A stretch of DNA of 64,000 nucleotides. Source: Fidelibacterota bacterium. GTDB lineage: Bacteria; Fidelibacterota; Marinisomatia; Marinisomatales; TCS55. The stretch is taken from positions 170,586 through 234,585 of the forward strand of contig PBPT01000016.1 in NCBI GenBank assembly GCA_002724735.1, read 5' to 3'. Shown one piece after another: positions 1 to 64,000 of this stretch (positions within the stretch are counted from its first letter, which is position 1; each line of letters opens with the position of its first letter). Below the pieces are notes generated by a model, which saw nothing but the letters and a program-made list of their open reading frames with translations, was not told where the DNA came from and did no database searches. Made by a program: the position numbers and the translations under genes.

Positions 1-473
1 TATTCCATGTATCTTGGTGTATTAAAACTGTAAGACAATGCAGGGCCTTGATCTAACGGAGTATTTGCATAGTCTGCTATATGACTTTGATGTGATATAT
101 TATGCATCTTGTTTGCACTAATAATTGCATAACAATTTTTTGCTGTGTCATTATACTCTGACCAATATTTTTTAAGCCATTTACTTCCATAAAAATTATT
201 GTTTAAAATATTCCCTCCTGCATGCCAACCGTCGTGCATTAATCTATCTTCTCTATTCCAAGTAGACCAACATACAAGAATTAAATCTTTAGGTGTAAAC
301 TTTTTTAGCAAGTTACACTCTAACATATGATGAGCAATAGAAACATTGCCGTGACCTGCATTAGCCCAATTTTCGAAAGGTATGTCTAAATCATATGCAA
401 TTATATCTGCCCATGTAGGCCACGGAAACCTTGTATAACTACATCCGAAAGCAAATATCCTGTCATACTTCAC
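1..473 (-). CDS. SGNH-hydrolase-like protein, 3' end outside window
   Basis: The reading frame stays open from a GTG at 473 to the window edge (157 codons). GTG is chosen because GGAGGAG lies about 5 bases upstream, while the nearby ATG at 477 runs into a stop after four codons. The N-terminus reads MKYDRIFAFGCSYT, and the GCS block (Ser12) matches the nucleophile block of SGNH/GDSL esterases. It resembles the proteins at 2055-2789 and 6103-6831, so it is one of three paralogs in this operon. The C-terminal DxxH block is outside the window, so the catalytic set cannot be confirmed. Such enzymes often deacylate or acylate sugars, and the sugar-enzyme neighbours fit that. The substrate is unknown. 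Confidence 0.6.
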   Translation of the reverse strand, partial: MKYDRIFAFGCSYTRFPWPTWADIIAYDLDIPFENWANAGHGNVSIAHHMLECNLLKKFTPKDLILVCWSTWNREDRLMHDGWHAGGNILNNNFYGSKWLKKYWSEYNDTAKNCYAIISANKMHNISHQSHIADYANTPLDQGPALSYSFNTPRYME

Positions 474-507
474 ACATATCTCCTCCAATTATTAAGTACA
501 TATATAA

Positions 508-1107
508 TTATCTAAGATTTTGAAAAACAGTCATGTTCCTGAGATCAGGATAATCTGCAGATGTCCATTTTTTTGGCTTACGTATTTCTGCATCAGGAAG
601 ACTATCTAAGCCTAGTTGGGCAGTTTCGGGTGTCATATAGTAATGATAGCCTATGTGTTCAATATCTTGTTCTTTCCAAGGAATATGTGGATCACGACCA
701 TCATAAGTCATACGTTTTAGAACATCATAAGTGAATTTATCATCACATAGTATTGCTCCGCCTCTCCCTAGACTTAGGTGTTTTTGAAATTGGAAACTTA
801 AACACATCAATGAATCAGATATATAACTATCTTTTTGCCAATACACAGCGGCATCTATAATTCTTGTATTACCTAAAAAATAATAATCTTCCCAGGGTTG
901 ATCTATCCAACTCCAAGGCAATTTTAATTTTTGCAAAGTCATAGGTACGCTAATGTAAGTATGGGTAGGACATACCATAGCCGCTAATGGTTCAATGCGT
1001 AAACATAATTCAATAGCATGTGTGCAAGAATCTGTTGCTACTGCATAAGGAGCACCATAAAATTGTGCAATATCTTGCTCAAATCTTTGCACTATTTCAA
1101 ATCCCAT
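508..1107 (-). CDS. Shortened DegT/DnrJ/EryC1-type PLP aminotransferase
   Basis: The protein has 199 residues; DegT-family sugar aminotransferases usually have about 370. The PLP-lysine block SFQFQKHLSLGRGGAI is present, with Lys109 at the Schiff-base position, followed by a GYHYYMTPETAQLGL block like the family's GYNYRMT...QAALGL. The sequence stops soon after, so most of the C-terminal small domain is absent. The family transfers an amino group to a keto-sugar nucleotide and works as a dimer. The ATG follows AAAGGA and overlaps the upstream glycosyltransferase-like gene by 11 bases. It could be a minimal active enzyme, a subunit needing a partner, or a decayed gene. No internal stop or obvious frameshift suggests decay. 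Confidence 0.7.
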   Translation of the reverse strand: MGFEIVQRFEQDIAQFYGAPYAVATDSCTHAIELCLRIEPLAAMVCPTHTYISVPMTLQKLKLPWSWIDQPWEDYYFLGNTRIIDAAVYWQKDSYISDSLMCLSFQFQKHLSLGRGGAILCDDKFTYDVLKRMTYDGRDPHIPWKEQDIEHIGYHYYMTPETAQLGLDSLPDAEIRKPKKWTSADYPDLRNMTVFQNLR

Positions 1108-2068
1108 TAGCTTTATCCTTTGCTCTATCTATTATTTTTTTGTAATGTATATATACGTGCTTAGACTGTTTTTCTGTTTTAACGATATCTATTGCTTTCA
1201 TGTAGTTGTGTTCTACTACATCTTGCATACTTTCACTTAATTCTTGTAGATTCTTTTTTGATAGTCTGTTTATTTCATCTACAATCATTGTTATACGCAA
1301 ATCGTTATCAGCAACACTATCAAATGAATAATTTATTTGAGTTGGTAATTTAAATCCTAGTGTTTCTAAATGTCTGTGTATACCTACATTTCCTAAAATT
1401 ATAAAAGGTTTTTTTGATATAATAGAATTCCATATTTTTTCAGTTATAAAAGGGCAATGTAAAAAAGATTCAGTTACTAAATTAATTACACACTTAGACA
1501 TTTGTATTGGTGGCGCATATTGATCCCAGGTTTGTCCTTCTAAGTATACTTGCTTAGGTTTCCAATATTTCCACTCGTATTGATCTTCGTCAAATAAATC
1601 TGGTTTGTAAAATTTACTTTCTTTAGGTTGATGCCAAGTGTAATAATTATAATCTAGTAAATTAAATTTAGCCAATCTATCTAATAATTTTTTCCTATGT
1701 ATTCTAGGCTTGTAATTCATACACAAAAATAATCTGTCTATTTGTTGCTTGTTGTTCGCAGAATTATTATGGTATACACTTTCATATAAAAAGTAATATG
1801 GCCAAATTTCAAATTTAAGATTTTTAAAACTATCTAAAAAACTATAATAATTTTTATCATAGCCTCCTTGAACCATATATAATCTGTTAAACTTAGACAT
1901 AGTATCAGTAAGTAGGAATGGGCGAATATCGTGCATACTTGCTTCTTCTGCACACATTACTCCTATGTCATCAGATTTATTTAAATCAATTAATTTATTA
2001 AGCATGTAATCATTACCATGTTTTGACACTATAGGGTGTATGTCATTCCATATGTTAAGATAAATCAT
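1097..2068 (-). CDS. GT10-like glycosyltransferase, paralog A
   Basis: This 323-residue protein has a C-terminal block TEKIWNSIISKKPFIILG that resembles the donor-binding region of GT10 fucosyltransferase-type GT-B enzymes (TEK...PV..G). A mid-protein block FLCMNYKPRIHR is shared in form with FICLNRRPHAHR in the 6818-8080 protein. The paralogs at 3379-4674 and 6818-8080 share the 'E..F...(T/S)EK...PF(I/V)...G' C-terminal pattern. It overlaps the upstream SGNH gene by 14 bases and the downstream aminotransferase by 11, so translation is probably coupled. A sugar-transfer role is inferred from the motif and context. Neither donor nor acceptor can be read from the sequence. Confidence 0.5.
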   Translation of the reverse strand: MIYLNIWNDIHPIVSKHGNDYMLNKLIDLNKSDDIGVMCAEEASMHDIRPFLLTDTMSKFNRLYMVQGGYDKNYYSFLDSFKNLKFEIWPYYFLYESVYHNNSANNKQQIDRLFLCMNYKPRIHRKKLLDRLAKFNLLDYNYYTWHQPKESKFYKPDLFDEDQYEWKYWKPKQVYLEGQTWDQYAPPIQMSKCVINLVTESFLHCPFITEKIWNSIISKKPFIILGNVGIHRHLETLGFKLPTQINYSFDSVADNDLRITMIVDEINRLSKKNLQELSESMQDVVEHNYMKAIDIVKTEKQSKHVYIHYKKIIDRAKDKANGI

Positions 2069-2789
2069 ACGTCTTTTTCAAAAATGGCAATATAATTTCT
2101 TGAGTGAACATTATATGTTGTGCTACTGTTGGATGGTAATCGTCTGGGCCTAAAGGAAGTCCTGATTCGTCCCTGGCCCATTCATACATACCCATTACTG
2201 GTAAAAATTTAGTTTTATCAATAAGCTTTACTAAATATCCTATTTCAGCATGATGTTCAGCAAGGCTATCTTGCCAATCACACATTCTAGTCATAAAGTA
2301 TTTAATATTATGTTTTTCTAAAAACCATTGTACCCTTAAAACATTCTCAATAGTATCAATTAATTTTCCTACCTCAGTATAAAAATTTTTATAAAAAATT
2401 TTTGATTTTGTTGTGGTCCAATGATGATTAAATATTTCCCAACTTTTAGTGCCATCAATAAACCCAGTAGGATTTTGTATCCAACCATCTGTATTATTAT
2501 ATTGTTGGCATGTTGGATTATCTACCCAAACTTCGTGCCTATCAGCACCCGACCATCCTATACCTACAATAATATTCTGAGGAAGAGTATCTTCAAGAGC
2601 TTTACTTACTTCATAAATTATACTTCTTGCAATCAATCCGTTGCCTTGGCTACTCATTCCTTTTGATATTAATCCAAAATTCTGAAAGTGTCTATTTAAT
2701 TGAATAGGCCACGATTGCATTTGATTTGAAGTTTCGCTAAAACTACAACCACTTGTAATTAGTAATTTTTTCTTTTTATGGATTTTCAT
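2055..2789 (-). CDS. SGNH-hydrolase-like protein
   Basis: This 244-residue protein starts with a basic stretch and then LLITSGCSFS, where Ser16 fits the SGNH nucleophile block. QGNGLI and GIGWSGADRHE follow, and near the C-terminus PDDYHPTVAQH supplies a DxxH pair. All four SGNH blocks can therefore be placed tentatively. SGNH proteins are ester hydrolases or acyltransferases on sugars and lipids. The start overlaps the acyltransferase gene by 4 bases (ATGA type). No signal peptide or membrane segment is evident, so a cytoplasmic or virion-bound role is more likely than secretion. Confidence 0.6.
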   Translation of the reverse strand: MKIHKKKKLLITSGCSFSETSNQMQSWPIQLNRHFQNFGLISKGMSSQGNGLIARSIIYEVSKALEDTLPQNIIVGIGWSGADRHEVWVDNPTCQQYNNTDGWIQNPTGFIDGTKSWEIFNHHWTTTKSKIFYKNFYTEVGKLIDTIENVLRVQWFLEKHNIKYFMTRMCDWQDSLAEHHAEIGYLVKLIDKTKFLPVMGMYEWARDESGLPLGPDDYHPTVAQHIMFTQEIILPFLKKTYDLS

Positions 2790-3382
2790 CTTAAAAGTCT
2801 TGCAGGAGTGCCTACATAGATTCCTTCTTTTGTAATACTTTTAGTTGCACTACTAAAAGCTCCAAGAGTAACATTATCGCATATTTCTATATTGTTAATT
2901 GCGGCACTTTTGAAATTAAACATACAATTTTTTCCTATTTTTGTTTTTCCTGCTATCATTGTACCGCTGTGTAACATACAATTATTTCCTATTGTAGTTT
3001 GGTGGCTTACTAAACAGTAAGTTTCTATAAAACAATGATTACCTACAGTTGCTCCTGCCATTAATGAACTAAAATTTGCAACACAAGAACCTTTACCTAT
3101 AGTTGCTCCGTCAAACACTATAGCACTATCATGAACATATGTAACACAATCACTATCGTATTCATCTAAAAGATCAATAGTTTGTTCCCTTTCTTTTAAG
3201 TCTAAAGCAAATCCTATAAAATATTGAAAATCATCTTTGTTTTTCAATACTTTGAATTCTTGCGGAGTCATAAGACTAGTATCTTCTATAACAAAACTTT
3301 TTCCATAAAACAAACTTTCCTGTGTAAGTGTGCTTTCAGCATACCCAATAATTTTTAATGGCTTGTCATTTTTTATTATCAT
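2786..3382 (-). CDS. NeuD/PglD-like hexapeptide sugar acyltransferase
   Basis: This 198-residue protein has an N-terminal part of about 80 residues (KIIGYAES start) and a C-terminal left-handed beta-helix of hexapeptide repeats such as ATIGKG, ATVGNH, TTIGNN, TKIGKN and VTLGAF, ending in VGTPARLL. This is the layout of NeuD/PglD/PerB acyltransferases, which transfer acetyl from acetyl-CoA to an amino or hydroxy sugar. His127 in LVSHQTTIG occupies the place of the catalytic His of PglD. The usual glycine-rich nucleotide-sugar loop at the N-terminus is not clear. In an operon with a DegT-type aminotransferase it would be the expected next step, N-acylation of an amino sugar; that is inference. 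Confidence 0.75.
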   Translation of the reverse strand: MIIKNDKPLKIIGYAESTLTQESLFYGKSFVIEDTSLMTPQEFKVLKNKDDFQYFIGFALDLKEREQTIDLLDEYDSDCVTYVHDSAIVFDGATIGKGSCVANFSSLMAGATVGNHCFIETYCLVSHQTTIGNNCMLHSGTMIAGKTKIGKNCMFNFKSAAINNIEICDNVTLGAFSSATKSITKEGIYVGTPARLLR

Positions 3383-4674
3383 CCGAGCCTCTTGAATAAA
3401 ATGTTTTTTGTAATAGGTTCTGCTAATAACTGTTCTTGTAAGTCTAAAATTCTAACTTGATTAAACATTAAAGTTGGTAACATTCTTTCATACAAGTCTT
3501 GTAATTCTTCTATACTCTTAGAACCTATCCAGTCTATTAATCCTAAAATTTTTGCGAGACGTTTATCATGCTGTTCTTCTTTATCATAGCTTTCGTCCCA
3601 ATAATCACTAAATGTTTCAAATCCCCATCTTTTCATATATTCTAAATTCCCTGGAGGGCCAACCATAATAAACGGTTTACAGTTAAGCATAGGCATCATT
3701 ATTTTTTCTGTAAGCAATCCTGTAGCTTGAGCAAACCTTGTTTCATTAACAATAGCACAAAAACTTTCGTCATAGTAGCTTTTAGGATTTGTATTCGTGT
3801 GTAAGTCCGGTGCTTGTTCTGTAATATCTAATGCACGTTTCATTTTTACGCCCATTGTTTGAGGAGCAAGTAAATCTAATTTTTGAGCACCATTTAAAAT
3901 AGGATTTTCCCATTTTTTTAATTTTTTTAAATTAAACCATAAATTATTTTTTAGCATAGATGGACTAGAACTGTATATCCAACTTAAATTTATTTCATTA
4001 GAATCAAATCTTCCAGCAAGGTATGATGCAATTAAATGCCTATGAGCGCCATACTTCCAATTACCGCACCAAAATTTTGCACGTATACTAGTTTTTTCTG
4101 GAATGTCTATATCTATTTTCATAGTTGCAGGATATATCCAACCAACAGGTGAACAATATAAATTTAGGTTAGGATATGTCATTCCAAAAAATTCATTTAT
4201 TCTATAATCAGGAGCATAAACTGTTACATCTGGAAGTTCATTACGTTCTGCAAATATAGAAATACTATCTAACTCCCTAGCTCTAATATCTGCAATATCG
4301 TCTAATTCATAATTTGCATAAATGTGCTGAGGATTAGTTTCATGGATATTGTAAGTACTTAGAGGTTCTAGCAAATAAATTTTTAATCCTTTTTTCCTAA
4401 TTCTATTCCTAGGTTTTACATCAAGTATTGTGCTTGGTAATTCTAGATAACCTATTTTTCCCACACCCATATATACAGCATAAGGATTATTTACACCTTT
4501 GAAAAAAGTTTTACCTAAATCAATAAACATGCTGTCCCAACCTTCTTGTTGCTTTGTTTTTTCTCGTAAAGGGAACCAAGCAGGTCCTAGAGGGTAGTTG
4601 CTATACAGTCCTGTATTGTTCGGATTAAGCAAGTCATGTTCTTCTAATAGATTATGATGATGTGAGTATCGCAT
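3379..4674 (-). CDS. GT10-like glycosyltransferase, paralog B
   Basis: This 431-residue protein has a C-terminal third with NETRFAQATGLLTEKIMMP, then CKPFIMVGPPGNLEYMK and WGFETFSDYWDESYD. It matches paralog C (6818-8080) closely in pattern and paralog A more distantly. This looks like the donor half of a GT-B enzyme. The N-terminal half is unlike the other paralogs, as expected if acceptors differ. The ATG has GGAAG upstream and overlaps the radical SAM gene by 23 bases; the 3' end overlaps the acyltransferase start by 4. The enzyme class is inferred, and a non-enzymatic virion role cannot be excluded. Confidence 0.5.
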   Translation of the reverse strand: MRYSHHHNLLEEHDLLNPNNTGLYSNYPLGPAWFPLREKTKQQEGWDSMFIDLGKTFFKGVNNPYAVYMGVGKIGYLELPSTILDVKPRNRIRKKGLKIYLLEPLSTYNIHETNPQHIYANYELDDIADIRARELDSISIFAERNELPDVTVYAPDYRINEFFGMTYPNLNLYCSPVGWIYPATMKIDIDIPEKTSIRAKFWCGNWKYGAHRHLIASYLAGRFDSNEINLSWIYSSSPSMLKNNLWFNLKKLKKWENPILNGAQKLDLLAPQTMGVKMKRALDITEQAPDLHTNTNPKSYYDESFCAIVNETRFAQATGLLTEKIMMPMLNCKPFIMVGPPGNLEYMKRWGFETFSDYWDESYDKEEQHDKRLAKILGLIDWIGSKSIEELQDLYERMLPTLMFNQVRILDLQEQLLAEPITKNILFKRLG

Positions 4675-6106
4675 TTTTCTTCCATCTTTTTACATAAGGA
4701 CTAAATTCAACAAATGTTTTATGAAAATTTAAATTTCTTCTTTTATCGTATTCTTCAAAAAATCTAACAAAATTCTCCTGTGCATTTATTTTGTCTTGTT
4801 CTGTAGGAAATCCTTGCTTCATAAAATCTAAACTTCTTTCAAAACGCTTAATTTGATGTGGTTTGAATCCAACCCAGCGACTTTCACGTTGTTTATCAGT
4901 ATTAGCTTTCATAAATTCTAAACACTCATCCCCGTAATGCCAAAATTCCTCTGGCAATACTTTTAAACTTTGCCAAGCAGGATAATGTAAAGCTGGTGTG
5001 TCCACAAATACTCTATGGTTGCCATAGTATGTCAACTTTCCATTATCATCACGCCTTGTTTTTTTTACATTATGTATACGTTGTAATTCAAGAATACCTT
5101 GCATTAGTTTTTTAACACTTGGCATACTCAACATATTTAATGTAACAATAAAAGTTACTAGGCCGTCTTTGGTTCTAGTTAAATAATTGTTTACATTATT
5201 CCATAGAAGCTCAAAATCTAAACCGTCACGCATATATTCGGCTTGTTCTCCCCATCCGTCTACACTTACATACAGCCTAAAGCTTTCTAATTTTTTATAT
5301 TCATCTATGAAACTTACTGTATCTACAAACCTATCCCAATTTTTTTTTGGAACACTTGCATTTGAGGTGATGCTAATATTAAGATCATCTCGTGGATGAT
5401 CTAAGACATAATCTAATACACGAAATGTATTTTTATCCATTAAAGGCTCACCTCCGGTCATCCTAAAATGTTTTAATTTAGGATATAACTCAGGCCACCA
5501 TTTCCAAAAAGCTTCCACATAAGGATTGTGTTCTCTGTTTGGAATAGGATAATGTCCTATGCTCTTAAAATATTCAATACTATTGTGTGGAACTTTAGTA
5601 GGATATGGACCATTTTGCTCAATATCTTCTGCCCACTTACTACTCAAATGAGGACTACAGTAACTACATGCAAGATTGCAAGCATGATTAAAATTTACTT
5701 CTAAATATGTTGGATCAATGTCCCCTTCGGAACCAGTAGCAATAACTTCTTCCCATCCTTGTTGTGCCCAGGGCTCTGAACTGCGATAAGCACGATCACT
5801 AAGTTGTTTACCTTGAGCTTCTACTTTCCAACAACTATTACATCCTTCTGGTTGTTCTCCTTTGAGCATCATTTTACGTTGTGCTTTTTTCTCTGGTGTA
5901 TTGTGTAAAGCTCTTGGATTATTTTCTACTGCTTTTGGATCAATTTTGTGTAGCGGAGGTAAAAAACAACTATTAGTAAGACCATTAGTCAAATGGATAC
6001 TTGACCACAACCATTTAGCCATGCACATGCTAGGAGATATTTCATCCAACATGGGCAATACTTGCTGTGCGGCAGTTTGCGGATCTATTTCAGTTATCTT
6101 TTTCAT
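4652..6106 (-). CDS. Radical SAM enzyme with N-terminal twitch/SPASM-like cysteines, paralog 1
   Basis: This 484-residue protein contains the radical SAM motif CNLACSYC (Cys143, Cys147, Cys150), which binds the 4Fe-4S cluster that cleaves S-adenosylmethionine. MTGGEPLM, the SAM-binding GGE block, lies further on. Upstream of the core are Cys28, Cys47, Cys89 and Cys92 in the spacing of half a SPASM domain (a 'twitch' auxiliary cluster), here N-terminal rather than C-terminal. Twitch enzymes include MoaA and BtrN; BtrN oxidises an amino-cyclitol alcohol. A sugar-oxidising role beside an aminotransferase is plausible but not shown, and peptide modification is the main alternative. It is clearly paralogous to 8073-9476, and its start overlaps the SGNH gene stop by 4 bases. 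Confidence 0.8.
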   Translation of the reverse strand: MKKITEIDPQTAAQQVLPMLDEISPSMCMAKWLWSSIHLTNGLTNSCFLPPLHKIDPKAVENNPRALHNTPEKKAQRKMMLKGEQPEGCNSCWKVEAQGKQLSDRAYRSSEPWAQQGWEEVIATGSEGDIDPTYLEVNFNHACNLACSYCSPHLSSKWAEDIEQNGPYPTKVPHNSIEYFKSIGHYPIPNREHNPYVEAFWKWWPELYPKLKHFRMTGGEPLMDKNTFRVLDYVLDHPRDDLNISITSNASVPKKNWDRFVDTVSFIDEYKKLESFRLYVSVDGWGEQAEYMRDGLDFELLWNNVNNYLTRTKDGLVTFIVTLNMLSMPSVKKLMQGILELQRIHNVKKTRRDDNGKLTYYGNHRVFVDTPALHYPAWQSLKVLPEEFWHYGDECLEFMKANTDKQRESRWVGFKPHQIKRFERSLDFMKQGFPTEQDKINAQENFVRFFEEYDKRRNLNFHKTFVEFSPYVKRWKKNAILTSS

Positions 6107-6831
6107 TTTAAATATTCAGCATAATCCTCTAACAAATGTTCAGCATACGCTTGTTGTGATAGAGGACCTGGATGGCCGCCATCTAAAGCCTTATCACATG
6201 AGTGTCGTGTAATATCTGTATCTGCCATAACCAAACCCTTTTCTAATTTGCTTCTATGCAAACTTAACAACGGCGGAGGCAAATGTAAAACTTTTTTAAA
6301 GCCCATGTTTTTTAGTGTAAGATCAGCATAATTTATATAATGATATACACTAATTTGATCATCGTAAGTAGACCAAACAAATTTATAATATTTTGGAGAT
6401 CTACCTTTTTTTACCCACGGTCCTAAATTTTCTACTTTATCTAATTGCACGTCTGCATATTGATCTAAAACACAGTGTCGGTCTATGTAACTCCATTGAA
6501 TTATTACAGCATCTGTATCAGGATTCATAGCAGGAATTTTTTCTCTCCAATAAGTTTGTAATTTTTTAAGTTTTTTTCCTTGATGAACCGTATAATATTC
6601 TTCTTGTTTTATCATGTTTATAGTATGCATAATTAATTTATTACTTGAGCCAGGAGATGCACAGTTAATCACCCTCCTACCAATTTTCTTTGCAATTATA
6701 TTTGTGTAACCCAATCTTGTAGGAAGTTTTCCTGGACCATTGTTACCATTGGGATAAAGTTCGAAGCAGTCTTCTAAACCATGTCCGTATGTATAACTAC
6801 AACCAAATGCAAATAAACTAGGCGTATCCAT
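6103..6831 (-). CDS. SGNH-hydrolase-like protein
   Basis: This 242-residue protein opens with MDTPSLFAFGCSYT, with Ser12 in the nucleophile block. VINCASPGSSNKLI follows, then AVIIQWSYIDRH in the middle and LDGGHPGPLSQQAYAEHLL near the C-terminus, giving a DxxH (DGGH) pair. The N-terminus is nearly the same as that of the partial gene at 1-473. The family hydrolyses or transfers acyl esters. The ATG has AAGGAAG upstream and lies 14 bases inside the preceding glycosyltransferase-like gene. There is no signal peptide. This is the best preserved of the three copies for all SGNH blocks. Confidence 0.65.
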   Translation of the reverse strand: MDTPSLFAFGCSYTYGHGLEDCFELYPNGNNGPGKLPTRLGYTNIIAKKIGRRVINCASPGSSNKLIMHTINMIKQEEYYTVHQGKKLKKLQTYWREKIPAMNPDTDAVIIQWSYIDRHCVLDQYADVQLDKVENLGPWVKKGRSPKYYKFVWSTYDDQISVYHYINYADLTLKNMGFKKVLHLPPPLLSLHRSKLEKGLVMADTDITRHSCDKALDGGHPGPLSQQAYAEHLLEDYAEYLK

Positions 6832-8080
6832 TTAACTTCCTTAACAAATTATTTTTTAAATCAATATGTATTGTTTGTTGCCTATATATCCAATGGAAAA
6901 AATTGTGCATCATGATGTCGTAGCAACTTTGATAAAAATTATTAATTTCATCATTTGACATAGAAACAATTCTACCTATTTCTTTCGATAACACTATTAA
7001 TCTTTTCTCGTCATCCTTAATATCATCATAACTTTCGTCTATTATACCATTAAAAGTTTTATAACCTAAACTTTTTAACCTATGCAAATCATTATATGCA
7101 CCCACTAATACAAAAGGCTGGAAGTATATAATTGGTTTGAAAACTTTTTCACTAAAAAAAGTTTGTGATCCTCTCCCAAATGTTTCCGTAACGACATGTA
7201 GATAACTCATATAAAATTTATCAGGGGCATCATCATGTACTGGATTTTCTGTATTTGGGTCTACTCCGTCATTATATTCCAAAGGTAAATCTTTAAGAAG
7301 ACGATTCATAGCTTTAGGCTTTGCTGTTAATCCAGGATAGTATTCATTCATAAGTTTAAGATTTTTATCAAAAACTTCTGTATGGTTGTCAACTTTTTTA
7401 GCAAGTGTAAGTATACCTTTGTGTTTATAATTATGTAATAGTGTTGTAATTGCTATTCTATGGGCGTGAGGTCTTCTATTCAAACAAATAAACTTGTGTG
7501 GCCTTTCCCAATTATTCATGCTTAGGACACCTTGTTCTAATAGTTCTCCCAAATCGTGCTCTCGTAGATGCTGTTCCCACCAATTATGATACACAGTAGG
7601 CGTACCATATTGGGTTTCTTCCATATTGCCCGACAGTATTACAAAATCATTATATTTTAGGAAATATTTACTCTTGATAGCATCAATTAAAATTTTAAAG
7701 AACGAATTATGATCCCAACCTTCCATGGTATTCACAATTAAAATTTTACATCTACCTGTTTTTATATTTAATATATGTTCTGGTTCAATATCTATAATAG
7801 GTTTATCTGGCACAGAACCATAATGTACTCCTTCTATAGGTTGCATCAATATAAAAGGATAGTAATATTTTCCTTTGTAATTTGAATCAATATCTTCGTA
7901 TACCCTTGTTTTATGTATACCTGCTACTCCTATGTTAATACCAGGATCACCATGAGCATTGTAAGTATTATTCAAATAATCTAAATTAATACCACAATGA
8001 TACTTGTATAACTTTTGACCATCGGGAGTTTCTGGATAGTCGTTTAAATCTGTCCTATGCCATATTGGAACTTTATGCAT
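6818..8080 (-). CDS. GT10-like glycosyltransferase, paralog C
   Basis: This 420-residue protein carries FICLNRRPHAHR in the middle and, toward the C-terminus, VTETFGRGSQTFFSEKVF, PFVLVGAYNDLHRLKSLGYK and IIDESYD. The second half fits a GT-B donor-binding region of GT10 type and pairs with paralogs A and B. The start overlaps the radical SAM gene by 8 bases, with AGAGG before the ATG. The radical SAM/GT pairing repeats at 4652-6106 with 3379-4674, which suggests the two proteins act in one step sequence. Family assignment is by motif only; donor and acceptor are unknown. Confidence 0.5.
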   Translation of the reverse strand: MHKVPIWHRTDLNDYPETPDGQKLYKYHCGINLDYLNNTYNAHGDPGINIGVAGIHKTRVYEDIDSNYKGKYYYPFILMQPIEGVHYGSVPDKPIIDIEPEHILNIKTGRCKILIVNTMEGWDHNSFFKILIDAIKSKYFLKYNDFVILSGNMEETQYGTPTVYHNWWEQHLREHDLGELLEQGVLSMNNWERPHKFICLNRRPHAHRIAITTLLHNYKHKGILTLAKKVDNHTEVFDKNLKLMNEYYPGLTAKPKAMNRLLKDLPLEYNDGVDPNTENPVHDDAPDKFYMSYLHVVTETFGRGSQTFFSEKVFKPIIYFQPFVLVGAYNDLHRLKSLGYKTFNGIIDESYDDIKDDEKRLIVLSKEIGRIVSMSNDEINNFYQSCYDIMMHNFFHWIYRQQTIHIDLKNNLLRKLNGYA

Positions 8081-9476
8081 TTGCTACCTCTTTGCACCTA
8101 CTATAAAAATTTGCAAATTCTGGAAAAGTTTTTACAAAGTTTTTATTTCTTCTCAAATCATAAGCATTAAAAAAATTATAAAACTGCATCATCTCAGTTG
8201 TTTTATCTTTGCTTATATTTTGCGTCACATAGTCTACAGCCCTTGCCATTTTTGAAATTTCGGTATCTTGAAATCCGTGATGTCCTATTGCTTGTTCTTT
8301 ATGATCTTGCATAAATTTTAAATCAGACTCCATTGTAGCTAACATATTATTATCAGCTAATGCAATAGTTTGCCAGTTAGGATAAGTTAAATAACTTATA
8401 TCTAACCATAACTTTTTCCACGTAGCTGAACCATGTTTAGTACGCCATTCAAGTAACCATTCTAGCAAATTTCTAAAATTAGGAATACTTAATAAATTAT
8501 ATGTTGCCATAATAACTGTTTTTGACTTCCAATCTAACATTGGAATTTCGCTTGTTACTTTATTAAGATTGCTAATAAACTTTTTATAATCTAATCCATC
8601 TCTAATATATTCTGCTTGTACTCCTGTACTTTCGACGCTTGTATATAATTCATAGTTTTTTACTTTATTATTAAGAATTAGATCTTTTGCTATAGGTATT
8701 AATCTATCAATAAAAGCATCTTGTACTCCTAAATTTGTGTTTATTCCTATTATCAAATCTGGATTAGGATTATCTTGAATATACTTTAATACTTTCCATG
8801 TGTGTTTACTTAACAACGGTTCTCCGCCTGTAATTCTAAAAACTTTTAAATTAGTATATAGCTCAGGCCATATTTTCCAAAATGCTTCAATATAAGGATT
8901 AACTTCTCTGTTAGGAATTGGTATTTGATTTTTAATGCGTAAGTAATCAAGATGATGGACTTGATAATTTCCTAGGTCATATGCTCCACTGTGTTCAATA
9001 TCCTCCATCCATTTACTAGATATTTGTGGACTGCAATACATACAAGCAAAATTACAAGTATTATTAAAACTAACTTCAACATAAGTTGGTAAAAAATTTT
9101 CATCTAAAGGGTTTGCTTTTATTTTTTCAAGTTGTCCTTCGTTCCAATCTTCTCCACTTTTAAAATGCCTATCACTAAAATGCCCATGATTTAAATTTTC
9201 TATATTCCAACAATAGTTGCATTCTTCTGGTTGTTCTCCTGCAAGCATTAGTTGGCGTTGTTTTATTTTATGTTTTGTATTATGCAATGCATGGGGATTT
9301 TGTTTTATTTCATCTAAAGGAATAAAATGAGGAGCAGGATGATGACAGCTATGGGTATGCCCATTATGCAAATGCATTGTTACTTGTGTCCATTTTGCAA
9401 GACACATTGAACAACTAATTTGCTTTAGCTTCTCTCTAGCGTATTCGGCTCCAGCATTATAACTGCTTTGACTCAT
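8073..9476 (-). CDS. Radical SAM enzyme with N-terminal twitch/SPASM-like cysteines, paralog 2
   Basis: This 467-residue protein has the cluster motif CNFACMYC (Cys141, Cys145, Cys148) followed by SPQISSKWMEDIEHSG, almost the same as in paralog 1, and FRITGGEPLL as the SAM-binding block. The N-terminal cysteines Cys22/Cys25, Cys44, Cys86 and Cys89 form the same auxiliary-cluster pattern, with CHHPAPH around Cys44. Shared blocks such as NREVNPYIEAFWK and GEQPEECNYCW show recent duplication from a common ancestor. The function is probably SAM-dependent oxidation or rearrangement of a sugar or peptide. Keeping two copies, each next to its own GT10-like gene, suggests different substrates. GAGAG precedes the ATG. 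Confidence 0.8.
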   Translation of the reverse strand: MSQSSYNAGAEYAREKLKQISCSMCLAKWTQVTMHLHNGHTHSCHHPAPHFIPLDEIKQNPHALHNTKHKIKQRQLMLAGEQPEECNYCWNIENLNHGHFSDRHFKSGEDWNEGQLEKIKANPLDENFLPTYVEVSFNNTCNFACMYCSPQISSKWMEDIEHSGAYDLGNYQVHHLDYLRIKNQIPIPNREVNPYIEAFWKIWPELYTNLKVFRITGGEPLLSKHTWKVLKYIQDNPNPDLIIGINTNLGVQDAFIDRLIPIAKDLILNNKVKNYELYTSVESTGVQAEYIRDGLDYKKFISNLNKVTSEIPMLDWKSKTVIMATYNLLSIPNFRNLLEWLLEWRTKHGSATWKKLWLDISYLTYPNWQTIALADNNMLATMESDLKFMQDHKEQAIGHHGFQDTEISKMARAVDYVTQNISKDKTTEMMQFYNFFNAYDLRRNKNFVKTFPEFANFYSRCKEVANA

Positions 9477-9478
9477 GT

Positions 9479-10402
9479 TTATCTCTCAATATCAATGAAT
9501 TGATTTGCCATCCTACCAGGATTTTGATAAACAGTTTTAAAAAATTTGCTTTGTTCTTCACTAAAAGGATCTACTGGGATAGGAACATCTAATTCATTTA
9601 ATAATTTGCTACCTAATTTTTTCACTGCATCTAAAAGATTTTCCTCTTCTATTTTTACTTGCTCATTCCAATAGTTGTTCAAATATTCAAAATCTCTTAC
9701 ATTTATGTAGTCCCATTCTGTAGCCATTGTTTTGTATAGGCCTTCTCTTGCTCCGTATATTGCCCAAAGCCCATTTTTTGCATCGCTGCCAACTGTTAAC
9801 CAAATATACAACCTATGTAAGTTCTTCCAGTGTAAATTTGCAAACTCCTCTTTCGTAACACGCACTCCTCTATCTAATGCCATTTTCACACCTTCACGAA
9901 AGCCTGCTCTCCAAGCTTGCTGGGCAGTATGGTTATTATATACATAACTAAAACAACTATTCATTTGAATATAATTTATATCCCAACAAAAGTCAACTTG
10001 TGCATGAGCATTATTAGGATCAGCATTTTCATGGGTACGCATATTAAGTACAAATTTCTTTGGCCAACATTTAAGTCCGCCATTGCCATACATTAAACCA
10101 TTGACTACATTATATCCTGCCCAACTTATAACACTATGCTGTAGATCTTCATGTTCATCAAAATCTATAACTTGCTGAATAAATTTAGGATCTATTATGT
10201 TATCTCCATCTACGGTTATAAATCTATCAGTTTCACTTATTTCAGCACAAGCTTTGTGTGCGGCGTCAGAACCTTCAACTCCATGTATACGTTTTGCCCA
10301 CGGAACTTTACTGCATAAGTCTGCATAGTTTTTTTCTGCATTAGGTTCGTCATAACTTAAATAAATTATGTCATAGTCTGTTACTTTAAATCTGTTGGTC
10401 AT
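9479..10402 (-). CDS. GT2-like (GT-A fold) glycosyltransferase
   Basis: This 307-residue protein begins with a Rossmann-type strand (DYDIIYLSYDEPNAEKNY), then GVEGSDAAHKACAEI and RFITVDGDNIIDPKF. The DGD element is the metal-binding DxD site of GT-A enzymes. This N-terminal pattern is typical of GT2-related transferases that use a nucleotide sugar. The remainder (WAGYNVVNGLMYGNGG, then a mostly helical C-terminus) would form the acceptor part. No membrane segment is visible, so it is probably soluble. The start overlaps the upstream gene stop by 4 bases; the downstream radical SAM gene follows after 2 bases. Confidence 0.65.
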   Translation of the reverse strand: MTNRFKVTDYDIIYLSYDEPNAEKNYADLCSKVPWAKRIHGVEGSDAAHKACAEISETDRFITVDGDNIIDPKFIQQVIDFDEHEDLQHSVISWAGYNVVNGLMYGNGGLKCWPKKFVLNMRTHENADPNNAHAQVDFCWDINYIQMNSCFSYVYNNHTAQQAWRAGFREGVKMALDRGVRVTKEEFANLHWKNLHRLYIWLTVGSDAKNGLWAIYGAREGLYKTMATEWDYINVRDFEYLNNYWNEQVKIEEENLLDAVKKLGSKLLNELDVPIPVDPFSEEQSKFFKTVYQNPGRMANQFIDIER

Positions 10403-11733
10403 AAAATTTCGTGTCCATAACTATCAAAATACTTTGCTGTATATATACTAAGATCTTCTTTATGTTCTGCATCATATTTAAACGGAATTACTAATTTATC
10501 AGCTAACATTGATAATGGTATTTTCAATGACCTATAAAGTATATTAGGATCATGTTTTGCAGTAATACTAAAGTACAAAAGGTCATCTTGATCATAATTA
10601 GTTGTTTGAAAATATTTTAATGTCGAGGGGTGTATATTCAGTTGCCAGAATTTTTCATTAGTATGTTGAGTTACTATAATATCAAATTCTTTATTTAACT
10701 GTACATTATATAATTTTGTACCTAGTAAAACTTTGTCTCCGTTTTTTAATGTATTTTGATCTTGTAATGTTAAATCAGTTTTTAAATAATTAAACTTTTT
10801 CTTGTCAAAAGTATCCATATGAATTTTAAAGTCTTTTTTACAAACTATTATATGACGTTCATCTGTATGATAAACTATATCATCTGCACTTTTATCATAA
10901 TGAGATTCTATAATTTTTGCACTATAAATTTTATTAAAATCTAAATATAATTTTCCATCATCGATAATTTGTGTAAAAGTAAGATTTTTGTTTGTGTCGT
11001 TCCTAAGTGCTACATTAGATACTAGCATTTCTGCATTTTTTGGATCAAAATTTGTGTGTGCGGGCTGGTCTTCTAATATTTTATATACACAGTCTCCTAT
11101 CCATACATGCTGTCCTGCCAAATGATTTAAATCATCATACCATACATCAACATGTATACCTTTATATTGTTGTTCAAATTTTAATTCTAACACTGAAAAC
11201 TTTTGCGTAGGAATGTCAGATAAGAATACATTTTCAATAAACAACTTAGAATTTTTTTTGCTCCATCTTTTATCCTTTCCGTTATCTGCAAGTAATTTAT
11301 AGACATTATCATTATACCAAACTATGTCATCTTTTTTATAAGCTAACTCTTTAACCCATATGTAGACTTTTACATCTTCATAAATTTCAGATAACGAAAA
11401 ATGACCTGCAAGGCTTTTTGCAATAACAGGTATTTGATAGCACATAGCAGATGCAGTTTTAAACGTATCTTGATAGTTTTTTTCTTTTAAAGTTTTACGC
11501 TTTAACGCAGTATCATAAATGACCACAAAATCTGTTGTACGTTTTTCTCCAGTTAGAATAGGACTAGCAATATCGTAAAGTACTTCAAGTATTTCTTGCC
11601 CTTCTTCAACCTCATCTATTACACCTGATATTTTAAATATTTCTCCGCTATCGCTGTAATAGTATACATACGTAAGATCATCAGTTTCTACACTAGTAGT
11701 AAGTGCTTTTAATAATTCGCTTAAATCAGACAT
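10399..11733 (-). CDS. Unknown protein with carbohydrate-binding-like motifs
   Basis: I do not recognise this 444-residue protein as a named family. It contains YKKDDIVWYNDNVYKLLADN and later GQHVWIGDCVYKILEDQ, which resemble the 'Y..G.IV.Y.N.LYKA' core of CBM5/12-like chitin-binding modules. The same core occurs five times in the giant virion protein at 21892-37689. The rest looks beta-rich, with no signal peptide or membrane segment. It lies between two glycosyltransferase genes, overlapping the upstream one by 8 bases and the downstream one by 4. It may bind glycans or be a decoration protein that the operon modifies. Both ideas are inference. Confidence 0.4.
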   Translation of the reverse strand: MSDLSELLKALTTSVETDDLTYVYYYSDSGEIFKISGVIDEVEEGQEILEVLYDIASPILTGEKRTTDFVVIYDTALKRKTLKEKNYQDTFKTASAMCYQIPVIAKSLAGHFSLSEIYEDVKVYIWVKELAYKKDDIVWYNDNVYKLLADNGKDKRWSKKNSKLFIENVFLSDIPTQKFSVLELKFEQQYKGIHVDVWYDDLNHLAGQHVWIGDCVYKILEDQPAHTNFDPKNAEMLVSNVALRNDTNKNLTFTQIIDDGKLYLDFNKIYSAKIIESHYDKSADDIVYHTDERHIIVCKKDFKIHMDTFDKKKFNYLKTDLTLQDQNTLKNGDKVLLGTKLYNVQLNKEFDIIVTQHTNEKFWQLNIHPSTLKYFQTTNYDQDDLLYFSITAKHDPNILYRSLKIPLSMLADKLVIPFKYDAEHKEDLSIYTAKYFDSYGHEIL

Positions 11734-12565
11734 TTAAATAATTCCTGTATCTTTCAATTACTGGAGATTTTTCTAAAAAATCATTTTCAGTATAATGCAA
11801 GATACCTGTTTGGTTATAATTTCCAATCTTAATATCACAATCTCTTGACATATAAAAGCCGACTCTATCTTGCCAGTTATCAGACCCATCAACCCATCCT
11901 TGACAATATTTTTTCATATGAGTAAATGTAGGAAAACTTGCTTTAGCATTTGTAATATCATTTGTACAATCTAAAATTAATGCTACTATAGAAGCACACA
12001 CATCAATACTAACGTGTTTAGGTCTTGTGACTCCTTCTAAAAACTTTTCGTAAAACGCCTGCCAGTTTTGTACGACCAATTCTAAAAGTTTGTAAAATTC
12101 TAATGACATATTTGATTTTTCAAAGTAATGAAATCCTGCAAAAAGATTAGGAAGATTATTTGCAATAAATGCTTTTCGATAGTATTGCGTATCTGCAATT
12201 TCTCCTCTATATGTAAGAACACTACTAGTAAAAAACAATTTGTAATTTTCTAAAAATTTCCACCATGTTGTTATATCTTGCAAGATTAACATATCAGTAT
12301 CCATTACAATAGTTTTATCATAAGGACTAGCATGATAAAGCTTCCATCTATTTTCAACTTTCCAGTCACTGAACTGTGCGTCATCATTCCATGGAATTTC
12401 TATTATCTTATCAAATAAATTTTTGAACTCAACTTTGTCGTTTGTTACAATACTAATTTTAGTTTCTGGATTAGTAACTTTAAGACTCATTGCAAGCACT
12501 TCTGCTTGTTTTACATAATTTACTTCAGAAAGATTTTGTGCAAGTACTAGTATACCTTTAGACAT
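11726..12565 (-). CDS. GT8-like glycosyltransferase
   Basis: This 279-residue protein has an N-terminal strand GILVLAQN, then KTIVMDTDMLILQD, where DTD is the DxD metal/nucleotide-sugar site expected in GT8-type GT-A enzymes. GFHYFEKSNM and HVSIDVCASIVALIL follow, and HYTEND near the C-terminus may provide a metal-binding His. It is paralogous to the next gene upstream (12558-13412), with matching N-terminal and DTD regions, so the pair is a tandem duplication that has diverged. GAGG precedes the ATG. GT8 enzymes retain anomeric configuration. The donor is unknown. Confidence 0.6.
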   Translation of the reverse strand: MSKGILVLAQNLSEVNYVKQAEVLAMSLKVTNPETKISIVTNDKVEFKNLFDKIIEIPWNDDAQFSDWKVENRWKLYHASPYDKTIVMDTDMLILQDITTWWKFLENYKLFFTSSVLTYRGEIADTQYYRKAFIANNLPNLFAGFHYFEKSNMSLEFYKLLELVVQNWQAFYEKFLEGVTRPKHVSIDVCASIVALILDCTNDITNAKASFPTFTHMKKYCQGWVDGSDNWQDRVGFYMSRDCDIKIGNYNQTGILHYTENDFLEKSPVIERYRNYLNV

Positions 12566-13412
12566 TTTCTACCTCGTCTATCATTCTACCTAAACTAAAT
12601 TTATTCATAACATGTATAGTTTGTCCTTTTGTGCTTAAAGCTGTATATTCTCCCATGTAATCTTTCTTTTCAACAAGGAACATCATTTTATCATCGTCTA
12701 ATTTCCAAAGTATATCTTTATCTGTTGTGTATAGCATTTTGCCTGGCAATTCTTTTGCGAAAGTACCTTGAGCAAATCCATTCATAATATGTATTGCAAT
12801 ACTAAAAGCAAAATCATTTCTAAACAGAGAAGAGGTAATTTGGTATGCTCTTCGGTAATGATCCCATTCTTCTTCGATATGCTTTACTAGATCAAAGTAT
12901 ATTTTATTAACATTAGTTTTTCTAAAAAATACACATGTAGCCCAATAAAAAGGAACTCCAGTATCGCTTATATATTTAAATTCTTGTTCATTTCTTACTT
13001 GTGCAATATCTGAGGATTTTTTATATATCATAAAATCGTCATCAGAATTAAAACAAGATCCTAATAAATTATTAGAAATAATATAATCAGTATCTAAAAG
13101 AAGAGTTTCATAATAAGGTGATAAATCAAAGGCTTTACTTCTAGATCTATTTTTAAATGTAGCTTGTTTTTGATACATAGCTCCATCAAAATATAATCTT
13201 TCATTTTTTTCCGAATGACTATTCAAGGAAATAACTTTATCAAATATAGAACTATCAAATGCAGATTCTAAATATTCTGTAGAATCTGTTATCACTGAAG
13301 TTCCGATATTAAGAAACTTTTTTATTCGTTTTGCTAAAAAAACTGCTTGCTTTATGTAATCAACTTGTGTATTATTTTTAGCAATTAATAATGCCCCTCT
13401 ACTTTTCTGCAT
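12558..13412 (-). CDS. GT8-like glycosyltransferase paralog
   Basis: A GTG at 13433 would give 291 residues, but the ATG at 13412 is preferred. From there MQKSRGALLIAKNNTQVDYI lines up with MSKGILVLAQNLSEVNYV of the neighbouring paralog. The product is then 284 residues. TLLLDTDYIISNNLL supplies the DxD site. Later blocks (PFYWATCVFFRKTNV, IHVMNKFSLG) correspond to the HY/FAG and H..N segments of the paralog. It overlaps the first gene of the operon by 14 bases and the next by 8. The two copies probably use different acceptors; this is inferred from divergence outside the donor site. Confidence 0.55.
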   Translation of the reverse strand: MQKSRGALLIAKNNTQVDYIKQAVFLAKRIKKFLNIGTSVITDSTEYLESAFDSSIFDKVISLNSHSEKNERLYFDGAMYQKQATFKNRSRSKAFDLSPYYETLLLDTDYIISNNLLGSCFNSDDDFMIYKKSSDIAQVRNEQEFKYISDTGVPFYWATCVFFRKTNVNKIYFDLVKHIEEEWDHYRRAYQITSSLFRNDFAFSIAIHIMNGFAQGTFAKELPGKMLYTTDKDILWKLDDDKMMFLVEKKDYMGEYTALSTKGQTIHVMNKFSLGRMIDEVENV

Positions 13413-13758
13413 GATCGACGAGGTTCTCCACACTACGTTGTGTTTTTAATTTCATATATTCTGAGTGATAAGAGTTGGACGCTTCAAAATAAACATTAAT
13501 TATGTCTTGGTAAAAAGCTTCAATATCGTCGATTATGAGAGGAATATCATTATCGTCTGTAAGAACCACATCGTCGTTTTGATGGTTATCAATTAGTAGT
13601 TTTACAAAATTTATAAGTTCTTTAGTAACAGTAAATTGTCCACCATTAGTAAAATGTAATAAATTTTCTGCATATTTTTCGTTAAGTAGTCTTTTTTGGT
13701 TATTTAGAGTAACCATATAATTAGAAAAGTCTAATGCTTTTGATAACTTTTCGTCCAT
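13399..13758 (-). CDS. Unknown small protein, first gene of the early operon
   Basis: This 119-residue protein is acidic and mostly helical (ALDFSNYMVTLNNQKRLLNE, a mid-region of Asp/Glu-rich sequence, YHSEYMKLKTQRSVENLVDH). I cannot assign a family. The start is well supported: AGGAGG lies 6 bases before the ATG, and a consensus promoter lies about 70 bases upstream. As the promoter-proximal gene it should be the most strongly made product of the operon. A regulatory or accessory role for the following sugar genes is possible but unproven. Confidence 0.6.
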   Translation of the reverse strand: MDEKLSKALDFSNYMVTLNNQKRLLNEKYAENLLHFTNGGQFTVTKELINFVKLLIDNHQNDDVVLTDDNDIPLIIDDIEAFYQDIINVYFEASNSYHSEYMKLKTQRSVENLVDHAEK

Positions 13759-13826
13759 AGAAACCTCCTATAATAGTAGTACTTATTCAATCTTTAGGTA
13801 CTAAATGACAAAGACTGAACTACAGT

Positions 13827-13855
13827 ATTATAGCATTATTATGAATATATGTCAA
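13827..13855 (-). promoter_or_regulatory. Consensus sigma70 promoter of the sugar operon
   Basis: On the minus strand TTGACA (13855-13850) and TATAAT (13832-13827) are both perfect and separated by exactly 17 bases. The predicted start would leave a leader of about 60 bases before AGGAGG and the ATG at 13758. The -35 box lies directly beside the stop codon of the preceding structural gene. This is expected to be read by host RNA polymerase without phage factors, hence early. Confidence 0.85.
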
Positions 13856-13858
13856 TAA

Positions 13859-14278
13859 TTATAAGTTAGATACAAGTGTGTATGTAGGGGATGGTACAGA
13901 TACGGTTGTTTGCATAGTGCCGTCAATAGATGCGGTACCATCTGGAACTACAGCTTCTATATCACTAGTTACAGCACCAAGAACAGTTTCGTCTGGTACT
14001 CCATAGGAAGGATCTGAAAACTCGACTTTAAATTGTAACACACTATCATTCATTTCCATAGCATATACGGTATATCTATTCGGATTATATACTCCTCCTC
14101 CTGAATTGTAATATGCAGTTTGATAGTAGCTGAACATATAATCATGCCCTATGCCTCCGTAAGACTGTCCTACGCCTGTTGAATTTATAGTACTACTATA
14201 CGCAAAATCTACTGTTCCTACTTGTGCAAGCATATTTTTCCAATCAAGACTTTTAGCTTGGCTTCCTGTATAGTTCAT
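13859..14278 (-). CDS. C-terminal half of a split virion structural protein
   Basis: This 139-residue frame starts at an ATG overlapping the stop of the upstream frame (ATGA). Its sequence continues the homology to the C-terminal half of the 313-residue paralog at 14860-15801: SLDWKNMLAQVGTVDFAY aligns with GLDWAALCSEIGVVKFGQ, and LQFKVEFSD with LEFRIEFND. Only a weak ribosome site precedes the ATG. It is therefore likely to be made either by coupled re-initiation or as a -1 frameshift extension of the upstream frame at an A6 run (14296-14301). An assembly error in that run is the third option. The role is presumably virion structure, by position. Confidence 0.55.
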   Translation of the reverse strand: MNYTGSQAKSLDWKNMLAQVGTVDFAYSSTINSTGVGQSYGGIGHDYMFSYYQTAYYNSGGGVYNPNRYTVYAMEMNDSVLQFKVEFSDPSYGVPDETVLGAVTSDIEAVVPDGTASIDGTMQTTVSVPSPTYTLVSNL

Positions 14279-14808
14279 ACTTGTTGAAAACCTAATTTTT
14301 TACCGCCTGCATTAAAAAATTGTCTTCTTGCTTGTGCATCTGTAAATGTTATTTGGAAAATATGTGACAATGTTCCATTCCAGCTTGTTGCACTAGTGCT
14401 ACTTCCCATAGATTGTATTGACGCTTGCGAAGGATGTACTGTAAGTCTATCATTTTCCATATTAGTTGCAAGAGTTTCAATACCTTGAATATACGCTTCT
14501 AAAATTTTATCTGTAGATGCGGCGTTTGTTGCAAAATCTCCTACAACGAAAGGATCAGCTGTAAATGCAGATGTGCCTACCTGATGAAATCTAATTTTTA
14601 GTACATTTATATATAATTGCTTGTAAGCTAAAGCATCTATTAAATCATTACTACTAGATTGGTCTACTAATGGTCCTAGTGCTTGTCCGTATCCATACGA
14701 ATAACCATTATTCGCCGCTACCCTATTAGTTTCTTCAGCAGGACCTAGAATATTTTCTATTCTATCTTTTAATGTGTTAAAACGTGATGCTAGTACCTTA
14801 GTTGGCAT
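14275..14808 (-). CDS. N-terminal half of a split virion structural protein
   Basis: This 177-residue frame begins MPTKVLASRFNTLKDRIENI, resembling MADITAARLNNLQSRIALIL of the gene at 14860-15801, and carries WNGTLSHIFQITF and RRQFFNAGG, aligned with WNGIITHIFQVTW and RRHFFNAGG. After GGKK the frame leaves the homology and stops eight codons later, exactly where the paralog continues. GAGAGG precedes the ATG, and a TAAATA late element lies about 20 bases further up. The pair is known to me only as a structural-gene neighbour in marine T4-like phages; the exact virion location is unknown. Confidence 0.55.
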   Translation of the reverse strand: MPTKVLASRFNTLKDRIENILGPAEETNRVAANNGYSYGYGQALGPLVDQSSSNDLIDALAYKQLYINVLKIRFHQVGTSAFTADPFVVGDFATNAASTDKILEAYIQGIETLATNMENDRLTVHPSQASIQSMGSSTSATSWNGTLSHIFQITFTDAQARRQFFNAGGKKLGFQQV

Positions 14809-14828
14809 GAAATAACCTCTCTATAGTA

Positions 14829-14838
14829 CTATTTAGCG
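14829..14838 (-). promoter_or_regulatory. Candidate late promoter (TAAATA type)
   Basis: The minus strand reads CGCTAAATAG, sharing TAAATA with the T4 late consensus TATAAATA. It sits about 20 bases before the ATG at 14808, in a 51-base gap. The distance is plausible for a short leader. Two of the eight consensus bases differ, so it is moderately supported. Confidence 0.4.
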
Positions 14839-14859
14839 TTTGAAGTGGGGGTAAAAAAT

Positions 14860-15801
14860 TTACTGGAGTGCATCAGTAGTAAAATATGTAGGACTTACAG
14901 AAGTAACACTTGTAGGACCAACTGCTCTATACTGCTGAACTGTACTTGTTAGTGCTCCGTCAACATTATTATCTACTGTGTTGTCAAAAACAACATCATT
15001 GAATTCTATTCTAAATTCAAGCACACCTTCGTTAATGCCTGCATTTGGCATTCTAACTTTTACTGTGTATAGGTTACCAGCATAAATTCCACTGTATGTG
15101 CCTGCTCCTACTTTCTGAAAACAGTTTTGATATGCAGATGTCACATCATTGTTTCCGATTGCATAACTAGTACCTGAACCAGTTGCTGTAGTAGTATCTT
15201 GCCCGAATTTTACTACACCAATTTCACTACATAATGCGGCCCAATCTAATCCTTTAGGACCGTTTGCTCCTGAATTATTTGCAGATAATCTTATTTCTCC
15301 GCCTGCATTAAAAAAATGACGTCTTTCGTCAGCTGATCCCCAAGTAACTTGAAATATATGTGTAATTATTCCGTTCCAAGTAGTTGTTCTTGTGCTTGTA
15401 AGTTGTGGTTCTAAGGCAGCTTGACTTGAATGAAGTAATAATTTGTCAGTTTCTATTTGAGTCATTAATGACTCATAGTCAGCGATACCTTTTTTTGTAC
15501 CTTCAGCATCAGCTGTTTCATTACCTGAATTATCAATATTTTTACTTGTTTCTTCTGCAATAGTATTTAGGTCTTCAACAACTTGTCTAATTCCTGTTTC
15601 TTGGATACCTACTTGGTGTATCCTTGCTTTAACCATGTCAGTAAAAATATTATTGATATCGTCCGCATCTACGATTGAATCAGCGACAACTTGGGAGGAT
15701 ACTAGGGTTTGTCCGTAACCGCTAGTGCCGCTTCCTGTTCCAAGTATTAATGCTATTCTCGATTGTAAGTTATTTAATCGAGCCGCGGTAATATCTGCCA
15801 T
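14860..15801 (-). CDS. Virion structural protein, intact paralog of the split gene
   Basis: This 313-residue protein has an N-terminal helix (ARLNNLQSRIALILG), a central helical stretch around ETSKNIDNSGNETADA, then WNGIITHIFQVTW, RRHFFNAGGEIRLS, GLDWAALCSEIG and LEFRIEFND. It is the undivided version of the 13859-14808 pair, giving a built-in reference for what the full product should look like. It has no membrane segment. AAGGATCG precedes the ATG, 9 bases after the stop of the fibre-like gene. It is probably a fibre- or neck-associated virion component; this is inferred from position only. Confidence 0.55.
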   Translation of the reverse strand: MADITAARLNNLQSRIALILGTGSGTSGYGQTLVSSQVVADSIVDADDINNIFTDMVKARIHQVGIQETGIRQVVEDLNTIAEETSKNIDNSGNETADAEGTKKGIADYESLMTQIETDKLLLHSSQAALEPQLTSTRTTTWNGIITHIFQVTWGSADERRHFFNAGGEIRLSANNSGANGPKGLDWAALCSEIGVVKFGQDTTTATGSGTSYAIGNNDVTSAYQNCFQKVGAGTYSGIYAGNLYTVKVRMPNAGINEGVLEFRIEFNDVVFDNTVDNNVDGALTSTVQQYRAVGPTSVTSVSPTYFTTDALQ

Positions 15802-15810
15802 AATCGATCC

Positions 15811-17286
15811 TTAAACTTTGAGTACACATTCGACTAATTTTTCACCATCTTCAGTACTTGTTTCAAGTGCAATACCAACTAACGCATTCGTAGTAATAGT
15901 ACTACATACTCCGTCTTTCCAAGCAAAAACTGCTTGCCCTTTTGAAACTGGACCGTTTACCCTAACAGGAACTCTACCTTTTAAGCCAATTGCTTGGCCC
16001 CCCGCTTCTGAGTTCATTAAGTAAGCTGGATTCTCAGATATTACACCAATACAATAATCTCCAACTTTTGCGGATCTTGCTTCTGCATCGCCGCCTACAG
16101 CCATTGCTGTACCTACTGGATATATTTCATCAGTTAAATAATTTTCTGCTAAGTCAGCGTACCTTGCTTGTGTAGCAGTTCCTTGAAATAAGTTAGCCGC
16201 AATATTGCCTGTTGCATCTCTTACAGCTACCGTATTATTTGATGCACTTGCACTTGCGGTTCTAAAATCTGTACCTACTCTAAGTGCAGTTGCTTGTGAA
16301 GCCTCACCTGTAAAATTAGTTGCATATACATTTGAAAACTTTAATGATCCGCTACCCAAAGCAAATGTATTATCTACTGCTGGAGTAATTCCTGTAGAAT
16401 CAAATGTTACTGAGTGTGTTGTAGTGCCAGATCCATTTGTACTTTTAACTTTAATCTTACTGTTATTACCAGTAACGTTCTGTATAACACCTTCTGTACC
16501 GTTTTCAATTAATAATTGTAAATCTTGTGAATTGCCAATTTGAATTCCGCTATCAGGAAATTCAACTGTAGTAGTAAACACAGTATTAGCACCACCTGAT
16601 GATTGTTGTATAAAGTTAGATGCAAGAACACCTCCTAATCTTAACGAATCAGATGCTGTACCCCAAAAATAGTGTCCTGCTGGTGTTGTTACTCCATTAC
16701 TTGCTAATTGTGTATTAACTAAAGTAATACCCTTTTTAACTCTGTCAAATCCTGTTATTGAATTACTTGCGGCAATATCAAACTCGTTAGTACTAATAAG
16801 CATAACAGTTTCACTATTAATTGTTCCTGCTATTACATTTCTTGTAGTACCGCCTGTGTCCAGCAAAGATAAGCTTTGCATTTGTGTAATACCGCTACCT
16901 GCGTTTTGTGGACCTATTAAAACAAAAATTGTTCCGTTATAAACATATAATTGATTATTTGTTGTATCGAACCAAAAATCGCCAATTGATAACCCTGTTG
17001 GTTCTGTGGAAGCCGCTTCTGAACCTCCGTTTGTTCTCCACTTTGTTCCGTCATAAAATTTTAACTTTGAAACAGAGCTATCATACCAAACTTGACCACT
17101 TAGTGGCTTAGCAGGTGCTGTCGCTCCACTAAAATTTTCCAACAAAAACAGGAAGTTTTCGTTTTGAATTTCACCGTAACCTGCATAATTCTTACCAATG
17201 AACTTTAAATCCGTGGTTTGGTCAACGGTACCATCTTCTACGTTTGTTAAAAGCGTATTATTGTATCTGTCTATTTGATATGCCAT
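15811..17286 (-). CDS. Tail fibre/adhesin-like structural protein 1
   Basis: This 491-residue protein starts with a domain of about 90 residues (DLKFIGKNYAGYGEIQNENF, then LLENFS and LSGQVWYD) shared with the two genes upstream. A repeat-like beta region follows (VFTTTVEFPDSGIQIG, NTFALGSGSLKFSNVYATNF). The C-terminal domain starts at ARYADLAENYLTDEIYPVGT and ends KLVECVLKV; it resembles the C-terminal domains of other phage fibres that begin YADLAE. The shared N-terminus is probably the baseplate attachment part and the tail end the exposed part. GAGGA and a late-type TAAATA element lie upstream. Confidence 0.6.
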   Translation of the reverse strand: MAYQIDRYNNTLLTNVEDGTVDQTTDLKFIGKNYAGYGEIQNENFLFLLENFSGATAPAKPLSGQVWYDSSVSKLKFYDGTKWRTNGGSEAASTEPTGLSIGDFWFDTTNNQLYVYNGTIFVLIGPQNAGSGITQMQSLSLLDTGGTTRNVIAGTINSETVMLISTNEFDIAASNSITGFDRVKKGITLVNTQLASNGVTTPAGHYFWGTASDSLRLGGVLASNFIQQSSGGANTVFTTTVEFPDSGIQIGNSQDLQLLIENGTEGVIQNVTGNNSKIKVKSTNGSGTTTHSVTFDSTGITPAVDNTFALGSGSLKFSNVYATNFTGEASQATALRVGTDFRTASASASNNTVAVRDATGNIAANLFQGTATQARYADLAENYLTDEIYPVGTAMAVGGDAEARSAKVGDYCIGVISENPAYLMNSEAGGQAIGLKGRVPVRVNGPVSKGQAVFAWKDGVCSTITTNALVGIALETSTEDGEKLVECVLKV

Positions 17287-17310
17287 TGCTGTTCCTCGTA
17301 GTACTTATGT

Positions 17311-17318
17311 TATTTATC
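17311..17318 (-). promoter_or_regulatory. Candidate late promoter GATAAATA
   Basis: The minus strand reads GATAAATA, 7 of 8 bases of the T4 late consensus TATAAATA, about 25 bases before the ATG at 17286. It lies in the only gap within the three-fibre block and would allow separate late expression of fibre gene 1 and the genes below it. Confidence 0.5.
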
Positions 17319-17333
17319 GTTTTTATCATATGT

Positions 17334-19202
17334 TTAATAAGCAGTTGTTTGCTGCCACTCCCATGCTGTTCCGTTTGACTGGTATCTCATCAAACTACGT
17401 GCCGCAGTCAACGAAACGTTACCACTGGCTCCTGCAAAAACTATATCTTGCACAACAGACTCATTCTGTGTGCCATTAGAATCAACAGCAATATAGGAAA
17501 TAGTTTTAGCTGAATCCACATCGATACCACTTGCTGTTGCGTTTGCGTATGAAGTACAATGTAGTTTTGCTTGTTTTCCACTATTTGCCGCACTTGCAGG
17601 ATACAGGTCATTTAAATAACCTGCTACTGCCGCTTGTAATGTTGACCCTGTACCTAATCCGGTAATGTCAAAACCCATTACTATTACTTCATTTGCTATT
17701 TCTGTATCTGTATAAGCTTTAGTTGCAACATCCTGTATGTCTGAAGGATCACCAACACCTTTAATTTGTGGTGCTCCAGTAAATGTTACTGCACCACCAG
17801 GTGTTATACCCATTCCTCCTGTTGCTGTAAGATTAATATTAGAAACACTGTTACTAATAGTGTTACCATTAATATTAATACTATCTACCTGCAGATTTAC
17901 AAGTGTGCCTACTCTTGTTAATTCGTCAGCATACAAAATATTTGATAGACTTGTATTTGTTAATTTTGTTTGTCCGCCGATCTTAATAGATTTAGTAGTA
18001 TCAGATAGATCTATATTCTTGTTAAAAGTCCAGGAATCAGTTGAATTTAGCCATTTGATTTCTTTGTTAGAGTCTGTTGATAATAATGTAACACCACCTC
18101 CGTCTGCACCTACATCATCACCGCCTGTGCTATCTGACTGATAGCCTAATTCTATATTTTTATCTTCTACTCTTAGTGTAACTGTATCAAGTGTAGTTTG
18201 CGTACCTTGTACAATTAAGTTTCCTGTAGCTCTTATATCACCTTCAACATCTAATGTGTACTGTGGCAGTCTGTTTGTTGTAAATATTCCAACTCTTGCT
18301 GTACTTGCGTCTACATACAAAGCGTCAACAATCAATGAGTTAAATTGGTTAGAACGTACACGCAAACTTAAATCATGATCTAAAAGTTGATTTTCTATAT
18401 AAAATCTGTCACCAATAACTTTTTGAACATTGTTTTGCGAAAGCCCTATTGTTAAGCCACCTGAATTTTGAATTGTTAAAGCACCTGTTGTTACATCATT
18501 AGCATTTGATGCTAAAAATTGTTCAGCAGTTCTTGCAACACCTGCAGAGTCTGTAAGTGCTAATGAACTATTTGCAACCCCGTGCCACTTAAACGTTGAG
18601 TTGTTAATAATATTAACACCTTCATATATTATACCATTTGGATTAGTGCTTGCATCAACTAAACCTAAAACTCGTTGAGAATATGTAGGTGTAAATTCTA
18701 GTGAACTTAAAACTGCAGAAAGAGTGCCACCTATATATAGATATGCTACTGTTCTTGATCTACTTTGATTATCAAGAATTGTTCCTATTTCAAAGCCGCT
18801 TTTCTTTTGTGCTGTTGTATATTGTGGACCTACTAAAGTAGTGTCAGTACCATCAAATGCGTACAATTGATTATTTAAATTATCAATCCATAAATCGCCT
18901 GCAACCATAGTAGGTTGTGTGTTTTGCACAAATGGGCCACCGCTTGCTTTCCATTGTGTGCCTGTATAAACTTTAAGTCTAGCATTACTCGTGTCCCACC
19001 ATAGCTGTCCTGTTAGGGGATTACTTGGCGCTGAAGTGTTAGAAAAATTTTCTAACAACTTTATAAAATTTTCATTAAACGCTTCGCCATACCCTGTGTA
19101 GTTTTTTCCAACTAAAGTTAAATTTGTGCTAGCTTGATCAATCTGCCCGTCAATTAACGAAGTAAGTAATGTACCATCTGTTTTATTTAATTGATAGCTC
19201 AT
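17334..19202 (-). CDS. Tail fibre/adhesin-like structural protein 2
   Basis: This 622-residue protein has the same N-terminal domain as its neighbours (LTLVGKNYTGYGEAFNENFI, LTGQLWWD). Its centre has a typical fibre block (YTLDVEGDIRATGNLIVQGT, VTLRVEDKNIELGY) seen in phage fibres with trimeric beta structure. The C-terminal part (YIAVDSNGTQNESVVQDIVF, ending WEWQQTTAY) differs from fibre 1 and fibre 3 and is probably the variable outer domain. GGAG precedes the ATG, which overlaps the upstream gene by 4 bases. The receptor is unknown. Confidence 0.65.
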   Translation of the reverse strand: MSYQLNKTDGTLLTSLIDGQIDQASTNLTLVGKNYTGYGEAFNENFIKLLENFSNTSAPSNPLTGQLWWDTSNARLKVYTGTQWKASGGPFVQNTQPTMVAGDLWIDNLNNQLYAFDGTDTTLVGPQYTTAQKKSGFEIGTILDNQSRSRTVAYLYIGGTLSAVLSSLEFTPTYSQRVLGLVDASTNPNGIIYEGVNIINNSTFKWHGVANSSLALTDSAGVARTAEQFLASNANDVTTGALTIQNSGGLTIGLSQNNVQKVIGDRFYIENQLLDHDLSLRVRSNQFNSLIVDALYVDASTARVGIFTTNRLPQYTLDVEGDIRATGNLIVQGTQTTLDTVTLRVEDKNIELGYQSDSTGGDDVGADGGGVTLLSTDSNKEIKWLNSTDSWTFNKNIDLSDTTKSIKIGGQTKLTNTSLSNILYADELTRVGTLVNLQVDSININGNTISNSVSNINLTATGGMGITPGGAVTFTGAPQIKGVGDPSDIQDVATKAYTDTEIANEVIVMGFDITGLGTGSTLQAAVAGYLNDLYPASAANSGKQAKLHCTSYANATASGIDVDSAKTISYIAVDSNGTQNESVVQDIVFAGASGNVSLTAARSLMRYQSNGTAWEWQQTTAY

Positions 19203-21259
19203 GTTGTTACTCCAGTATATATAATATAGTTTACAGCCAAGTAAGGATCTATTGTATCCATTGCTGTTCCTAATGAAGATGTAGTTTTAATACCTCCACT
19301 TGACGCAAGACCTTGTGTACCTTGTGTTCCAGAAGTAATTGAAAGTTGAATGGCTCCTGAATCTGCAGGAGTACCTGTTCCTACTCTTGTTGCATAGTAC
19401 TGAGTACCGCTATCACCTTCCATATCATGTTCGTGTTCTGGTAAATTATTAAGCTGAATTGTTGTATTTTGAGCACCGCCTGTTCCGCCTATTGTATCTG
19501 CTGTAGCATCTGTAACCCTATTGGCAGTGTTTCCGCCCATATTATCCATACCTAATGCAAATCTACCTCTTAAATCAGGTAGTGCAAAAAAGTTAACTCC
19601 TGCATCTGAAATAAGCGAAGCATCTTTAAAATTAAATCCTATAGCTAACCATAAATCGTTGTAATCTGATTTTCTAACTTCTGTGCCATCACAAAATAAC
19701 CATCCTGCAGGTGCAGTAGTTCCACCATATATAACCATTGATCCAACTGGAGTAATAGGCACTGATTTAAGGAAATTACTTTTAGTAATTCTAAACACAC
19801 CTGTTGTACCTGTTGGTCTATTCAGTAATAATTCATCTGAGTTCTCAGCGGCATATGTAACAGTTTTATTACTAATAAAGGTATTAGCAATTGACATATT
19901 AAATGTTTTTGTACTGCCGCCAGTTTGTCCATCAAATTCAAAACTAGCCGCATCAACATCACCAGTAACTGCAAAAGTTGTTGCACTAGCTAACTTATCT
20001 GCAGAGCCTGCCCTGCCGCTAACTGTACCGCTAACATTTCCTTGTAAATTACCAAAAAATGTATTTGCATATATGCTGTCATATTTGTTAATTAATGTTC
20101 CAATATTCCTACTAGATCCAGTGTCAGGTGCAATATTACCTGTTTGTAGTATTCCTCCTACATCAACGTTACCACCTATATAAGCATTTAATGCTACGCC
20201 TATACCACCTGCTGTAATTAATGATCCTGTGCTAATACTACTGCTATCTGTTGTACTAGTAAGCTGTAAATAACCTGAACCAGCAACTCCTGCTTTTGGT
20301 GTAAGTTTAATATTACCTGCAACATCAAGATCTTGCTCAGGAGCACTATTGTTGATTCCTACTTTTCCTGATGCGTCAATACGCATAATTGTAGGTGTAG
20401 AAGTGCCGCTTCTTAATCTAAAATCAATATTAGATCCGCTAGTGTTGTGTTGGATAACTCCCTGCTCACCGTCAACACCTAGGCTTAATTGTCCTCCTGT
20501 ACCAATTACAACACCATCATTATTTTTTACTTTTAAATCAAAATTTGATGTTGAGCTAACGTCTGTTCTTACAAAATTCGCCGCTGGTACTGTTGTATTT
20601 CCAATTACTAATGCATCTGCTTTTTCAGCTGTTCCATAATATTTTAATGTTTCTGTGCCGACTAATGCTACAGAACTAATATTAATACCTGCTTTAATTC
20701 CTGTTGTAAATCCTGCAATAGCTGTTTTAGGTGTAAAAGCTCTATCACTTATAATAAATGCAGTTTTGTCTTGTACCTTAATAGACAATACTGTATAACT
20801 TAAATTGTCAGTTCCTGCTAAAACTTCCGACTTTGTACCAGTTAATAATCCATCTGTAAATTCTGGTCCAACTAAAACCCAAGTAGATCCTGTAAACAAA
20901 TATAATTGTTGCGAGCCTGTGTTTACCCATAAATCGCCTGCACTGCTATTTGCCACTGCTGGTTCTGAGCTTGCTTTTTTCAACCCTGCGGCCGCTTGCC
21001 AAATTGTTCCATCATAAATTTTTAGTTGGTCGACACCTGTTGTAGTATCATACCATAATTGACCTTCTACAGGTCTCTCTGGTGCAGAACTATTTGCAAA
21101 ATTTTCTAATAAATGTAAAAAGTTTTCACTGATTGCTTGGCCATATGCTGTTGTAAATCTACCAGGTAGACTAATAGTAGTTTCAGAGTTTATAGTATTG
21201 TCTTCAACAGTAATTGTTCCTTTATTTACGGAGTCAGTGTAATTAATTGCATATGCCAT
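19199..21259 (-). CDS. Tail fibre with phage tail collar domain
   Basis: This 686-residue protein has the shared N-terminal domain (ISLPGRFTTAYGQAISENF, VEGQLWYD). A central beta region contains SGKVGINNSAPEQDLDVAGN. Near the C-terminus is a phage tail collar domain: GSMVIYGGTTAPAGWLFCDG, then FALPDLRGRFALGMD and LNNLPEHEHDM, whose clustered His residues suggest metal binding along a trimeric shaft as in T4 gp12-type collar proteins. Adsorption or short-tail-fibre function is likely. AAGGA precedes the ATG. This is the first fibre gene to be read in this unit. Confidence 0.75.
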   Translation of the reverse strand: MAYAINYTDSVNKGTITVEDNTINSETTISLPGRFTTAYGQAISENFLHLLENFANSSAPERPVEGQLWYDTTTGVDQLKIYDGTIWQAAAGLKKASSEPAVANSSAGDLWVNTGSQQLYLFTGSTWVLVGPEFTDGLLTGTKSEVLAGTDNLSYTVLSIKVQDKTAFIISDRAFTPKTAIAGFTTGIKAGINISSVALVGTETLKYYGTAEKADALVIGNTTVPAANFVRTDVSSTSNFDLKVKNNDGVVIGTGGQLSLGVDGEQGVIQHNTSGSNIDFRLRSGTSTPTIMRIDASGKVGINNSAPEQDLDVAGNIKLTPKAGVAGSGYLQLTSTTDSSSISTGSLITAGGIGVALNAYIGGNVDVGGILQTGNIAPDTGSSRNIGTLINKYDSIYANTFFGNLQGNVSGTVSGRAGSADKLASATTFAVTGDVDAASFEFDGQTGGSTKTFNMSIANTFISNKTVTYAAENSDELLLNRPTGTTGVFRITKSNFLKSVPITPVGSMVIYGGTTAPAGWLFCDGTEVRKSDYNDLWLAIGFNFKDASLISDAGVNFFALPDLRGRFALGMDNMGGNTANRVTDATADTIGGTGGAQNTTIQLNNLPEHEHDMEGDSGTQYYATRVGTGTPADSGAIQLSITSGTQGTQGLASSGGIKTTSSLGTAMDTIDPYLAVNYIIYTGVTT

Positions 21260-21269
21260 AATCTTTTCC

Positions 21270-21872
21270 TTAACCCGCTAAACTCTGTACACGAACAGTA
21301 TAATCTATCTGTATCAATCTGTTCAATGATTTTTGTACAGGATGAAAAATTACATGAGTAATTAAGCGTCCTGTACCGCTTGCACTATAACTTCTTAATC
21401 CAAGTTCATCAAATACGTAAGCATTTTCTGGATCAGTAGCATTATCAAATGCTTGTTGTCCACTCGGTTCACCGTAATCAAGCAAACATGAAACAAGTAT
21501 ATCTGTGTAGTTTGTTCCGCTTACATGTCTTGTTTCTGTTTTATTTCTTGCAGTGTCAGTATTGTTAACACTTTTTTCGTCTACTACTTTTGTATACGTT
21601 TGATTATACAATGTAGCGTTTGTACCTGTACTGTTAGGTGTAAGATATGTAATAATACCAGTTGGATCGACTGAAGTTCCGCCGTTGCCGAAGCTCATTT
21701 CATATATAAATCCTGCACCTTCATTAGCAAGGCTTTCTGCTAATGCAATACTCATATTTTCATAATGAATTGCATTACGCTTATCTACGTAAACTTCTTG
21801 CGATTTAGGATCAAATATCTTGATATGACCCTGTACTAGTACTCCGTTTTTATCTTGCATATTTTCGCTCAT
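21270..21872 (-). CDS. Conserved virion structural protein
   Basis: This 200-residue, beta-rich protein contains GVLVQGHIKIFDPKSQEVYV, NAIHYENMSIALAESLA, FIYEMSFGNGG and YVFDELGLRS. It sits between the giant protein gene and the fibres. I associate this type of protein with the fibre block of marine T4-like phages but cannot name it. The pattern of a small protein with a 'K.NAI.YENM' segment ahead of fibre genes suggests an attachment or connector role. AGGA precedes the ATG, with a TAAATA element just upstream. Confidence 0.5.
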   Translation of the reverse strand: MSENMQDKNGVLVQGHIKIFDPKSQEVYVDKRNAIHYENMSIALAESLANEGAGFIYEMSFGNGGTSVDPTGIITYLTPNSTGTNATLYNQTYTKVVDEKSVNNTDTARNKTETRHVSGTNYTDILVSCLLDYGEPSGQQAFDNATDPENAYVFDELGLRSYSASGTGRLITHVIFHPVQKSLNRLIQIDYTVRVQSLAG

Positions 21873-21888
21873 TGTATTTCCTATACTG

Positions 21889-21896
21889 TATTTATT
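21889..21896 (-). promoter_or_regulatory. Candidate late promoter AATAAATA
   Basis: The minus strand reads AATAAATA, 7 of 8 bases of TATAAATA, 16 bases before the ATG at 21872. It overlaps the final codons and stop of the giant gene. If active it would give the fibre block its own late transcript instead of relying on read-through across 16 kb. Confidence 0.45.
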
Positions 21897-24800
21897 CTGG
21901 TAGCGCCGAAGTTCCTGCTCGTAAGAATCGTGCTATAGAATTTTCAGCTTCTCCTAGTGTTTCTCCTGTATTTGTCCATGTTTGACCAGTCTTTTTAATC
22001 ACTGTTACCTTAGTATTCAATGCAGGAATAGCACTTAAAGTTAAAACTTGTCCGTTTAGAGTAAACTCTTCTGGTAATGTCGTATCACCATCTGGACTAT
22101 CTAATGCTACTGCTGGATCAAAAGATTGTAAAGTTGTTTTTCTTAGTCTTGAACCTGCAGAAAATACTTCAATTTCATCTGCAGATGTAACATCAAATCC
22201 TAAAGTAAATGCAGTAGTAGCACCATCTCCATTAAAGCTCTGTGACTGTGTCATATCTTTATATGGTATAGTCTTACTTATGTTCTGATCAAATACTTTT
22301 TGACCTGCTGGGTAAACTGATTTTACACCTGTACCAAGTGTACCTCTCCTTAATTGCTTTAATGTATTGCCTTCTTTTACAAAATATTCTATTCTTTCTC
22401 CATTTATAAAAAGTACTCCTGGAATATTCTGTCCTTTGCTAGGTACTGATAAGTTAGTCCCGTCTACAACTTCTATTCTTAAATCTGTGCTATTCAGTGG
22501 AACACTAAGAGTAGTAGCTTCTTTATCTAAACGCTTAAAGTGTGTTCTGTTTAACATATCTTTAAATTGTCTATATGCAAATTTTTCTGTACTTACTTTT
22601 TCGCTAAAGTGCAATACATCAATTACATCATTTGCTTCTGGTGTTCTTACTAACCTAACCTTCATTTGGTCATCTCTAAGATAATAATCAACACTAGGCG
22701 TAAGCAATTCACTGTTTACACTTACCCATACATATTCAGCATCTACTGCTTTACTTCTAAGTGTAATTTCTCCTACTGTTAATCTGTTATATGTTGTATT
22801 TTGTACATCAGTTGATAATAACAAAGTCCTTTTAACAACGTCATAGTTGATTCTTTCTAGGCCAAGTAAATCATGATTTGAAAATTGGAAAACTTCAATA
22901 ATTGTATCTTGAGCTGGAGTACTATCAAGCGTGATTACATTTCCTGTTATCCTGTATTCGCCATCTGTAATTGCAAAAAGTTCTACAGTAGAGCCAGGTT
23001 TACCTACTTCATCAGCCAACACAACTTGGCTATTAGCAATATCAAATCTCCACTCATTTGGAGTAAACTTTTCTACTCCATCAACAAATACTTTAATATC
23101 AGATGCCGCATTTGATCCTATTGGCTGTTGGAAAGATTCAATTTTATATTCTCTCGTATTATCTGAATCTATAGTATACTGTATATTATAACCAGGATTT
23201 AAAATTTTATTTGCAACTTTTACAATTATGTTATGCTCATTTGGTTTTGCATAAAATGGAGTAGTAGCAAGAGAAAATGATTTAGTTGTACCATCTGCTT
23301 GGAATTGGTCTTTGCTTACTTGACTGTAATTTATTTTTGTGCTATCACTGAATACTGTGTAATGTATTTTGTAGTTAGATGCTTCTAAAGGAGTACTAAA
23401 TCTAATACCAACCTTTGCTGGTCCTGGAACACTATCTTCTGCACTATTAAATACAACCACATCATTATATGCCACACCATTGACACTTACAAAAACACTA
23501 ACTCCTTCTTCCCAGTCAACTGTTGTAAGGTAATCTGATTGGCCAGCTACTGATTGTCCTGTGCCGAAATCTAAAACTTTTTGTGTACCTTGTGCCATTG
23601 CAATTATGTTTAACTCTGCACCAGGAGTTGGATTATTTAAAGTTATTGTATTCAAATTCCAATCAATTGTGTAATTGCTAGTAGGTTGAATTACGTTAGC
23701 AACTTTCACTATTACAGCAGGAGCAGTTCTTGGAATTACACCTAAATCATAAATGGTTTGATTAGTCATTGTATAGCTTTGACTGTGTATTCTTCCTTGT
23801 CCTGCACTATCTCTTGTAAACACTTTTATGTCTAAAGTATCTAGTACTTGTCCTGGAACAAGCTCTTCAGGACCGCCACTTGTTGTAGGTGTTACAAAGT
23901 CATCACCATCGATAATAATATCTTCTGCTTTTAAACCTGTTGCTGTTTTATATGCCAAGTCACCTCCAGACAATGCTGTATCATAACTTTCTGCATCAGG
24001 CAATGTGCTTCCATCACTAGTAGTTTTTCTTATTATTAAAACATCACTAGGTGCTAACCTAATACCCATAGTTTCTAAATCTAATGTATCTGTAACTCCA
24101 TCGCCTATAATCGAATTTGTAATTGCACTAGGGTTTTTATTTAGGGTGCTATTATCATAATTTGGATCATCAATACGTACACCGTTCAAGTAAAAATTAT
24201 ACATAATGCCATTTGCCATTGGTTTTGTCAACTGTACAGCATTTGTAGAACCATCACTATAAAAAACTTCATCTTCAAATGTATTATCAAATGTGTCCCA
24301 ACTATCTGTATACCAGCCTGCACTATCCCAACCAGCTGGTTTATCAAATTCAAAACTACGAACTTGAACTCCGCCATAATCTATACCTGTCATTAGTTGT
24401 GATAGTTCTTTACCATACATTTCTTTTGTTGGATTGTATGCGAAGTTTATTCTATCTTCAGCTGTAAGCAAGCTTAAAGGCCTATAATAACTTATTTTTA
24501 TAACATCATTATTTTTTGGTGGAGTTGTAAATGTAATTCTACCTTGCTCTCGTGTATAACCTGCCGTATCATTTTCAATATTAGTAAAAGTATAAGCACT
24601 TCTTAACTGTTCAACTAAATTATTTGCATCTTTGCCTACAAAAACCTTAACTTTTGAAGCTGAAAGGTCCATTGGCCATTCTAAATTGTAGGTTAATTGA
24701 GAACCTGTGCCTGCAAATGTGCTTTCTTGTAATAATGTAGTATAGTATGTTTTACCTGAAATTCTATCAAATTTAGTTACAATAGTAGGAGCTCTTACAA

Positions 24801-27800
24801 CACCATTACCAAGAATTGCTGTAGCAGTAGCTTTTACACTACCTTCACTTTGCGGCCCTTCTATAGTAACAATAGGTTGCTTAATATATCCTGAGCCAGG
24901 GTTTGTTACTTCTATTTTAGTAATTTTACCATAACCTAAATATGCTTTTGCAGTAGCACCAGATCCTTCTGTGTTTGTAATTTTTACAGTAGGTGTATAT
25001 GTATATCCGCTACCTGGATTACTAATTTTAATTTCTTTTACTTGATATGAATTATTATCAGCCCAATGTTTTCTAGGATATATACTTGCACTGTTTGGTG
25101 AAGAAACTACTACACCATCAATAACTTGTGCCTTACTAGCTTCTATAGCTTTTGTTAAATTATTATATTCTGGCGGTAAATCAAAATCACTAATTGTTGT
25201 ATTAGTTTCTTGTACTGTAGAATAATTACTTACAAATTCCCTAACATTCGTGCTATATGGTTTCACTTCATTAATGTAAGCTTCGTAATTTGCTAAATTA
25301 TCATTATTAAATGTTAGATCTTGGTATAAAGGTCCAAGATTGTGTTTAGCTTTAACAAAACTTGTTTTAAATAACCAATCAGCACCTTTTTGCTCAGCTA
25401 ATACATATCTTAATGAAGCAAAAAATAATTCATTATATTCAACTGCAAGAGTACCTATAAAAATTTTGTCTTTTATTGCATTAAGTATTATTCTTAATTC
25501 TTTTGCAGGCGTATTATCGTAGAAATAGCTATCAAAACTTCTATTGTCAAAACCTACAGTGTTTTTTGTATAATCATATAATCTATCATTAAATTCAATT
25601 GTTCCGTTTTGTCTACCAATTGTTTTATAATTTACTGTATAATCTTCTGTATCTTCATCTGCAATTTTTTCTAATAGTAGCCATCCGCCAGATCCTACAC
25701 TATTAATCTTTACAACATCACCTATGCTATTATCAAGACTTGTAAGTAAGTAAGAACCTGCAATTATATCATCTATTTCTGTAAATTGATTGTAGCCATC
25801 TGCATACCAATCAATTTGACTCCAAAACTGTGTTACGTCATAGTCTTGTATGCTTCTTCTAAACCATACACTATCAGTTTCGTTCCAAGAATACAATGCC
25901 CATTTATTAAACACTGTATTATCAGCTTCAACTAATACGCTGTATCTCCTTACACTAATGTAAGTATTTTCATCATAACCTGTTCCTTGATTTTCTACAG
26001 TTGCAGAAGTAATTTTTCCTAAAGTATCTATAGTTAATTTTACTTCAGCATCTTTTCCTGCGCCGGTAATTTTAAGTCTTGGAGCAACTTTATATCCTCT
26101 ACCTGCATCATCAATTGTTACTCTAACAATTTTACCATTTAGGACTACAGGAGTAAGCTTTGCAGGAGTTACTTTACTTGTACTAATAAAATTTATTTCG
26201 CTATAGGTACTTACTTTATGATCATATTCGCCACTTAATAAAGTAGGCAAAGGTTCTTTCATAGATAATGAACTTAGATCATATTCGTCAGCTAATAGGT
26301 TTTGTTTACATACAAGATTTACACGTTCAATAAATTGTTTTAGTGCTTCAAATCTGTTAACAAACATTCCTTGTCTTGGTCTGTTTTGAATTCCGTATCT
26401 ACTTTTTACTGGTACATCAGTGTTAGGGACTTTACGCTCCTTATCATCAAATCCTATCAAACTATCAAACCATTTTAATTGTATATCAGGATTTGGCACA
26501 CTAGTAGATAAGCCTTTACTTAAAATTTGATATTGACTATGTGTATTTTGTTTTTGTTTTTGTAAATTATCATTTGTATATTTTATGTTTAAAACAATAT
26601 CGTCATTATTAACAATGTCATTACAATTTGTTAATAGGAACTTATTTTTAGATAGCAAACTAAGATATCTATATTTTTGATCTTTTGGATTTCCTATAAG
26701 TGCGGCAATGTTTCTAATACTTAATAAACGTTTTGTGTTTGCAGGTATTGTTTTTTTGTTTTCTACCCAGAAGTAATATAGACTATTAAAAGTTTTACTT
26801 ACACTATCATATACTAATCTTGTTGTATATTTTGTATTACCAAACAAACTTATTCCGCTAATACCTTGTGCTAACCCTTCATCTGTATCAGCAATAGAAT
26901 CCCAAGTAGATGGTAGTAATTTACTTTCTACCCATTCATAAACATTAATTGTTGAGCCTTCTAATTGTGTGTTCCAAACGTTTCTTTGGAAATTAGTACT
27001 ACCTTGATAAGGATGAGCAAATCTTGCTCCTGCAATATTCCACCATACTTTACCTATATACTTTTCAGCCCAGTGCCTATTAGGATCAACATTATCATCT
27101 GCCAATTGTCCTGTATTGTAGAAAGCAGGATCATATTTTGTTTTGAAATCAATTTCTTGTTCTGCAATACCTGCTATTTTTCCTTGCACAGGATCTATGA
27201 AATCAAGATATGTAACAATTTGATTTTCTCTTTTATTATATAAAAATGCTCCTCTAATTTTATCTACATCAACAGGAGTAACACTGCTTCTTATTTGTTT
27301 CCAAGCATTATTTCCTGGCAGTTTTCTAAAATCAACTACAGCACCTCTTTTATTATTATCAAATTGTTGAGGTAAACCTACATACAAATGATTTCCTTGT
27401 GCTAGAAGATTTTCTCCGAACGTTGTTTGTATTAATGGAAACGTAATAACTTCTGATTGTGTTACTTTGTTTTCTAGTGTTTCGTACAGATATATAACAC
27501 CTTTGTCAATTTTTATATTTTTAAATGTGGTAAATTTATTGTCAAAAGTAGTAGGTGTTTGTTTCCTATCAGAGGTTACATCTAACTGATATGAATCTGT
27601 TTGTGTTTTTGTATATGTATCAAATTCTGTAGGAATTTTTTGATCCCCATTAAGACTTGATATAGCCAAGTATTCTGATCCCCATTCAACACTATGACCA
27701 AACTTTTCTGATTCTTCGTCTTGTGGTGGAAGTAAAATTTGATTAGGTGTACATTCTCCTACATCAACATTTACTGTTTTCAAAGCCGAAGGATAAGAAC

Positions 27801-30800
27801 TTGCTACTTTAAGAAATGCAGATTTTACTGTGCCATCTATCCAAGAATGACTGTTAACCGTATGATTATCTTGATCAGCCGCATATCTTTGCCATTCTAA
27901 TGCGTCCCAAACATTTATATCATCTGCTTGTTGATCTACACTATCTGCAATATTTCCACTTAAATTAGCATCAGCATAAATTCTTCCATCTGTATGTTGC
28001 GTTTTTAAGAAAGGTACTAGTGGATGAGTAAAGTTATTTGAAGACATTTCTAAAACTGCTGTAGCAAACTGTGTCCAGTCTATCTGCGTTGACGTAGTAA
28101 TTGGGGTACCGAATGTTCCGCTAGTATCTGCACTATAAATGTTTACAACGCCTTGATTAATTCTTGTAGTATCTTCCAAAGGAGCACTAACAGCAATCTT
28201 TGTTCCTTCAGGATTCATACTTACTTTATCAGCAAAGCCGTCAACTGCTGATTTTTCAGTGATCATTTGAGAAAACTGAAACTTATCATCTACTTCTCTG
28301 TATATTACTACTGCAATATCTCTGGTACTATCTGTAGCAACTTGTGTGCTTGTGGTAACAAGCACATCTCCATCTTTGCTTAGATCGAAATCTTTACTAA
28401 ATTGTTGTATATCCTGTATAGGATCAAATATGTTTTCGTCTGTATAAAAAGTTTTACTCGTTCTATTTGGTAACATTCCAATATAGTCTATATTAGTTGT
28501 TAGCAAATCCCAGCTAGTTGGTGCCCAACTAGCGCCTACCGCAATATTAGTTTTTGCTTTGTAAAGTTGATTATTGTATTCTACTATAGTGCCTTTTTCA
28601 TATCTGTAAGTATTGTCCCATACACCTCTATAATTTCTGTCTTTTCCGTGCTTCCAACTTATATTTTCCCAATACACAGGATCAGAAACAAAATTTGTGC
28701 TAGCCGCGGCTCTTATACAAAGGTAAAATAAATCATTATTTTTTACAATATCGCCAACACTGTATGCGGCTATCTGATAATTGCCTCTAAAATTATTGAC
28801 TTGTTCTGGCTTAACACCATGCCTATAAAATTCGATACTACCTGGATCTTCTCTTGTACCTAAACCTTCGCTTGAAACTGCAAGTGTATAATAATTTCCT
28901 TTTTGTACTAGTTTGACTTTTTTGCCGAATTTTCTATTTTCTTTTCTATGTTCAGAAACAAACACATACTGTCGTCTATAATTTCCTCCTTCAGTTCTTC
29001 TATATATTGCTACCGCACCTTCTGTGTTAGGACCTGCTACTCCAGTAGCTTCTGCTTGTATATGAAATACTTGTGTGTAATCTTTGTTCAGACTATATGG
29101 AGGATTTTCTGTCCTAGAAATACCCTGTTCTGTATTTTCGTTAAAGAACCAATATTCCTCATCAACAATTTCTGGATTAGTAACAACATTGAATTGTGAA
29201 CTATTTTCAAATACTATTAATTTACCTACAGTAGCAGTCCCAACTGCAATATCATTGTCTACGTCAGCTACTGTGCCCATAACACGATTTACGTCAGCAA
29301 TTCCTCTTACTGCTGTATTTGCATTACGTTGTATAGAATACTTGCCTATGTTTGTTAACTGGCTCCAATCGCCGCTTAATGCTTTTACATAAACTCTTAC
29401 GCTGTTAAAGTTTCTTCTATAAAATACAACTTCCGCTGTGCTTGTAGTTTGAGTTGTAATTGCCAACCCGCCTTGTCCGTCGTTTGGAATTTGTACATCA
29501 CTGATTATATCTCCTATTACAGGTTCGAATACATTTCCGTTAAAATCAAATTCATCAAAAGTAAAATCTATATATCCGTCCCAAAGATCTACAATAGTTT
29601 GTTTTTTATTTAAAATAGCTAGACTAAATCCAGCCGAAGTAACATCCACTGTTCTGTTTTCTAGATCATATATTCTAAATTCAGTTTCATCTCCTGCACT
29701 TAAAGTGTCAGTATAAGATTTTTCACCTCTTACTACCCATTTGTTGCTTAGTTGATCTGCTTCGACGCCGCCTGGATCACCTCTGTAAGATAAATGTGTA
29801 ATATAGCTGGCTCTATTTTTATTCTTAACATATGATCCAATCGAACCTACAGCCTGTTGAATATTTGAATATGTATTAAATGCTCTTGATGATGAAGCTA
29901 ATCTAACATCTGCATATACTAATCCTCTACCTGTGTCATAGTATGTTGCATTATTAGAATAACTAAATCCAGTATTAATATACCAAAATCCATCTACAGC
30001 TGAACTTGTGTTGTAAGTTGATGTTTCAGAATAAAAACCAACAAATATTGTTTCGTCAATAAACAATTCATCTGTAACATTGAATATACCATTAGTGTCT
30101 TTAATATAAATTACTGCACTATCAGCTTTTGTTCCTACGTATGCGACTGTAGCACTACCAGTGTTTGTTGTAACTGTTTGACCTACAGTAGGTAGTGTAA
30201 CAAATGTTGATACAAACAACACATGATCAACTTTATGGACAATCGTATGCTGGCCTGTTAGAAAACTAAAATTAATTTGAGGGATTGCACCGTTGAACGG
30301 CAAATAATTATCTAATGTAGGATAAGCAAAACTTCGCTGATTCCAATATAAACTAATAGTATCTCCTGCAGAAGTGCCTAAATACATGTCTTTTGGTGCT
30401 CTAACTAGTAAATGATCTACTGTATTATTAGCTAAACCAGGATCACCTGCTACTAGTAGCTGTAAAGTTGTAGAGTCTGCATCAGCAGAAGCAGCCAAGT
30501 TAACATATGTATCAAATGTAGTAAATGCTTGCGAAGAAATTTCTGGAAGTATTTCTCTGTTTGCTTTCCATAAACTTTCTCTATACTTTACAATATCAGC
30601 TTTAGTGTAAGTTTGTGTTTTGTCAAAGTCACCTTTAAATTTTGTTTTGATTCCAGTTGCGTTTGGCATACCTACTGCTAAGTATTCGCCGTCTGGGCTT
30701 ACTGATATACTTTCACCAAATCTTGAAGTGCTTGCAGTATTAAGTAAATCATCATTAGCATCTAATTGAATTACATTATCATAAACTAAATTATTCTTTT

Positions 30801-33800
30801 CGTTTGTTCTTTTATAATGCGTAATTTTTCCTGAACCGTCTCCTGGTGCAGAAACAAAAACATCATTGTTATTTTCTGTAACAGTGCCACCTTTACTAAA
30901 ATCATGTGCGGTGCTATCAAAATCTGATGTATTATAAATTGTTTGGTTTTCTGAAAATGCTGGATTATTCTCAAGTACGGCCCAATCACCATTATAATTA
31001 TCTATCCATACTTTTTGCTTTTCATACATGTCATAACGACTTACATTAAGTTCGTCAATAGTTGCTCTACGCACTTCTCTAAATTTAACAACTTGAAATG
31101 ATTCGCCTTCAAAGTCTTCTGTTTCAACATTTATATCTGCTTTAATTGTTACTTTAGTTAAATCTATTCCATCTTTTTCTATTGCATACATGCCATCAAG
31201 ATTATATGCAGTCGCGCCACGTACACCAATAATATCATTTACAGTGATAAGTGCTTTAATTCCATCATATGGAATATCTGCCCATGTGTCAAGTTGTAAG
31301 TCAATTAAACGCATACCATCGTTCGAAATAGTATCTGTTCTTACTGTTGCTGATACTACATTGACGTTCGCAGGAATCACTTGATACACACTCCAAGTAT
31401 TTTTCCCTGTTTCAACAACCCATATATAATCGCCTAGGTTTACTGCATTTACATCACCTAATGCAAGTTCTGGAATTGATCCTGCAACAAATGCTACATC
31501 TTCTTCAGATACATATCCACCTGTCTTTATATATTCGTCTGCTGATGATATTACTTTTGTAGGGAACGGTTCATGATTATAATTCTCAGGTTTATCAAAA
31601 ACTTCATTAGGTAATATTCTATAAACTTTTTCGTAATTAGTTGTAGGTAATGTATTAAGCAACTCAAACGCTTGAGGTGTTTCTGTCATTAAATCTTCTT
31701 TGAGACTAAATTCAACCTGTTTAGTATTGTCTGTTGCACCAAACCTTCCTGTTTGAATTGCCCACTCTTCATAAAAATCTAAAGCAGACTCTTGTCCTGT
31801 ACCTAAAGATTCAAATAATTTTGTAAGAGCATTCATAGTACCCTTTTCACCAATGAATCCTCTATAAAATTTAAATTGACTTACATCGTCATTAATAATA
31901 TTTGCTAGATATTGTCTTTTTTGATAACCTATTAGATGCTGTGCTAATCTCTGTTGCTCACTGTCAAAACCTGCACTGTCTAAATCATAGAAATCAGTAA
32001 ACTGATTAGCTTTGTAATCCATGTTTGCTGTTAGCTCTGGTTCAGGCTTATTTGATAATTGTAACCAACTACTTGCATTAAAATTTTTGGAACCAGGAAT
32101 GTTATTTTTTGCTGTGTAATAGAATTGCTTATATTTGACTAATTCTCCAATTTTGTAATCTTTCCACTGAGACCAATCTACTATTTTCGCTTCATCATAT
32201 AAAAATCCAGGTAGATTTAATCCTCCATCCCAATCAGCTGTTCTATATCCACTTACCTTGATACGTTCTTGTCTGTATCCGGATTTTGGTTCGTAAATTA
32301 CATCACTAAATGCTGTTTTATTTTCTAATAGAATTACGTGTTCTTTTTGTACTAAAGGTAATGCTACATGATATATGCCTTCATCAGAATCTGCTACAGC
32401 TAACCCAAAACTATTACCTTCTCTTACTACTCCATTTAATTCTGCAGATAATGGTTGTCCATCAGCTTTAAATATGCTATATTCATAGAATGTGTCATAA
32501 AGGTTATCAACTACAACATTAGGTCTACTAAATTCTATTTTAGGTGCTCCAGGACTTAATGTTATAACTGTGCCTGCCGCCCATCCTTGTGTAGTAAAGA
32601 ACATAAATTCTCTTGCAGTATTTTCCCAGTTTTCAACTTTCTCATTGAAAGAGTCAACTTCATTAAAACTAAATCCTAACACTTTTTGTCTAGCATTATA
32701 ACCTAGCATTAAATCTACAACTTCTTGTGTAGTTGATAATCTTGTACCATACTGTAATTTAAAGACTTCTGTTTCGTCAAAATCTTTAAAGAAGTGTGCT
32801 GTCCTGCCTCCTGTTATAGGTAATTCATCTAATTTTGCTACAGTATCATCTGCTGTAAATGTGTCGCCACTTGTAAATTGTCTTGCCGCCCTATAAAACT
32901 CATTTTTAAATTGTATTACTTGACCTCTTTCATAAAATGTATTTGCAGACCATTCACTCGAAGCTTCAGATATTCCTCCAACAGTGACAGTTATTTTTGA
33001 TGATCCTTGTTTAGGTTTATAATATTCAAACTCTGGCGAAGTATTACTGTATCCTCTAATAATATATCCTGATCCAGCTTTTTCCACAGACATACCACTA
33101 TATGTCACCATCTCTAAAGGACTACTTGTGTTGTTAAAGACTTTGAAACTTTCTTGCGGAACAAATATTCCATCTCTATCTGCTTGCTTGGTGGGAGACC
33201 TGCTATCAAGTATTAAATTAAACTTGCTTGTGTCGGTAAATCCTCCAACTTTAAAGCCTAATTGATTTCGCAAGTTTGCAAGATTATTTTTATAATCAGT
33301 ATACACTGAAAGTACATCACTTGCTACCAAGTTATATATGTAATTTACTAATCCACAGGTTAGTACCCTAGTATCATCTTTGTAAGTATTTGGTAACTTT
33401 GCAGTAGAAAGCTGTATAGGTTTGTTTGTATCATTTTGTATCCATTGTTTGACTAAATTTTTCTTTGTCCTAGATACATCAAAACCTAATCCCATTACTT
33501 TAGCTGGTTTGTTTAGCAAATATGCTAATAGTATTGCAAACGGAAATTCACTGCTTCTTCTCCAGGCAGTTTCTACTGGTGCATGGTCGCCAAACTTCCA
33601 ACCATTAGTAGCTTGACGTCTTAAAAAAGCCCTAGCAAAATTACTATCTCTTGGTGATCTTAATTTTCCTTGGCCGTCTACAGGTATATGATTTGTTAAT
33701 CCAGGCCTAGCATATTTGCCGTTAACTACTTCTGCAACTCCAGGCTCCTTTATTCTTCCCTCTTCTAAGTCTTTCCATAGGACAAGATTATCTCCTGAAT

Positions 33801-36800
33801 ATGGTGCAGGACCATAGGTTGCTTCCCACCAGGTTGGTTTCATTGTAAAACCTAACATTTCCCAAGGTGTTGCATTTGGACGATCTGTACCATACGCATG
33901 CATGTAGGCACCTCTCCAGAAACCTGGATGATCATTACCAAGAGGTGTGCTAGCACTTGCGTAGTTAAATGTGAAACTATTGTTAGGATCGTAAAAATCA
34001 TGTTCTGTATATTCTTTGCTACCAATTAATCTTAGCCATTGTTGGAAGTCTGCAGCCAATGTGTTATCAACTTCAGATTTAGAAAATTCAGATGTTCTAT
34101 ATTCGCCGCCAATAAAGTCCTGTATATCAAGTAAAGCTTTAGAATAATCAACTTTTATGTTATTAAAAATACGTCTTTCTAATTCTAGTATTAATTCATC
34201 TCTAAAATCTTTGTACGCTTTTATATAACTTCCGTCATGACCGCGTATCATTGCAACACCTACAGGATATTCATCGTACAAATCGGAATCTTGTACAGCA
34301 TGATTTACTTCTGTAGAAGGCATATAGAAAATTTGTGATAATCCTTCAAACACATGTTTGTGTGCAGAACCTGTATCTGCACTTGAATCTGAATCTGCGG
34401 CTATAGCGGCTTCTTCAGAAGTATACAAAGGATAAAACCAACCTACTTTTCCTTTATGTGTTTTTGTAGTTTGTTCTTCTCTGCCGTAAACTTTAAAAGG
34501 ACCAGTGTTAGTTGTAGATGACTGAATATATGAATCATCTATTGTTAATTCTGGATAGTACTTAGGATACAATCCTAATTTACTAGGAGTAGGTGCTATA
34601 AAACTGCCATCAGTTGATTCATACTCATAAATTTCAATTATATCATCTTCAACTTTACTAGCTGTGATAACAGCATAACCGTCTGAATTAAATGTATAAT
34701 CTAATCCATACTCTAATTGTATTCCATTTAGATATATGTTAATACTTTTTGCACTTAAATCGGTTAAATTAAAAGGTGAAGTAATTGGGTATGTTGTTGT
34801 TCTTGCATCTACAACTGTATACTTAATTACATTAGCATCACCGTATCCTAACATATCCGAAAAGTAAAAAGGTTCTGATTTTATTTTTTCTTTGTTTATT
34901 TCATTTAAAATTTTATCAACATGCTGTTTTATAGGACCGTCATATCCTAAACTATTTGCAGTTTCTAAAAACTTTCTTTTGAATCTACTATATTCATTTT
35001 TTGAATACCTCAAAGCTTTTACAATGTTAAACTCTTTATTTGTTATATGATAAAGAGGTATGTTAATAGGACCACTATGCTTTACAAATCTTTTACCAAA
35101 TTGATCAGTTTCTCCTACATCTCGTAAATTACTTCTTCCAGGATATTCTCCGCTAAATCCTTGTATATCTTCAATCATGGTATCAACATGATCAATTACT
35201 TCGCCAAGGGTAAATTCTGTAATATCCTCATTGAGAGGATTTCTTTCTAAGTTGTGTGGAAATTCATAATGACCATTAACTTTTGCTGATGAGCTATGTG
35301 TTTTAATTTTTATGACTTGTCCGGATTTTAAATCATTATAAAAACGTACATGTGCAAACCCATTAGCTCTGTCAATCTCATAATCTTGATTTATTATCTT
35401 TAATTTATTGTCCAAATATACATGTACAATTAGATCATTAAGATCGCCTGCTTTTTTATATGCATCAATTTCGAAATTATTATTTTTAATATCTGTAGAT
35501 GTGTATTGTTTTAGCACCATTTGTCTTGTGCTAGTTGCAATACTGCTAAACCCATTTACGTAATCAAATTCTGTAAGGCTTTTGTATTTTTTTAAGTATC
35601 CTGTAGAAATTGCTTGCGTAAATAAATCTGTATCAGTTTGATATGTAAATGTATCGTTTAACAAATTAAAGTTAAAAACAATATCACCAGAATTATTAAT
35701 TGACTTGTAAGATAACGGAAAGCCTAACTCTGTATCGTTAGTGCCAATTCCTTGCTTGTATGAAAATATTTTGGTTCCTGTAAATGTTGTAGAACCATAA
35801 TAAGTTGTATCACTAAAACTATTTGTGTTAGCATCAAATACCTCAAATAATGGATGCTGGTTAGTAATAGTTTTTTGCTGAGATTGAACCCACAATGTTC
35901 CGTTGTAATGAAAGCTTGTACCTGCATACTTAGAACCTTGTGTAACAAGCACTGTTTCTAAGTCAATAGGATCTGTGTCACTTACTGTTTTAAGGTTTAT
36001 CTGTCTTACATTATTAATAGTAACAAATTTAACTTCATATATTCTTCCAGACACTAAAATATCTGTATCTGCTGTAAACAATACACGCATGCCATCAGAC
36101 AAATCTACACCATCAACATTGTAACCAGTTGATCCTTCTATAGTACTAAAAACGTCTTTGGTAAAGACATCTACTAAATCAACATCATTCTTTGCTGACA
36201 CACCAAAGTTGTTTAATTTAAGTCCTGCTTCATATTCAATAATAGGACGTTTAGCTCTAGTGCTTTCGTCGAGTGTTGTAGGTAAGCTATTATATGATTC
36301 ACTAGCTAAAATTACATCTTTATGATACCAGCAATTATACCTACTCCATGCATTTCTATCTGGACTTGCCCTATTTACTGTGATATAATCTTTTGTAGCG
36401 GCAAATGCTTTAGCATCAGCAAACGGTAATTCATCAAATTTATCAGTATCAAAAGGAACAAGCTTATTTGTAGAATATGCCGCAGGAATAATTAAGTCTT
36501 TACTATTAATTAATTTTATTTGTGATCCTACACCTTCAACATACCATTGTCCTGTAGCATACTTTGCAGGTGTAACTTCGCCTTGAAACGTAAGTTTCAT
36601 GCCATTTGATAATTTTACATTATTTGCACTTGAATAAGTTTTTTTGCCTAAAATTTCATCAGCTACATTTATTGCACTATTTTCCGCTATATCGTATATT
36701 CTTATAAGACCACTTGTATCAACACTATTTTGACTTACATAATAAAGTCTATCAGGAGCATTTTCTGGTACAGTAAATTCTATCGTGCCTTCTTCTACAT

Positions 36801-37689
36801 ATACAACAGAAATTACTTCTCCTTCTTTTCCATATTTTGTAATACCTGTAGGATACAAAGTACTAACATTTTCGTCTGCTTCAAATGTTACAGACCCACT
36901 GCTAGGCAATACAACATATTCTCCTTGATCATAATTGTTGCCGTACAATTTTGCATCAAACTGTCCATCGGCCCTAATTCCTTCTGATCCTGCTGTAAGT
37001 ATTGCACTTCCAGGAGTAAAAGATCTTGTAATAGCAAATGCTATTGGATGCCCAGGAGTGTCTATTTCAAATCTATAAGTTTGCCCTTTATATAATTTAA
37101 TTGTTGGATTTACTGTTAAACCGTCATTAAAAACATATGAGATATTATCACCTTGATCTGAAGTTGTTACAGTGTAAGTACTTACAACTTCTTTATTTTG
37201 TCCTCTTACAGCTACACTTGTAGGACCATTTGGTAACCAATAATACTCTCTAAAGTTTACAAATTTATCCCAATCAATATTAGGATTCCATCCGTAAGAA
37301 TCTTGATTATTAAGTCTACTATGATTGTCGTTATTCGAACCAAATGCGCCTAATTGATTTACATAGTCATTATAATCTTTATAAAATAAAACATTATCAA
37401 AATTATCTTTAATTACAGCGGCAGGTTCTAATTGGTAGTTCTTCCTATCATTAGTAACATCACCAATATAGTTGTCAGTAGGTTGAAATGCTTTTGCAGT
37501 TTCCCTACCAATATATCCACTTACTTTTTCTGCTACTCCTGGCTGTACAAGCTGATCAATAGTCCCTTGTAAAAACTTTTTATTTGCTTCCGTACGGAAA
37601 AACTTCGGCAAAAAATTAATACCTATATTCTTAACTTTTTCGCCGGGTATAGGAGGAGTTAAATCCTTTTGATTATCATCGTATGACAT
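21892..37689 (-). CDS. Giant 5265-residue virion structural protein
   Basis: One uninterrupted frame covers a quarter of the window. Visible parts in order: a beta domain with YKGQTYRFEIDTPGHPIAFA (about residue 210); five CBM5/12-like motifs of the form Y..G.IV.Y.N.LYKA (near 1585, 1845, 2360, 2975 and 3025); FG-GAP/beta-propeller-like repeats such as FGESISVSPDGEYLAVGMP (about 2320-3440); beta repeats with GSGY turns (about 3850-4300); and a C-terminal series of fibre-like repeats (FNGDGATTAFTLGFD). It has no signal peptide. It follows gp6 through a TAATG overlap, so it is probably a baseplate-linked fibre or host-contact protein made in proportion to gp6. Similar very large structural genes occur at this place in marine T4-like phages. 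Exact function is unknown. Confidence 0.75.
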   Translation of the reverse strand: MSYDDNQKDLTPPIPGEKVKNIGINFLPKFFRTEANKKFLQGTIDQLVQPGVAEKVSGYIGRETAKAFQPTDNYIGDVTNDRKNYQLEPAAVIKDNFDNVLFYKDYNDYVNQLGAFGSNNDNHSRLNNQDSYGWNPNIDWDKFVNFREYYWLPNGPTSVAVRGQNKEVVSTYTVTTSDQGDNISYVFNDGLTVNPTIKLYKGQTYRFEIDTPGHPIAFAITRSFTPGSAILTAGSEGIRADGQFDAKLYGNNYDQGEYVVLPSSGSVTFEADENVSTLYPTGITKYGKEGEVISVVYVEEGTIEFTVPENAPDRLYYVSQNSVDTSGLIRIYDIAENSAINVADEILGKKTYSSANNVKLSNGMKLTFQGEVTPAKYATGQWYVEGVGSQIKLINSKDLIIPAAYSTNKLVPFDTDKFDELPFADAKAFAATKDYITVNRASPDRNAWSRYNCWYHKDVILASESYNSLPTTLDESTRAKRPIIEYEAGLKLNNFGVSAKNDVDLVDVFTKDVFSTIEGSTGYNVDGVDLSDGMRVLFTADTDILVSGRIYEVKFVTINNVRQINLKTVSDTDPIDLETVLVTQGSKYAGTSFHYNGTLWVQSQQKTITNQHPLFEVFDANTNSFSDTTYYGSTTFTGTKIFSYKQGIGTNDTELGFPLSYKSINNSGDIVFNFNLLNDTFTYQTDTDLFTQAISTGYLKKYKSLTEFDYVNGFSSIATSTRQMVLKQYTSTDIKNNNFEIDAYKKAGDLNDLIVHVYLDNKLKIINQDYEIDRANGFAHVRFYNDLKSGQVIKIKTHSSSAKVNGHYEFPHNLERNPLNEDITEFTLGEVIDHVDTMIEDIQGFSGEYPGRSNLRDVGETDQFGKRFVKHSGPINIPLYHITNKEFNIVKALRYSKNEYSRFKRKFLETANSLGYDGPIKQHVDKILNEINKEKIKSEPFYFSDMLGYGDANVIKYTVVDARTTTYPITSPFNLTDLSAKSINIYLNGIQLEYGLDYTFNSDGYAVITASKVEDDIIEIYEYESTDGSFIAPTPSKLGLYPKYYPELTIDDSYIQSSTTNTGPFKVYGREEQTTKTHKGKVGWFYPLYTSEEAAIAADSDSSADTGSAHKHVFEGLSQIFYMPSTEVNHAVQDSDLYDEYPVGVAMIRGHDGSYIKAYKDFRDELILELERRIFNNIKVDYSKALLDIQDFIGGEYRTSEFSKSEVDNTLAADFQQWLRLIGSKEYTEHDFYDPNNSFTFNYASASTPLGNDHPGFWRGAYMHAYGTDRPNATPWEMLGFTMKPTWWEATYGPAPYSGDNLVLWKDLEEGRIKEPGVAEVVNGKYARPGLTNHIPVDGQGKLRSPRDSNFARAFLRRQATNGWKFGDHAPVETAWRRSSEFPFAILLAYLLNKPAKVMGLGFDVSRTKKNLVKQWIQNDTNKPIQLSTAKLPNTYKDDTRVLTCGLVNYIYNLVASDVLSVYTDYKNNLANLRNQLGFKVGGFTDTSKFNLILDSRSPTKQADRDGIFVPQESFKVFNNTSSPLEMVTYSGMSVEKAGSGYIIRGYSNTSPEFEYYKPKQGSSKITVTVGGISEASSEWSANTFYERGQVIQFKNEFYRAARQFTSGDTFTADDTVAKLDELPITGGRTAHFFKDFDETEVFKLQYGTRLSTTQEVVDLMLGYNARQKVLGFSFNEVDSFNEKVENWENTAREFMFFTTQGWAAGTVITLSPGAPKIEFSRPNVVVDNLYDTFYEYSIFKADGQPLSAELNGVVREGNSFGLAVADSDEGIYHVALPLVQKEHVILLENKTAFSDVIYEPKSGYRQERIKVSGYRTADWDGGLNLPGFLYDEAKIVDWSQWKDYKIGELVKYKQFYYTAKNNIPGSKNFNASSWLQLSNKPEPELTANMDYKANQFTDFYDLDSAGFDSEQQRLAQHLIGYQKRQYLANIINDDVSQFKFYRGFIGEKGTMNALTKLFESLGTGQESALDFYEEWAIQTGRFGATDNTKQVEFSLKEDLMTETPQAFELLNTLPTTNYEKVYRILPNEVFDKPENYNHEPFPTKVISSADEYIKTGGYVSEEDVAFVAGSIPELALGDVNAVNLGDYIWVVETGKNTWSVYQVIPANVNVVSATVRTDTISNDGMRLIDLQLDTWADIPYDGIKALITVNDIIGVRGATAYNLDGMYAIEKDGIDLTKVTIKADINVETEDFEGESFQVVKFREVRRATIDELNVSRYDMYEKQKVWIDNYNGDWAVLENNPAFSENQTIYNTSDFDSTAHDFSKGGTVTENNNDVFVSAPGDGSGKITHYKRTNEKNNLVYDNVIQLDANDDLLNTASTSRFGESISVSPDGEYLAVGMPNATGIKTKFKGDFDKTQTYTKADIVKYRESLWKANREILPEISSQAFTTFDTYVNLAASADADSTTLQLLVAGDPGLANNTVDHLLVRAPKDMYLGTSAGDTISLYWNQRSFAYPTLDNYLPFNGAIPQINFSFLTGQHTIVHKVDHVLFVSTFVTLPTVGQTVTTNTGSATVAYVGTKADSAVIYIKDTNGIFNVTDELFIDETIFVGFYSETSTYNTSSAVDGFWYINTGFSYSNNATYYDTGRGLVYADVRLASSSRAFNTYSNIQQAVGSIGSYVKNKNRASYITHLSYRGDPGGVEADQLSNKWVVRGEKSYTDTLSAGDETEFRIYDLENRTVDVTSAGFSLAILNKKQTIVDLWDGYIDFTFDEFDFNGNVFEPVIGDIISDVQIPNDGQGGLAITTQTTSTAEVVFYRRNFNSVRVYVKALSGDWSQLTNIGKYSIQRNANTAVRGIADVNRVMGTVADVDNDIAVGTATVGKLIVFENSSQFNVVTNPEIVDEEYWFFNENTEQGISRTENPPYSLNKDYTQVFHIQAEATGVAGPNTEGAVAIYRRTEGGNYRRQYVFVSEHRKENRKFGKKVKLVQKGNYYTLAVSSEGLGTREDPGSIEFYRHGVKPEQVNNFRGNYQIAAYSVGDIVKNNDLFYLCIRAAASTNFVSDPVYWENISWKHGKDRNYRGVWDNTYRYEKGTIVEYNNQLYKAKTNIAVGASWAPTSWDLLTTNIDYIGMLPNRTSKTFYTDENIFDPIQDIQQFSKDFDLSKDGDVLVTTSTQVATDSTRDIAVVIYREVDDKFQFSQMITEKSAVDGFADKVSMNPEGTKIAVSAPLEDTTRINQGVVNIYSADTSGTFGTPITTSTQIDWTQFATAVLEMSSNNFTHPLVPFLKTQHTDGRIYADANLSGNIADSVDQQADDINVWDALEWQRYAADQDNHTVNSHSWIDGTVKSAFLKVASSYPSALKTVNVDVGECTPNQILLPPQDEESEKFGHSVEWGSEYLAISSLNGDQKIPTEFDTYTKTQTDSYQLDVTSDRKQTPTTFDNKFTTFKNIKIDKGVIYLYETLENKVTQSEVITFPLIQTTFGENLLAQGNHLYVGLPQQFDNNKRGAVVDFRKLPGNNAWKQIRSSVTPVDVDKIRGAFLYNKRENQIVTYLDFIDPVQGKIAGIAEQEIDFKTKYDPAFYNTGQLADDNVDPNRHWAEKYIGKVWWNIAGARFAHPYQGSTNFQRNVWNTQLEGSTINVYEWVESKLLPSTWDSIADTDEGLAQGISGISLFGNTKYTTRLVYDSVSKTFNSLYYFWVENKKTIPANTKRLLSIRNIAALIGNPKDQKYRYLSLLSKNKFLLTNCNDIVNNDDIVLNIKYTNDNLQKQKQNTHSQYQILSKGLSTSVPNPDIQLKWFDSLIGFDDKERKVPNTDVPVKSRYGIQNRPRQGMFVNRFEALKQFIERVNLVCKQNLLADEYDLSSLSMKEPLPTLLSGEYDHKVSTYSEINFISTSKVTPAKLTPVVLNGKIVRVTIDDAGRGYKVAPRLKITGAGKDAEVKLTIDTLGKITSATVENQGTGYDENTYISVRRYSVLVEADNTVFNKWALYSWNETDSVWFRRSIQDYDVTQFWSQIDWYADGYNQFTEIDDIIAGSYLLTSLDNSIGDVVKINSVGSGGWLLLEKIADEDTEDYTVNYKTIGRQNGTIEFNDRLYDYTKNTVGFDNRSFDSYFYDNTPAKELRIILNAIKDKIFIGTLAVEYNELFFASLRYVLAEQKGADWLFKTSFVKAKHNLGPLYQDLTFNNDNLANYEAYINEVKPYSTNVREFVSNYSTVQETNTTISDFDLPPEYNNLTKAIEASKAQVIDGVVVSSPNSASIYPRKHWADNNSYQVKEIKISNPGSGYTYTPTVKITNTEGSGATAKAYLGYGKITKIEVTNPGSGYIKQPIVTIEGPQSEGSVKATATAILGNGVVRAPTIVTKFDRISGKTYYTTLLQESTFAGTGSQLTYNLEWPMDLSASKVKVFVGKDANNLVEQLRSAYTFTNIENDTAGYTREQGRITFTTPPKNNDVIKISYYRPLSLLTAEDRINFAYNPTKEMYGKELSQLMTGIDYGGVQVRSFEFDKPAGWDSAGWYTDSWDTFDNTFEDEVFYSDGSTNAVQLTKPMANGIMYNFYLNGVRIDDPNYDNSTLNKNPSAITNSIIGDGVTDTLDLETMGIRLAPSDVLIIRKTTSDGSTLPDAESYDTALSGGDLAYKTATGLKAEDIIIDGDDFVTPTTSGGPEELVPGQVLDTLDIKVFTRDSAGQGRIHSQSYTMTNQTIYDLGVIPRTAPAVIVKVANVIQPTSNYTIDWNLNTITLNNPTPGAELNIIAMAQGTQKVLDFGTGQSVAGQSDYLTTVDWEEGVSVFVSVNGVAYNDVVVFNSAEDSVPGPAKVGIRFSTPLEASNYKIHYTVFSDSTKINYSQVSKDQFQADGTTKSFSLATTPFYAKPNEHNIIVKVANKILNPGYNIQYTIDSDNTREYKIESFQQPIGSNAASDIKVFVDGVEKFTPNEWRFDIANSQVVLADEVGKPGSTVELFAITDGEYRITGNVITLDSTPAQDTIIEVFQFSNHDLLGLERINYDVVKRTLLLSTDVQNTTYNRLTVGEITLRSKAVDAEYVWVSVNSELLTPSVDYYLRDDQMKVRLVRTPEANDVIDVLHFSEKVSTEKFAYRQFKDMLNRTHFKRLDKEATTLSVPLNSTDLRIEVVDGTNLSVPSKGQNIPGVLFINGERIEYFVKEGNTLKQLRRGTLGTGVKSVYPAGQKVFDQNISKTIPYKDMTQSQSFNGDGATTAFTLGFDVTSADEIEVFSAGSRLRKTTLQSFDPAVALDSPDGDTTLPEEFTLNGQVLTLSAIPALNTKVTVIKKTGQTWTNTGETLGEAENSIARFLRAGTSALPE

Positions 37690-40600
37690 TAATAGCTATA
37701 GCCTCCACCGCCGCCTGAACCTGAACCACCTGAACCATTGCCTCCTGAGCTACCTGAACCGTTGCCTCCTGAACTAGAACTACTTGAGCTAGAACTACTT
37801 GAACTTGTTGAACTACTAGATGTAACTAAACCTCCACCTGTGCTAGCTGTAGTAGATGTAGAAGCTGAACTTGTTATTCCTGTTGTAGTAGAAGTTGTAG
37901 TCGAGCTTGTGATAACTGTACCACTTGCTTGGATTTCCTTTGCAGTAATTTCAGTTATAGTTTCAACATCAGCAACCGTAGCGGCACTTACAAAAATCTC
38001 ATCTGGTTCTGATTTTATTTCAAATAAGCTACCAAAGGATTGTGTGCCTTGATTAGGTACAATCAAAACAGAAGCTAACTTAGGTGATAGTTCTGTCATA
38101 ATATATGCACTAAGTTCTTGGAAGTAAAATGTTTCTCCAAAATCCCAATTTTCTATTGCGAAGAATCTATTTACAGCTTCTATCAAATTTGATTTTAATT
38201 CGTTATCGTTTGTAACAACATCTCTATTTTTAACAATTTTAAATTTCACTTGTAAATCCGCCGGTGCTTTTGATCCAAATAATATTTTATATTTTGCAGG
38301 ATAGTAAATAATTTCATCACTTATACTTTTTATTTTTTCTAAAGAAGCTCCATAACTCCTATACAATTCATCATTACTTTGTGGCATAGGTAGTGTTGCA
38401 ACTTCTCCTGCGATAAACTTTCTTATATTGTTATCGTAGGTCTTTGTTAGCAAATAAGTATCAATTAGATTACTTGCACTTGGGTCAATTCTATAGCTAC
38501 TGTCTGCGACATGAACATAATGGAACTTTAAACCGCCTCTGCCAATAAATGCTTTGTAATCTGAATTTAATACTGTATTGTTCAAGGACTTTTGTAACTT
38601 TTTAAATACTTTCTCATCATCCAAATAAAATATTTGTCCTTCTGTCCTAGTACTATAAGGAGCAATAGCCGCTTCATTTGCAACAATAGTAATCTCATTT
38701 GATGCATTATCAAAATATTTGAAATCTTCTACACCGTCTGATGTTGTATATTTCTTTTGAAATATAGTTTTTTGTAGCGTAGTAACAGTATCAGGAGATA
38801 CAATCTCATCAAAGATCTCAGGATTGTCTACAGTGCCGTCATCATCTAAATCTATAAACTGTACTTCTATTTTACGTGAATCAACATACCCATCTGGATC
38901 TCTATATGCTCCTGAAACTGACCAAGAAAAATCATTTGTAAAAGGACTTGTACTAGCAGGTTTAGTATTAATATTTAAAATGTCAATCTTATCTCTTACT
39001 ACTTGTCCTGTAGCAGGATTATAAACTTTGTCTATACCGTCAAAATAAAATCTAATTTCGTCTGCACTTTCTATAACATATTTTAAGTTACGATAAGTGA
39101 TATTATAAGTTTCTCCGTCAGTTTTAAAATATAAAAACCAACTAGAGTCTAAATTTTGCCCTGTAGAATCTCCTGCTTTGCCTGTAGAAAAGTCTAATAT
39201 TGTATTTAAATTTTCTGTTGTTATAAGTTTCCACTGTCTATCTTCTAAGTCATACCTTAAACCAAAATCCTTATAAGCAAAAGTTTGATCTATAATTTGT
39301 ACTTTTATAGAATCTACTAAGACACGTGAAAAGTTTGGAATAATTCTATCTAAAATAGCATTAGAAGGAATATTATCATTAAAAACTATAGGACCAGTAT
39401 CAGTTACGGTATCTATTGTTGTTCCGTCGCCGTCTACTGAAATAACTTTAGCCCATTTATAAGTGCTAGATCCAAAATGGTCTGCTGTACCTGTCATTAG
39501 TGTTCCATCTTTCATAAAATGAAAGCCTGTTGGTGCCGTAAATCTACATAATGCTCCTGGCTCTATATACCTTAAACTATTTGCAGTGAATGTGCCTGTC
39601 ATATAAGGAGAATCTGTACTATCTAAGAATCTTCCTGTAGCTTGATTAGTTGCAAGTGATTGCTGATTCCATTTTGCATTTAAATCAGATACAATAGTTT
39701 TTGGAAATTGATCTAAATAAAAGTTTTTAGTATTAGCCGCACCTAGTATAGGTTCTATTGTATTATTAATGATTCCTTCAATATCACTCTGTGTTGTAAA
39801 AGTAAACTGTGTTTTTTCTAAAAATATTTCTTTGTATAAAACGCCATCGTCTGCAAATAGACTTGTGTTACTGTATTTTCCAGAACTATCTTTTAAATCA
39901 AAATATCTGCTTACTCCGCTACTAATCCTATTAGTACTTTTTGTTTTAATAATTTCTTGGCTTACTGATAAGGGACCGATATTATAATCTTCTCCTGTTA
40001 TCAACCTATTTTGTGTATAGTAAGTTGCTGGAGCATTATTTTTTATTTCAGTATTAGATTCTGTTGCACTTCCATTTGTGATAGTATAATTTAAACGCAA
40101 ACCTAAAGTAAGTGTTTCTAGTCCACCTGATTTATTTTGGTAAGGAATATCAATATTTACATTTCCTATTGCTCCTGGTGTAATTACGCTACCTGCATTA
40201 GCACTTGTCCTGTAATATATTTTAAAATTACCTGTTGGTAAATTACCAAATACTCCATCTGAAAATACTAAATTTACTCTATCGCCTACACGAGTATTAA
40301 CAGCATAAACATTTTTTATACCTTCAAATAAATTGTTGTATATAATATTATTACCTTCTACTGCTTCAATTTTAGTCCAAAAATCTGTTTCAAAACCATT
40401 AGAATCGACATTGTACAACCATATATCTGTATCATTAATATCAGTAACATCTATAGCAACTGACTGATTTGGTACAGGTGATGTAATGCTAAAGTTAGAG
40501 CTATCTAATTTGCCTTGTCTGAAGTGCATAAAAAACCCTGTGTTACTACTACCTGCGCCTTGCCCGTCGTCACGGAATAAAAATGCTGGACTATTTCCCG

Positions 40601-41291
40601 GAATAGGAGCTTCTTCTACAATATCCTCTCCTGATATACCTGCACTTACCACTTCATATCTAGTGCTTACTCCTTCAACCCTTTTTGTAAAAGGAAAAAC
40701 TGCAGAGGTTGTGTTTGTAGCATTAAATCTATATTGTTGGGTAATTACATTTGCAATACTTGCACTTTTCAAAGGATTACCTATGTTATTTGTAACAGGC
40801 AATGCTGAATTTAATATTTTAAGAAATTGCTCAAAGTAATTTGTGTTAGATTGATCATTCCATTTAATAACTGTACTAGCAAGATTAATACCGCTTGAAT
40901 CAATAATAGATTCTGTAGTTTTAATTGTATTAACTTTAAGTAAGCCATTAGCGGCTTGATTACGTCTCGGATTATACGAAAGCATACGTGCTAAACGTAA
41001 TATACTTTCTCGTCTTTCGGCCGTTTCTAAGAAATTTTCTCTAGCATTTAAATCTACTCTGAAACTTAAATTTTGGCCGAGGAAAGCTATCATTTCAATC
41101 AATGCGAGATATTCTGAAGATTCTATGTAATCATTGAAATCTTCAGGATAGTTTTGTCTAAGATAATTTATCATAGTACGACGAAGATTGTCAAAATCGT
41201 AACTCTGAAAATCTGCATTACGAAATGCTTGATAAATTCTCTTCCAGTCTTCAGATACTAATAATCTTGTCTGTCTATCTGTTGACGACAT
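37689..41291 (-). CDS. 6: Baseplate wedge protein gp6
   Basis: This 1200-residue protein carries the gp6 N-terminal signature: ENFLETAERRESILRLARML preceded by NYPEDFNDYIESSEYLALIE and IAFLGQNLSFRVDLNA. gp6 dimers join the six baseplate wedges into a ring. T4 gp6 has 660 residues; this one is nearly twice as long, with extra beta-rich segments in the second half and a C-terminal tail of about 45 residues made almost only of Ser, Gly and Asn ending GGGGGYSY. A GAGG site and a GATAAATA late element lie upstream. The gene order gp25-gp6 is the usual one. Confidence 0.9.
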   Translation of the reverse strand: MSSTDRQTRLLVSEDWKRIYQAFRNADFQSYDFDNLRRTMINYLRQNYPEDFNDYIESSEYLALIEMIAFLGQNLSFRVDLNARENFLETAERRESILRLARMLSYNPRRNQAANGLLKVNTIKTTESIIDSSGINLASTVIKWNDQSNTNYFEQFLKILNSALPVTNNIGNPLKSASIANVITQQYRFNATNTTSAVFPFTKRVEGVSTRYEVVSAGISGEDIVEEAPIPGNSPAFLFRDDGQGAGSSNTGFFMHFRQGKLDSSNFSITSPVPNQSVAIDVTDINDTDIWLYNVDSNGFETDFWTKIEAVEGNNIIYNNLFEGIKNVYAVNTRVGDRVNLVFSDGVFGNLPTGNFKIYYRTSANAGSVITPGAIGNVNIDIPYQNKSGGLETLTLGLRLNYTITNGSATESNTEIKNNAPATYYTQNRLITGEDYNIGPLSVSQEIIKTKSTNRISSGVSRYFDLKDSSGKYSNTSLFADDGVLYKEIFLEKTQFTFTTQSDIEGIINNTIEPILGAANTKNFYLDQFPKTIVSDLNAKWNQQSLATNQATGRFLDSTDSPYMTGTFTANSLRYIEPGALCRFTAPTGFHFMKDGTLMTGTADHFGSSTYKWAKVISVDGDGTTIDTVTDTGPIVFNDNIPSNAILDRIIPNFSRVLVDSIKVQIIDQTFAYKDFGLRYDLEDRQWKLITTENLNTILDFSTGKAGDSTGQNLDSSWFLYFKTDGETYNITYRNLKYVIESADEIRFYFDGIDKVYNPATGQVVRDKIDILNINTKPASTSPFTNDFSWSVSGAYRDPDGYVDSRKIEVQFIDLDDDGTVDNPEIFDEIVSPDTVTTLQKTIFQKKYTTSDGVEDFKYFDNASNEITIVANEAAIAPYSTRTEGQIFYLDDEKVFKKLQKSLNNTVLNSDYKAFIGRGGLKFHYVHVADSSYRIDPSASNLIDTYLLTKTYDNNIRKFIAGEVATLPMPQSNDELYRSYGASLEKIKSISDEIIYYPAKYKILFGSKAPADLQVKFKIVKNRDVVTNDNELKSNLIEAVNRFFAIENWDFGETFYFQELSAYIMTELSPKLASVLIVPNQGTQSFGSLFEIKSEPDEIFVSAATVADVETITEITAKEIQASGTVITSSTTTSTTTGITSSASTSTTASTGGGLVTSSSSTSSSSSSSSSSSSGGNGSGSSGGNGSGGSGSGGGGGYSY
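37692..37830 (-). repeat. Low-complexity Ser/Gly codon run at the end of gp6
   Basis: The last 45 or so codons of gp6 form runs of Ser followed by Gly/Asn/Ser triplets, encoded by imperfect short repeats. The stretch looks like a flexible tail and is likely to vary in length between relatives through slippage. It does not disrupt the downstream TAATG overlap. Confidence 0.6.
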
Positions 41292-41314
41292 GTCTTTTTC
41301 CTCTTTTACTATGA

Positions 41315-41322
41315 TATTTATC
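41315..41322 (-). promoter_or_regulatory. Candidate late promoter GATAAATA
   Basis: The minus strand reads GATAAATA, 7 of 8 bases of TATAAATA, 24 bases before the gp6 ATG at 41291, in the 56-base gap after gp25. Spacing to the GAGG ribosome site is suitable. It would drive gp6 and the giant gene late. Confidence 0.55.
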
Positions 41323-41347
41323 TGTTACAGATAAGTGCGTATATAAT

Positions 41348-41785
41348 TTACAGCAAGCCATTGGCCTGATCAAACGTAAATCGTAACTGCTCTGAAATGT
41401 TATAAGGTAGGAATACTACTACACATTCAACAGTAATACCTTTTTCATAGGTATCTACTACTATTTCATCAACACTTAACCTTGGATCATAGTTTACAAT
41501 AGTTGTTACATCATCTACAATAGCTTCTTGTACGTCTGTTGTAAAAGGTTCATACAACATATCCCATATAATAGTGCCAAAACTAGGATCACTTAACTTT
41601 TCACCCTGTCTAATATGAAAATGATTTATAAGATCTTGTTTTATTAGATCAAAATCGTATTTTGCAAAACCTTCTTTTTTACCATCAACAGTTGAAAACC
41701 CTCTATAGGCACGACCATTTACAGCATCCTTTTGCTTTTGTGTTACAGTAACACGCTTAAATAGATTTTTTTCTAATTCACTCAT
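41348..41785 (-). CDS. 25: Baseplate wedge protein gp25
   Basis: This 145-residue protein has the gp25-like core: HFHIRQGEKLSDPSFGTIIW, then MLYEPF and a helix before VNYDPRLSVDEIVV. gp25 and its relatives (including TssE of type VI secretion) start sheath assembly at the baseplate rim. T4 gp25 has 132 residues, so the length fits. AGGG lies 10 bases before the ATG. The gene is followed by gp6, as in other T4-like phages. Confidence 0.88.
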   Translation of the reverse strand: MSELEKNLFKRVTVTQKQKDAVNGRAYRGFSTVDGKKEGFAKYDFDLIKQDLINHFHIRQGEKLSDPSFGTIIWDMLYEPFTTDVQEAIVDDVTTIVNYDPRLSVDEIVVDTYEKGITVECVVVFLPYNISEQLRFTFDQANGLL

Positions 41786-41800
41786 ACTGTATTTACCCTA

Positions 41801-44266
41801 TTATTGCGGGCCCACAGGCAGTGTGACTGCACCTGGGGTACTACCTTGTTGTGCCTGTGTTGCGGCTTTTAATTCTAATTCTAAACTTTTTAAAGCATCT
41901 AATTTTTCATTATTAAATCTTTTTACAACACTTTGTCTAATATTATTATTACTACTTCCAAAATATTTTCTTCCATTATCTGCGGCTCTTTCATTATAGA
42001 CTGCTACTATCAGTGCATCATCTGTAGGAGTCTTAGTACCGCATCTTTGTATTGCTCTTTTGAAAATTTTATTACAACCTCCTGCACCGTGTTGAACAGA
42101 AGTAGACCATAGTACGTCTTGTAAAGTTTTTGACTTTAACCTTACGTCAATACCTGTGCTATTGGTCACTTTATCTGCCGCTGGCACAAAATATTGTATA
42201 ACAGCATAAGCATGTTGCGTTTCTGCTTTATCTTTTTCAGACATTGCTAATTGCCAAGTTTCTCTAAAGGTGTCTATTCCATTCATAGCCGCAGAATTTC
42301 CGCCTGCTGTTTGTAATACTTCATATACTTGTTTGTGTTTTGCCTTCAAATAACGCATGTAGCCTTTGAATGCTCCAGGTCTTGTTGCAAGCTGATATGT
42401 TCCGTAACTCCAACCTCCTGTTTTGTCAAAACCTATTGCTGTAGGATTGCCTTTAGATTCATACTTAGAACTTAGTGAGCCTAATTCTTCACTAAATTCA
42501 AAATTACTTGAATAATCATCGATTGGTGTAGTACCAACTCCAGAACCTGTGCCGCCAGCAGTTGATTGGTATCCACTATCAAGATTACCTCCTGAGCCAC
42601 TTACAAATGCACTTGATATTCTTCCACCTTTATTTTTAAAAAACGTATCAGGAGTAAGCACTCTTTCAGAAGTAGGTAAGCCACCTGGTTGTTCTCTATC
42701 AGTTTCTGGTTTTTTAAATGCAGTTGGATCTAAATTTTCATGATGTGGCCAAGGTTCGTGTTGCGGAGCTCTAGTTAAAATACTATCGTAAGCAACAGGG
42801 TTTAATGTGCCAGGAAAAATATAAGGTAACTGTACAGTTTCTAATTGCTTTACAAGATCTGCTTGATTAGCAACTGCGGCTCCTGGTCCGTTCATATGTA
42901 TAAATGTGGCAGTTTCTCGATGTTCTTTTCCTGAATGTAAATGCGTATATCCTCCTGCTGTAAATCTATTGTCTTGCCCTGTGTTTACATGCAAGTATTT
43001 TCCGCTAGATATAAACTGGTTTTCACCTACTCCAGTATGCATATTTCCAACTACAGTAATTTTAGAATCTTTACCAACAAGTAAATTATGATTATGTTGC
43101 GCCTCTAAATGTATTCGTCCGCTTTCTAGCCCTTTTGTATCAATAGGTTCTCCTTTACTGTAACGTGCAGTAGCTTTCATGTTAATATTTCTACCAGCTT
43201 CAAAATTGATATCTCTTTCCGCTGTAATGTTTAGATCATTATCTGTCATTATGCTTACACTATCCTGTGCATGTATATCAATTTTTCCGTCACTTGTCAT
43301 TTCTATCCAAGTAGTTCCCCTAGCATTACCAATATAAATTAAATCTTCTGAGTTATGCATTAAAATTTGATGACCTGTCCTAGTACGTAATCGTACCAAT
43401 TCATTTTGAGGTATAGTAAACTTGCCACCGGTTTCTTCTTTCATTAAATTCATATAGATAGGAGGACCATCTTCAGGGTGTGTTTTTCTAATAAATGACG
43501 GATCACCATCATCCATAACTAAACTTGAACCGCCTAGTCTATTATAGGGTACATTTACTTTGTCATCTGCTGGACCTATTGTTACCTGCGGAGAACCGTC
43601 TCTTTTATCGAGTGGTCCAGGAGTGCTTATACCAAAAACCATACTTGGCATTTCTCTTCTTGCACTTGAAGTTGTAGTACCTCTTGACTCATCGAATAAA
43701 AGTCCTTGTGTTTCTAACACTTCTGTAAAGTCTTTATTGTAAGGTTTCTCAAATAAAGTAGGATCAACTAAAGATCCATCTTCAAATGCTTTATTATATT
43801 CTCCAACTGGTAATTTTGCACCTTTAATATTTTCTGGTGTAAGTGCCGTGGTTTGTTCTGTACTAGCTCTGCCATCAGGAACCATAAAGTTCATGTAATC
43901 GTCAGGTATACAACCAATCCAATACCCTAGATTAGGATTTCCTTCTGCAAATATTACAAGTACGCGGGTGCCTATATCGGGAGGTACCGCCCACATTCCA
44001 TAACTTTTTTGGGTATTTTGATAACCATCGTTAGGTGTTAATCCAGATGCAGGTGTGATTCCATAAAATGGACTTAGGTACCTTACTTGCACAAGTTCTC
44101 CGCCTTTTTCAGGAGTACCGCCAGATCCAGCATACTTTATAAGTTCAACCTCAAGACCGCCCATATATCTTACATCTAAATGATTTACAACCACAGCTTC
44201 GTATGGTCCAGGATCTCTAAATTTCCTGTTTTGATGGGGGGTTCTTGTATATTCGCCTCTAGCCAT
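41801..44266 (-). CDS. 5: gp5-type baseplate spike with C-terminal lysozyme-like domain
   Basis: This 821-residue protein starts with an OB-fold region (about residues 20-130: EAVVVNHLDVRYMGGLEVEL, GTRVLVIFAEGN). Then comes a beta-helix-like region (about 300-460) of short alternating repeats such as IDIHAQDSVSIMTDNDLNIT, which would form the spike needle. The C-terminal part (about 590-790) starts LSSKYESKGNP, where Glu603 is a candidate catalytic acid, followed by WSYGTYQLATRPGAF. This looks like a lysozyme/transglycosylase-type peptidoglycan hydrolase. In T4 gp5 the lysozyme domain lies between the OB fold and the helix; here it comes last. The stop lies 15 bases before gp25. Confidence 0.8.
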   Translation of the reverse strand: MARGEYTRTPHQNRKFRDPGPYEAVVVNHLDVRYMGGLEVELIKYAGSGGTPEKGGELVQVRYLSPFYGITPASGLTPNDGYQNTQKSYGMWAVPPDIGTRVLVIFAEGNPNLGYWIGCIPDDYMNFMVPDGRASTEQTTALTPENIKGAKLPVGEYNKAFEDGSLVDPTLFEKPYNKDFTEVLETQGLLFDESRGTTTSSARREMPSMVFGISTPGPLDKRDGSPQVTIGPADDKVNVPYNRLGGSSLVMDDGDPSFIRKTHPEDGPPIYMNLMKEETGGKFTIPQNELVRLRTRTGHQILMHNSEDLIYIGNARGTTWIEMTSDGKIDIHAQDSVSIMTDNDLNITAERDINFEAGRNINMKATARYSKGEPIDTKGLESGRIHLEAQHNHNLLVGKDSKITVVGNMHTGVGENQFISSGKYLHVNTGQDNRFTAGGYTHLHSGKEHRETATFIHMNGPGAAVANQADLVKQLETVQLPYIFPGTLNPVAYDSILTRAPQHEPWPHHENLDPTAFKKPETDREQPGGLPTSERVLTPDTFFKNKGGRISSAFVSGSGGNLDSGYQSTAGGTGSGVGTTPIDDYSSNFEFSEELGSLSSKYESKGNPTAIGFDKTGGWSYGTYQLATRPGAFKGYMRYLKAKHKQVYEVLQTAGGNSAAMNGIDTFRETWQLAMSEKDKAETQHAYAVIQYFVPAADKVTNSTGIDVRLKSKTLQDVLWSTSVQHGAGGCNKIFKRAIQRCGTKTPTDDALIVAVYNERAADNGRKYFGSSNNNIRQSVVKRFNNEKLDALKSLELELKAATQAQQGSTPGAVTLPVGPQ

Positions 44267-44290
44267 TATATATCCAGTTTACTATAATTA

Positions 44291-44956
44291 TTACATCGGA
44301 GGACCATAATTAGGATACTCTGATTGTTCTACTGTAGATTCTGTATTACCTTCTGTTGTAGTATTACCTGCACCGCCTGCTATTCCGCCTGCAACTCCTA
44401 CACGTATTTTCTTTCCTGTTTCAAAATCATATCTATCGTCATATAAGTCAATTTGTTGATAAGAATAAACACCTGCATCAGCAGGTAGGTGTGCAAAATC
44501 TTTGCTGACTACTGAAGGAGCTGTGTTGCTACTAGCATCTACTTGAAAATCTGGTACTGATGTTGCTAAAGGTTTTTGTTTTGCAATTACATTCAAATTT
44601 TCTTCTGTATATTCTGTTCCACCAATTAAATCTAATGCCTTATTTCTCCTTTTTACAGCTTCTTCTATGTATTGTTGATTAATAGAAAATTCTTCTGGAG
44701 TTAAATTACTAATAGGTTTAACTTTATTTGATAAAATTAAATAAGCACTATATTGCTCAACAGCTTCTGGTGGTATAACATCGTCTGTAGTTTTAGTTGC
44801 AAACACCTGATCTTTTGTAACTACACCAGAAGGTGTTATAGTTTGATAAAAAGTGTCTCCCCTTACTTTAAAAGCGTGAGGATTAGCATTAGGATCTGCA
44901 CCTATTGATGGAGCATCATTTATAGTATATGTATTATCTTGAGGTGAGTCTGACAT
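44291..44956 (-). CDS. Unknown baseplate-region protein
   Basis: This 221-residue protein is acidic and has no family I recognise. A helical middle (FSINQQYIEEAVKRRNKALD) is flanked by Pro/Ser/Asn-rich stretches, with a Gly-rich segment (GVAGGIAGGAGNTT) near the C-terminus. It overlaps the upstream hub-like gene by one base (TAATG) and precedes the spike gene by 24 bases, so it is translated with the central baseplate parts. A spike or hub accessory role is a guess from position. Confidence 0.45.
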   Translation of the reverse strand: MSDSPQDNTYTINDAPSIGADPNANPHAFKVRGDTFYQTITPSGVVTKDQVFATKTTDDVIPPEAVEQYSAYLILSNKVKPISNLTPEEFSINQQYIEEAVKRRNKALDLIGGTEYTEENLNVIAKQKPLATSVPDFQVDASSNTAPSVVSKDFAHLPADAGVYSYQQIDLYDDRYDFETGKKIRVGVAGGIAGGAGNTTTEGNTESTVEQSEYPNYGPPM

Positions 44957-47900
44957 TATGTTACTGTTCCTCTCATTCTTTTAGCTTGAGCTATTTTTAG
45001 TAGTGCTTGTGTCTGATCTTTTGTAATAGATTCTGGATTTATTGATGGTCCTAAATCAATACTTGCTACACTTGTGGCTAATCCTTTAAGTTCTTCAGTT
45101 GCATCAACTATTGCAGGACTTGGTTTTGTTCCTAATATATCATCAAATCCTTTGTTGATAGTATTTGTAAGCACACCTAATTGACCTTGAGGCGTAGACA
45201 AGTCAACACTAACTTGGCCAAATGATGGAATAGCATTTACTAATGCATCATTAACAAGTTGACTAGTATCTCCTATTATATCACTTGTTTTAAATTTGTT
45301 AAAGCCGAAGTTATCAACAGAAAGATTAGCTGTTGTAGGCACAGTAAATTTTGAAAGTGCTTGCGATGCTACTGCCCCCGAGCCTGTTAGATTTGAAATA
45401 GCCTGTGATGCTACTGATCCTGAACTTGTTAGATTTGAAATAGCCTGTGATGCTACTGATCCTGAACTTGTTAGATTAGCTACAATACCTTGGCTTATTT
45501 GGGCTTGGTTAGCTATTGCACCTGTAACATCGCCTACTACTGATGATCCTGAATTTTCTATTTGTGTAAGTAAATTTGAAGCTTGGTTAACAGCAGTTTG
45601 TGTTTCAGAAGGAGTATTGCTACCTAATTTTTGACTATCGTCTACTTTAGAACTATTAGGCAATGTTTCTTTCATTTTTGCATCTTCTTCAATTTGAATA
45701 AGTCCTTTATTATTTGGGGTAGATTCTTGTGACTGTCCATATCTTCTAATTAAATTTAATGTTTGTGTAAACTGTCCGTTACTAAACGTACTTGTTGTTT
45801 TCCATACACTAAACAATCCACTAAATTGCGGAACTATTACTGGTTGGTCCATTAACGCTCCATCTACTTGATAATCAAATGGTGTCCTAAAATTTACAAC
45901 TACAAATACTTCACCTTTAGTATATGTCATTGTTCCATCTTCTGTTGAATTAGGAGAAGCACCTGATTGTTTAGGAGCATAGTTGCCTATTTCTTGAGGC
46001 ATAAAAAACGGATCTCCCCATATGTCCATTTCTACGCTGATCATATCTGTAATTTGATTTGTAATAGAATCATGAAATTGTTCAGCTACTTGTCTACGTA
46101 TATCTAAACTTCTTGTAGCATTGTTTGATTCGGAACGTGTGACTTCTTGAGTGCCTGCAGATTGTTCGACAGCATCTGTTGCTTCAGGAGGAGTTTCAGC
46201 AAGTTTGGCTCCTTTAGGACTACTATCAGAAATAACCTTAGATTGACTTGCTTCAGCCTGCATTGCTCCAGAGTTATTACCGTAGCCTGCAAGGGCAGTT
46301 TTCATAAAAGCAGTGTTAAATTCTATATCAAATCTCAATACATCTTCATTATTACCTGTATAGGTATAATTGTATTCTTTTGCGGCAGATTGCCTTAATC
46401 CTGCTGTATTCTTAGGAATCTGTTTTGGTCCTAAAAATTTAGCTTCATCAGTTTCATAAGGATATACACAATAAATGAATACAGCAGGCGGTCTACCTAC
46501 TTTCTCTTCAGTTGTTTTGTTTTCTTCTAAATACACATAGGGATCAATTCTAAACCACCTTTTAACACCTTTACTATCACTTTCTTTTACTGCATTTTCT
46601 TTACAATATTCACTGTTAAGTAATGTTTTTTCTATAGCACTTATTATAGACTCACCTTGTGAAAACTGTGTAATCCTACCTTTGGTAGGTTGTTGTGCTA
46701 CAGCGGCATCTTTTCTAATTAATTTAGCACGTTCTGGCTCTGCTCCTGCACCAGAATATGCACCGTTAAATGTTGCCATAGGTGCATCGCCGCCTTCTGC
46801 ATCATCTTTTACAATAGCAGATAATCCTATTTCATTCATGTTTGTTTCATCACTTGCATATGCTAGCAAAGTTTCAAACATCTGAGATGATGGTTCTATT
46901 TTCTTTTTATCAGTAACTGATTGTTGGTTGAATAATAGTTCTTGATCAATTTCTTCTTCTGATGCTAATCCTTGTTTTGTAACCTCTTCTTGTAATGCTG
47001 TAGTTTCTTCAACTTTTTGTCTACCAGTTTCTAAATATTTTAAAATACTGTCACGGTTTTTTGGAAAGCAAATTAAGTATCTATCATACCCGGGGATTAC
47101 ATTTGATTCTTCTAAAACTTCTATTCTTTTGTTTAAATTATTAGATAAAGAATCTTCACCTGTTTGTAATATTTCATGCACAATGTTTCCTGGTGCATTT
47201 ACATTAGTCATAATTTTATTAATATTATCTGCTAATCCTAAATCAGTAAATGGCACAGCTGATACATCATATTCACAACCTTGTCCTGTAACTCTCATAT
47301 CCATTTGATTTATTTTGAGAGGTAAAAATATAGGCTTTAATTTTAATTGTTCTTGTTCTTCACCCCAACCTGAAAAGTCTAGTCTCACACAAAAAGGAGC
47401 TGAGAAATAATTTTTATAACCTAAAGATGCACTAGCCCCTACTATTGCTTCTGTAAAATTTCCCATACTAAATGGTTCTATTACTTTGAACTGTATAAGC
47501 ATACCTGTTGTCACACCGGTAGCGGGATTAGGTGCCACTAATCCTTCATAATTGAAATCTTCAATAAAGTATTCACCATGGCCAACTGGGCTTCTTTCAA
47601 CTTCGTCTAAAACTTGATAGCGTTTTTCTAATTGACCTCCAGTACTTTTAATAATATAGTTTTGAAATCCGTCTGCTTCCCTATACAAATTAGGATTATT
47701 AAATTCTTTTGCACTTAATATTCCCATTGTAAACTTATAATTGTATGAACTAAAATTACGTAAAGGATTTTCTATTCTGCTTTTTGATGCACCGGATTTT
47801 TTAACAGGATCTCTAGGATCATAAAAACTATCGTCCACGAAATCACTGTATGCACTTAATTCTGATAGGTCAGAAGCGGCTTGGCGTAAAAAATCAAATC

Positions 47901-48285
47901 TGCCTCCTTCTAAATTAAAAATCTCTGCGGCACTTTTAGGAATAATTCTAATTGGACTATTTACTAAGCCTTCTAATTCTAAAGCACCTCCTAAAATTGT
48001 ACCGAAATTAAAGTTTCCTCTATTTTGCGGAAACCCAAATGTACCTCCTGTAAAGTCTTGTCCAAATAATGATGACTTTCCTGCTGTGCTTGCAAATTGA
48101 GATGCTACTTTTCCAAAGCCACTTATTGAATTAATTTGCTGTGTGATATTATTTTGATTGCTAGCTATATTAATTGCAGTGTTAGCAAGGCTACCAAAGT
48201 TTCCTGTGCTAACAGAATTTGTAACACTTTTTATTGTTGAAATAGTGCTAGCGGCCTTAGTTAACTTTTTAAAAAAAGAAGCCAT
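44956..48285 (-). CDS. Large baseplate hub-like structural protein
   Basis: This 1109-residue protein lies between gp53 and the gp5-type spike. Its N-terminal half holds a hub-like region (NYKFTMGILSAKEFNNPNLY, GMLIQFKVIEPFSMGNFTEA, YFSAPFCVRLDFSG) and its centre repeats similar beta features (VFIYCVYPYETDEAKFL, VLRFDIEFNTAFMKTAL). A segment FSGLFSVWKTTSTFSNGQFT precedes LNLIRR. The C-terminal 250 residues are Ser/Gln/Asn-rich with a 14-residue tandem repeat. Position and beta-rich build suggest the gp27-type hub that carries the spike, but no motif proves it. Starts directly after gp53. Confidence 0.5.
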   Translation of the reverse strand: MASFFKKLTKAASTISTIKSVTNSVSTGNFGSLANTAINIASNQNNITQQINSISGFGKVASQFASTAGKSSLFGQDFTGGTFGFPQNRGNFNFGTILGGALELEGLVNSPIRIIPKSAAEIFNLEGGRFDFLRQAASDLSELSAYSDFVDDSFYDPRDPVKKSGASKSRIENPLRNFSSYNYKFTMGILSAKEFNNPNLYREADGFQNYIIKSTGGQLEKRYQVLDEVERSPVGHGEYFIEDFNYEGLVAPNPATGVTTGMLIQFKVIEPFSMGNFTEAIVGASASLGYKNYFSAPFCVRLDFSGWGEEQEQLKLKPIFLPLKINQMDMRVTGQGCEYDVSAVPFTDLGLADNINKIMTNVNAPGNIVHEILQTGEDSLSNNLNKRIEVLEESNVIPGYDRYLICFPKNRDSILKYLETGRQKVEETTALQEEVTKQGLASEEEIDQELLFNQQSVTDKKKIEPSSQMFETLLAYASDETNMNEIGLSAIVKDDAEGGDAPMATFNGAYSGAGAEPERAKLIRKDAAVAQQPTKGRITQFSQGESIISAIEKTLLNSEYCKENAVKESDSKGVKRWFRIDPYVYLEENKTTEEKVGRPPAVFIYCVYPYETDEAKFLGPKQIPKNTAGLRQSAAKEYNYTYTGNNEDVLRFDIEFNTAFMKTALAGYGNNSGAMQAEASQSKVISDSSPKGAKLAETPPEATDAVEQSAGTQEVTRSESNNATRSLDIRRQVAEQFHDSITNQITDMISVEMDIWGDPFFMPQEIGNYAPKQSGASPNSTEDGTMTYTKGEVFVVVNFRTPFDYQVDGALMDQPVIVPQFSGLFSVWKTTSTFSNGQFTQTLNLIRRYGQSQESTPNNKGLIQIEEDAKMKETLPNSSKVDDSQKLGSNTPSETQTAVNQASNLLTQIENSGSSVVGDVTGAIANQAQISQGIVANLTSSGSVASQAISNLTSSGSVASQAISNLTGSGAVASQALSKFTVPTTANLSVDNFGFNKFKTSDIIGDTSQLVNDALVNAIPSFGQVSVDLSTPQGQLGVLTNTINKGFDDILGTKPSPAIVDATEELKGLATSVASIDLGPSINPESITKDQTQALLKIAQAKRMRGTVT
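45386..45469 (-). repeat. Two perfect 42-base tandem repeats, with diverged flanking copies
   Basis: Two identical 42-base units (45386-45427 and 45428-45469) encode a 14-residue period of the form GSVASQAISNLTSS in the hub-like protein. A partial third copy follows and a diverged copy lies at about 45355-45385. The unit is in frame, so copy number can change without breaking the gene. Confidence 0.85.
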
Positions 48286-48582
48286 TTAATATCCTATAGA
48301 TTGTCTTAAATTTGATCCTTGTGGAAGATAAATTTTTGTACCAGCAACAAAGTCAAAAATAGGATCTTTTAACACGTCTAAATTACGCTGAGCAAACACC
48401 CACCATAATTCTTTTTTTCCGTAAAGATCATAAGCTAATAAATCTGGTCTGTAATTGTATTGAGGTAATATTTCATATAATACATCATTGCCAGCTACAG
48501 GAATAGGTACAGGTTTAAAAATATCTAAAAATCCTGTATTTGTTACAGGAGTATTTTTGTATGGGCCTAGTTTATTTGTCAT
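48286..48582 (-). CDS. 53: Baseplate wedge protein gp53
   Basis: This 98-residue protein is compact and contains NYRPDLLAYDLYGKKELWWV followed by FAQRN and GTKIYLPQ, the conserved LysM-like core of T4 gp53 relatives. gp53 is the last wedge protein and links wedges to the hub. T4 gp53 has 196 residues, so this is a short form, as is common in marine relatives. Its ATG overlaps the stop of the gp48-like gene (TAATG), and its own stop touches the start of the hub-like gene. Confidence 0.8.
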   Translation of the reverse strand: MTNKLGPYKNTPVTNTGFLDIFKPVPIPVAGNDVLYEILPQYNYRPDLLAYDLYGKKELWWVFAQRNLDVLKDPIFDFVAGTKIYLPQGSNLRQSIGY

Positions 48583-49520
48583 TATACAAAGCCCTCTGTG
48601 CCAGTAGTAAAGTCGCCATTTGCAAACTGTTGAAGATTAAACTTAGCTGTTGATCTTCTTGAGTATTGTGGCATTACTGTAACTGTAAACTGTGATTGTA
48701 CAGGTACTAAGTCTCTTTTTGATGCACCAGGTACAGTACACTCAATGTAATCTACATCTGCTGGTAAGTCTGTTGTAAAGTTTGTTACTACAATAGGAAT
48801 ATTACTAAGCACATGTGGCCCGTATCCGTTTAATCTGCATACAGGAGGTGGATTACCTTGAGGATTACTATCGCCATAAAACATCTTTGTTACAGATCTT
48901 AAAAAATGTAATACTGCTACCCAATATTTCGCATCATTTTCGTTCTCGTTGTAAAATTCACCTGTAATAGTAATGTTATCTACTTGACTGTTTTGGTAAG
49001 CATTATAGGCATAGTTTGTATGTGTTGGAGTAATTGGTGAATAGTTTGCACTATGACCTAAAAGTATTGTAGGATTAAATGGAAAAACCATTTTTGAGTT
49101 TCCACCTTCCATTGTTAAAGGAGCAAGAATAGGTCCTCCTTGTATTTCTGGTGGCACACTAATAGAAACTCGCCAGTCGCCTCCGTCGAAATTAGGATTC
49201 ACACTATTTGATACAATAGCACGTTTTACCATAGGATCAGGTGGTGCCGCATTAAATCTTACACCTTGCGATGCATTACCGAACATGCGTATTGAACTTC
49301 CTAAGTTACCTCTAGTAGATCCGCCTAAAAAAGCTTGGGCGGCTGTTACTGTATTGGAAACTGTTTGAGCTCCCCTACCTATACTTGCAACTGTATTCAT
49401 CAGATTACCACCACTTCCTAAGCCTCTATTAAAAGCGTTTATAGTTTGTGCGGTTGTAGAAATGGTATCTGCTGTAGATGCTATTCTATTTGCTAGTTGA
49501 TTAAATCCACTTATTGCCAT
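48582..49520 (-). CDS. 48: Baseplate tail-tube cap protein, gp48-like
   Basis: This 312-residue protein has an N-terminal low-complexity, helical part (about 100 residues rich in Ala, Ser and Thr). A beta-rich body follows with DWRVSISVPPEIQGGPILAP, FPFNPTILLGHSANYSPITP, ITITGEFYNENENDAKYW and VLHFLRSVTKMFYG. This body fits gp48/gp54-type tube-initiator proteins, which have the tail-tube fold and seat the tube on the baseplate. gp48 is preferred over gp54 from position next to gp53, but the choice is not certain. GGAG precedes the ATG. Confidence 0.6.
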   Translation of the reverse strand: MAISGFNQLANRIASTADTISTTAQTINAFNRGLGSGGNLMNTVASIGRGAQTVSNTVTAAQAFLGGSTRGNLGSSIRMFGNASQGVRFNAAPPDPMVKRAIVSNSVNPNFDGGDWRVSISVPPEIQGGPILAPLTMEGGNSKMVFPFNPTILLGHSANYSPITPTHTNYAYNAYQNSQVDNITITGEFYNENENDAKYWVAVLHFLRSVTKMFYGDSNPQGNPPPVCRLNGYGPHVLSNIPIVVTNFTTDLPADVDYIECTVPGASKRDLVPVQSQFTVTVMPQYSRRSTAKFNLQQFANGDFTTGTEGFV

Positions 49521-49540
49521 TTATTTTAAATCTCCACTAG

Positions 49541-49548
49541 TATTTAGT
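49541..49548 (-). promoter_or_regulatory. Candidate late promoter of the baseplate operon
   Basis: The minus strand reads ACTAAATA, matching TAAATA of the late consensus, 20 bases before the gp48 ATG. Its outer end shares one base with the -35 box of the divergent gp55 promoter. Two consensus bases differ, so strength may be modest. Confidence 0.45.
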
Positions 49549-49576
49549 TGACAAAGTTAACAGAGTATATTATAAT
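49548..49576 (+). promoter_or_regulatory. Consensus sigma70 promoter of gene 55
   Basis: TTGACA (49548-49553) and TATAAT (49571-49576) are perfect with a 17-base spacer. The gp55 start at 49602 follows about 25 bases after the -10 box, leaving a short leader with GGAG. This shows that gp55 is read by host polymerase and so can be made before late genes. Confidence 0.85.
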
Positions 49577-49601
49577 AAATAGTAAATCAACTGGAGTAAT
49601 G

Positions 49602-50453
49602 ATGCGAAAAAAGAACTATTTAAACAACAAAGATATATTGACGCAGATCCACAAATCAAAAAATACCTTTAACAGCTATACAGACCCGGAGTATGCAAAT
49701 TACGATATTATCTTGCCTGATGTTGAAAAGATTAATATAAGGACTATTGCTGAAGCTAAAAGAAATAAAGCAAAAAAGCTTAGTCAAGCTGAGTACGAAC
49801 GCAGAAAATTAGCTGGAGAAAAAGTAAAACAGGCAGAGTGTGAAGTTCCTTACCAAAAAATAACCAAAGAAGAGCTTATTTTTAGGGTAATGACATTTGA
49901 TCACATACCAGATGAAGCTGGACGCAAAAAAAATCCAAAAACAATAGCAGATACTAAAGAAAAGCTTAATTTTCCACCTTTTGTTCATTATAAATTTAAC
50001 GATAACGATGAACTACAACTAGTAGGAAAAAGTCATTGGGTTGGAGGCATGGAGAATGGATATTTTTCCAAATCACACGGAAAGGCAACTGATCATTTAG
50101 CTATGATGTGGATGAAACTTGTAGATAGATATGCTACAAGAGGAAATGTTAGAGGTTACACATATAATGACGAAATGAAAGGTCAAGCAATTTTACAATT
50201 AACTCAAATTGGATTGCAATTTGATGAATCAAAAAGCCAAAATCCTTTTGCATATTATACAGCGGCAGTTACAAATTCGTTTGTACGTGTTATTAATATA
50301 GAAAAAAGGAATCAAAACATTAGAGACGATATTCTTGAAATGAATGATCTAAATCCTAGCTATACTAGACAGCACCAAGGAGAGTGGGAAGCTAGTGTAA
50401 AAAGAAATGAAGAAGCAGGTACTAGTGTTTTCACAGATAAAACTTCAAAATAG
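49602..50453 (+). CDS. 55: Late-transcription sigma factor gp55
   Basis: gp55 replaces the host sigma factor and directs RNA polymerase to TATAAATA-type late promoters, with the sliding clamp as activator in T4. NYLNNKDILTQI at the N-terminus resembles NNKELLQAI of T4 gp55. The core has HLAMMWMKLVDRY, GYTYNDEMKGQAILQLTQIG and NPFAYYTAAVTNSFVRVINI, the sigma region-2-like part. The frame extends upstream to a TTG at 49548, but that lies in the promoter. ATG 49602 (5 bases after GGAG) or the adjacent ATG 49599 is the real start, giving 283 or 284 residues. T4 gp55 has 185; the extra length is mainly a basic insert between about residues 30 and 130. Confidence 0.88.
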   Translation: MRKKNYLNNKDILTQIHKSKNTFNSYTDPEYANYDIILPDVEKINIRTIAEAKRNKAKKLSQAEYERRKLAGEKVKQAECEVPYQKITKEELIFRVMTFDHIPDEAGRKKNPKTIADTKEKLNFPPFVHYKFNDNDELQLVGKSHWVGGMENGYFSKSHGKATDHLAMMWMKLVDRYATRGNVRGYTYNDEMKGQAILQLTQIGLQFDESKSQNPFAYYTAAVTNSFVRVINIEKRNQNIRDDILEMNDLNPSYTRQHQGEWEASVKRNEEAGTSVFTDKTSK

Positions 50454-50456
50454 AGG

Positions 50457-50485
50457 TTGACAGCCGTACAAAAATACTATATAAT
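50457..50485 (+). promoter_or_regulatory. Consensus sigma70 promoter of gene 47
   Basis: TTGACA (50457-50462) and TATAAT (50480-50485) are perfect with a 17-base spacer, starting 4 bases after the gp55 stop. The TTG start of gp47 at 50513 follows about 27 bases after the -10 box. It should drive 47, 46 and the next small genes early. Confidence 0.85.
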
Positions 50486-50512
50486 GTTACTGTAGATTGG
50501 AGTATACTAAAT

Positions 50513-51526
50513 TTGTTTAAGAAAGCCGCAGTCTTCACAGACATTCACTTTGGCTTAAAAGGGAATAGTCGTGTACATAACGACGATTGTGAAGATTTTA
50601 TAGACTGGTACATTCAAACTGCAAAAGAAAACGGTTGTGAGACTGGAATTTTTTGTGGCGACTGGCACCATAATAGAAATTCATTAAATTTAACAACCAT
50701 GGACGCAACTATACGTTCAATGGAAAAATTGGGTAAAGCATTTGAACAATTTTTCTTTTTTGACGGTAATCACGATTTATATTACAAAGATAAACGAGAT
50801 GTTAACAGTACAGCATTTGCAAAGCATATTCCTGGAATAACATTTGTAGATAAAATTACTGTAGTTGAAGATGTTGCACTTGTGCCTTGGTTAGTTGAAG
50901 ACGAATACAAAAAAATAAGTAACATTAAAGCAAAATATCTTTTTGGACATTTTGAGCTTCCTAGTTTTTATATGAATGCACTTGTCAAAATGCCAGATCA
51001 CGGAGATCTTAAAGTAGAACATTTTAAACATCAAGAATATGTTTTTAGTGGACATTTTCATAAAAGACAACACCAAGGAAAAATTAATTATATCGGAAAT
51101 GCCTTTCCGCACAATTATGCAGATGCAGGAGATGATGAAAGAGGCATGATGATTTTAGATCGAGAAAATAATAAAGAGCCAGAATACATAAATTGGCTTG
51201 ATTGTCCAAAATATCGTACATATGGTTTGAGACAACTTCTTGAAAATACTGATAAGCTAATAAAACCAAAAATGTATCTTCGTGTAACTATTGATGTTCC
51301 AATATCTTATGAAGAGGCAAGCTTTATAAAAGAAACATTTGTTAAAGATTACAACTGTAGAGAATTAACGCTAATACCACAAAAACAAATTGACGAAATA
51401 TCAACAGATTTAGATATATCACAATTTGTAAGTGTAGATCAAATTGTAGCAGGTGAAATTGCAGAGTTAGATACTGTAGATTTTGACAAAGTAACACTAA
51501 TGGATATTTACAACGGCTTAGAATGA
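50513..51526 (+). CDS. 47: Recombination endonuclease subunit gp47 (Mre11/SbcD-like)
   Basis: This 337-residue protein is close to the 339 of T4 gp47. All metallophosphoesterase blocks are present: FTDIHFG, FCGDWHHN, FDGNHD, LFGHFELP and FSGHFHKRQ, which bind two metal ions. With gp46 it resects DNA ends for recombination-dependent replication. The start is TTG, with GGAG 10 bases upstream; no in-frame ATG lies between the promoter and the first conserved strand (KKAAVFTDIHFG), so TTG is well supported. Its stop overlaps the gp46 ATG by 4 bases. Confidence 0.93.
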   Translation: MFKKAAVFTDIHFGLKGNSRVHNDDCEDFIDWYIQTAKENGCETGIFCGDWHHNRNSLNLTTMDATIRSMEKLGKAFEQFFFFDGNHDLYYKDKRDVNSTAFAKHIPGITFVDKITVVEDVALVPWLVEDEYKKISNIKAKYLFGHFELPSFYMNALVKMPDHGDLKVEHFKHQEYVFSGHFHKRQHQGKINYIGNAFPHNYADAGDDERGMMILDRENNKEPEYINWLDCPKYRTYGLRQLLENTDKLIKPKMYLRVTIDVPISYEEASFIKETFVKDYNCRELTLIPQKQIDEISTDLDISQFVSVDQIVAGEIAELDTVDFDKVTLMDIYNGLE

Positions 51527-53295
51527 TAAAAATTAAAGATTTAACTGTAAAAAACTTTATGAGTGTAGGTAATCAGACTCAGGCTGTTGATTTTGATCAA
51601 CAACAACTTACACTTGTGCTTGGAGAAAACTTAGATCAAGGTGGCGACGATAGTGGTTCGCGAAATGGTACAGGTAAAACTACCATAATTAATGCACTTA
51701 GCTATGCATTATACGGTATGGCTCTTACAAATATTAAAAGAAACAACCTAATTAATAAAACTAACGGCAAAGGTATGTTAGTAACCTTGCATTTTGAAAA
51801 GGACGGCGTAGATTATAGGGTCGAGCGTGGCAGAGGCCCTAATTTGCTTAAATTTTATATAAATGATCAAGAACAAGAACTAATTGACGAATCACAAGGC
51901 GATTCACGTAAAACACAAGAAACAATTAATGACTTATTAGGTATGAGTCACGATATGTTCAAACATATTGTAGCACTAAACACTTATACTGAACCTTTTC
52001 TGTCTATGCGACAGAATGATCAACGTGCAATTATCGAACAACTACTTGGAATTACAATTTTAACTGATAAATCTAATGCACTAAAAGAAAAAATTAAAGA
52101 TACAAAAGATGCAATTACACAAGAAACATTAAAGATAGAAGCTATTGAAACTTCTAACGAAAAAATAAAAGCAAGTATAGAACAACTAGCTCAAAGACAG
52201 CGAGCTTGGTCTGCAAAACATAAAAAAGACTGTGAAAATCTTACTAAAGCTATTGATGAATTAGATAAACTAGATATTGATACTGAACTAGATTGTCATG
52301 AAAAATTATCTAATTGGACGGAGCATAACAACACTATTTTGGCTCTTAAAAAGGAATTAAGTACATTAGAACCTGCATTAGTACGTGCAGATAAGTCTGT
52401 AGAAAAAGTCACTTTAGACATCGCAGGACTTGATAATGCTATATGTTATGCATGTAATCAGCCCTTAAATGAAGATAAAAAACAAGAAATACTAGCCACA
52501 AAAACAAAAGAATTAGAAGATGCCGTTGCATATCAAACAGAAATTAGTACCAAATGCACTGACGTTGTAGACTCACTTGACGAAATAGGCGATATAAATG
52601 GTAAACCTAAAACATTTTATGACACAGCAAAAGAAGCATATGAACATCGAAGTAATGTTGAAAACTTAAAAGAGTCTTTAGCTAGAACACAATCAGAAAA
52701 TAATCCCTATCAGGAACAAATTGATGATTTAAAAGCTACAGCTATACAAGAAGTAAACTGGGATGCCGTAAATGAGCTAACAAGCTATAAAGATCACCAA
52801 GAATTTTTATTTAAACTATTAACAAACAAAGATAGTTTCATTCGTAAGAAAATTATTGATCAAAACTTAGCTTATCTAAACAATAGACTTACATATTACT
52901 TAGATAAGATTGGTTTACCACACCAAGTTGTGTTCCAAAACGATTTAACTGTTGAAATTACACAGTTAGGACAAGATTTAGACTTTGATAATCTAAGTAG
53001 AGGCGAACGTAATAGGTTAATTCTTGGTTTAAGTTTTGCTTTTAGAGATGTATGGGAAAGTTTATATCAAAATGTAAATTTATTGTTTATCGATGAGCTT
53101 ATAGATAGCGGAATGGATACAGCAGGAGTTGAGAATAGTTTGGCTATCTTGAAAAAGATGGGTAGAGAACGAGATAAAAATATTTACTTGATATCACACA
53201 AAGACGAATTAATTGGCAGGGTTAATCATGTTCTTAGAGTAGTAAAAGAAAATGGTTACACTAGTTACGCAAACGATATAGATGTAGTAGAATGA
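51523..53295 (+). CDS. 46: Recombination endonuclease subunit gp46 (Rad50/SbcC-like)
   Basis: This 590-residue protein compares with 560 in T4. The Walker A loop is GSRNGTGKT (residues 45-53). Two long coiled-coil arms (about 180-300 and 320-410) flank a zinc-hook CxxC (Cys308, Cys311 in ICYACNQPL). The ABC signature LSRGERNRL and Walker B NLLFIDELIDSGMD follow. The ATPase opens and bridges DNA ends while gp47 cuts. Stop/start overlap with gp47 and with the next small gene suggests coupled translation. Only one CxxC is seen, so hook dimers would form as in other Rad50 proteins. Confidence 0.93.
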   Translation: MIKIKDLTVKNFMSVGNQTQAVDFDQQQLTLVLGENLDQGGDDSGSRNGTGKTTIINALSYALYGMALTNIKRNNLINKTNGKGMLVTLHFEKDGVDYRVERGRGPNLLKFYINDQEQELIDESQGDSRKTQETINDLLGMSHDMFKHIVALNTYTEPFLSMRQNDQRAIIEQLLGITILTDKSNALKEKIKDTKDAITQETLKIEAIETSNEKIKASIEQLAQRQRAWSAKHKKDCENLTKAIDELDKLDIDTELDCHEKLSNWTEHNNTILALKKELSTLEPALVRADKSVEKVTLDIAGLDNAICYACNQPLNEDKKQEILATKTKELEDAVAYQTEISTKCTDVVDSLDEIGDINGKPKTFYDTAKEAYEHRSNVENLKESLARTQSENNPYQEQIDDLKATAIQEVNWDAVNELTSYKDHQEFLFKLLTNKDSFIRKKIIDQNLAYLNNRLTYYLDKIGLPHQVVFQNDLTVEITQLGQDLDFDNLSRGERNRLILGLSFAFRDVWESLYQNVNLLFIDELIDSGMDTAGVENSLAILKKMGRERDKNIYLISHKDELIGRVNHVLRVVKENGYTSYANDIDVVE

Positions 53296-53510
53296 CCGCA
53301 CACGATGATATACATGATAGATTGGTAAAAGCTTATCTAGCCTATTTTTCAGAAAATGAAAAGTTTGAAGCACGTAACTCTGTACGCACACATCGATCTG
53401 TAAGGAAAGCACTACGTGATATTAGGACTTTTGCCAAAATGAGAGCAGATGAAATACACGAAAAACACCAAACTACACGTATAACTCAAAAAGGCGAAGA
53501 AAATATTTAG
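53292..53510 (+). CDS. Small basic conserved protein downstream of gp46
   Basis: This 72-residue protein is helical and very basic, with AYLAYFSENEKFEARNSVRT and ALRDIRTFAKMRADEIHEKH. It overlaps gp46 by 4 bases. The Arg/Lys-rich helices suggest nucleic-acid or protein binding, perhaps as a partner of the recombination nuclease. I recall similar small genes after gp46 in marine T4-like phages but know no assigned function. Confidence 0.55.
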   Translation: MTAHDDIHDRLVKAYLAYFSENEKFEARNSVRTHRSVRKALRDIRTFAKMRADEIHEKHQTTRITQKGEENI

Positions 53511-53528
53511 GCATCGGTAAGTACTAGG

Positions 53529-53954
53529 ATGCAATGGACATACAAAGGACAGACAGTAGACACATTACCTCAAGATTGCGAGGGCTTTGTATATCTAATT
53601 ACAAATCTTACCAATAATAAAAAATATATAGGCAAAAAACTAGCAAGATTTAAAACAAGCAAACCTCCGCTAAAGGGAAAAGTAAATCGCAGACGTGGAC
53701 ACAAAGAAAGTGACTGGAGAGACTATTGGGGATCTTCAGATCATTTGAATGCAGATGTTTTAAAATTAGGCAAAGACAAATTTACTAGAGAAATTTTACA
53801 CTATTGTCCCAGCAGAGGCGTGTTAAGTTACCTAGAGGCAAAAGAACAGTTTGATCGCAGGGTACTAGAAACAGATGAGTACTACAATGGTATCATTAAT
53901 GTGCGAGTAGGCAGTTCAAAAATTCTTAAAGAAGCATTAAAAAACATTTTATAG
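53529..53954 (+). CDS. GIY-YIG nuclease-family protein
   Basis: In this 141-residue protein GFVYLITNLTNNKKYIGKK (residues 19-37) holds the two strands of the GIY-YIG fold (VYLI and KYIGK). Arg40 fits the catalytic Arg, YWGSSDHL follows, and Glu in YLEAKEQF is the likely metal ligand. A basic insert (KGKVNRRRGHKES) lies between. The domain fills nearly the whole protein, with no separate DNA-binding C-terminus as in I-TevI, so it is either a free-standing nuclease or a homing relic. The ATG directly follows AGG, a close ribosome site. The next 454 bases are non-coding. Confidence 0.7.
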   Translation: MQWTYKGQTVDTLPQDCEGFVYLITNLTNNKKYIGKKLARFKTSKPPLKGKVNRRRGHKESDWRDYWGSSDHLNADVLKLGKDKFTREILHYCPSRGVLSYLEAKEQFDRRVLETDEYYNGIINVRVGSSKILKEALKNIL

Positions 53955-54288
53955 GCAAAACAAGGACACTGTTTAATCAAGATTGCTTGATTCACCTTGA
54001 GGACATATTCGCATATGTTCAGATTCTGGTGTAGTCCAATAGGCTGTATGCTACAAAAACCCCACGCATTGGAACGAAGCGGGGGATAGCGAAGAAATCC
54101 GCGAAGCGGTAAAGCGGTTTTGCAAATTTTTTCGTGATGTCGACGTAGGTTGGGAAAGGTCAGAGCCCAGTAGCATAGTCAAATACCTACTTCCGATCTC
54201 GGCTGTGACGAACTCACATGAAGTTTTCGAGATGATGGAGCCTAGTGTAAGGTTCCGTCTGACTGAAACAATCTACATGAAGTTACAA

Positions 54289-54314
54289 CAATATTACTTC
54301 GTAATATTGCTTTT
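54289..54314 (+). terminator. Possible terminator hairpin
   Basis: A 9-pair, AT-rich stem (54289-54297 with 54301-54309) has a three-base loop and is followed by C and four T. The T tract is short, so termination would be weak. It lies between the early genes and the late element at 54382, where a stop signal would make sense. Confidence 0.3.
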
Positions 54315-54381
54315 AAATTAAATAAATGAAATTGTTTGAGCGATAGCGAAAACATTTATCAACGAAGTTGATAAACAAATA

Positions 54382-54389
54382 CATAAATA
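54382..54389 (+). promoter_or_regulatory. Candidate late promoter CATAAATA
   Basis: CATAAATA matches 7 of 8 bases of TATAAATA and lies 19 bases before the ATG at 54409, with AAAGGA between. It fits a late promoter for the two virion-type genes that follow. Confidence 0.55.
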
Positions 54390-54408
54390 CACTGTAAAAG
54401 GATAAGCC

Positions 54409-54975
54409 ATGAAGATTGATGAAATAACAAACTCTGATAAACTAGATGAAGTACCCGCAGGTGGATTAACACAGTTTGCACGTAAAGCTGGATCTAAAAT
54501 ATTAAACAAATTACCTGGCGCTACTGCAAAATCAAAAGCAGGAAACCTTGCAGGCAAAGCCGACTTAGGTGATACTGCAAATAATTTGCACAAAGAATTT
54601 AATACATACCTTGGTACTCAGGGAAAGAACATGAAAGCCGCTACAGGCGAAGATTTTCAAGCATTTCTACAATCAAAAGGGCATAAAACTAGTGCTGAAA
54701 TACCTAGTGGTGTGTTACAAAAGAAACAATTAGATGATTTATTGGTTTCCGCTTCTAAAGAAGCCTTAGCAGGCAAAGGCGGAGCGCCTAAAGGCGCCGG
54801 TAAGGCAACTGCTCCGGCAAAAGGCGGAAAAGGTAAACAAACTGCAAAACCTACAGCACCATCTGGAGGTACAGCTCAACCAAAAGCTCCTGTAAAGATA
54901 CCAAACAATATTTCTAAACAACTTAGCGGTTTAAGTTCAGCTAAAAAACAACAGCTTGCAGGAATGCTACAATGA
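54409..54975 (+). CDS. Unknown Lys/Ala-rich virion-type protein
   Basis: This 188-residue protein starts MKIDEITNSDKLDEVPAGGL and has a middle helical region (LHKEFNTYLGTQGKNMKAAT) and a long Lys/Ala/Gly/Pro-rich segment (about residues 125-165) before IPNNISKQLSGLSSAKKQQL. The N-terminal MKIxEI pattern is shared with the next gene. KLDE may be a site for a gp21-type prohead protease, which cuts after (L/I)xE; that is inference. Late promoter position suggests a head or injected internal protein. AAAGGA precedes the ATG. Confidence 0.45.
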   Translation: MKIDEITNSDKLDEVPAGGLTQFARKAGSKILNKLPGATAKSKAGNLAGKADLGDTANNLHKEFNTYLGTQGKNMKAATGEDFQAFLQSKGHKTSAEIPSGVLQKKQLDDLLVSASKEALAGKGGAPKGAGKATAPAKGGKGKQTAKPTAPSGGTAQPKAPVKIPNNISKQLSGLSSAKKQQLAGMLQ

Positions 54976-57257
54976 AAATAAACGAAGTTACACTATACGA
55001 AAACAAATCACATAGAATTTTACAAGAAGGCTGGCATGATCTTACAGAATCTCAACAAAAGTATGTAGGACGTTGGGAAAAAGAACTTTGGCCACTACTA
55101 GAAGAATATCAAAAACTTTCAGAAGCAACACTTACTAGAGATCAAGTTATAGATCTATTTAAAGGTGCTGAAGAAACCGCAATAGCAAGTGGTGATAATA
55201 AAACACTTGCTGGTAAAGTTGGTGCAGGAGCACTAGCGGCGGCTAAATTGCCAGTAGACATTGCTAAAGCAGTAGACGCAAAAATAAATGAGCTAGGTAG
55301 ACTAGCACAACAAGCTGGTCCTGTAAAAAATATGGATCAAAAGTTTGATGAACTCAAAAAGAAAATCGAAGCAGAGAATTCAGACAGTAAAATTGTACAA
55401 GGCATTAAGAAAGTAAGTGATTGGGCAAAAGAAAATCCAGGCAAAGCAAGTATTGCAGTAGGTATTTTAACTACTGTGGCAGCTTTCGCAGGTGGTCCTG
55501 CTGGTGGTGCTGCCGCTGGTTTGGTACTACGTGCTTCTAAAGATTTACTGCAAGGTGAAAAACTTTCAACAGCAGTTGGTAAATCATTGAAAGTAGCGGC
55601 TTATGGTGCTCTTGCTGGTATGGCATTTAAAGAACTTACAGATAATATGGTTGACAACATAGCAACAGCTGAAAATGCTGAGTGGGACGCTATGGAAGCC
55701 GCCATGAAGAAAGAAAATTATCTAGCTATGCGAGCAGATGCTATGGGAGAACTAGGAGTAGCACCTGATGCACTAGAAGGTACATACAAAGTTACTGTAA
55801 ATGGTAATTTAAATAGATTCTATTACAGTTATGATACTGTTATTCCAAAAGATCAGCTAGGAGCACTTAATGCAATAGAGAATGCAATGAATGGTGCAAA
55901 AACCTTTAGTCCGGAATATTATGAAGCGGCGGCAAAGTATCACGACTTAATGGGAGTTATACAAAATAGCCCTGAAGCAAAAAATCTCACAGCGGCCTTT
56001 GATGCAATTAAAGACATACCTAAAGATAGTTTGACAGCAGGCAATTTAAGAGAATTACTAGCAAATGCCGCAGATGGTGATGAATTAATAGCAACTATTA
56101 AGAATGCAGGCGGCGGACTAGGAGCAGTTGTACAAGGCGCTCTAGCAACAGCAGACGACAACGCTGAAAAAGCACAAACTGCAAAGCCAATTGATCCTGC
56201 AGAAAAGAAACAACTTGAATTAGATCTAAAAGGTGGAGAAAACGAACCTGCAGATGACAGAGTAGCTGTAAGAGGTACTGAGTCTATTTCAATGCAAGAA
56301 AGATTAGAATTATATCTTGCAGAAAAAGATCCAGATCAAGGTGAATTACCTTTAGATAATCCTAACACACTTGGAGCAAAAGCAAAACGTGGCTTAGGAA
56401 ATTTAGCAGGTAGAATAGGAGGCGCTGTCAAAGGTGCCGCAGGAAAAGCCGCAGGAGCAGTAAAGCAAGGTGCAAAAGATTTAGGTAACAAAGTTACAGC
56501 AAACAAACTTACAAAAGCATGGAAAGATGCGGGCGAACCATTAGACACTGGATCTATAATGAACATTATGAGAGATGCTGGCATGACTAACGATCAAATA
56601 GGTCAAGTAGGACAGCAAGCAAATGTAAAATTAGAGCCAACTCAAGCAGGTCAAGCCAAACAAGGTCAAGCAGAACCTGCAACACCTGCAACAGGACAAG
56701 CAGAACCACAAGCGGGTGGACAACAAGAACCACAAGCGGGTGGACAGCAAGAACCACAAGCAGAACCACAAGCGGGTGGACAACAAGAACCACAAGCAGA
56801 ACCACAAGCAGAACCACAAGCAGGCGGTAAAGAAAAACCTGCCGCTGGTAAAACTGCTAAACCTAATCCTAAAATTAAAGTTGCACCAGGTGCTGGGCAA
56901 ATGGCTAAAGCACAAGACGGTCAAGACTATGTATGGGCAGGACAACAATGGGTAAGCAATGCTACAGGTAAGATGGCAACAAGAGCTGTAGCCGCTGAGT
57001 TAGGTAATCCAACACTTGACAATTTAGCAGGCGAAATTAAAAAAGCTGGTCCTGAAGTAGTACAAGCAGTAATTGCTCAATTACAAGCAGACGTTAAAGC
57101 AAATCCTGTACCAAAAACAAAACCAAACTTAAAAGTGGCGGCAAGGACAAATCGTAAACCTAAGCCAAAGGTAGCACCGAAGAATACCAAGATGGCCGCA
57201 AGCATCGACAATGATGTGAATGATTTAATTAAAGAACTTGATAGGGTCTTACATTAA
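54972..57257 (+). CDS. Unknown large Ala-rich virion-type protein
   Basis: In this 761-residue protein, MKINEVTLYENKSHRILQEG at the start resembles the previous protein; LQE followed by Gly could be a prohead protease site. A hydrophobic stretch (ASIAVGILTTVAAFAGGPAG, about residue 160) is followed by long helices with a FKELTDNMVDNI region. A Gly/Ala/Lys-rich segment then precedes Gln/Glu/Pro/Gly repeats (about 576-618), and the end reads DNDVNDLIKELDRVL. The mix resembles internal or ejected head proteins, with no known motif. It overlaps the preceding gene by 4 bases and the convergent gene's stop by 4. Confidence 0.45.
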   Translation: MKINEVTLYENKSHRILQEGWHDLTESQQKYVGRWEKELWPLLEEYQKLSEATLTRDQVIDLFKGAEETAIASGDNKTLAGKVGAGALAAAKLPVDIAKAVDAKINELGRLAQQAGPVKNMDQKFDELKKKIEAENSDSKIVQGIKKVSDWAKENPGKASIAVGILTTVAAFAGGPAGGAAAGLVLRASKDLLQGEKLSTAVGKSLKVAAYGALAGMAFKELTDNMVDNIATAENAEWDAMEAAMKKENYLAMRADAMGELGVAPDALEGTYKVTVNGNLNRFYYSYDTVIPKDQLGALNAIENAMNGAKTFSPEYYEAAAKYHDLMGVIQNSPEAKNLTAAFDAIKDIPKDSLTAGNLRELLANAADGDELIATIKNAGGGLGAVVQGALATADDNAEKAQTAKPIDPAEKKQLELDLKGGENEPADDRVAVRGTESISMQERLELYLAEKDPDQGELPLDNPNTLGAKAKRGLGNLAGRIGGAVKGAAGKAAGAVKQGAKDLGNKVTANKLTKAWKDAGEPLDTGSIMNIMRDAGMTNDQIGQVGQQANVKLEPTQAGQAKQGQAEPATPATGQAEPQAGGQQEPQAGGQQEPQAEPQAGGQQEPQAEPQAEPQAGGKEKPAAGKTAKPNPKIKVAPGAGQMAKAQDGQDYVWAGQQWVSNATGKMATRAVAAELGNPTLDNLAGEIKKAGPEVVQAVIAQLQADVKANPVPKTKPNLKVAARTNRKPKPKVAPKNTKMAASIDNDVNDLIKELDRVLH
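56697..56826 (+). repeat. In-frame QEPQAGG-type repeats
   Basis: Units of 'caagaaccacaagcgggtgg' type, and a shorter unit lacking the Gly codons, repeat about eight times. One 40-base stretch at 56697 recurs exactly 60 bases later. The product is an uncharged, flexible Gln/Pro/Gly linker with periodic Glu. Confidence 0.8.
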
Positions 57258-57460
57258 AAGAAAGGCATTCCGCTTTTCTTTGTTATTTCTAAATTTTCTT
57301 TGACAATGTCAGCAAGTAGTAATCTGTCTTCATAAGATGAAGCAAAGCCTTCGTCTAGAGTCATACCGCCACGCATATACCAACATAACTTCATTACTTC
57401 TGATCTTGTTTGTTTTTGTTGGTTTTCCATTTTTTTCACTTCTTCTAGGATCTCAGTCAC
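57254..57460 (-). CDS. Small gp51-like baseplate assembly protein (tentative)
   Basis: This 68-residue protein ends YEDRLLLADIVKENLEITKK followed by SGMPFF, an ending I associate with the short gene after gp26 in T4-like phages, which occupies the place of gp51 (hub assembly catalyst, 249 residues in T4) and also resembles tail-assembly chaperones. The GTG at 57460 has no good ribosome site; an ATG at 57430 with GAAGAAG upstream would give a shorter protein. It follows gp26 after 17 bases, so coupling or a frameshift-type extension is possible. Confidence 0.4.
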   Translation of the reverse strand: MTEILEEVKKMENQQKQTRSEVMKLCWYMRGGMTLDEGFASSYEDRLLLADIVKENLEITKKSGMPFF

Positions 57461-57477
57461 CGACCAGGCTAAGATCC

Positions 57478-58380
57478 TTATGCGAAAAAATTTGATTGGT
57501 CAAAGGTGATTGGAATCTCCCAATTTTCAGGAGCACCTTTTTCAATATCTTCTGGAGTAGAAGTAACCTTAATTGGTTCTAATGTAAACTTTGCTCTTTG
57601 ACCTTCTAAATGATCTGTAACTTCCTTAAAGAATTCTTTGTCTGTATTTTTAATAAACTCATCGATATGACCTTGGTCGGTTACAACAGTGTCACCAATT
57701 TGTATTTGATGAATACTTTTTGATAATACTGACACTGTAAGATCAGTTAGCTTTGCAAAACTTGTATTAAATCTTGCTAATTTTTCTTCATCATCTATTT
57801 CTTCATCGTTTACAAGGTTAAAAATTCTCTGTTCTTCAAATGTTTTTAAACTACTTTCAGTAAACTCTCTATAAGTTAGTGGTCTAATAGTAACAGTCAT
57901 ATCTTGGATATTAATTGTTGTTTCATATTCTACAGTAACTAATTTATTAAGTAATTGACGTAAATCTACAGCGAACGTTTTCTCTTCACCTGTACCAGGT
58001 TCTTTTGTTGTAAGATCCATCTGTTCGCCATAAGTAGCAATCCTAATTGCAATTAAGCTTGCATCTAAATCAATAGATGGCATTTGCCAAGGATCTAAAA
58101 TGTTTGGCATGCAACTTTTAATAAGGTCTACTGTAGCTTGTCCATTGAGTAAAGCATCAGGAGTTTGCATAGTAAGCTCATCTCTTGCAGTCATGGCAAA
58201 TACTGGCAATTCTTGAGATTCGGGCATGTCTATAGCGTCAGGATTATAGAATCTTCCTTTACTTGGTAGTGTAATATAAACTTTAGGTTGCCTAAAGTAT
58301 TTCTTTAGTGGGTTTTGCTCTGATACTTGGGCCAACGATCGCAAATTTTCGTTAGCATCATCTGGGTTAAATTCTGCCAT
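57478..58380 (-). CDS. 26: Baseplate hub protein, gp26-like
   Basis: This 300-residue protein belongs to the T4 gp26-type baseplate family: KKYFRQPKVYITLPSKGRFY near the start, then ELPVFAMTARDELTMQTPDA, LLNGQATVDLIKSCMPNILD and a Ser-rich chaperone-like end. T4 gp26 has 208 residues. It lies on the minus strand inside a plus-strand late block, with its own divergent late promoter. AGGAG precedes the ATG. The family is confidently placed; whether it is structural or assembly-related here is less sure. Confidence 0.7.
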   Translation of the reverse strand: MAEFNPDDANENLRSLAQVSEQNPLKKYFRQPKVYITLPSKGRFYNPDAIDMPESQELPVFAMTARDELTMQTPDALLNGQATVDLIKSCMPNILDPWQMPSIDLDASLIAIRIATYGEQMDLTTKEPGTGEEKTFAVDLRQLLNKLVTVEYETTINIQDMTVTIRPLTYREFTESSLKTFEEQRIFNLVNDEEIDDEEKLARFNTSFAKLTDLTVSVLSKSIHQIQIGDTVVTDQGHIDEFIKNTDKEFFKEVTDHLEGQRAKFTLEPIKVTSTPEDIEKGAPENWEIPITFDQSNFFA

Positions 58381-58417
58381 ATTTTTCTCCTGATAAATAC
58401 ATTACGTAAATATATAT

Positions 58418-58425
58418 CATAAATA
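58418..58425 (+). promoter_or_regulatory. Candidate late promoter of the tape measure gene
   Basis: CATAAATA, 7 of 8 bases of the late consensus, lies 32 bases before the TTG at 58458. It overlaps the minus-strand element at 58424-58431 in one palindromic block (58419-58430). Confidence 0.55.
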
Positions 58426-58431
58426 TTTATA
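58424..58431 (-). promoter_or_regulatory. Late promoter TATAAATA of gp26
   Basis: The minus strand reads TATAAATA, identical to the T4 late consensus, 43 bases before the gp26 ATG. Its overlap with the plus-strand CATAAATA element means both genes are served by one short control block. Confidence 0.65.
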
Positions 58432-58457
58432 TGCGTATATAACTCGGAAGAAGAATC

Positions 58458-61385
58458 TTGGCTGAAGAAGTAGATATTGGTAATGTTGGCGGACAAAACG
58501 GAGTAGCTAGTGAAGCTACCCTTGCTCGCCTAACGACCTCAATAGAGGCTATGGCTAAGAAAATGGGCATAGACCCTAAAGCAGAAGCCGCAAAACTACA
58601 AAAATTACATAACGAAGCTGTTAAAAGCGGTATTACTGTAAGCACTAAAAATAGAGATGCCCTTAAAGATAATGTAAAAGCTACTAAAGAAACAACTAAA
58701 GCTACTAGTAATCTAGGTAGAGCAATGGCTGGCGCTATGCTTGGTGCAGTTGGTGCTACACTTGGAGCAATCAAAGGTTTTAGTAATGAACTACTCCAAG
58801 GCGGAGAACAATTTGGAGATTTTACAAAGCATATTCCTATTCTTGGCAACGCTATTGCACCTTTAGCATCTTTAATTGACAATACTGTAGAAAGTTATAG
58901 ACAACTGTCAACAGTTGGTGGTACTTTAGGAAATAGTATAACGGAAGTACGCAGAGCGGCGGCTAACTTAGAATTGAATATGGGAGAGTATGCTGGGCTA
59001 ATAATGCAAAGTTCCGAAGCAATGAGAATGCTAGGAGGCAATGTAGCCGCAGGTCAAATTAGATTTGCCGCTATGAACAAAAGCCTCAAAGCAACCGGAG
59101 ACTTTGCCGCTTTGAAAAATTTAGGTTTCACTGTTATGGAACTTAATGAAGGAATGGTTGATTATATAAGTTTACAGAGAAATTTAGGTAGACTTGAAGG
59201 TAAAAGCAACGCCGATTTAGCTAAAGGTTCCGCGGCTTATCTTAAACAAATAGACTTATTAGCTAGAGCAACAGGTAAGTCACGTAAAGAAGTAGAAGCA
59301 CAATTGGCGGCACAAGCAACTGATGCTGGTATCAGAGGATTGTTAAATGCTCTTGGTGAAGGTACAAAAGAATTTGAAAACTTACAAGCATCATTGTCAC
59401 TTATAGACACATATGGTGGGGAAGCAAGTTATGCACTAAAAGACCTACTAGATGGTGTAGTTCAAGATGACAGGACTGCAAAATTTTTAGCGGCATTAGG
59501 TCCAGGCGCAGACGAAGTTAAAAAAGCATTAGAAGCTGTAGGCGCCGGAGCAGACCCACAAGTATTATTGGATGCATTTTCAAGAGCAGGAGGAGAGCTT
59601 GAAAAGTTTGCTCAAATAGATACAGGCGATAAAATTGCTGATGCAAAAGCTAGAGCGGCATTTATTGCTCAATTAAGAAAAACACAGCCAGAGATTGCTG
59701 ATTTCTTAGATGCTTCAACAAAGATGGCAGAAGCTGGTCAAATTAATTTAAAACAAGTACGTGAAGATCAGAAAAAGATTGATCAAAATACACAAAACAT
59801 GACGACTTTTGATGACGCAATTAAATCATTAAGAGCAACAATACAAACTGCATTAATTGATAGTGGATTGTTTGATGCATTAGGCGATGCAATGGGAGGA
59901 CTTAGTGAAGTATTTGGCAGTGCAGAATTTAAAAAACGTGTAGAAGAATTAGCAGAAGCATTTGCATCTAAAACAAAAGAGTTTATTGATCTGTTCAAAG
60001 AAGGTGGATTTAAAGCTGTATTTGATAGAGCAGTATCAGGATTAGGATCAGTACTAGGCGATGCGTTTGTAAGTGCAATTACAAATCCAAAAGTTATACT
60101 AGGAATAGCAGGAGCGTTTGCGGCCTTGTTTGCACTTAAAGCAGTAAGCGGAGCATTAGTAAGCGGTATCGGTGGAATGTTTGGCGGCGGTGGCGGAGGT
60201 AAATCATTACCTGGTGGCAAGCCAGGCGCCACCACTGGCGGAGCTAAAATAGGTAAATCCGTAGGAGGCTTTGTAGGTGGACTAGGTGAAGGTGTTATGA
60301 AAGGTGCGGCGGCTGGTTTAAGAGCTTTTGCTCATCCAATGGTACCAGTAGGCGCGGCGGCACTAGGTGCTGCCATTGTAGCAATAGGTGCAGGTATTGC
60401 AGGTGCATCATGGATACTAGGCAAAGCGTTACCTACATTTGTAGACGGACTAAAATCTTTTGAGGACCTTGACGGAGCAAAAATTGGAGCCGCTGGAGAT
60501 GCAATGGTTTCTTTATCATTGGGTATGGCAGCATTTGGAGCAGGAACAGCAGTAGCAGGATTAGGAACACTAGTAGGAAGTATTTCAGAAGGAATTGGGC
60601 AACTATTTGGTGCTGATGATCCTATAACAAGGATACAAAAGTTTGCAGATGCAAACATAGATGGTGCAAAAGTAAAAACAAACGCAGAAGCAATGGTAGC
60701 ATTTGGAAATGCAATGATGTCACTCCCAACTACAATGCCAGGATCCGGTGTATTTGCCGCTTTTGGTCAAGCTATTGCAGGATTTTTTGGAGCACAAACT
60801 CCATTTGAACAATTGACTAATTTTGGCAACATGGATCTAAATGCAGAAAAAGTAAAAGCTAATTCAGAAGCATTAGTTGCATTTGGAAATGCACTTAGCT
60901 CTATGCCTAGTGATGAATTAGGAACTTTGTCTTTACATAAAAACTTTGTAAGTAACATGAAAGAACTTGCAACTGTAGACAGCGAAGGATTGTCAGGAGT
61001 ATCTACCTCGCTAGCAAGTATTACTTCTATTCCAAACTTGTCAGCAACACTAGGTGAACTAGGAGATCTTGGCAAAAATTATAGAAATGTAGAAGATCTA
61101 GCTGAAGCAATGGAAGATCTAGCAGATGCAATGAAAGAAGTAAATCGTCAAAGCAGATCAGGAAGAAACAATGCTAGAACTGGAAATAACACTGATGGTG
61201 GAGATACTAGTGCTGGAAGCATCATAGCCGGTTTAGGTAGCAATTCAGGACAAGATCAGTTAAATACTACAATGCAGAGAATAGAAGAAATTTTAGCTAG
61301 AATATTAGTACAAGAGGAAATGACAGCTAGCAATACTAAGAAAACAAGCGGAAGTATATTTAATTTAGCGGAGAGATTAAATTGA
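58458..61385 (+). CDS. 29: Tail length tape measure protein (gp29-like)
   Basis: This 975-residue protein consists of long helices with Ala/Lys/Glu periodicity through residues 1-500. Hydrophobic Gly/Ala segments follow (VILGIAGAFAALFALKAVSG and VGAAALGAAIVAIGAGIAGA), typical of tape measure proteins that later enter the cell envelope. Length relative to T4 gp29 (590) would predict a longer tail. The start is TTG with GGAAG 7 bases upstream; no better ATG exists before the first helix. The final codons overlap the portal start by 4 bases. Confidence 0.65.
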   Translation: MAEEVDIGNVGGQNGVASEATLARLTTSIEAMAKKMGIDPKAEAAKLQKLHNEAVKSGITVSTKNRDALKDNVKATKETTKATSNLGRAMAGAMLGAVGATLGAIKGFSNELLQGGEQFGDFTKHIPILGNAIAPLASLIDNTVESYRQLSTVGGTLGNSITEVRRAAANLELNMGEYAGLIMQSSEAMRMLGGNVAAGQIRFAAMNKSLKATGDFAALKNLGFTVMELNEGMVDYISLQRNLGRLEGKSNADLAKGSAAYLKQIDLLARATGKSRKEVEAQLAAQATDAGIRGLLNALGEGTKEFENLQASLSLIDTYGGEASYALKDLLDGVVQDDRTAKFLAALGPGADEVKKALEAVGAGADPQVLLDAFSRAGGELEKFAQIDTGDKIADAKARAAFIAQLRKTQPEIADFLDASTKMAEAGQINLKQVREDQKKIDQNTQNMTTFDDAIKSLRATIQTALIDSGLFDALGDAMGGLSEVFGSAEFKKRVEELAEAFASKTKEFIDLFKEGGFKAVFDRAVSGLGSVLGDAFVSAITNPKVILGIAGAFAALFALKAVSGALVSGIGGMFGGGGGGKSLPGGKPGATTGGAKIGKSVGGFVGGLGEGVMKGAAAGLRAFAHPMVPVGAAALGAAIVAIGAGIAGASWILGKALPTFVDGLKSFEDLDGAKIGAAGDAMVSLSLGMAAFGAGTAVAGLGTLVGSISEGIGQLFGADDPITRIQKFADANIDGAKVKTNAEAMVAFGNAMMSLPTTMPGSGVFAAFGQAIAGFFGAQTPFEQLTNFGNMDLNAEKVKANSEALVAFGNALSSMPSDELGTLSLHKNFVSNMKELATVDSEGLSGVSTSLASITSIPNLSATLGELGDLGKNYRNVEDLAEAMEDLADAMKEVNRQSRSGRNNARTGNNTDGGDTSAGSIIAGLGSNSGQDQLNTTMQRIEEILARILVQEEMTASNTKKTSGSIFNLAERLN

Positions 61386-63133
61386 GTTGGAAGAAATATT
61401 TTACACCTATACCAACAGGTGACAATTCAAACGGGAGCTATAGTCCATTTACTGCTCGTAGCAGTGGAAACCTAGCTGGTCCCGCTAGATCAAATTATTC
61501 AAGCTATCTTCCTGATGTATATGTAGGTAGTCCAAATCGTGTTGAGAGATATGCACAATACAACACTATGGACCAAGACTCAGAAGTAAATGCGGCTTTG
61601 GATATTCTTGCTGAATTTTGCACACAAAAAAATAAAGCAAATAATACACCTTTTATGGTAGATTATAAAAATAAAGCAACAAATAACGAAGTTAATATTA
61701 TTGGACAATATTTAAGGCAATGGTGTAAGCTACAAAATTTTGAAACAAAAATGTTTCGTACAGTACGTAATAGCTTTAAGTATGGTGATCAATTTTTTGT
61801 AAGAGATCCAGAAACAAAAAGATGGTTTCATGTTGATCCAGCTAATGTAACACGTATTATTGTAAATGAAAGTGAAGGAAAACTTCCAGAACAATATGTA
61901 ATAAAAAATATCAACTTTAATTTTAAAGACGGTATTGCTACTACTCCTTATCATACTACTGGAAATATAACTAGTGGAAGTCAACAGTATAATGGAATTG
62001 GTGGCGCAAGAGGAATGGTAGGACAACCTCAATCAAGCATGAGCGGAAGTAGATTTACTACTGATGACGGCGAAGTAACTGTAGATGCAAAACATGTAGT
62101 GCATTTAAGTTTGAGTGAAGGTTTAGATAATAACTATCCTTTTGGTAATTCTTTATTAGAAACAATATTTAAAGTTTATAAACAAAAAGAATTACTAGAA
62201 GATGCTATTATAATTTACAGAGTACAACGTGCTCCTGAAAGAAGAGTTTTTTATGTTGATGTGGGCAACATGCCATCACACCTTGCTATGCAATTTGTAG
62301 AGCGTGTAAAGACGGAAATACATCAAAGACGTATACCATCGCAGACTGGGGGCGGAACTAATGTCATAGACAGTTCATACAATCCTTTGTCAATCAACGA
62401 AGATTACTTTTTTCCACAAACAGCTGAAGGACGAGGATCAAAAGTTGAAACACTTCCAGGCGGTACAAACTTAGGAGAAATAGATGACCTTAGATATTTT
62501 ACTAATAAGCTTGTACGCGGTTTACGAATCCCGAGTTCATATTTACCCACAGGCGCTGACGACAGTGCTTCTCAATACAACGATGGTAGAGTCGGAACTG
62601 CTTACATACAAGAGTTAAGATTTAACACATATTGTGAACGTTTACAAAACTTACTCGTTGAAGAGTTTGATCAAGAATTTAAAAGATACTTATTAGAAAA
62701 AGGATTAAACGTTGATACTTCAATGTTTGATCTAAAGTTTCAACCACCACAAAACTTTGCAAGCTATAGACAAGCAGAAATTGATAATGCAAGGGTGCCT
62801 ACATATACTCAAATGGCGGCTATACCATATATGTCTAATAGATTTGCACTAAAACGCTTCTTAGGTATGTCAGATGAAGAACTTGCTGAGAATGAAAGAC
62901 TATGGAGAGAAGAAAACGAAGAAAACTTAGATCCTATTCCGGGTGAAGCTTCTGCAGAAATGAGAGATGCTGGTATTAGTCCAGCAACTATAGGTGACGA
63001 TCTTGGAAACATGGAAGACGAAGTCCAAGGTGACGAAGCGGCTCCGATTGATGGAGGAGCAGGTGATGCACCCGAAACTGCAACTGGAGGAGATGCCGCG
63101 CCGGCTCCAGCAACAACAGACCAAACGGTATAA
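61382..63133 (+). CDS. 20: Portal vertex protein gp20
   Basis: This 583-residue protein (524 in T4) has the T4-type portal pattern: VERYAQYNTMDQDSEVNAAL and DILAEFCTQ near the N-terminus, GDQFFVRDPETKRWFHVDP, ELLEDAIIIYRVQRAPERRV, FYVDVGNMP and KLVRGLRIPSSYLPTG. Twelve copies form the DNA channel and packaging-motor dock. The start is TTG, with GGAGAG upstream and a 4-base overlap with the tape measure stop. The C-terminal 70 residues are acidic and Ala/Gly-rich. It is followed by small prohead genes, as in T4. Confidence 0.93.
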   Translation: MSWKKYFTPIPTGDNSNGSYSPFTARSSGNLAGPARSNYSSYLPDVYVGSPNRVERYAQYNTMDQDSEVNAALDILAEFCTQKNKANNTPFMVDYKNKATNNEVNIIGQYLRQWCKLQNFETKMFRTVRNSFKYGDQFFVRDPETKRWFHVDPANVTRIIVNESEGKLPEQYVIKNINFNFKDGIATTPYHTTGNITSGSQQYNGIGGARGMVGQPQSSMSGSRFTTDDGEVTVDAKHVVHLSLSEGLDNNYPFGNSLLETIFKVYKQKELLEDAIIIYRVQRAPERRVFYVDVGNMPSHLAMQFVERVKTEIHQRRIPSQTGGGTNVIDSSYNPLSINEDYFFPQTAEGRGSKVETLPGGTNLGEIDDLRYFTNKLVRGLRIPSSYLPTGADDSASQYNDGRVGTAYIQELRFNTYCERLQNLLVEEFDQEFKRYLLEKGLNVDTSMFDLKFQPPQNFASYRQAEIDNARVPTYTQMAAIPYMSNRFALKRFLGMSDEELAENERLWREENEENLDPIPGEASAEMRDAGISPATIGDDLGNMEDEVQGDEAAPIDGGAGDAPETATGGDAAPAPATTDQTV

Positions 63134-63136
63134 ATA
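63129..63136 (+). promoter_or_regulatory. Perfect late promoter sequence at the portal stop
   Basis: TATAAATA is identical to the T4 late consensus and overlaps the gp20 stop codon. The next ATG (63142) is only 5 bases away, too close for a leader, so if active it would serve the gene at 63396 or start inside the small frame. It may also be chance in an AT-rich junction. Confidence 0.35.
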
Positions 63137-63141
63137 CTAAC

Positions 63142-63384
63142 ATGATACTACGTGAATTATTTTATTTTGACAGAGAAACTATTGAGCCAGTAGAAGATAA
63201 ACGCTACCAAGCTGAATACGATGACACTCCTGTTGAAAAAGACGATACACGTAAATCAAGACTAAAACTTTTTCAAATCAATAGAATACGTAAAGCATCT
63301 GAACTGCATACAGAAGAAAAACTTAAAGAGTTACAATTTGTAAAGCAAATGTATGGTATTGCGGCTAACGCAGAAACTGCATAA
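63142..63384 (+). CDS. Small prohead-core candidate at the gp67 position
   Basis: This 80-residue protein starts MILRELFYFDRETIEPVEDK, followed by a basic helix (LKLFQINRIRKASELHTEEK) and QFVKQMYGIAANA. Highly charged small proteins directly after gp20 are the usual place of T4 gp67, an internal scaffold protein. The motif content does not prove this. The ribosome site is weak, so translation is probably coupled to gp20, whose stop lies 8 bases upstream. Confidence 0.45.
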   Translation: MILRELFYFDRETIEPVEDKRYQAEYDDTPVEKDDTRKSRLKLFQINRIRKASELHTEEKLKELQFVKQMYGIAANAETA

Positions 63385-63395
63385 AAGTAAGATGA

Positions 63396-64000
63396 ATGAA
63401 AAAATATATTCCTGGCGAGACCAAAGAGCAACGTAAAGCTCGGAAAAACTTAGCCAAAGCCAAAAAACAAAGCCTATCTAATAATTCTGAACATATTCAG
63501 AATCAAATTGTTAATGCACCAACGAATAATAAAATTGCATTTGTAATAGGTAATGGCACTAGTAGATCTCCTATAAATTTAGAAACTTTGCGTCCATTTG
63601 GTAAAATATACGGATGTAATGCTCTTTATAGAGATTTTATTCCAGATTATCTTGTAGCTGTTGATACTAAAATGATATTAGAAATTAATAGAGAAGGTAT
63701 ACAGCATAAAGTAGAAACATGGACTAATCCTAATAGAGCATATGCTAATATGACAGGATTTAACTTTTTTCAACCGTCTAAGGGATGGAGTAGTGGACCA
63801 ACAGCATTATGGTTTGCTTCAGATATGACTGAATATGATACTATCTACATCTTAGGATTTGATTTCGAAGGCACCGGACAGCTTGTAAACAACATATATG
63901 CAGGTACTCCTAACTACAAAAGTCCCACTGAAAAAGCAACATATTTTGGAAATTGGCTTAAACAAACTACAATTACTTGCCAAAATTTTCCAAAAAAGAG
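63396..64000 (+). CDS. Conserved protein of unknown function, 3' end outside window
   Basis: The frame is open from ATG 63396 to the window edge (201 codons). After a basic leader (KEQRKARKNLAKAKKQ) comes IAFVIGNGTSRSPINLETLR, a Rossmann-like glycine turn. IYGCNALYRDFIPDYLVAVD, KGWSSGPTAL and IYILGFDFEG follow. This pattern recurs in the head region of marine T4-like phages in my memory, and the GNGTSR turn resembles the nucleotide-sugar-binding loops of sialyltransferase or DUF115-type proteins. Function is unknown. The other ATG at 63392 runs into a stop after 14 codons and is excluded. Confidence 0.55.
   Translation, partial: MKKYIPGETKEQRKARKNLAKAKKQSLSNNSEHIQNQIVNAPTNNKIAFVIGNGTSRSPINLETLRPFGKIYGCNALYRDFIPDYLVAVDTKMILEINREGIQHKVETWTNPNRAYANMTGFNFFQPSKGWSSGPTALWFASDMTEYDTIYILGFDFEGTGQLVNNIYAGTPNYKSPTEKATYFGNWLKQTTITCQNFPKK

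Follow-up and report, generated by a model that had tools for sequence, protein, structure and literature searches.

A phage operon that encodes sugar-active proteins together with radical SAM enzymes occupies positions 3 to 13758 of the window, the whole 64,000-nucleotide stretch of DNA that was analysed, as a reading of the sequence without database searches (the sequence-only reading) had proposed, and the set recurs in many phages. Synteny and promoter are conserved in independent relatives, so the cassette is more than a chance assembly. Our preferred interpretation, to which we give a probability of roughly 45%, is that of an early glycan-building cassette which is linked to receptor-binding genes and alters the surface glycan of the infected cell.

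Extent, core genes and promoter

All 15 open reading frames were confirmed on the minus strand, on which the promoter and all other window genes described below are also located. They run from position 13758 to position 3 at the window edge, with overlaps of no more than about 35 bases and a biggest gap of 19 bases. The tight packing of same-direction genes described earlier was thus borne out, but the boundary was not: the run extends approximately 9.7 kb past the window edge, comprises about 25 genes in total and ends at about C57:160868. Beyond the edge lie genes for a UGD-like dehydrogenase, a second GT-A enzyme, two more N-twitch radical SAM enzymes, a GNAT protein, a fatty-acid desaturase and another radical SAM protein. 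The last gene in the window (3..488) is the start of a third SGNH-like gene, which in full spans C57:170246-171073. The source contig, C57, represents a 335-kb T4-type jumbo phage with a gp23 capsid gene. It also carries baseplate and tail genes and has a near-identical counterpart, C77, which together with gp23 rules out that it is a host chromosome.

The first gene of the cassette (13399..13758) encodes S119, a conserved small soluble protein (alignment A5) present in 66/82 and 70/80 loci of two anchor sets, among the matches listed. It is followed by genes for two glycosyltransferases, 12558..13433 (with a likely ATG start at 13409) and 11726..12565, whose profile (A2) matched glycogenin with an E value of 5e-6. 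The D of a DxD-type motif and a C-terminal H are conserved in these proteins (invariant D91 and H257 in the second). None of 22 members matched Pfam GT8; judged by sequence, both transferases are best labelled GT8-like. The next gene (10399..11733) encodes a 444-aa protein with weak similarity to CBM_5_12 (Pfam E 0.009; 16.4 bits, below the cutoff of 26.2) and stands ahead of the GT-A gene in 64 loci of the GT-A-anchored set, among the matches listed. GT-A (9479..10402) is the most conserved gene of the core. Its AlphaFold2 model (pLDDT 86) retrieved the S-glycosyltransferase SunS in Foldseek (E 1.4e-4, probability 1.0), and a capsid-glycosylation enzyme of PBCV-1 was also among the fold matches. 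Transmembrane-like segments were not found in the core genes.

A near-perfect sigma70-type promoter (13827..13855, TTGACA-17-TGCTATAAT) opens the cassette. With TTGACA-N17-TATAAT and the TG extension of an extended -10 element, it matches the consensus at 12 of 12 positions and corroborates the earlier claim of a single consensus promoter ahead of the run. It is the sole site with at least 11/12 matches on its strand across the structural block. Among 90 distinct relatives, 82% have a promoter of at least 10/12 upstream of S119, compared to 7% in shuffles, and 69% one of at least 11/12, compared to 0% in shuffles. The tail genes of relatives carry the T4-late motif ATAAATA 10-30 bases upstream. 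Due to these different promoter classes, the cassette is probably transcribed early; since many further genes of the phage likewise have a promoter of sigma70 type upstream, the timing is inferred from promoter class. The conserved promoter slightly favours action inside the infected cell.

Radical SAM enzymes and accessory genes

Two N-twitch radical SAM enzymes are encoded in the window. The copy at 8073..9476 belongs to the position-1 (core) subfamily and reached 302 bits with NF033640 (N_Twi_rSAM, full model), the second copy (4652..6106) 340 bits. Both values exceed the curated cutoff of 170 and confirm that the enzymes are of twitch type; the two genes just outside the window scored 302 and 266 bits, again above the cutoff. 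Seven cysteines, four in the N-terminal twitch and three in the CX3CX2C core, do not vary across a diverse alignment (A1) and correspond to residues 28, 47, 89, 92, 143, 147 and 150 of the second copy. CX3CX2C was retained in 292/292 relatives. In the tree, copies from position 1 group together (7 changes versus 18 in shuffles). A resemblance to BtrN-type enzymes holds at the level of the twitch domain, where profile positions 21-90 align with BtrN 188-258 (E 9e-5). The cassette enzymes, however, carry the twitch N-terminally, and the oxidation activity of BtrN cannot be assigned to them. A window radical SAM protein used as single query yielded no relative in a scan of genome contigs, and the diverse alignment contained no block conserved enough to serve as a query; lower-scoring bacterial relatives sit in polysaccharide clusters (L126, L128).

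Each locus harbours about four radical SAM genes that are divergent from one another (mean within-locus identity 27%). Such an abundance would also fit an early soluble product, a secondary metabolite or peptide that acts as a small molecule or modifies host proteins with no surface glycan involved, and a secondary-metabolite cluster has already been proposed for jumbo cyanophages. We consider this improbable because neither a precursor peptide nor a synthetase was seen in the run and because transferases form the core.

The remaining genes are accessory. Three encode GT-B-like proteins. The AlphaFold2 model (pLDDT 69) of the first (6818..8080) gave trehalose-phosphate synthase/VldE as top Foldseek match (E 4e-4, probability 0.99); it and the two others, 3379..4674 and 1097..2068 (the latter with the motif FITEKIW...PFIILG), share an alignment (A4) in which E, EK and P residues are invariant. 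The predicted folds of the GT-A and GT-B models thus support sugar-active enzymes. The label GT10-like had to be abandoned, as Pfam GT10 was found in 0/16 members and the fold search gave GT-B enzymes generally. The call of three SGNH proteins rests on the motifs GCSxT near the N-terminus and D/N-x(1-2)-H near the C-terminus and on one family match. The protein encoded at 6103..6831 (GCSYT, DGGHPG; alignment A6), an SGNH-type hydrolase/esterase-like protein, reached an E value of only 0.064 with Pfam Lipase_GDSL_3, while that at 2055..2789 (GCSFS, DDYHP) matched DUF6071 with 33 bits (cutoff 27).

The putative acyltransferase (2786..3382) is clearly a left-handed beta-helix protein of the PglD/LpxD fold class, with PDB matches to both; as its 112.7 bits with TIGR03570 remain below the curated cutoff of 160.8, NeuD/PglD-like is the appropriate term. 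The DegT-type PLP protein (508..1107) matched Pfam DegT with 60.6 bits (cutoff 19.8) and kept the PLP-lysine motif SFQFQK, but it is of half size (199 aa). About 75 internal residues and the small domain are absent, AHBA synthase was matched in two pieces in the PDB, and its relatives are just as short (163-205 aa). A scan of viral contigs with this protein recovered this phage alone, a consequence of its short and divergent sequence. Among the GT-A-anchored loci, DegT occurred in 10/80 and NeuD in 7/80, both together in six loci where 0.9 were expected (among the matches listed). Being rare yet co-travelling, the two genes constitute an accessory branch and not the core. The acyl-amino-sugar route previously suggested (BtrN-type oxidation, DegT transamination, PglD acetylation) is therefore weak and not supported in that form, given the truncated DegT, the rarity of DegT and NeuD and a radical SAM oxidation that is not assignable. 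The joint occurrence of a UGD-family dehydrogenase, DegT and a hexapeptide acyltransferase in some loci is reminiscent of the WbpA/WbpE/WbpD amino-sugar route, from which the cassette differs by the absence of a WbpB-like 3-dehydrogenase and by its half-size DegT.

Conservation and the adjacent tail genes

Two independent single-protein scans of viral contigs, one with the second radical SAM copy (at least 600 matches) and one with GT-A (more than 600 stretches), revealed the same order: tail fibre, small virion protein, S119, GT8, GT8, CBM-like protein, GT-A and N-twitch radical SAM. Behind this core the gene content varies, with additional radical SAM genes and genes for GT-B transferases, SGNH, NeuD, DegT and UGD. 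This ordered core was present in well over 100 sampled environmental phage contigs, and loci anchored on GT-A alone contained a radical SAM gene in 79/80 and GT8 in 74/80 cases, among the matches listed. The conserved neighbourhood that the sequence-only reading had named as a check was thus recovered, and an independent occurrence of the enzymes in relatives, which would have refuted it, is contradicted. Since accessory genes turn over even between close relatives (L034 versus L036), one might think of a loose set of acquired morons that share no pathway. This is very unlikely, as synteny contradicts it: the core order is fixed in 70-79 of 80 GT-A-anchored loci (among the matches listed), the dedicated promoter is conserved and the active-site motifs are intact.

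The conserved upstream neighbours, small virion and tail-fibre genes (13859-14278, 14275-14808, 14860-15801, 15811-17286 and 17334-19202; span 13859..19202) with PHROG tail fibre/virion and Peptidase_G2 matches, lie outside the cassette. Their position raises the possibility, which we find plausible but doubtful, that the same enzymes decorate the phage itself, attaching a modified glycan to the tail-fibre or small virion proteins whose genes lie just upstream. The cassette always follows directly after a tail fibre and a small virion protein, its enzymes are soluble and nearly exclusive to phages, the GT8 proteins are glycogenin-like, and the PBCV-1 match of GT-A points in the same direction. 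Moreover, the syntenic site of the phages Atu_ph07 and Phosso holds a different radical SAM cassette around a protein with a (CHxS)3 tail reminiscent of peptide modification, and gp170 of Atu_ph07 is the first member of a published virion-protein cluster (CDS 170-215). On the other hand, the promoter is of early and not of late type, and the link between accessory content and the neighbouring tail protein is not robust.

Co-variation of accessory enzymes with the adjacent virion protein was at first suggested by a partial Mantel r of 0.46 but vanished when ranks, additional covariates and a more stringent set were used (Spearman -0.03, coefficient p 0.8), so the initial value was a scale effect and the idea was dropped. 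A search for cysteine-rich modified tails in the aquatic loci gave nothing convincing, and the sigma70-type promoter was not found in the Atu_ph07 or Phosso cassettes.

Known islands and proposed function

By the phage's gp23 gene and by its own position, the cassette is an island of variable glycosyltransferase genes next to the tail fibres of a T4-type phage, as in pelagimyophages. According to the accessible part of the report on their host recognition cluster (Zaragoza-Solas et al. 2020, PMC7029224), this island also contains several glycosyltransferases with GT8 as the commonest family, has radical SAM gene cassettes that differ between two genomes, and was proposed to alter the host O-chain. 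Radical SAM appears there in passing, and that part describes neither a conserved order of core genes nor a promoter or family analysis. For jumbo cyanophages, islands of paralogous glycosyltransferases and nucleotide-sugar enzymes were likewise proposed to alter the host O-chain and to block other phages; that work is focused on group 2.1 cyanophages and 'radical SAM' is absent from its text (Iyer et al. 2021, PMC7824862). The gtrABC seroconversion operons of P22-like phages are also phage-borne, independently expressed and glycan-altering and are thought to change receptors, but their products are multi-pass membrane proteins (GtrC with 9-11 TM helices), whereas the cassette run is almost wholly soluble (PMC2629481). 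A membrane flippase and multi-pass transferase of this type were not found among the core genes. Hence, similar islands are already known, while the radical-SAM-rich, promoter-delimited form appears to be undescribed.

The host-glycan interpretation would assign the following roles. It builds on what the sequences show, namely the order of the genes, their families and folds, intact active sites and the class of the promoter, while substrates, radical SAM chemistry, acceptor and benefit are inferred. The promoter at the tail-gene border, read by the host RNA polymerase, would activate the cassette independently of the late virion genes. The two GT8-like enzymes and GT-A, as the conserved core, would transfer sugars, and the variable GT-B transferases, SGNH proteins, UGD, NeuD and DegT may synthesize or decorate particular sugars. 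The radical SAM enzymes may oxidize or rearrange sugar carbons, either on a nucleotide sugar or on the completed glycan. The most likely acceptor would be the surface glycan of the infected cell, e.g. the lipooligosaccharide core. If the altered glycan were no longer bound by related phages or by the phage's own progeny, the linkage to receptor-binding genes would be explained.

Some observations bear on this interpretation. The UGD-family dehydrogenase in the run and nucleotide-sugar-type genes elsewhere in the phage (cytidylyltransferase, phosphomannomutase-like and epimerase genes) speak for it, as does the location of bacterial radical SAM relatives in polysaccharide clusters. Against it speak that no flippase, polymerase or initiating phosphoglycosyltransferase was found in the run and that membrane segments are almost nil, unlike in gtrABC. 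Enzymes of host glycans are typically common to phage and host; the core enzymes, in contrast, turned up among bacterial contigs only where a phage contig had apparently been mis-binned.

GT-A occurs virtually only in viruses. Neither S119 (queried with the L070 homologue) nor GT8 nor GT-A had a tblastn match among 50,697 deposited phage records; INPHARED, which lacks any match to the cassette's GT8 and GT-A, may not include metagenomic pelagimyophages. With core glycosyltransferase families not found in the deposited set and hardly at all in bacteria, and at least 600 viral-contig matches in each scan, the cassette is apparently a common but unstudied phage trait, whose conserved promoter switch provides a simple timing prediction. 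It is conceivable, though rather unlikely, that T4-type jumbo phages reserve the locus behind their tail fibres for radical SAM enzymes that modify either the adhesion apparatus or its receptor, such that aquatic phages produce radical-tailored glycans with N-twitch radical SAMs and phage-only glycosyltransferases, and the rhizobial phages Atu_ph07 and Phosso modify the (CHxS)3 tail of a virion protein with SPASM radical SAMs. Two relatives that carry a radical SAM cassette in the syntenic position, Agrobacterium phage Atu_ph07 and Sinorhizobium phage Phosso, are in culture, so this idea can be tested in the laboratory; if true, phage-host recognition would involve a post-translational or glycan chemistry of a new class. 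If the radical SAM enzymes act on sugars, they would form a large, so far unexploited collection of glycan-tailoring enzymes and could be relevant to the way in which phages disguise receptors or compete for them.

Gene content and enzyme families of the cassette

All 15 minus-strand open reading frames which the sequence-only reading had described as a phage operon for making and attaching a modified sugar are present. The gene run of this cassette, starting at 13758, extends past the window edge to position 160868 of contig C57, which contains the window. Three further radical SAM proteins, two of them of the N-twitch type, are encoded there, along with a UGD-family dehydrogenase, another GT-A, a protein of 263 aa, a GNAT and a fatty-acid desaturase. 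The radical SAM proteins of the cassette are members of NF033640 (N_Twi_rSAM). In their N-terminal module they resemble BtrN's twitch domain, and in their core viperin, MoaA and cytosylglucuronate decarboxylase. The protein pair at 11726-13433 is GT8-like (glycogenin match, E 5e-6); no member of its family matched the GT8 Pfam models. For the protein at 9479-10402, a sequence comparison with the PDB yielded no glycosyltransferase match. Its confident model (pLDDT 86) has fold matches to SunS, WrtF and a PBCV-1 capsid glycosyltransferase but, since the TM-scores are low (~0.34), only a predicted GT-A fold class is assigned. The earlier label 'GT10-like' had to be abandoned: the three proteins concerned share one alignment whose model is GT-B, an assignment of moderate confidence because of its pLDDT of 69. 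Catalytic motifs are intact; the SGNH proteins retain GCS and the C-terminal D/N..H in most relatives. A DegT-type protein does exist, but it is half-size, as are its relatives.

Conserved neighbourhood in a T4-type jumbo phage

A viral-contig scan with one radical SAM protein as query matched at least 600 rows. Among the matches listed of this and a GT-B scan, 82 loci, including four from copies of this phage, revealed a near-fixed order of tail fibre, small virion protein, S119 (the small soluble protein opening the cassette), GT8, GT8, (CBM-like), GT-A and radical SAM, followed by a variable gene set. To avoid circularity, a second scan was anchored on GT-A alone (at least 600 rows). The co-occurrence expected from the sequence-only reading was recovered: among the matches listed, 80 GT-A loci, some sharing contigs with the first set and some in either set being close relatives, contained radical SAM (79/80), GT8 (74/80), S119 (70/80) and CBM-like genes (64/80). 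The CBM-like gene preceded GT-A 64 times and radical SAM followed it 76 times. Each locus has on average about four radical SAM copies, paralogues of old origin that share 27% identity on average and 46% at most; the copies adjoining GT-A group together on the tree as a core subfamily, with 7 label changes against 18 in shuffles. Between close relatives, sugar-making and core enzymes are well retained (NeuD 92-94%, UGD 93%, radical SAM 83-89%, GT-A 85-86%), while GT-B (6818-8080), SGNH, CBM-like and virion neighbours are diverged or swapped out. DegT and NeuD are accessory genes, occurring together in six loci vs 0.9 expected.

The window corresponds to C57:170586-234585 of a MAG-like assembly. 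C57 (335,231 bp) is 99.9% identical to C77, a second contig of this assembly (153 kb). Judged by its genes, C57 belongs to a phage, because it encodes a T4-type gp23 capsid protein, baseplate gp25/gp53/gp5-like proteins, a collar-type fibre and a baseplate wedge protein with relatives in jumbo phages of the Phosso, SCTP-2, Atu_ph07 and PA5oct type. By gp23, Sinorhizobium phage Phosso (69%), Vibrio phage 2.275.O (67%) and PA5oct (65%) are nearest. The gp5-like spike (window 41801-44266) has a VgrG3-like C-terminal domain (PF21277, E 4.5e-30), probably a muramidase/chitosanase-type tip. Within the baseplate-fibre block, one 5265-aa ORF (window 21892-37689) encodes a giant virion protein, whose counterparts in Atu_ph07 and Phosso have ~4,500 aa. 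C57 also encodes about ten tRNAs and a permuted-type tmRNA (at ~42.1 kb; L015 11357-11701; predicted tag ANDNYAPEMAMAA). A QueE-like radical SAM protein, recognized by motif (C57:140044-140949), suggests a 7-deazaguanine pathway. Consecutive cupin, cytidylyltransferase, phosphomannomutase-like HAD and NAD epimerase genes (C57:130096-132481) constitute a second nucleotide-sugar cassette of the same phage.

GT8, GT-A (two queries) and S119 had no tblastn match in INPHARED (50,697 deposited phage records). NF033640 exceeded the cutoff in two of 245 genomes of the same bacterial phylum, one being this phage; GT-A was found in two and GT8 in one, each time including this phage. Across 84,980 species genomes, GT-A occurred at four loci. 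Three of these show the complete arrangement of the phages, as would be expected of mis-binned phage contigs; the fourth is a distant relative. As single-protein pattern scans detect close relatives only, this absence is not absolute.

Radical SAM cassettes of cultured phages

Atu_ph07 and Phosso possess the same structural series of baseplate wedge, giant virion protein, 200-aa protein and tail fibre (E ~1e-100 against the aquatic fibre profile). The cassette behind it is a different one, encoding a cupin-like protein, three SPASM-type radical SAM proteins, of which at least one resembles peptide maturases, and, among their genes, a 296/306-aa protein (Atu_ph07 gp170, L237 25119-26009; Phosso, L235 25415-26335). 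Despite 42% overall identity, the C-termini of the latter are near-identical (CHSSCHASCHNSRSRR / CHTSCHASCHSSRSRR) with a near-invariant (CHxS)3 tail. In the Atu_ph07 study, the virion-protein cluster comprises CDS 170-215 (PMC6102473), which makes gp170 a probable virion-cluster protein, presumably present in virions. Together with the SPASM enzymes, the tail suggests that a phage virion protein is modified in RiPP style. No cassette was found at the corresponding site of Vibrio phage 2.275.O. The cultured 255-kb Vibrio phage K566 carries an N-twitch-like radical SAM array (L234 21549-28285 and 37861-38916; HMM E 1e-17 to 1e-30), interspersed with hypothetical genes and adjoining a gene annotated as PagP for lipid A acylation.

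Without proving homology of function, the synteny with Atu_ph07 and Phosso raises the likelihood that the window cassette modifies the phage's own virion proteins, as do its linkage to tail genes and its nearly phage-exclusive enzymes. Accessory co-variation with the virion protein, when tested, was not robust. A virion target is given somewhat lower odds than a host glycan.

Expression timing and target

A promoter (13855-13827) separates the last virion gene from S119. Upstream of S119 in 90 distinct relatives, sigma70 matches of at least 10/12 occurred in 82% (7% in shuffles) and of at least 11/12 in 69% (0% in shuffles). Comparable enrichment was not found upstream of GT8, GT-B, fibre and small virion genes; GT-A regions showed weak enrichment. 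For the main families of fibre and small virion genes, the T4-type late motif ATAAATA was present upstream in 36-81%, against 5-6% in shuffles, mostly 10-30 bases ahead of the gene start; the small v313 group (6%) is an exception. The motif occurs upstream of S119 in only 10% and of cassette-internal genes in ~0-1%. Since S119 is preceded by sigma70 sites whereas tail genes carry the late motif, host RNA polymerase may read the cassette independently of late transcription. Transcription of the tail genes could also continue into the cassette, as the search for a terminator at their junction found none. The C57 S119 promoter class, TGcTATA[AC]T, also precedes an array of minus-strand small genes at 326-335 kb (L023, L024), many with their own TTGACA-TGcTATACT promoter; this array has the appearance of an early host-takeover region.

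The probability that glycans are what the cassette acts on is put at about 0.8; its sugar donors, radical SAM reaction and acceptor are what we infer. Early-type expression and lower-scoring radical SAM relatives in bacterial polysaccharide clusters (L126, L128) tentatively favour a host glycan, which the cassette would alter, at slightly short of even odds. Unlike gtr- or Wzx/Wzy-type O-antigen routes, against which this argues, the cassette nearly lacks membrane proteins, still allowing LPS core or a cytosolic protein as the modified target. Glycosyltransferase islands adjoining T4-type tail fibres are described for pelagimyophages, radical SAM cassettes receiving a single mention (PMC7029224), and glycan-modification clusters of jumbo phages were reported by Iyer et al. 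(PMC7824862). Judged on the open-access literature, such islands and clusters are the known kind, of which this cassette appears to represent a new form.
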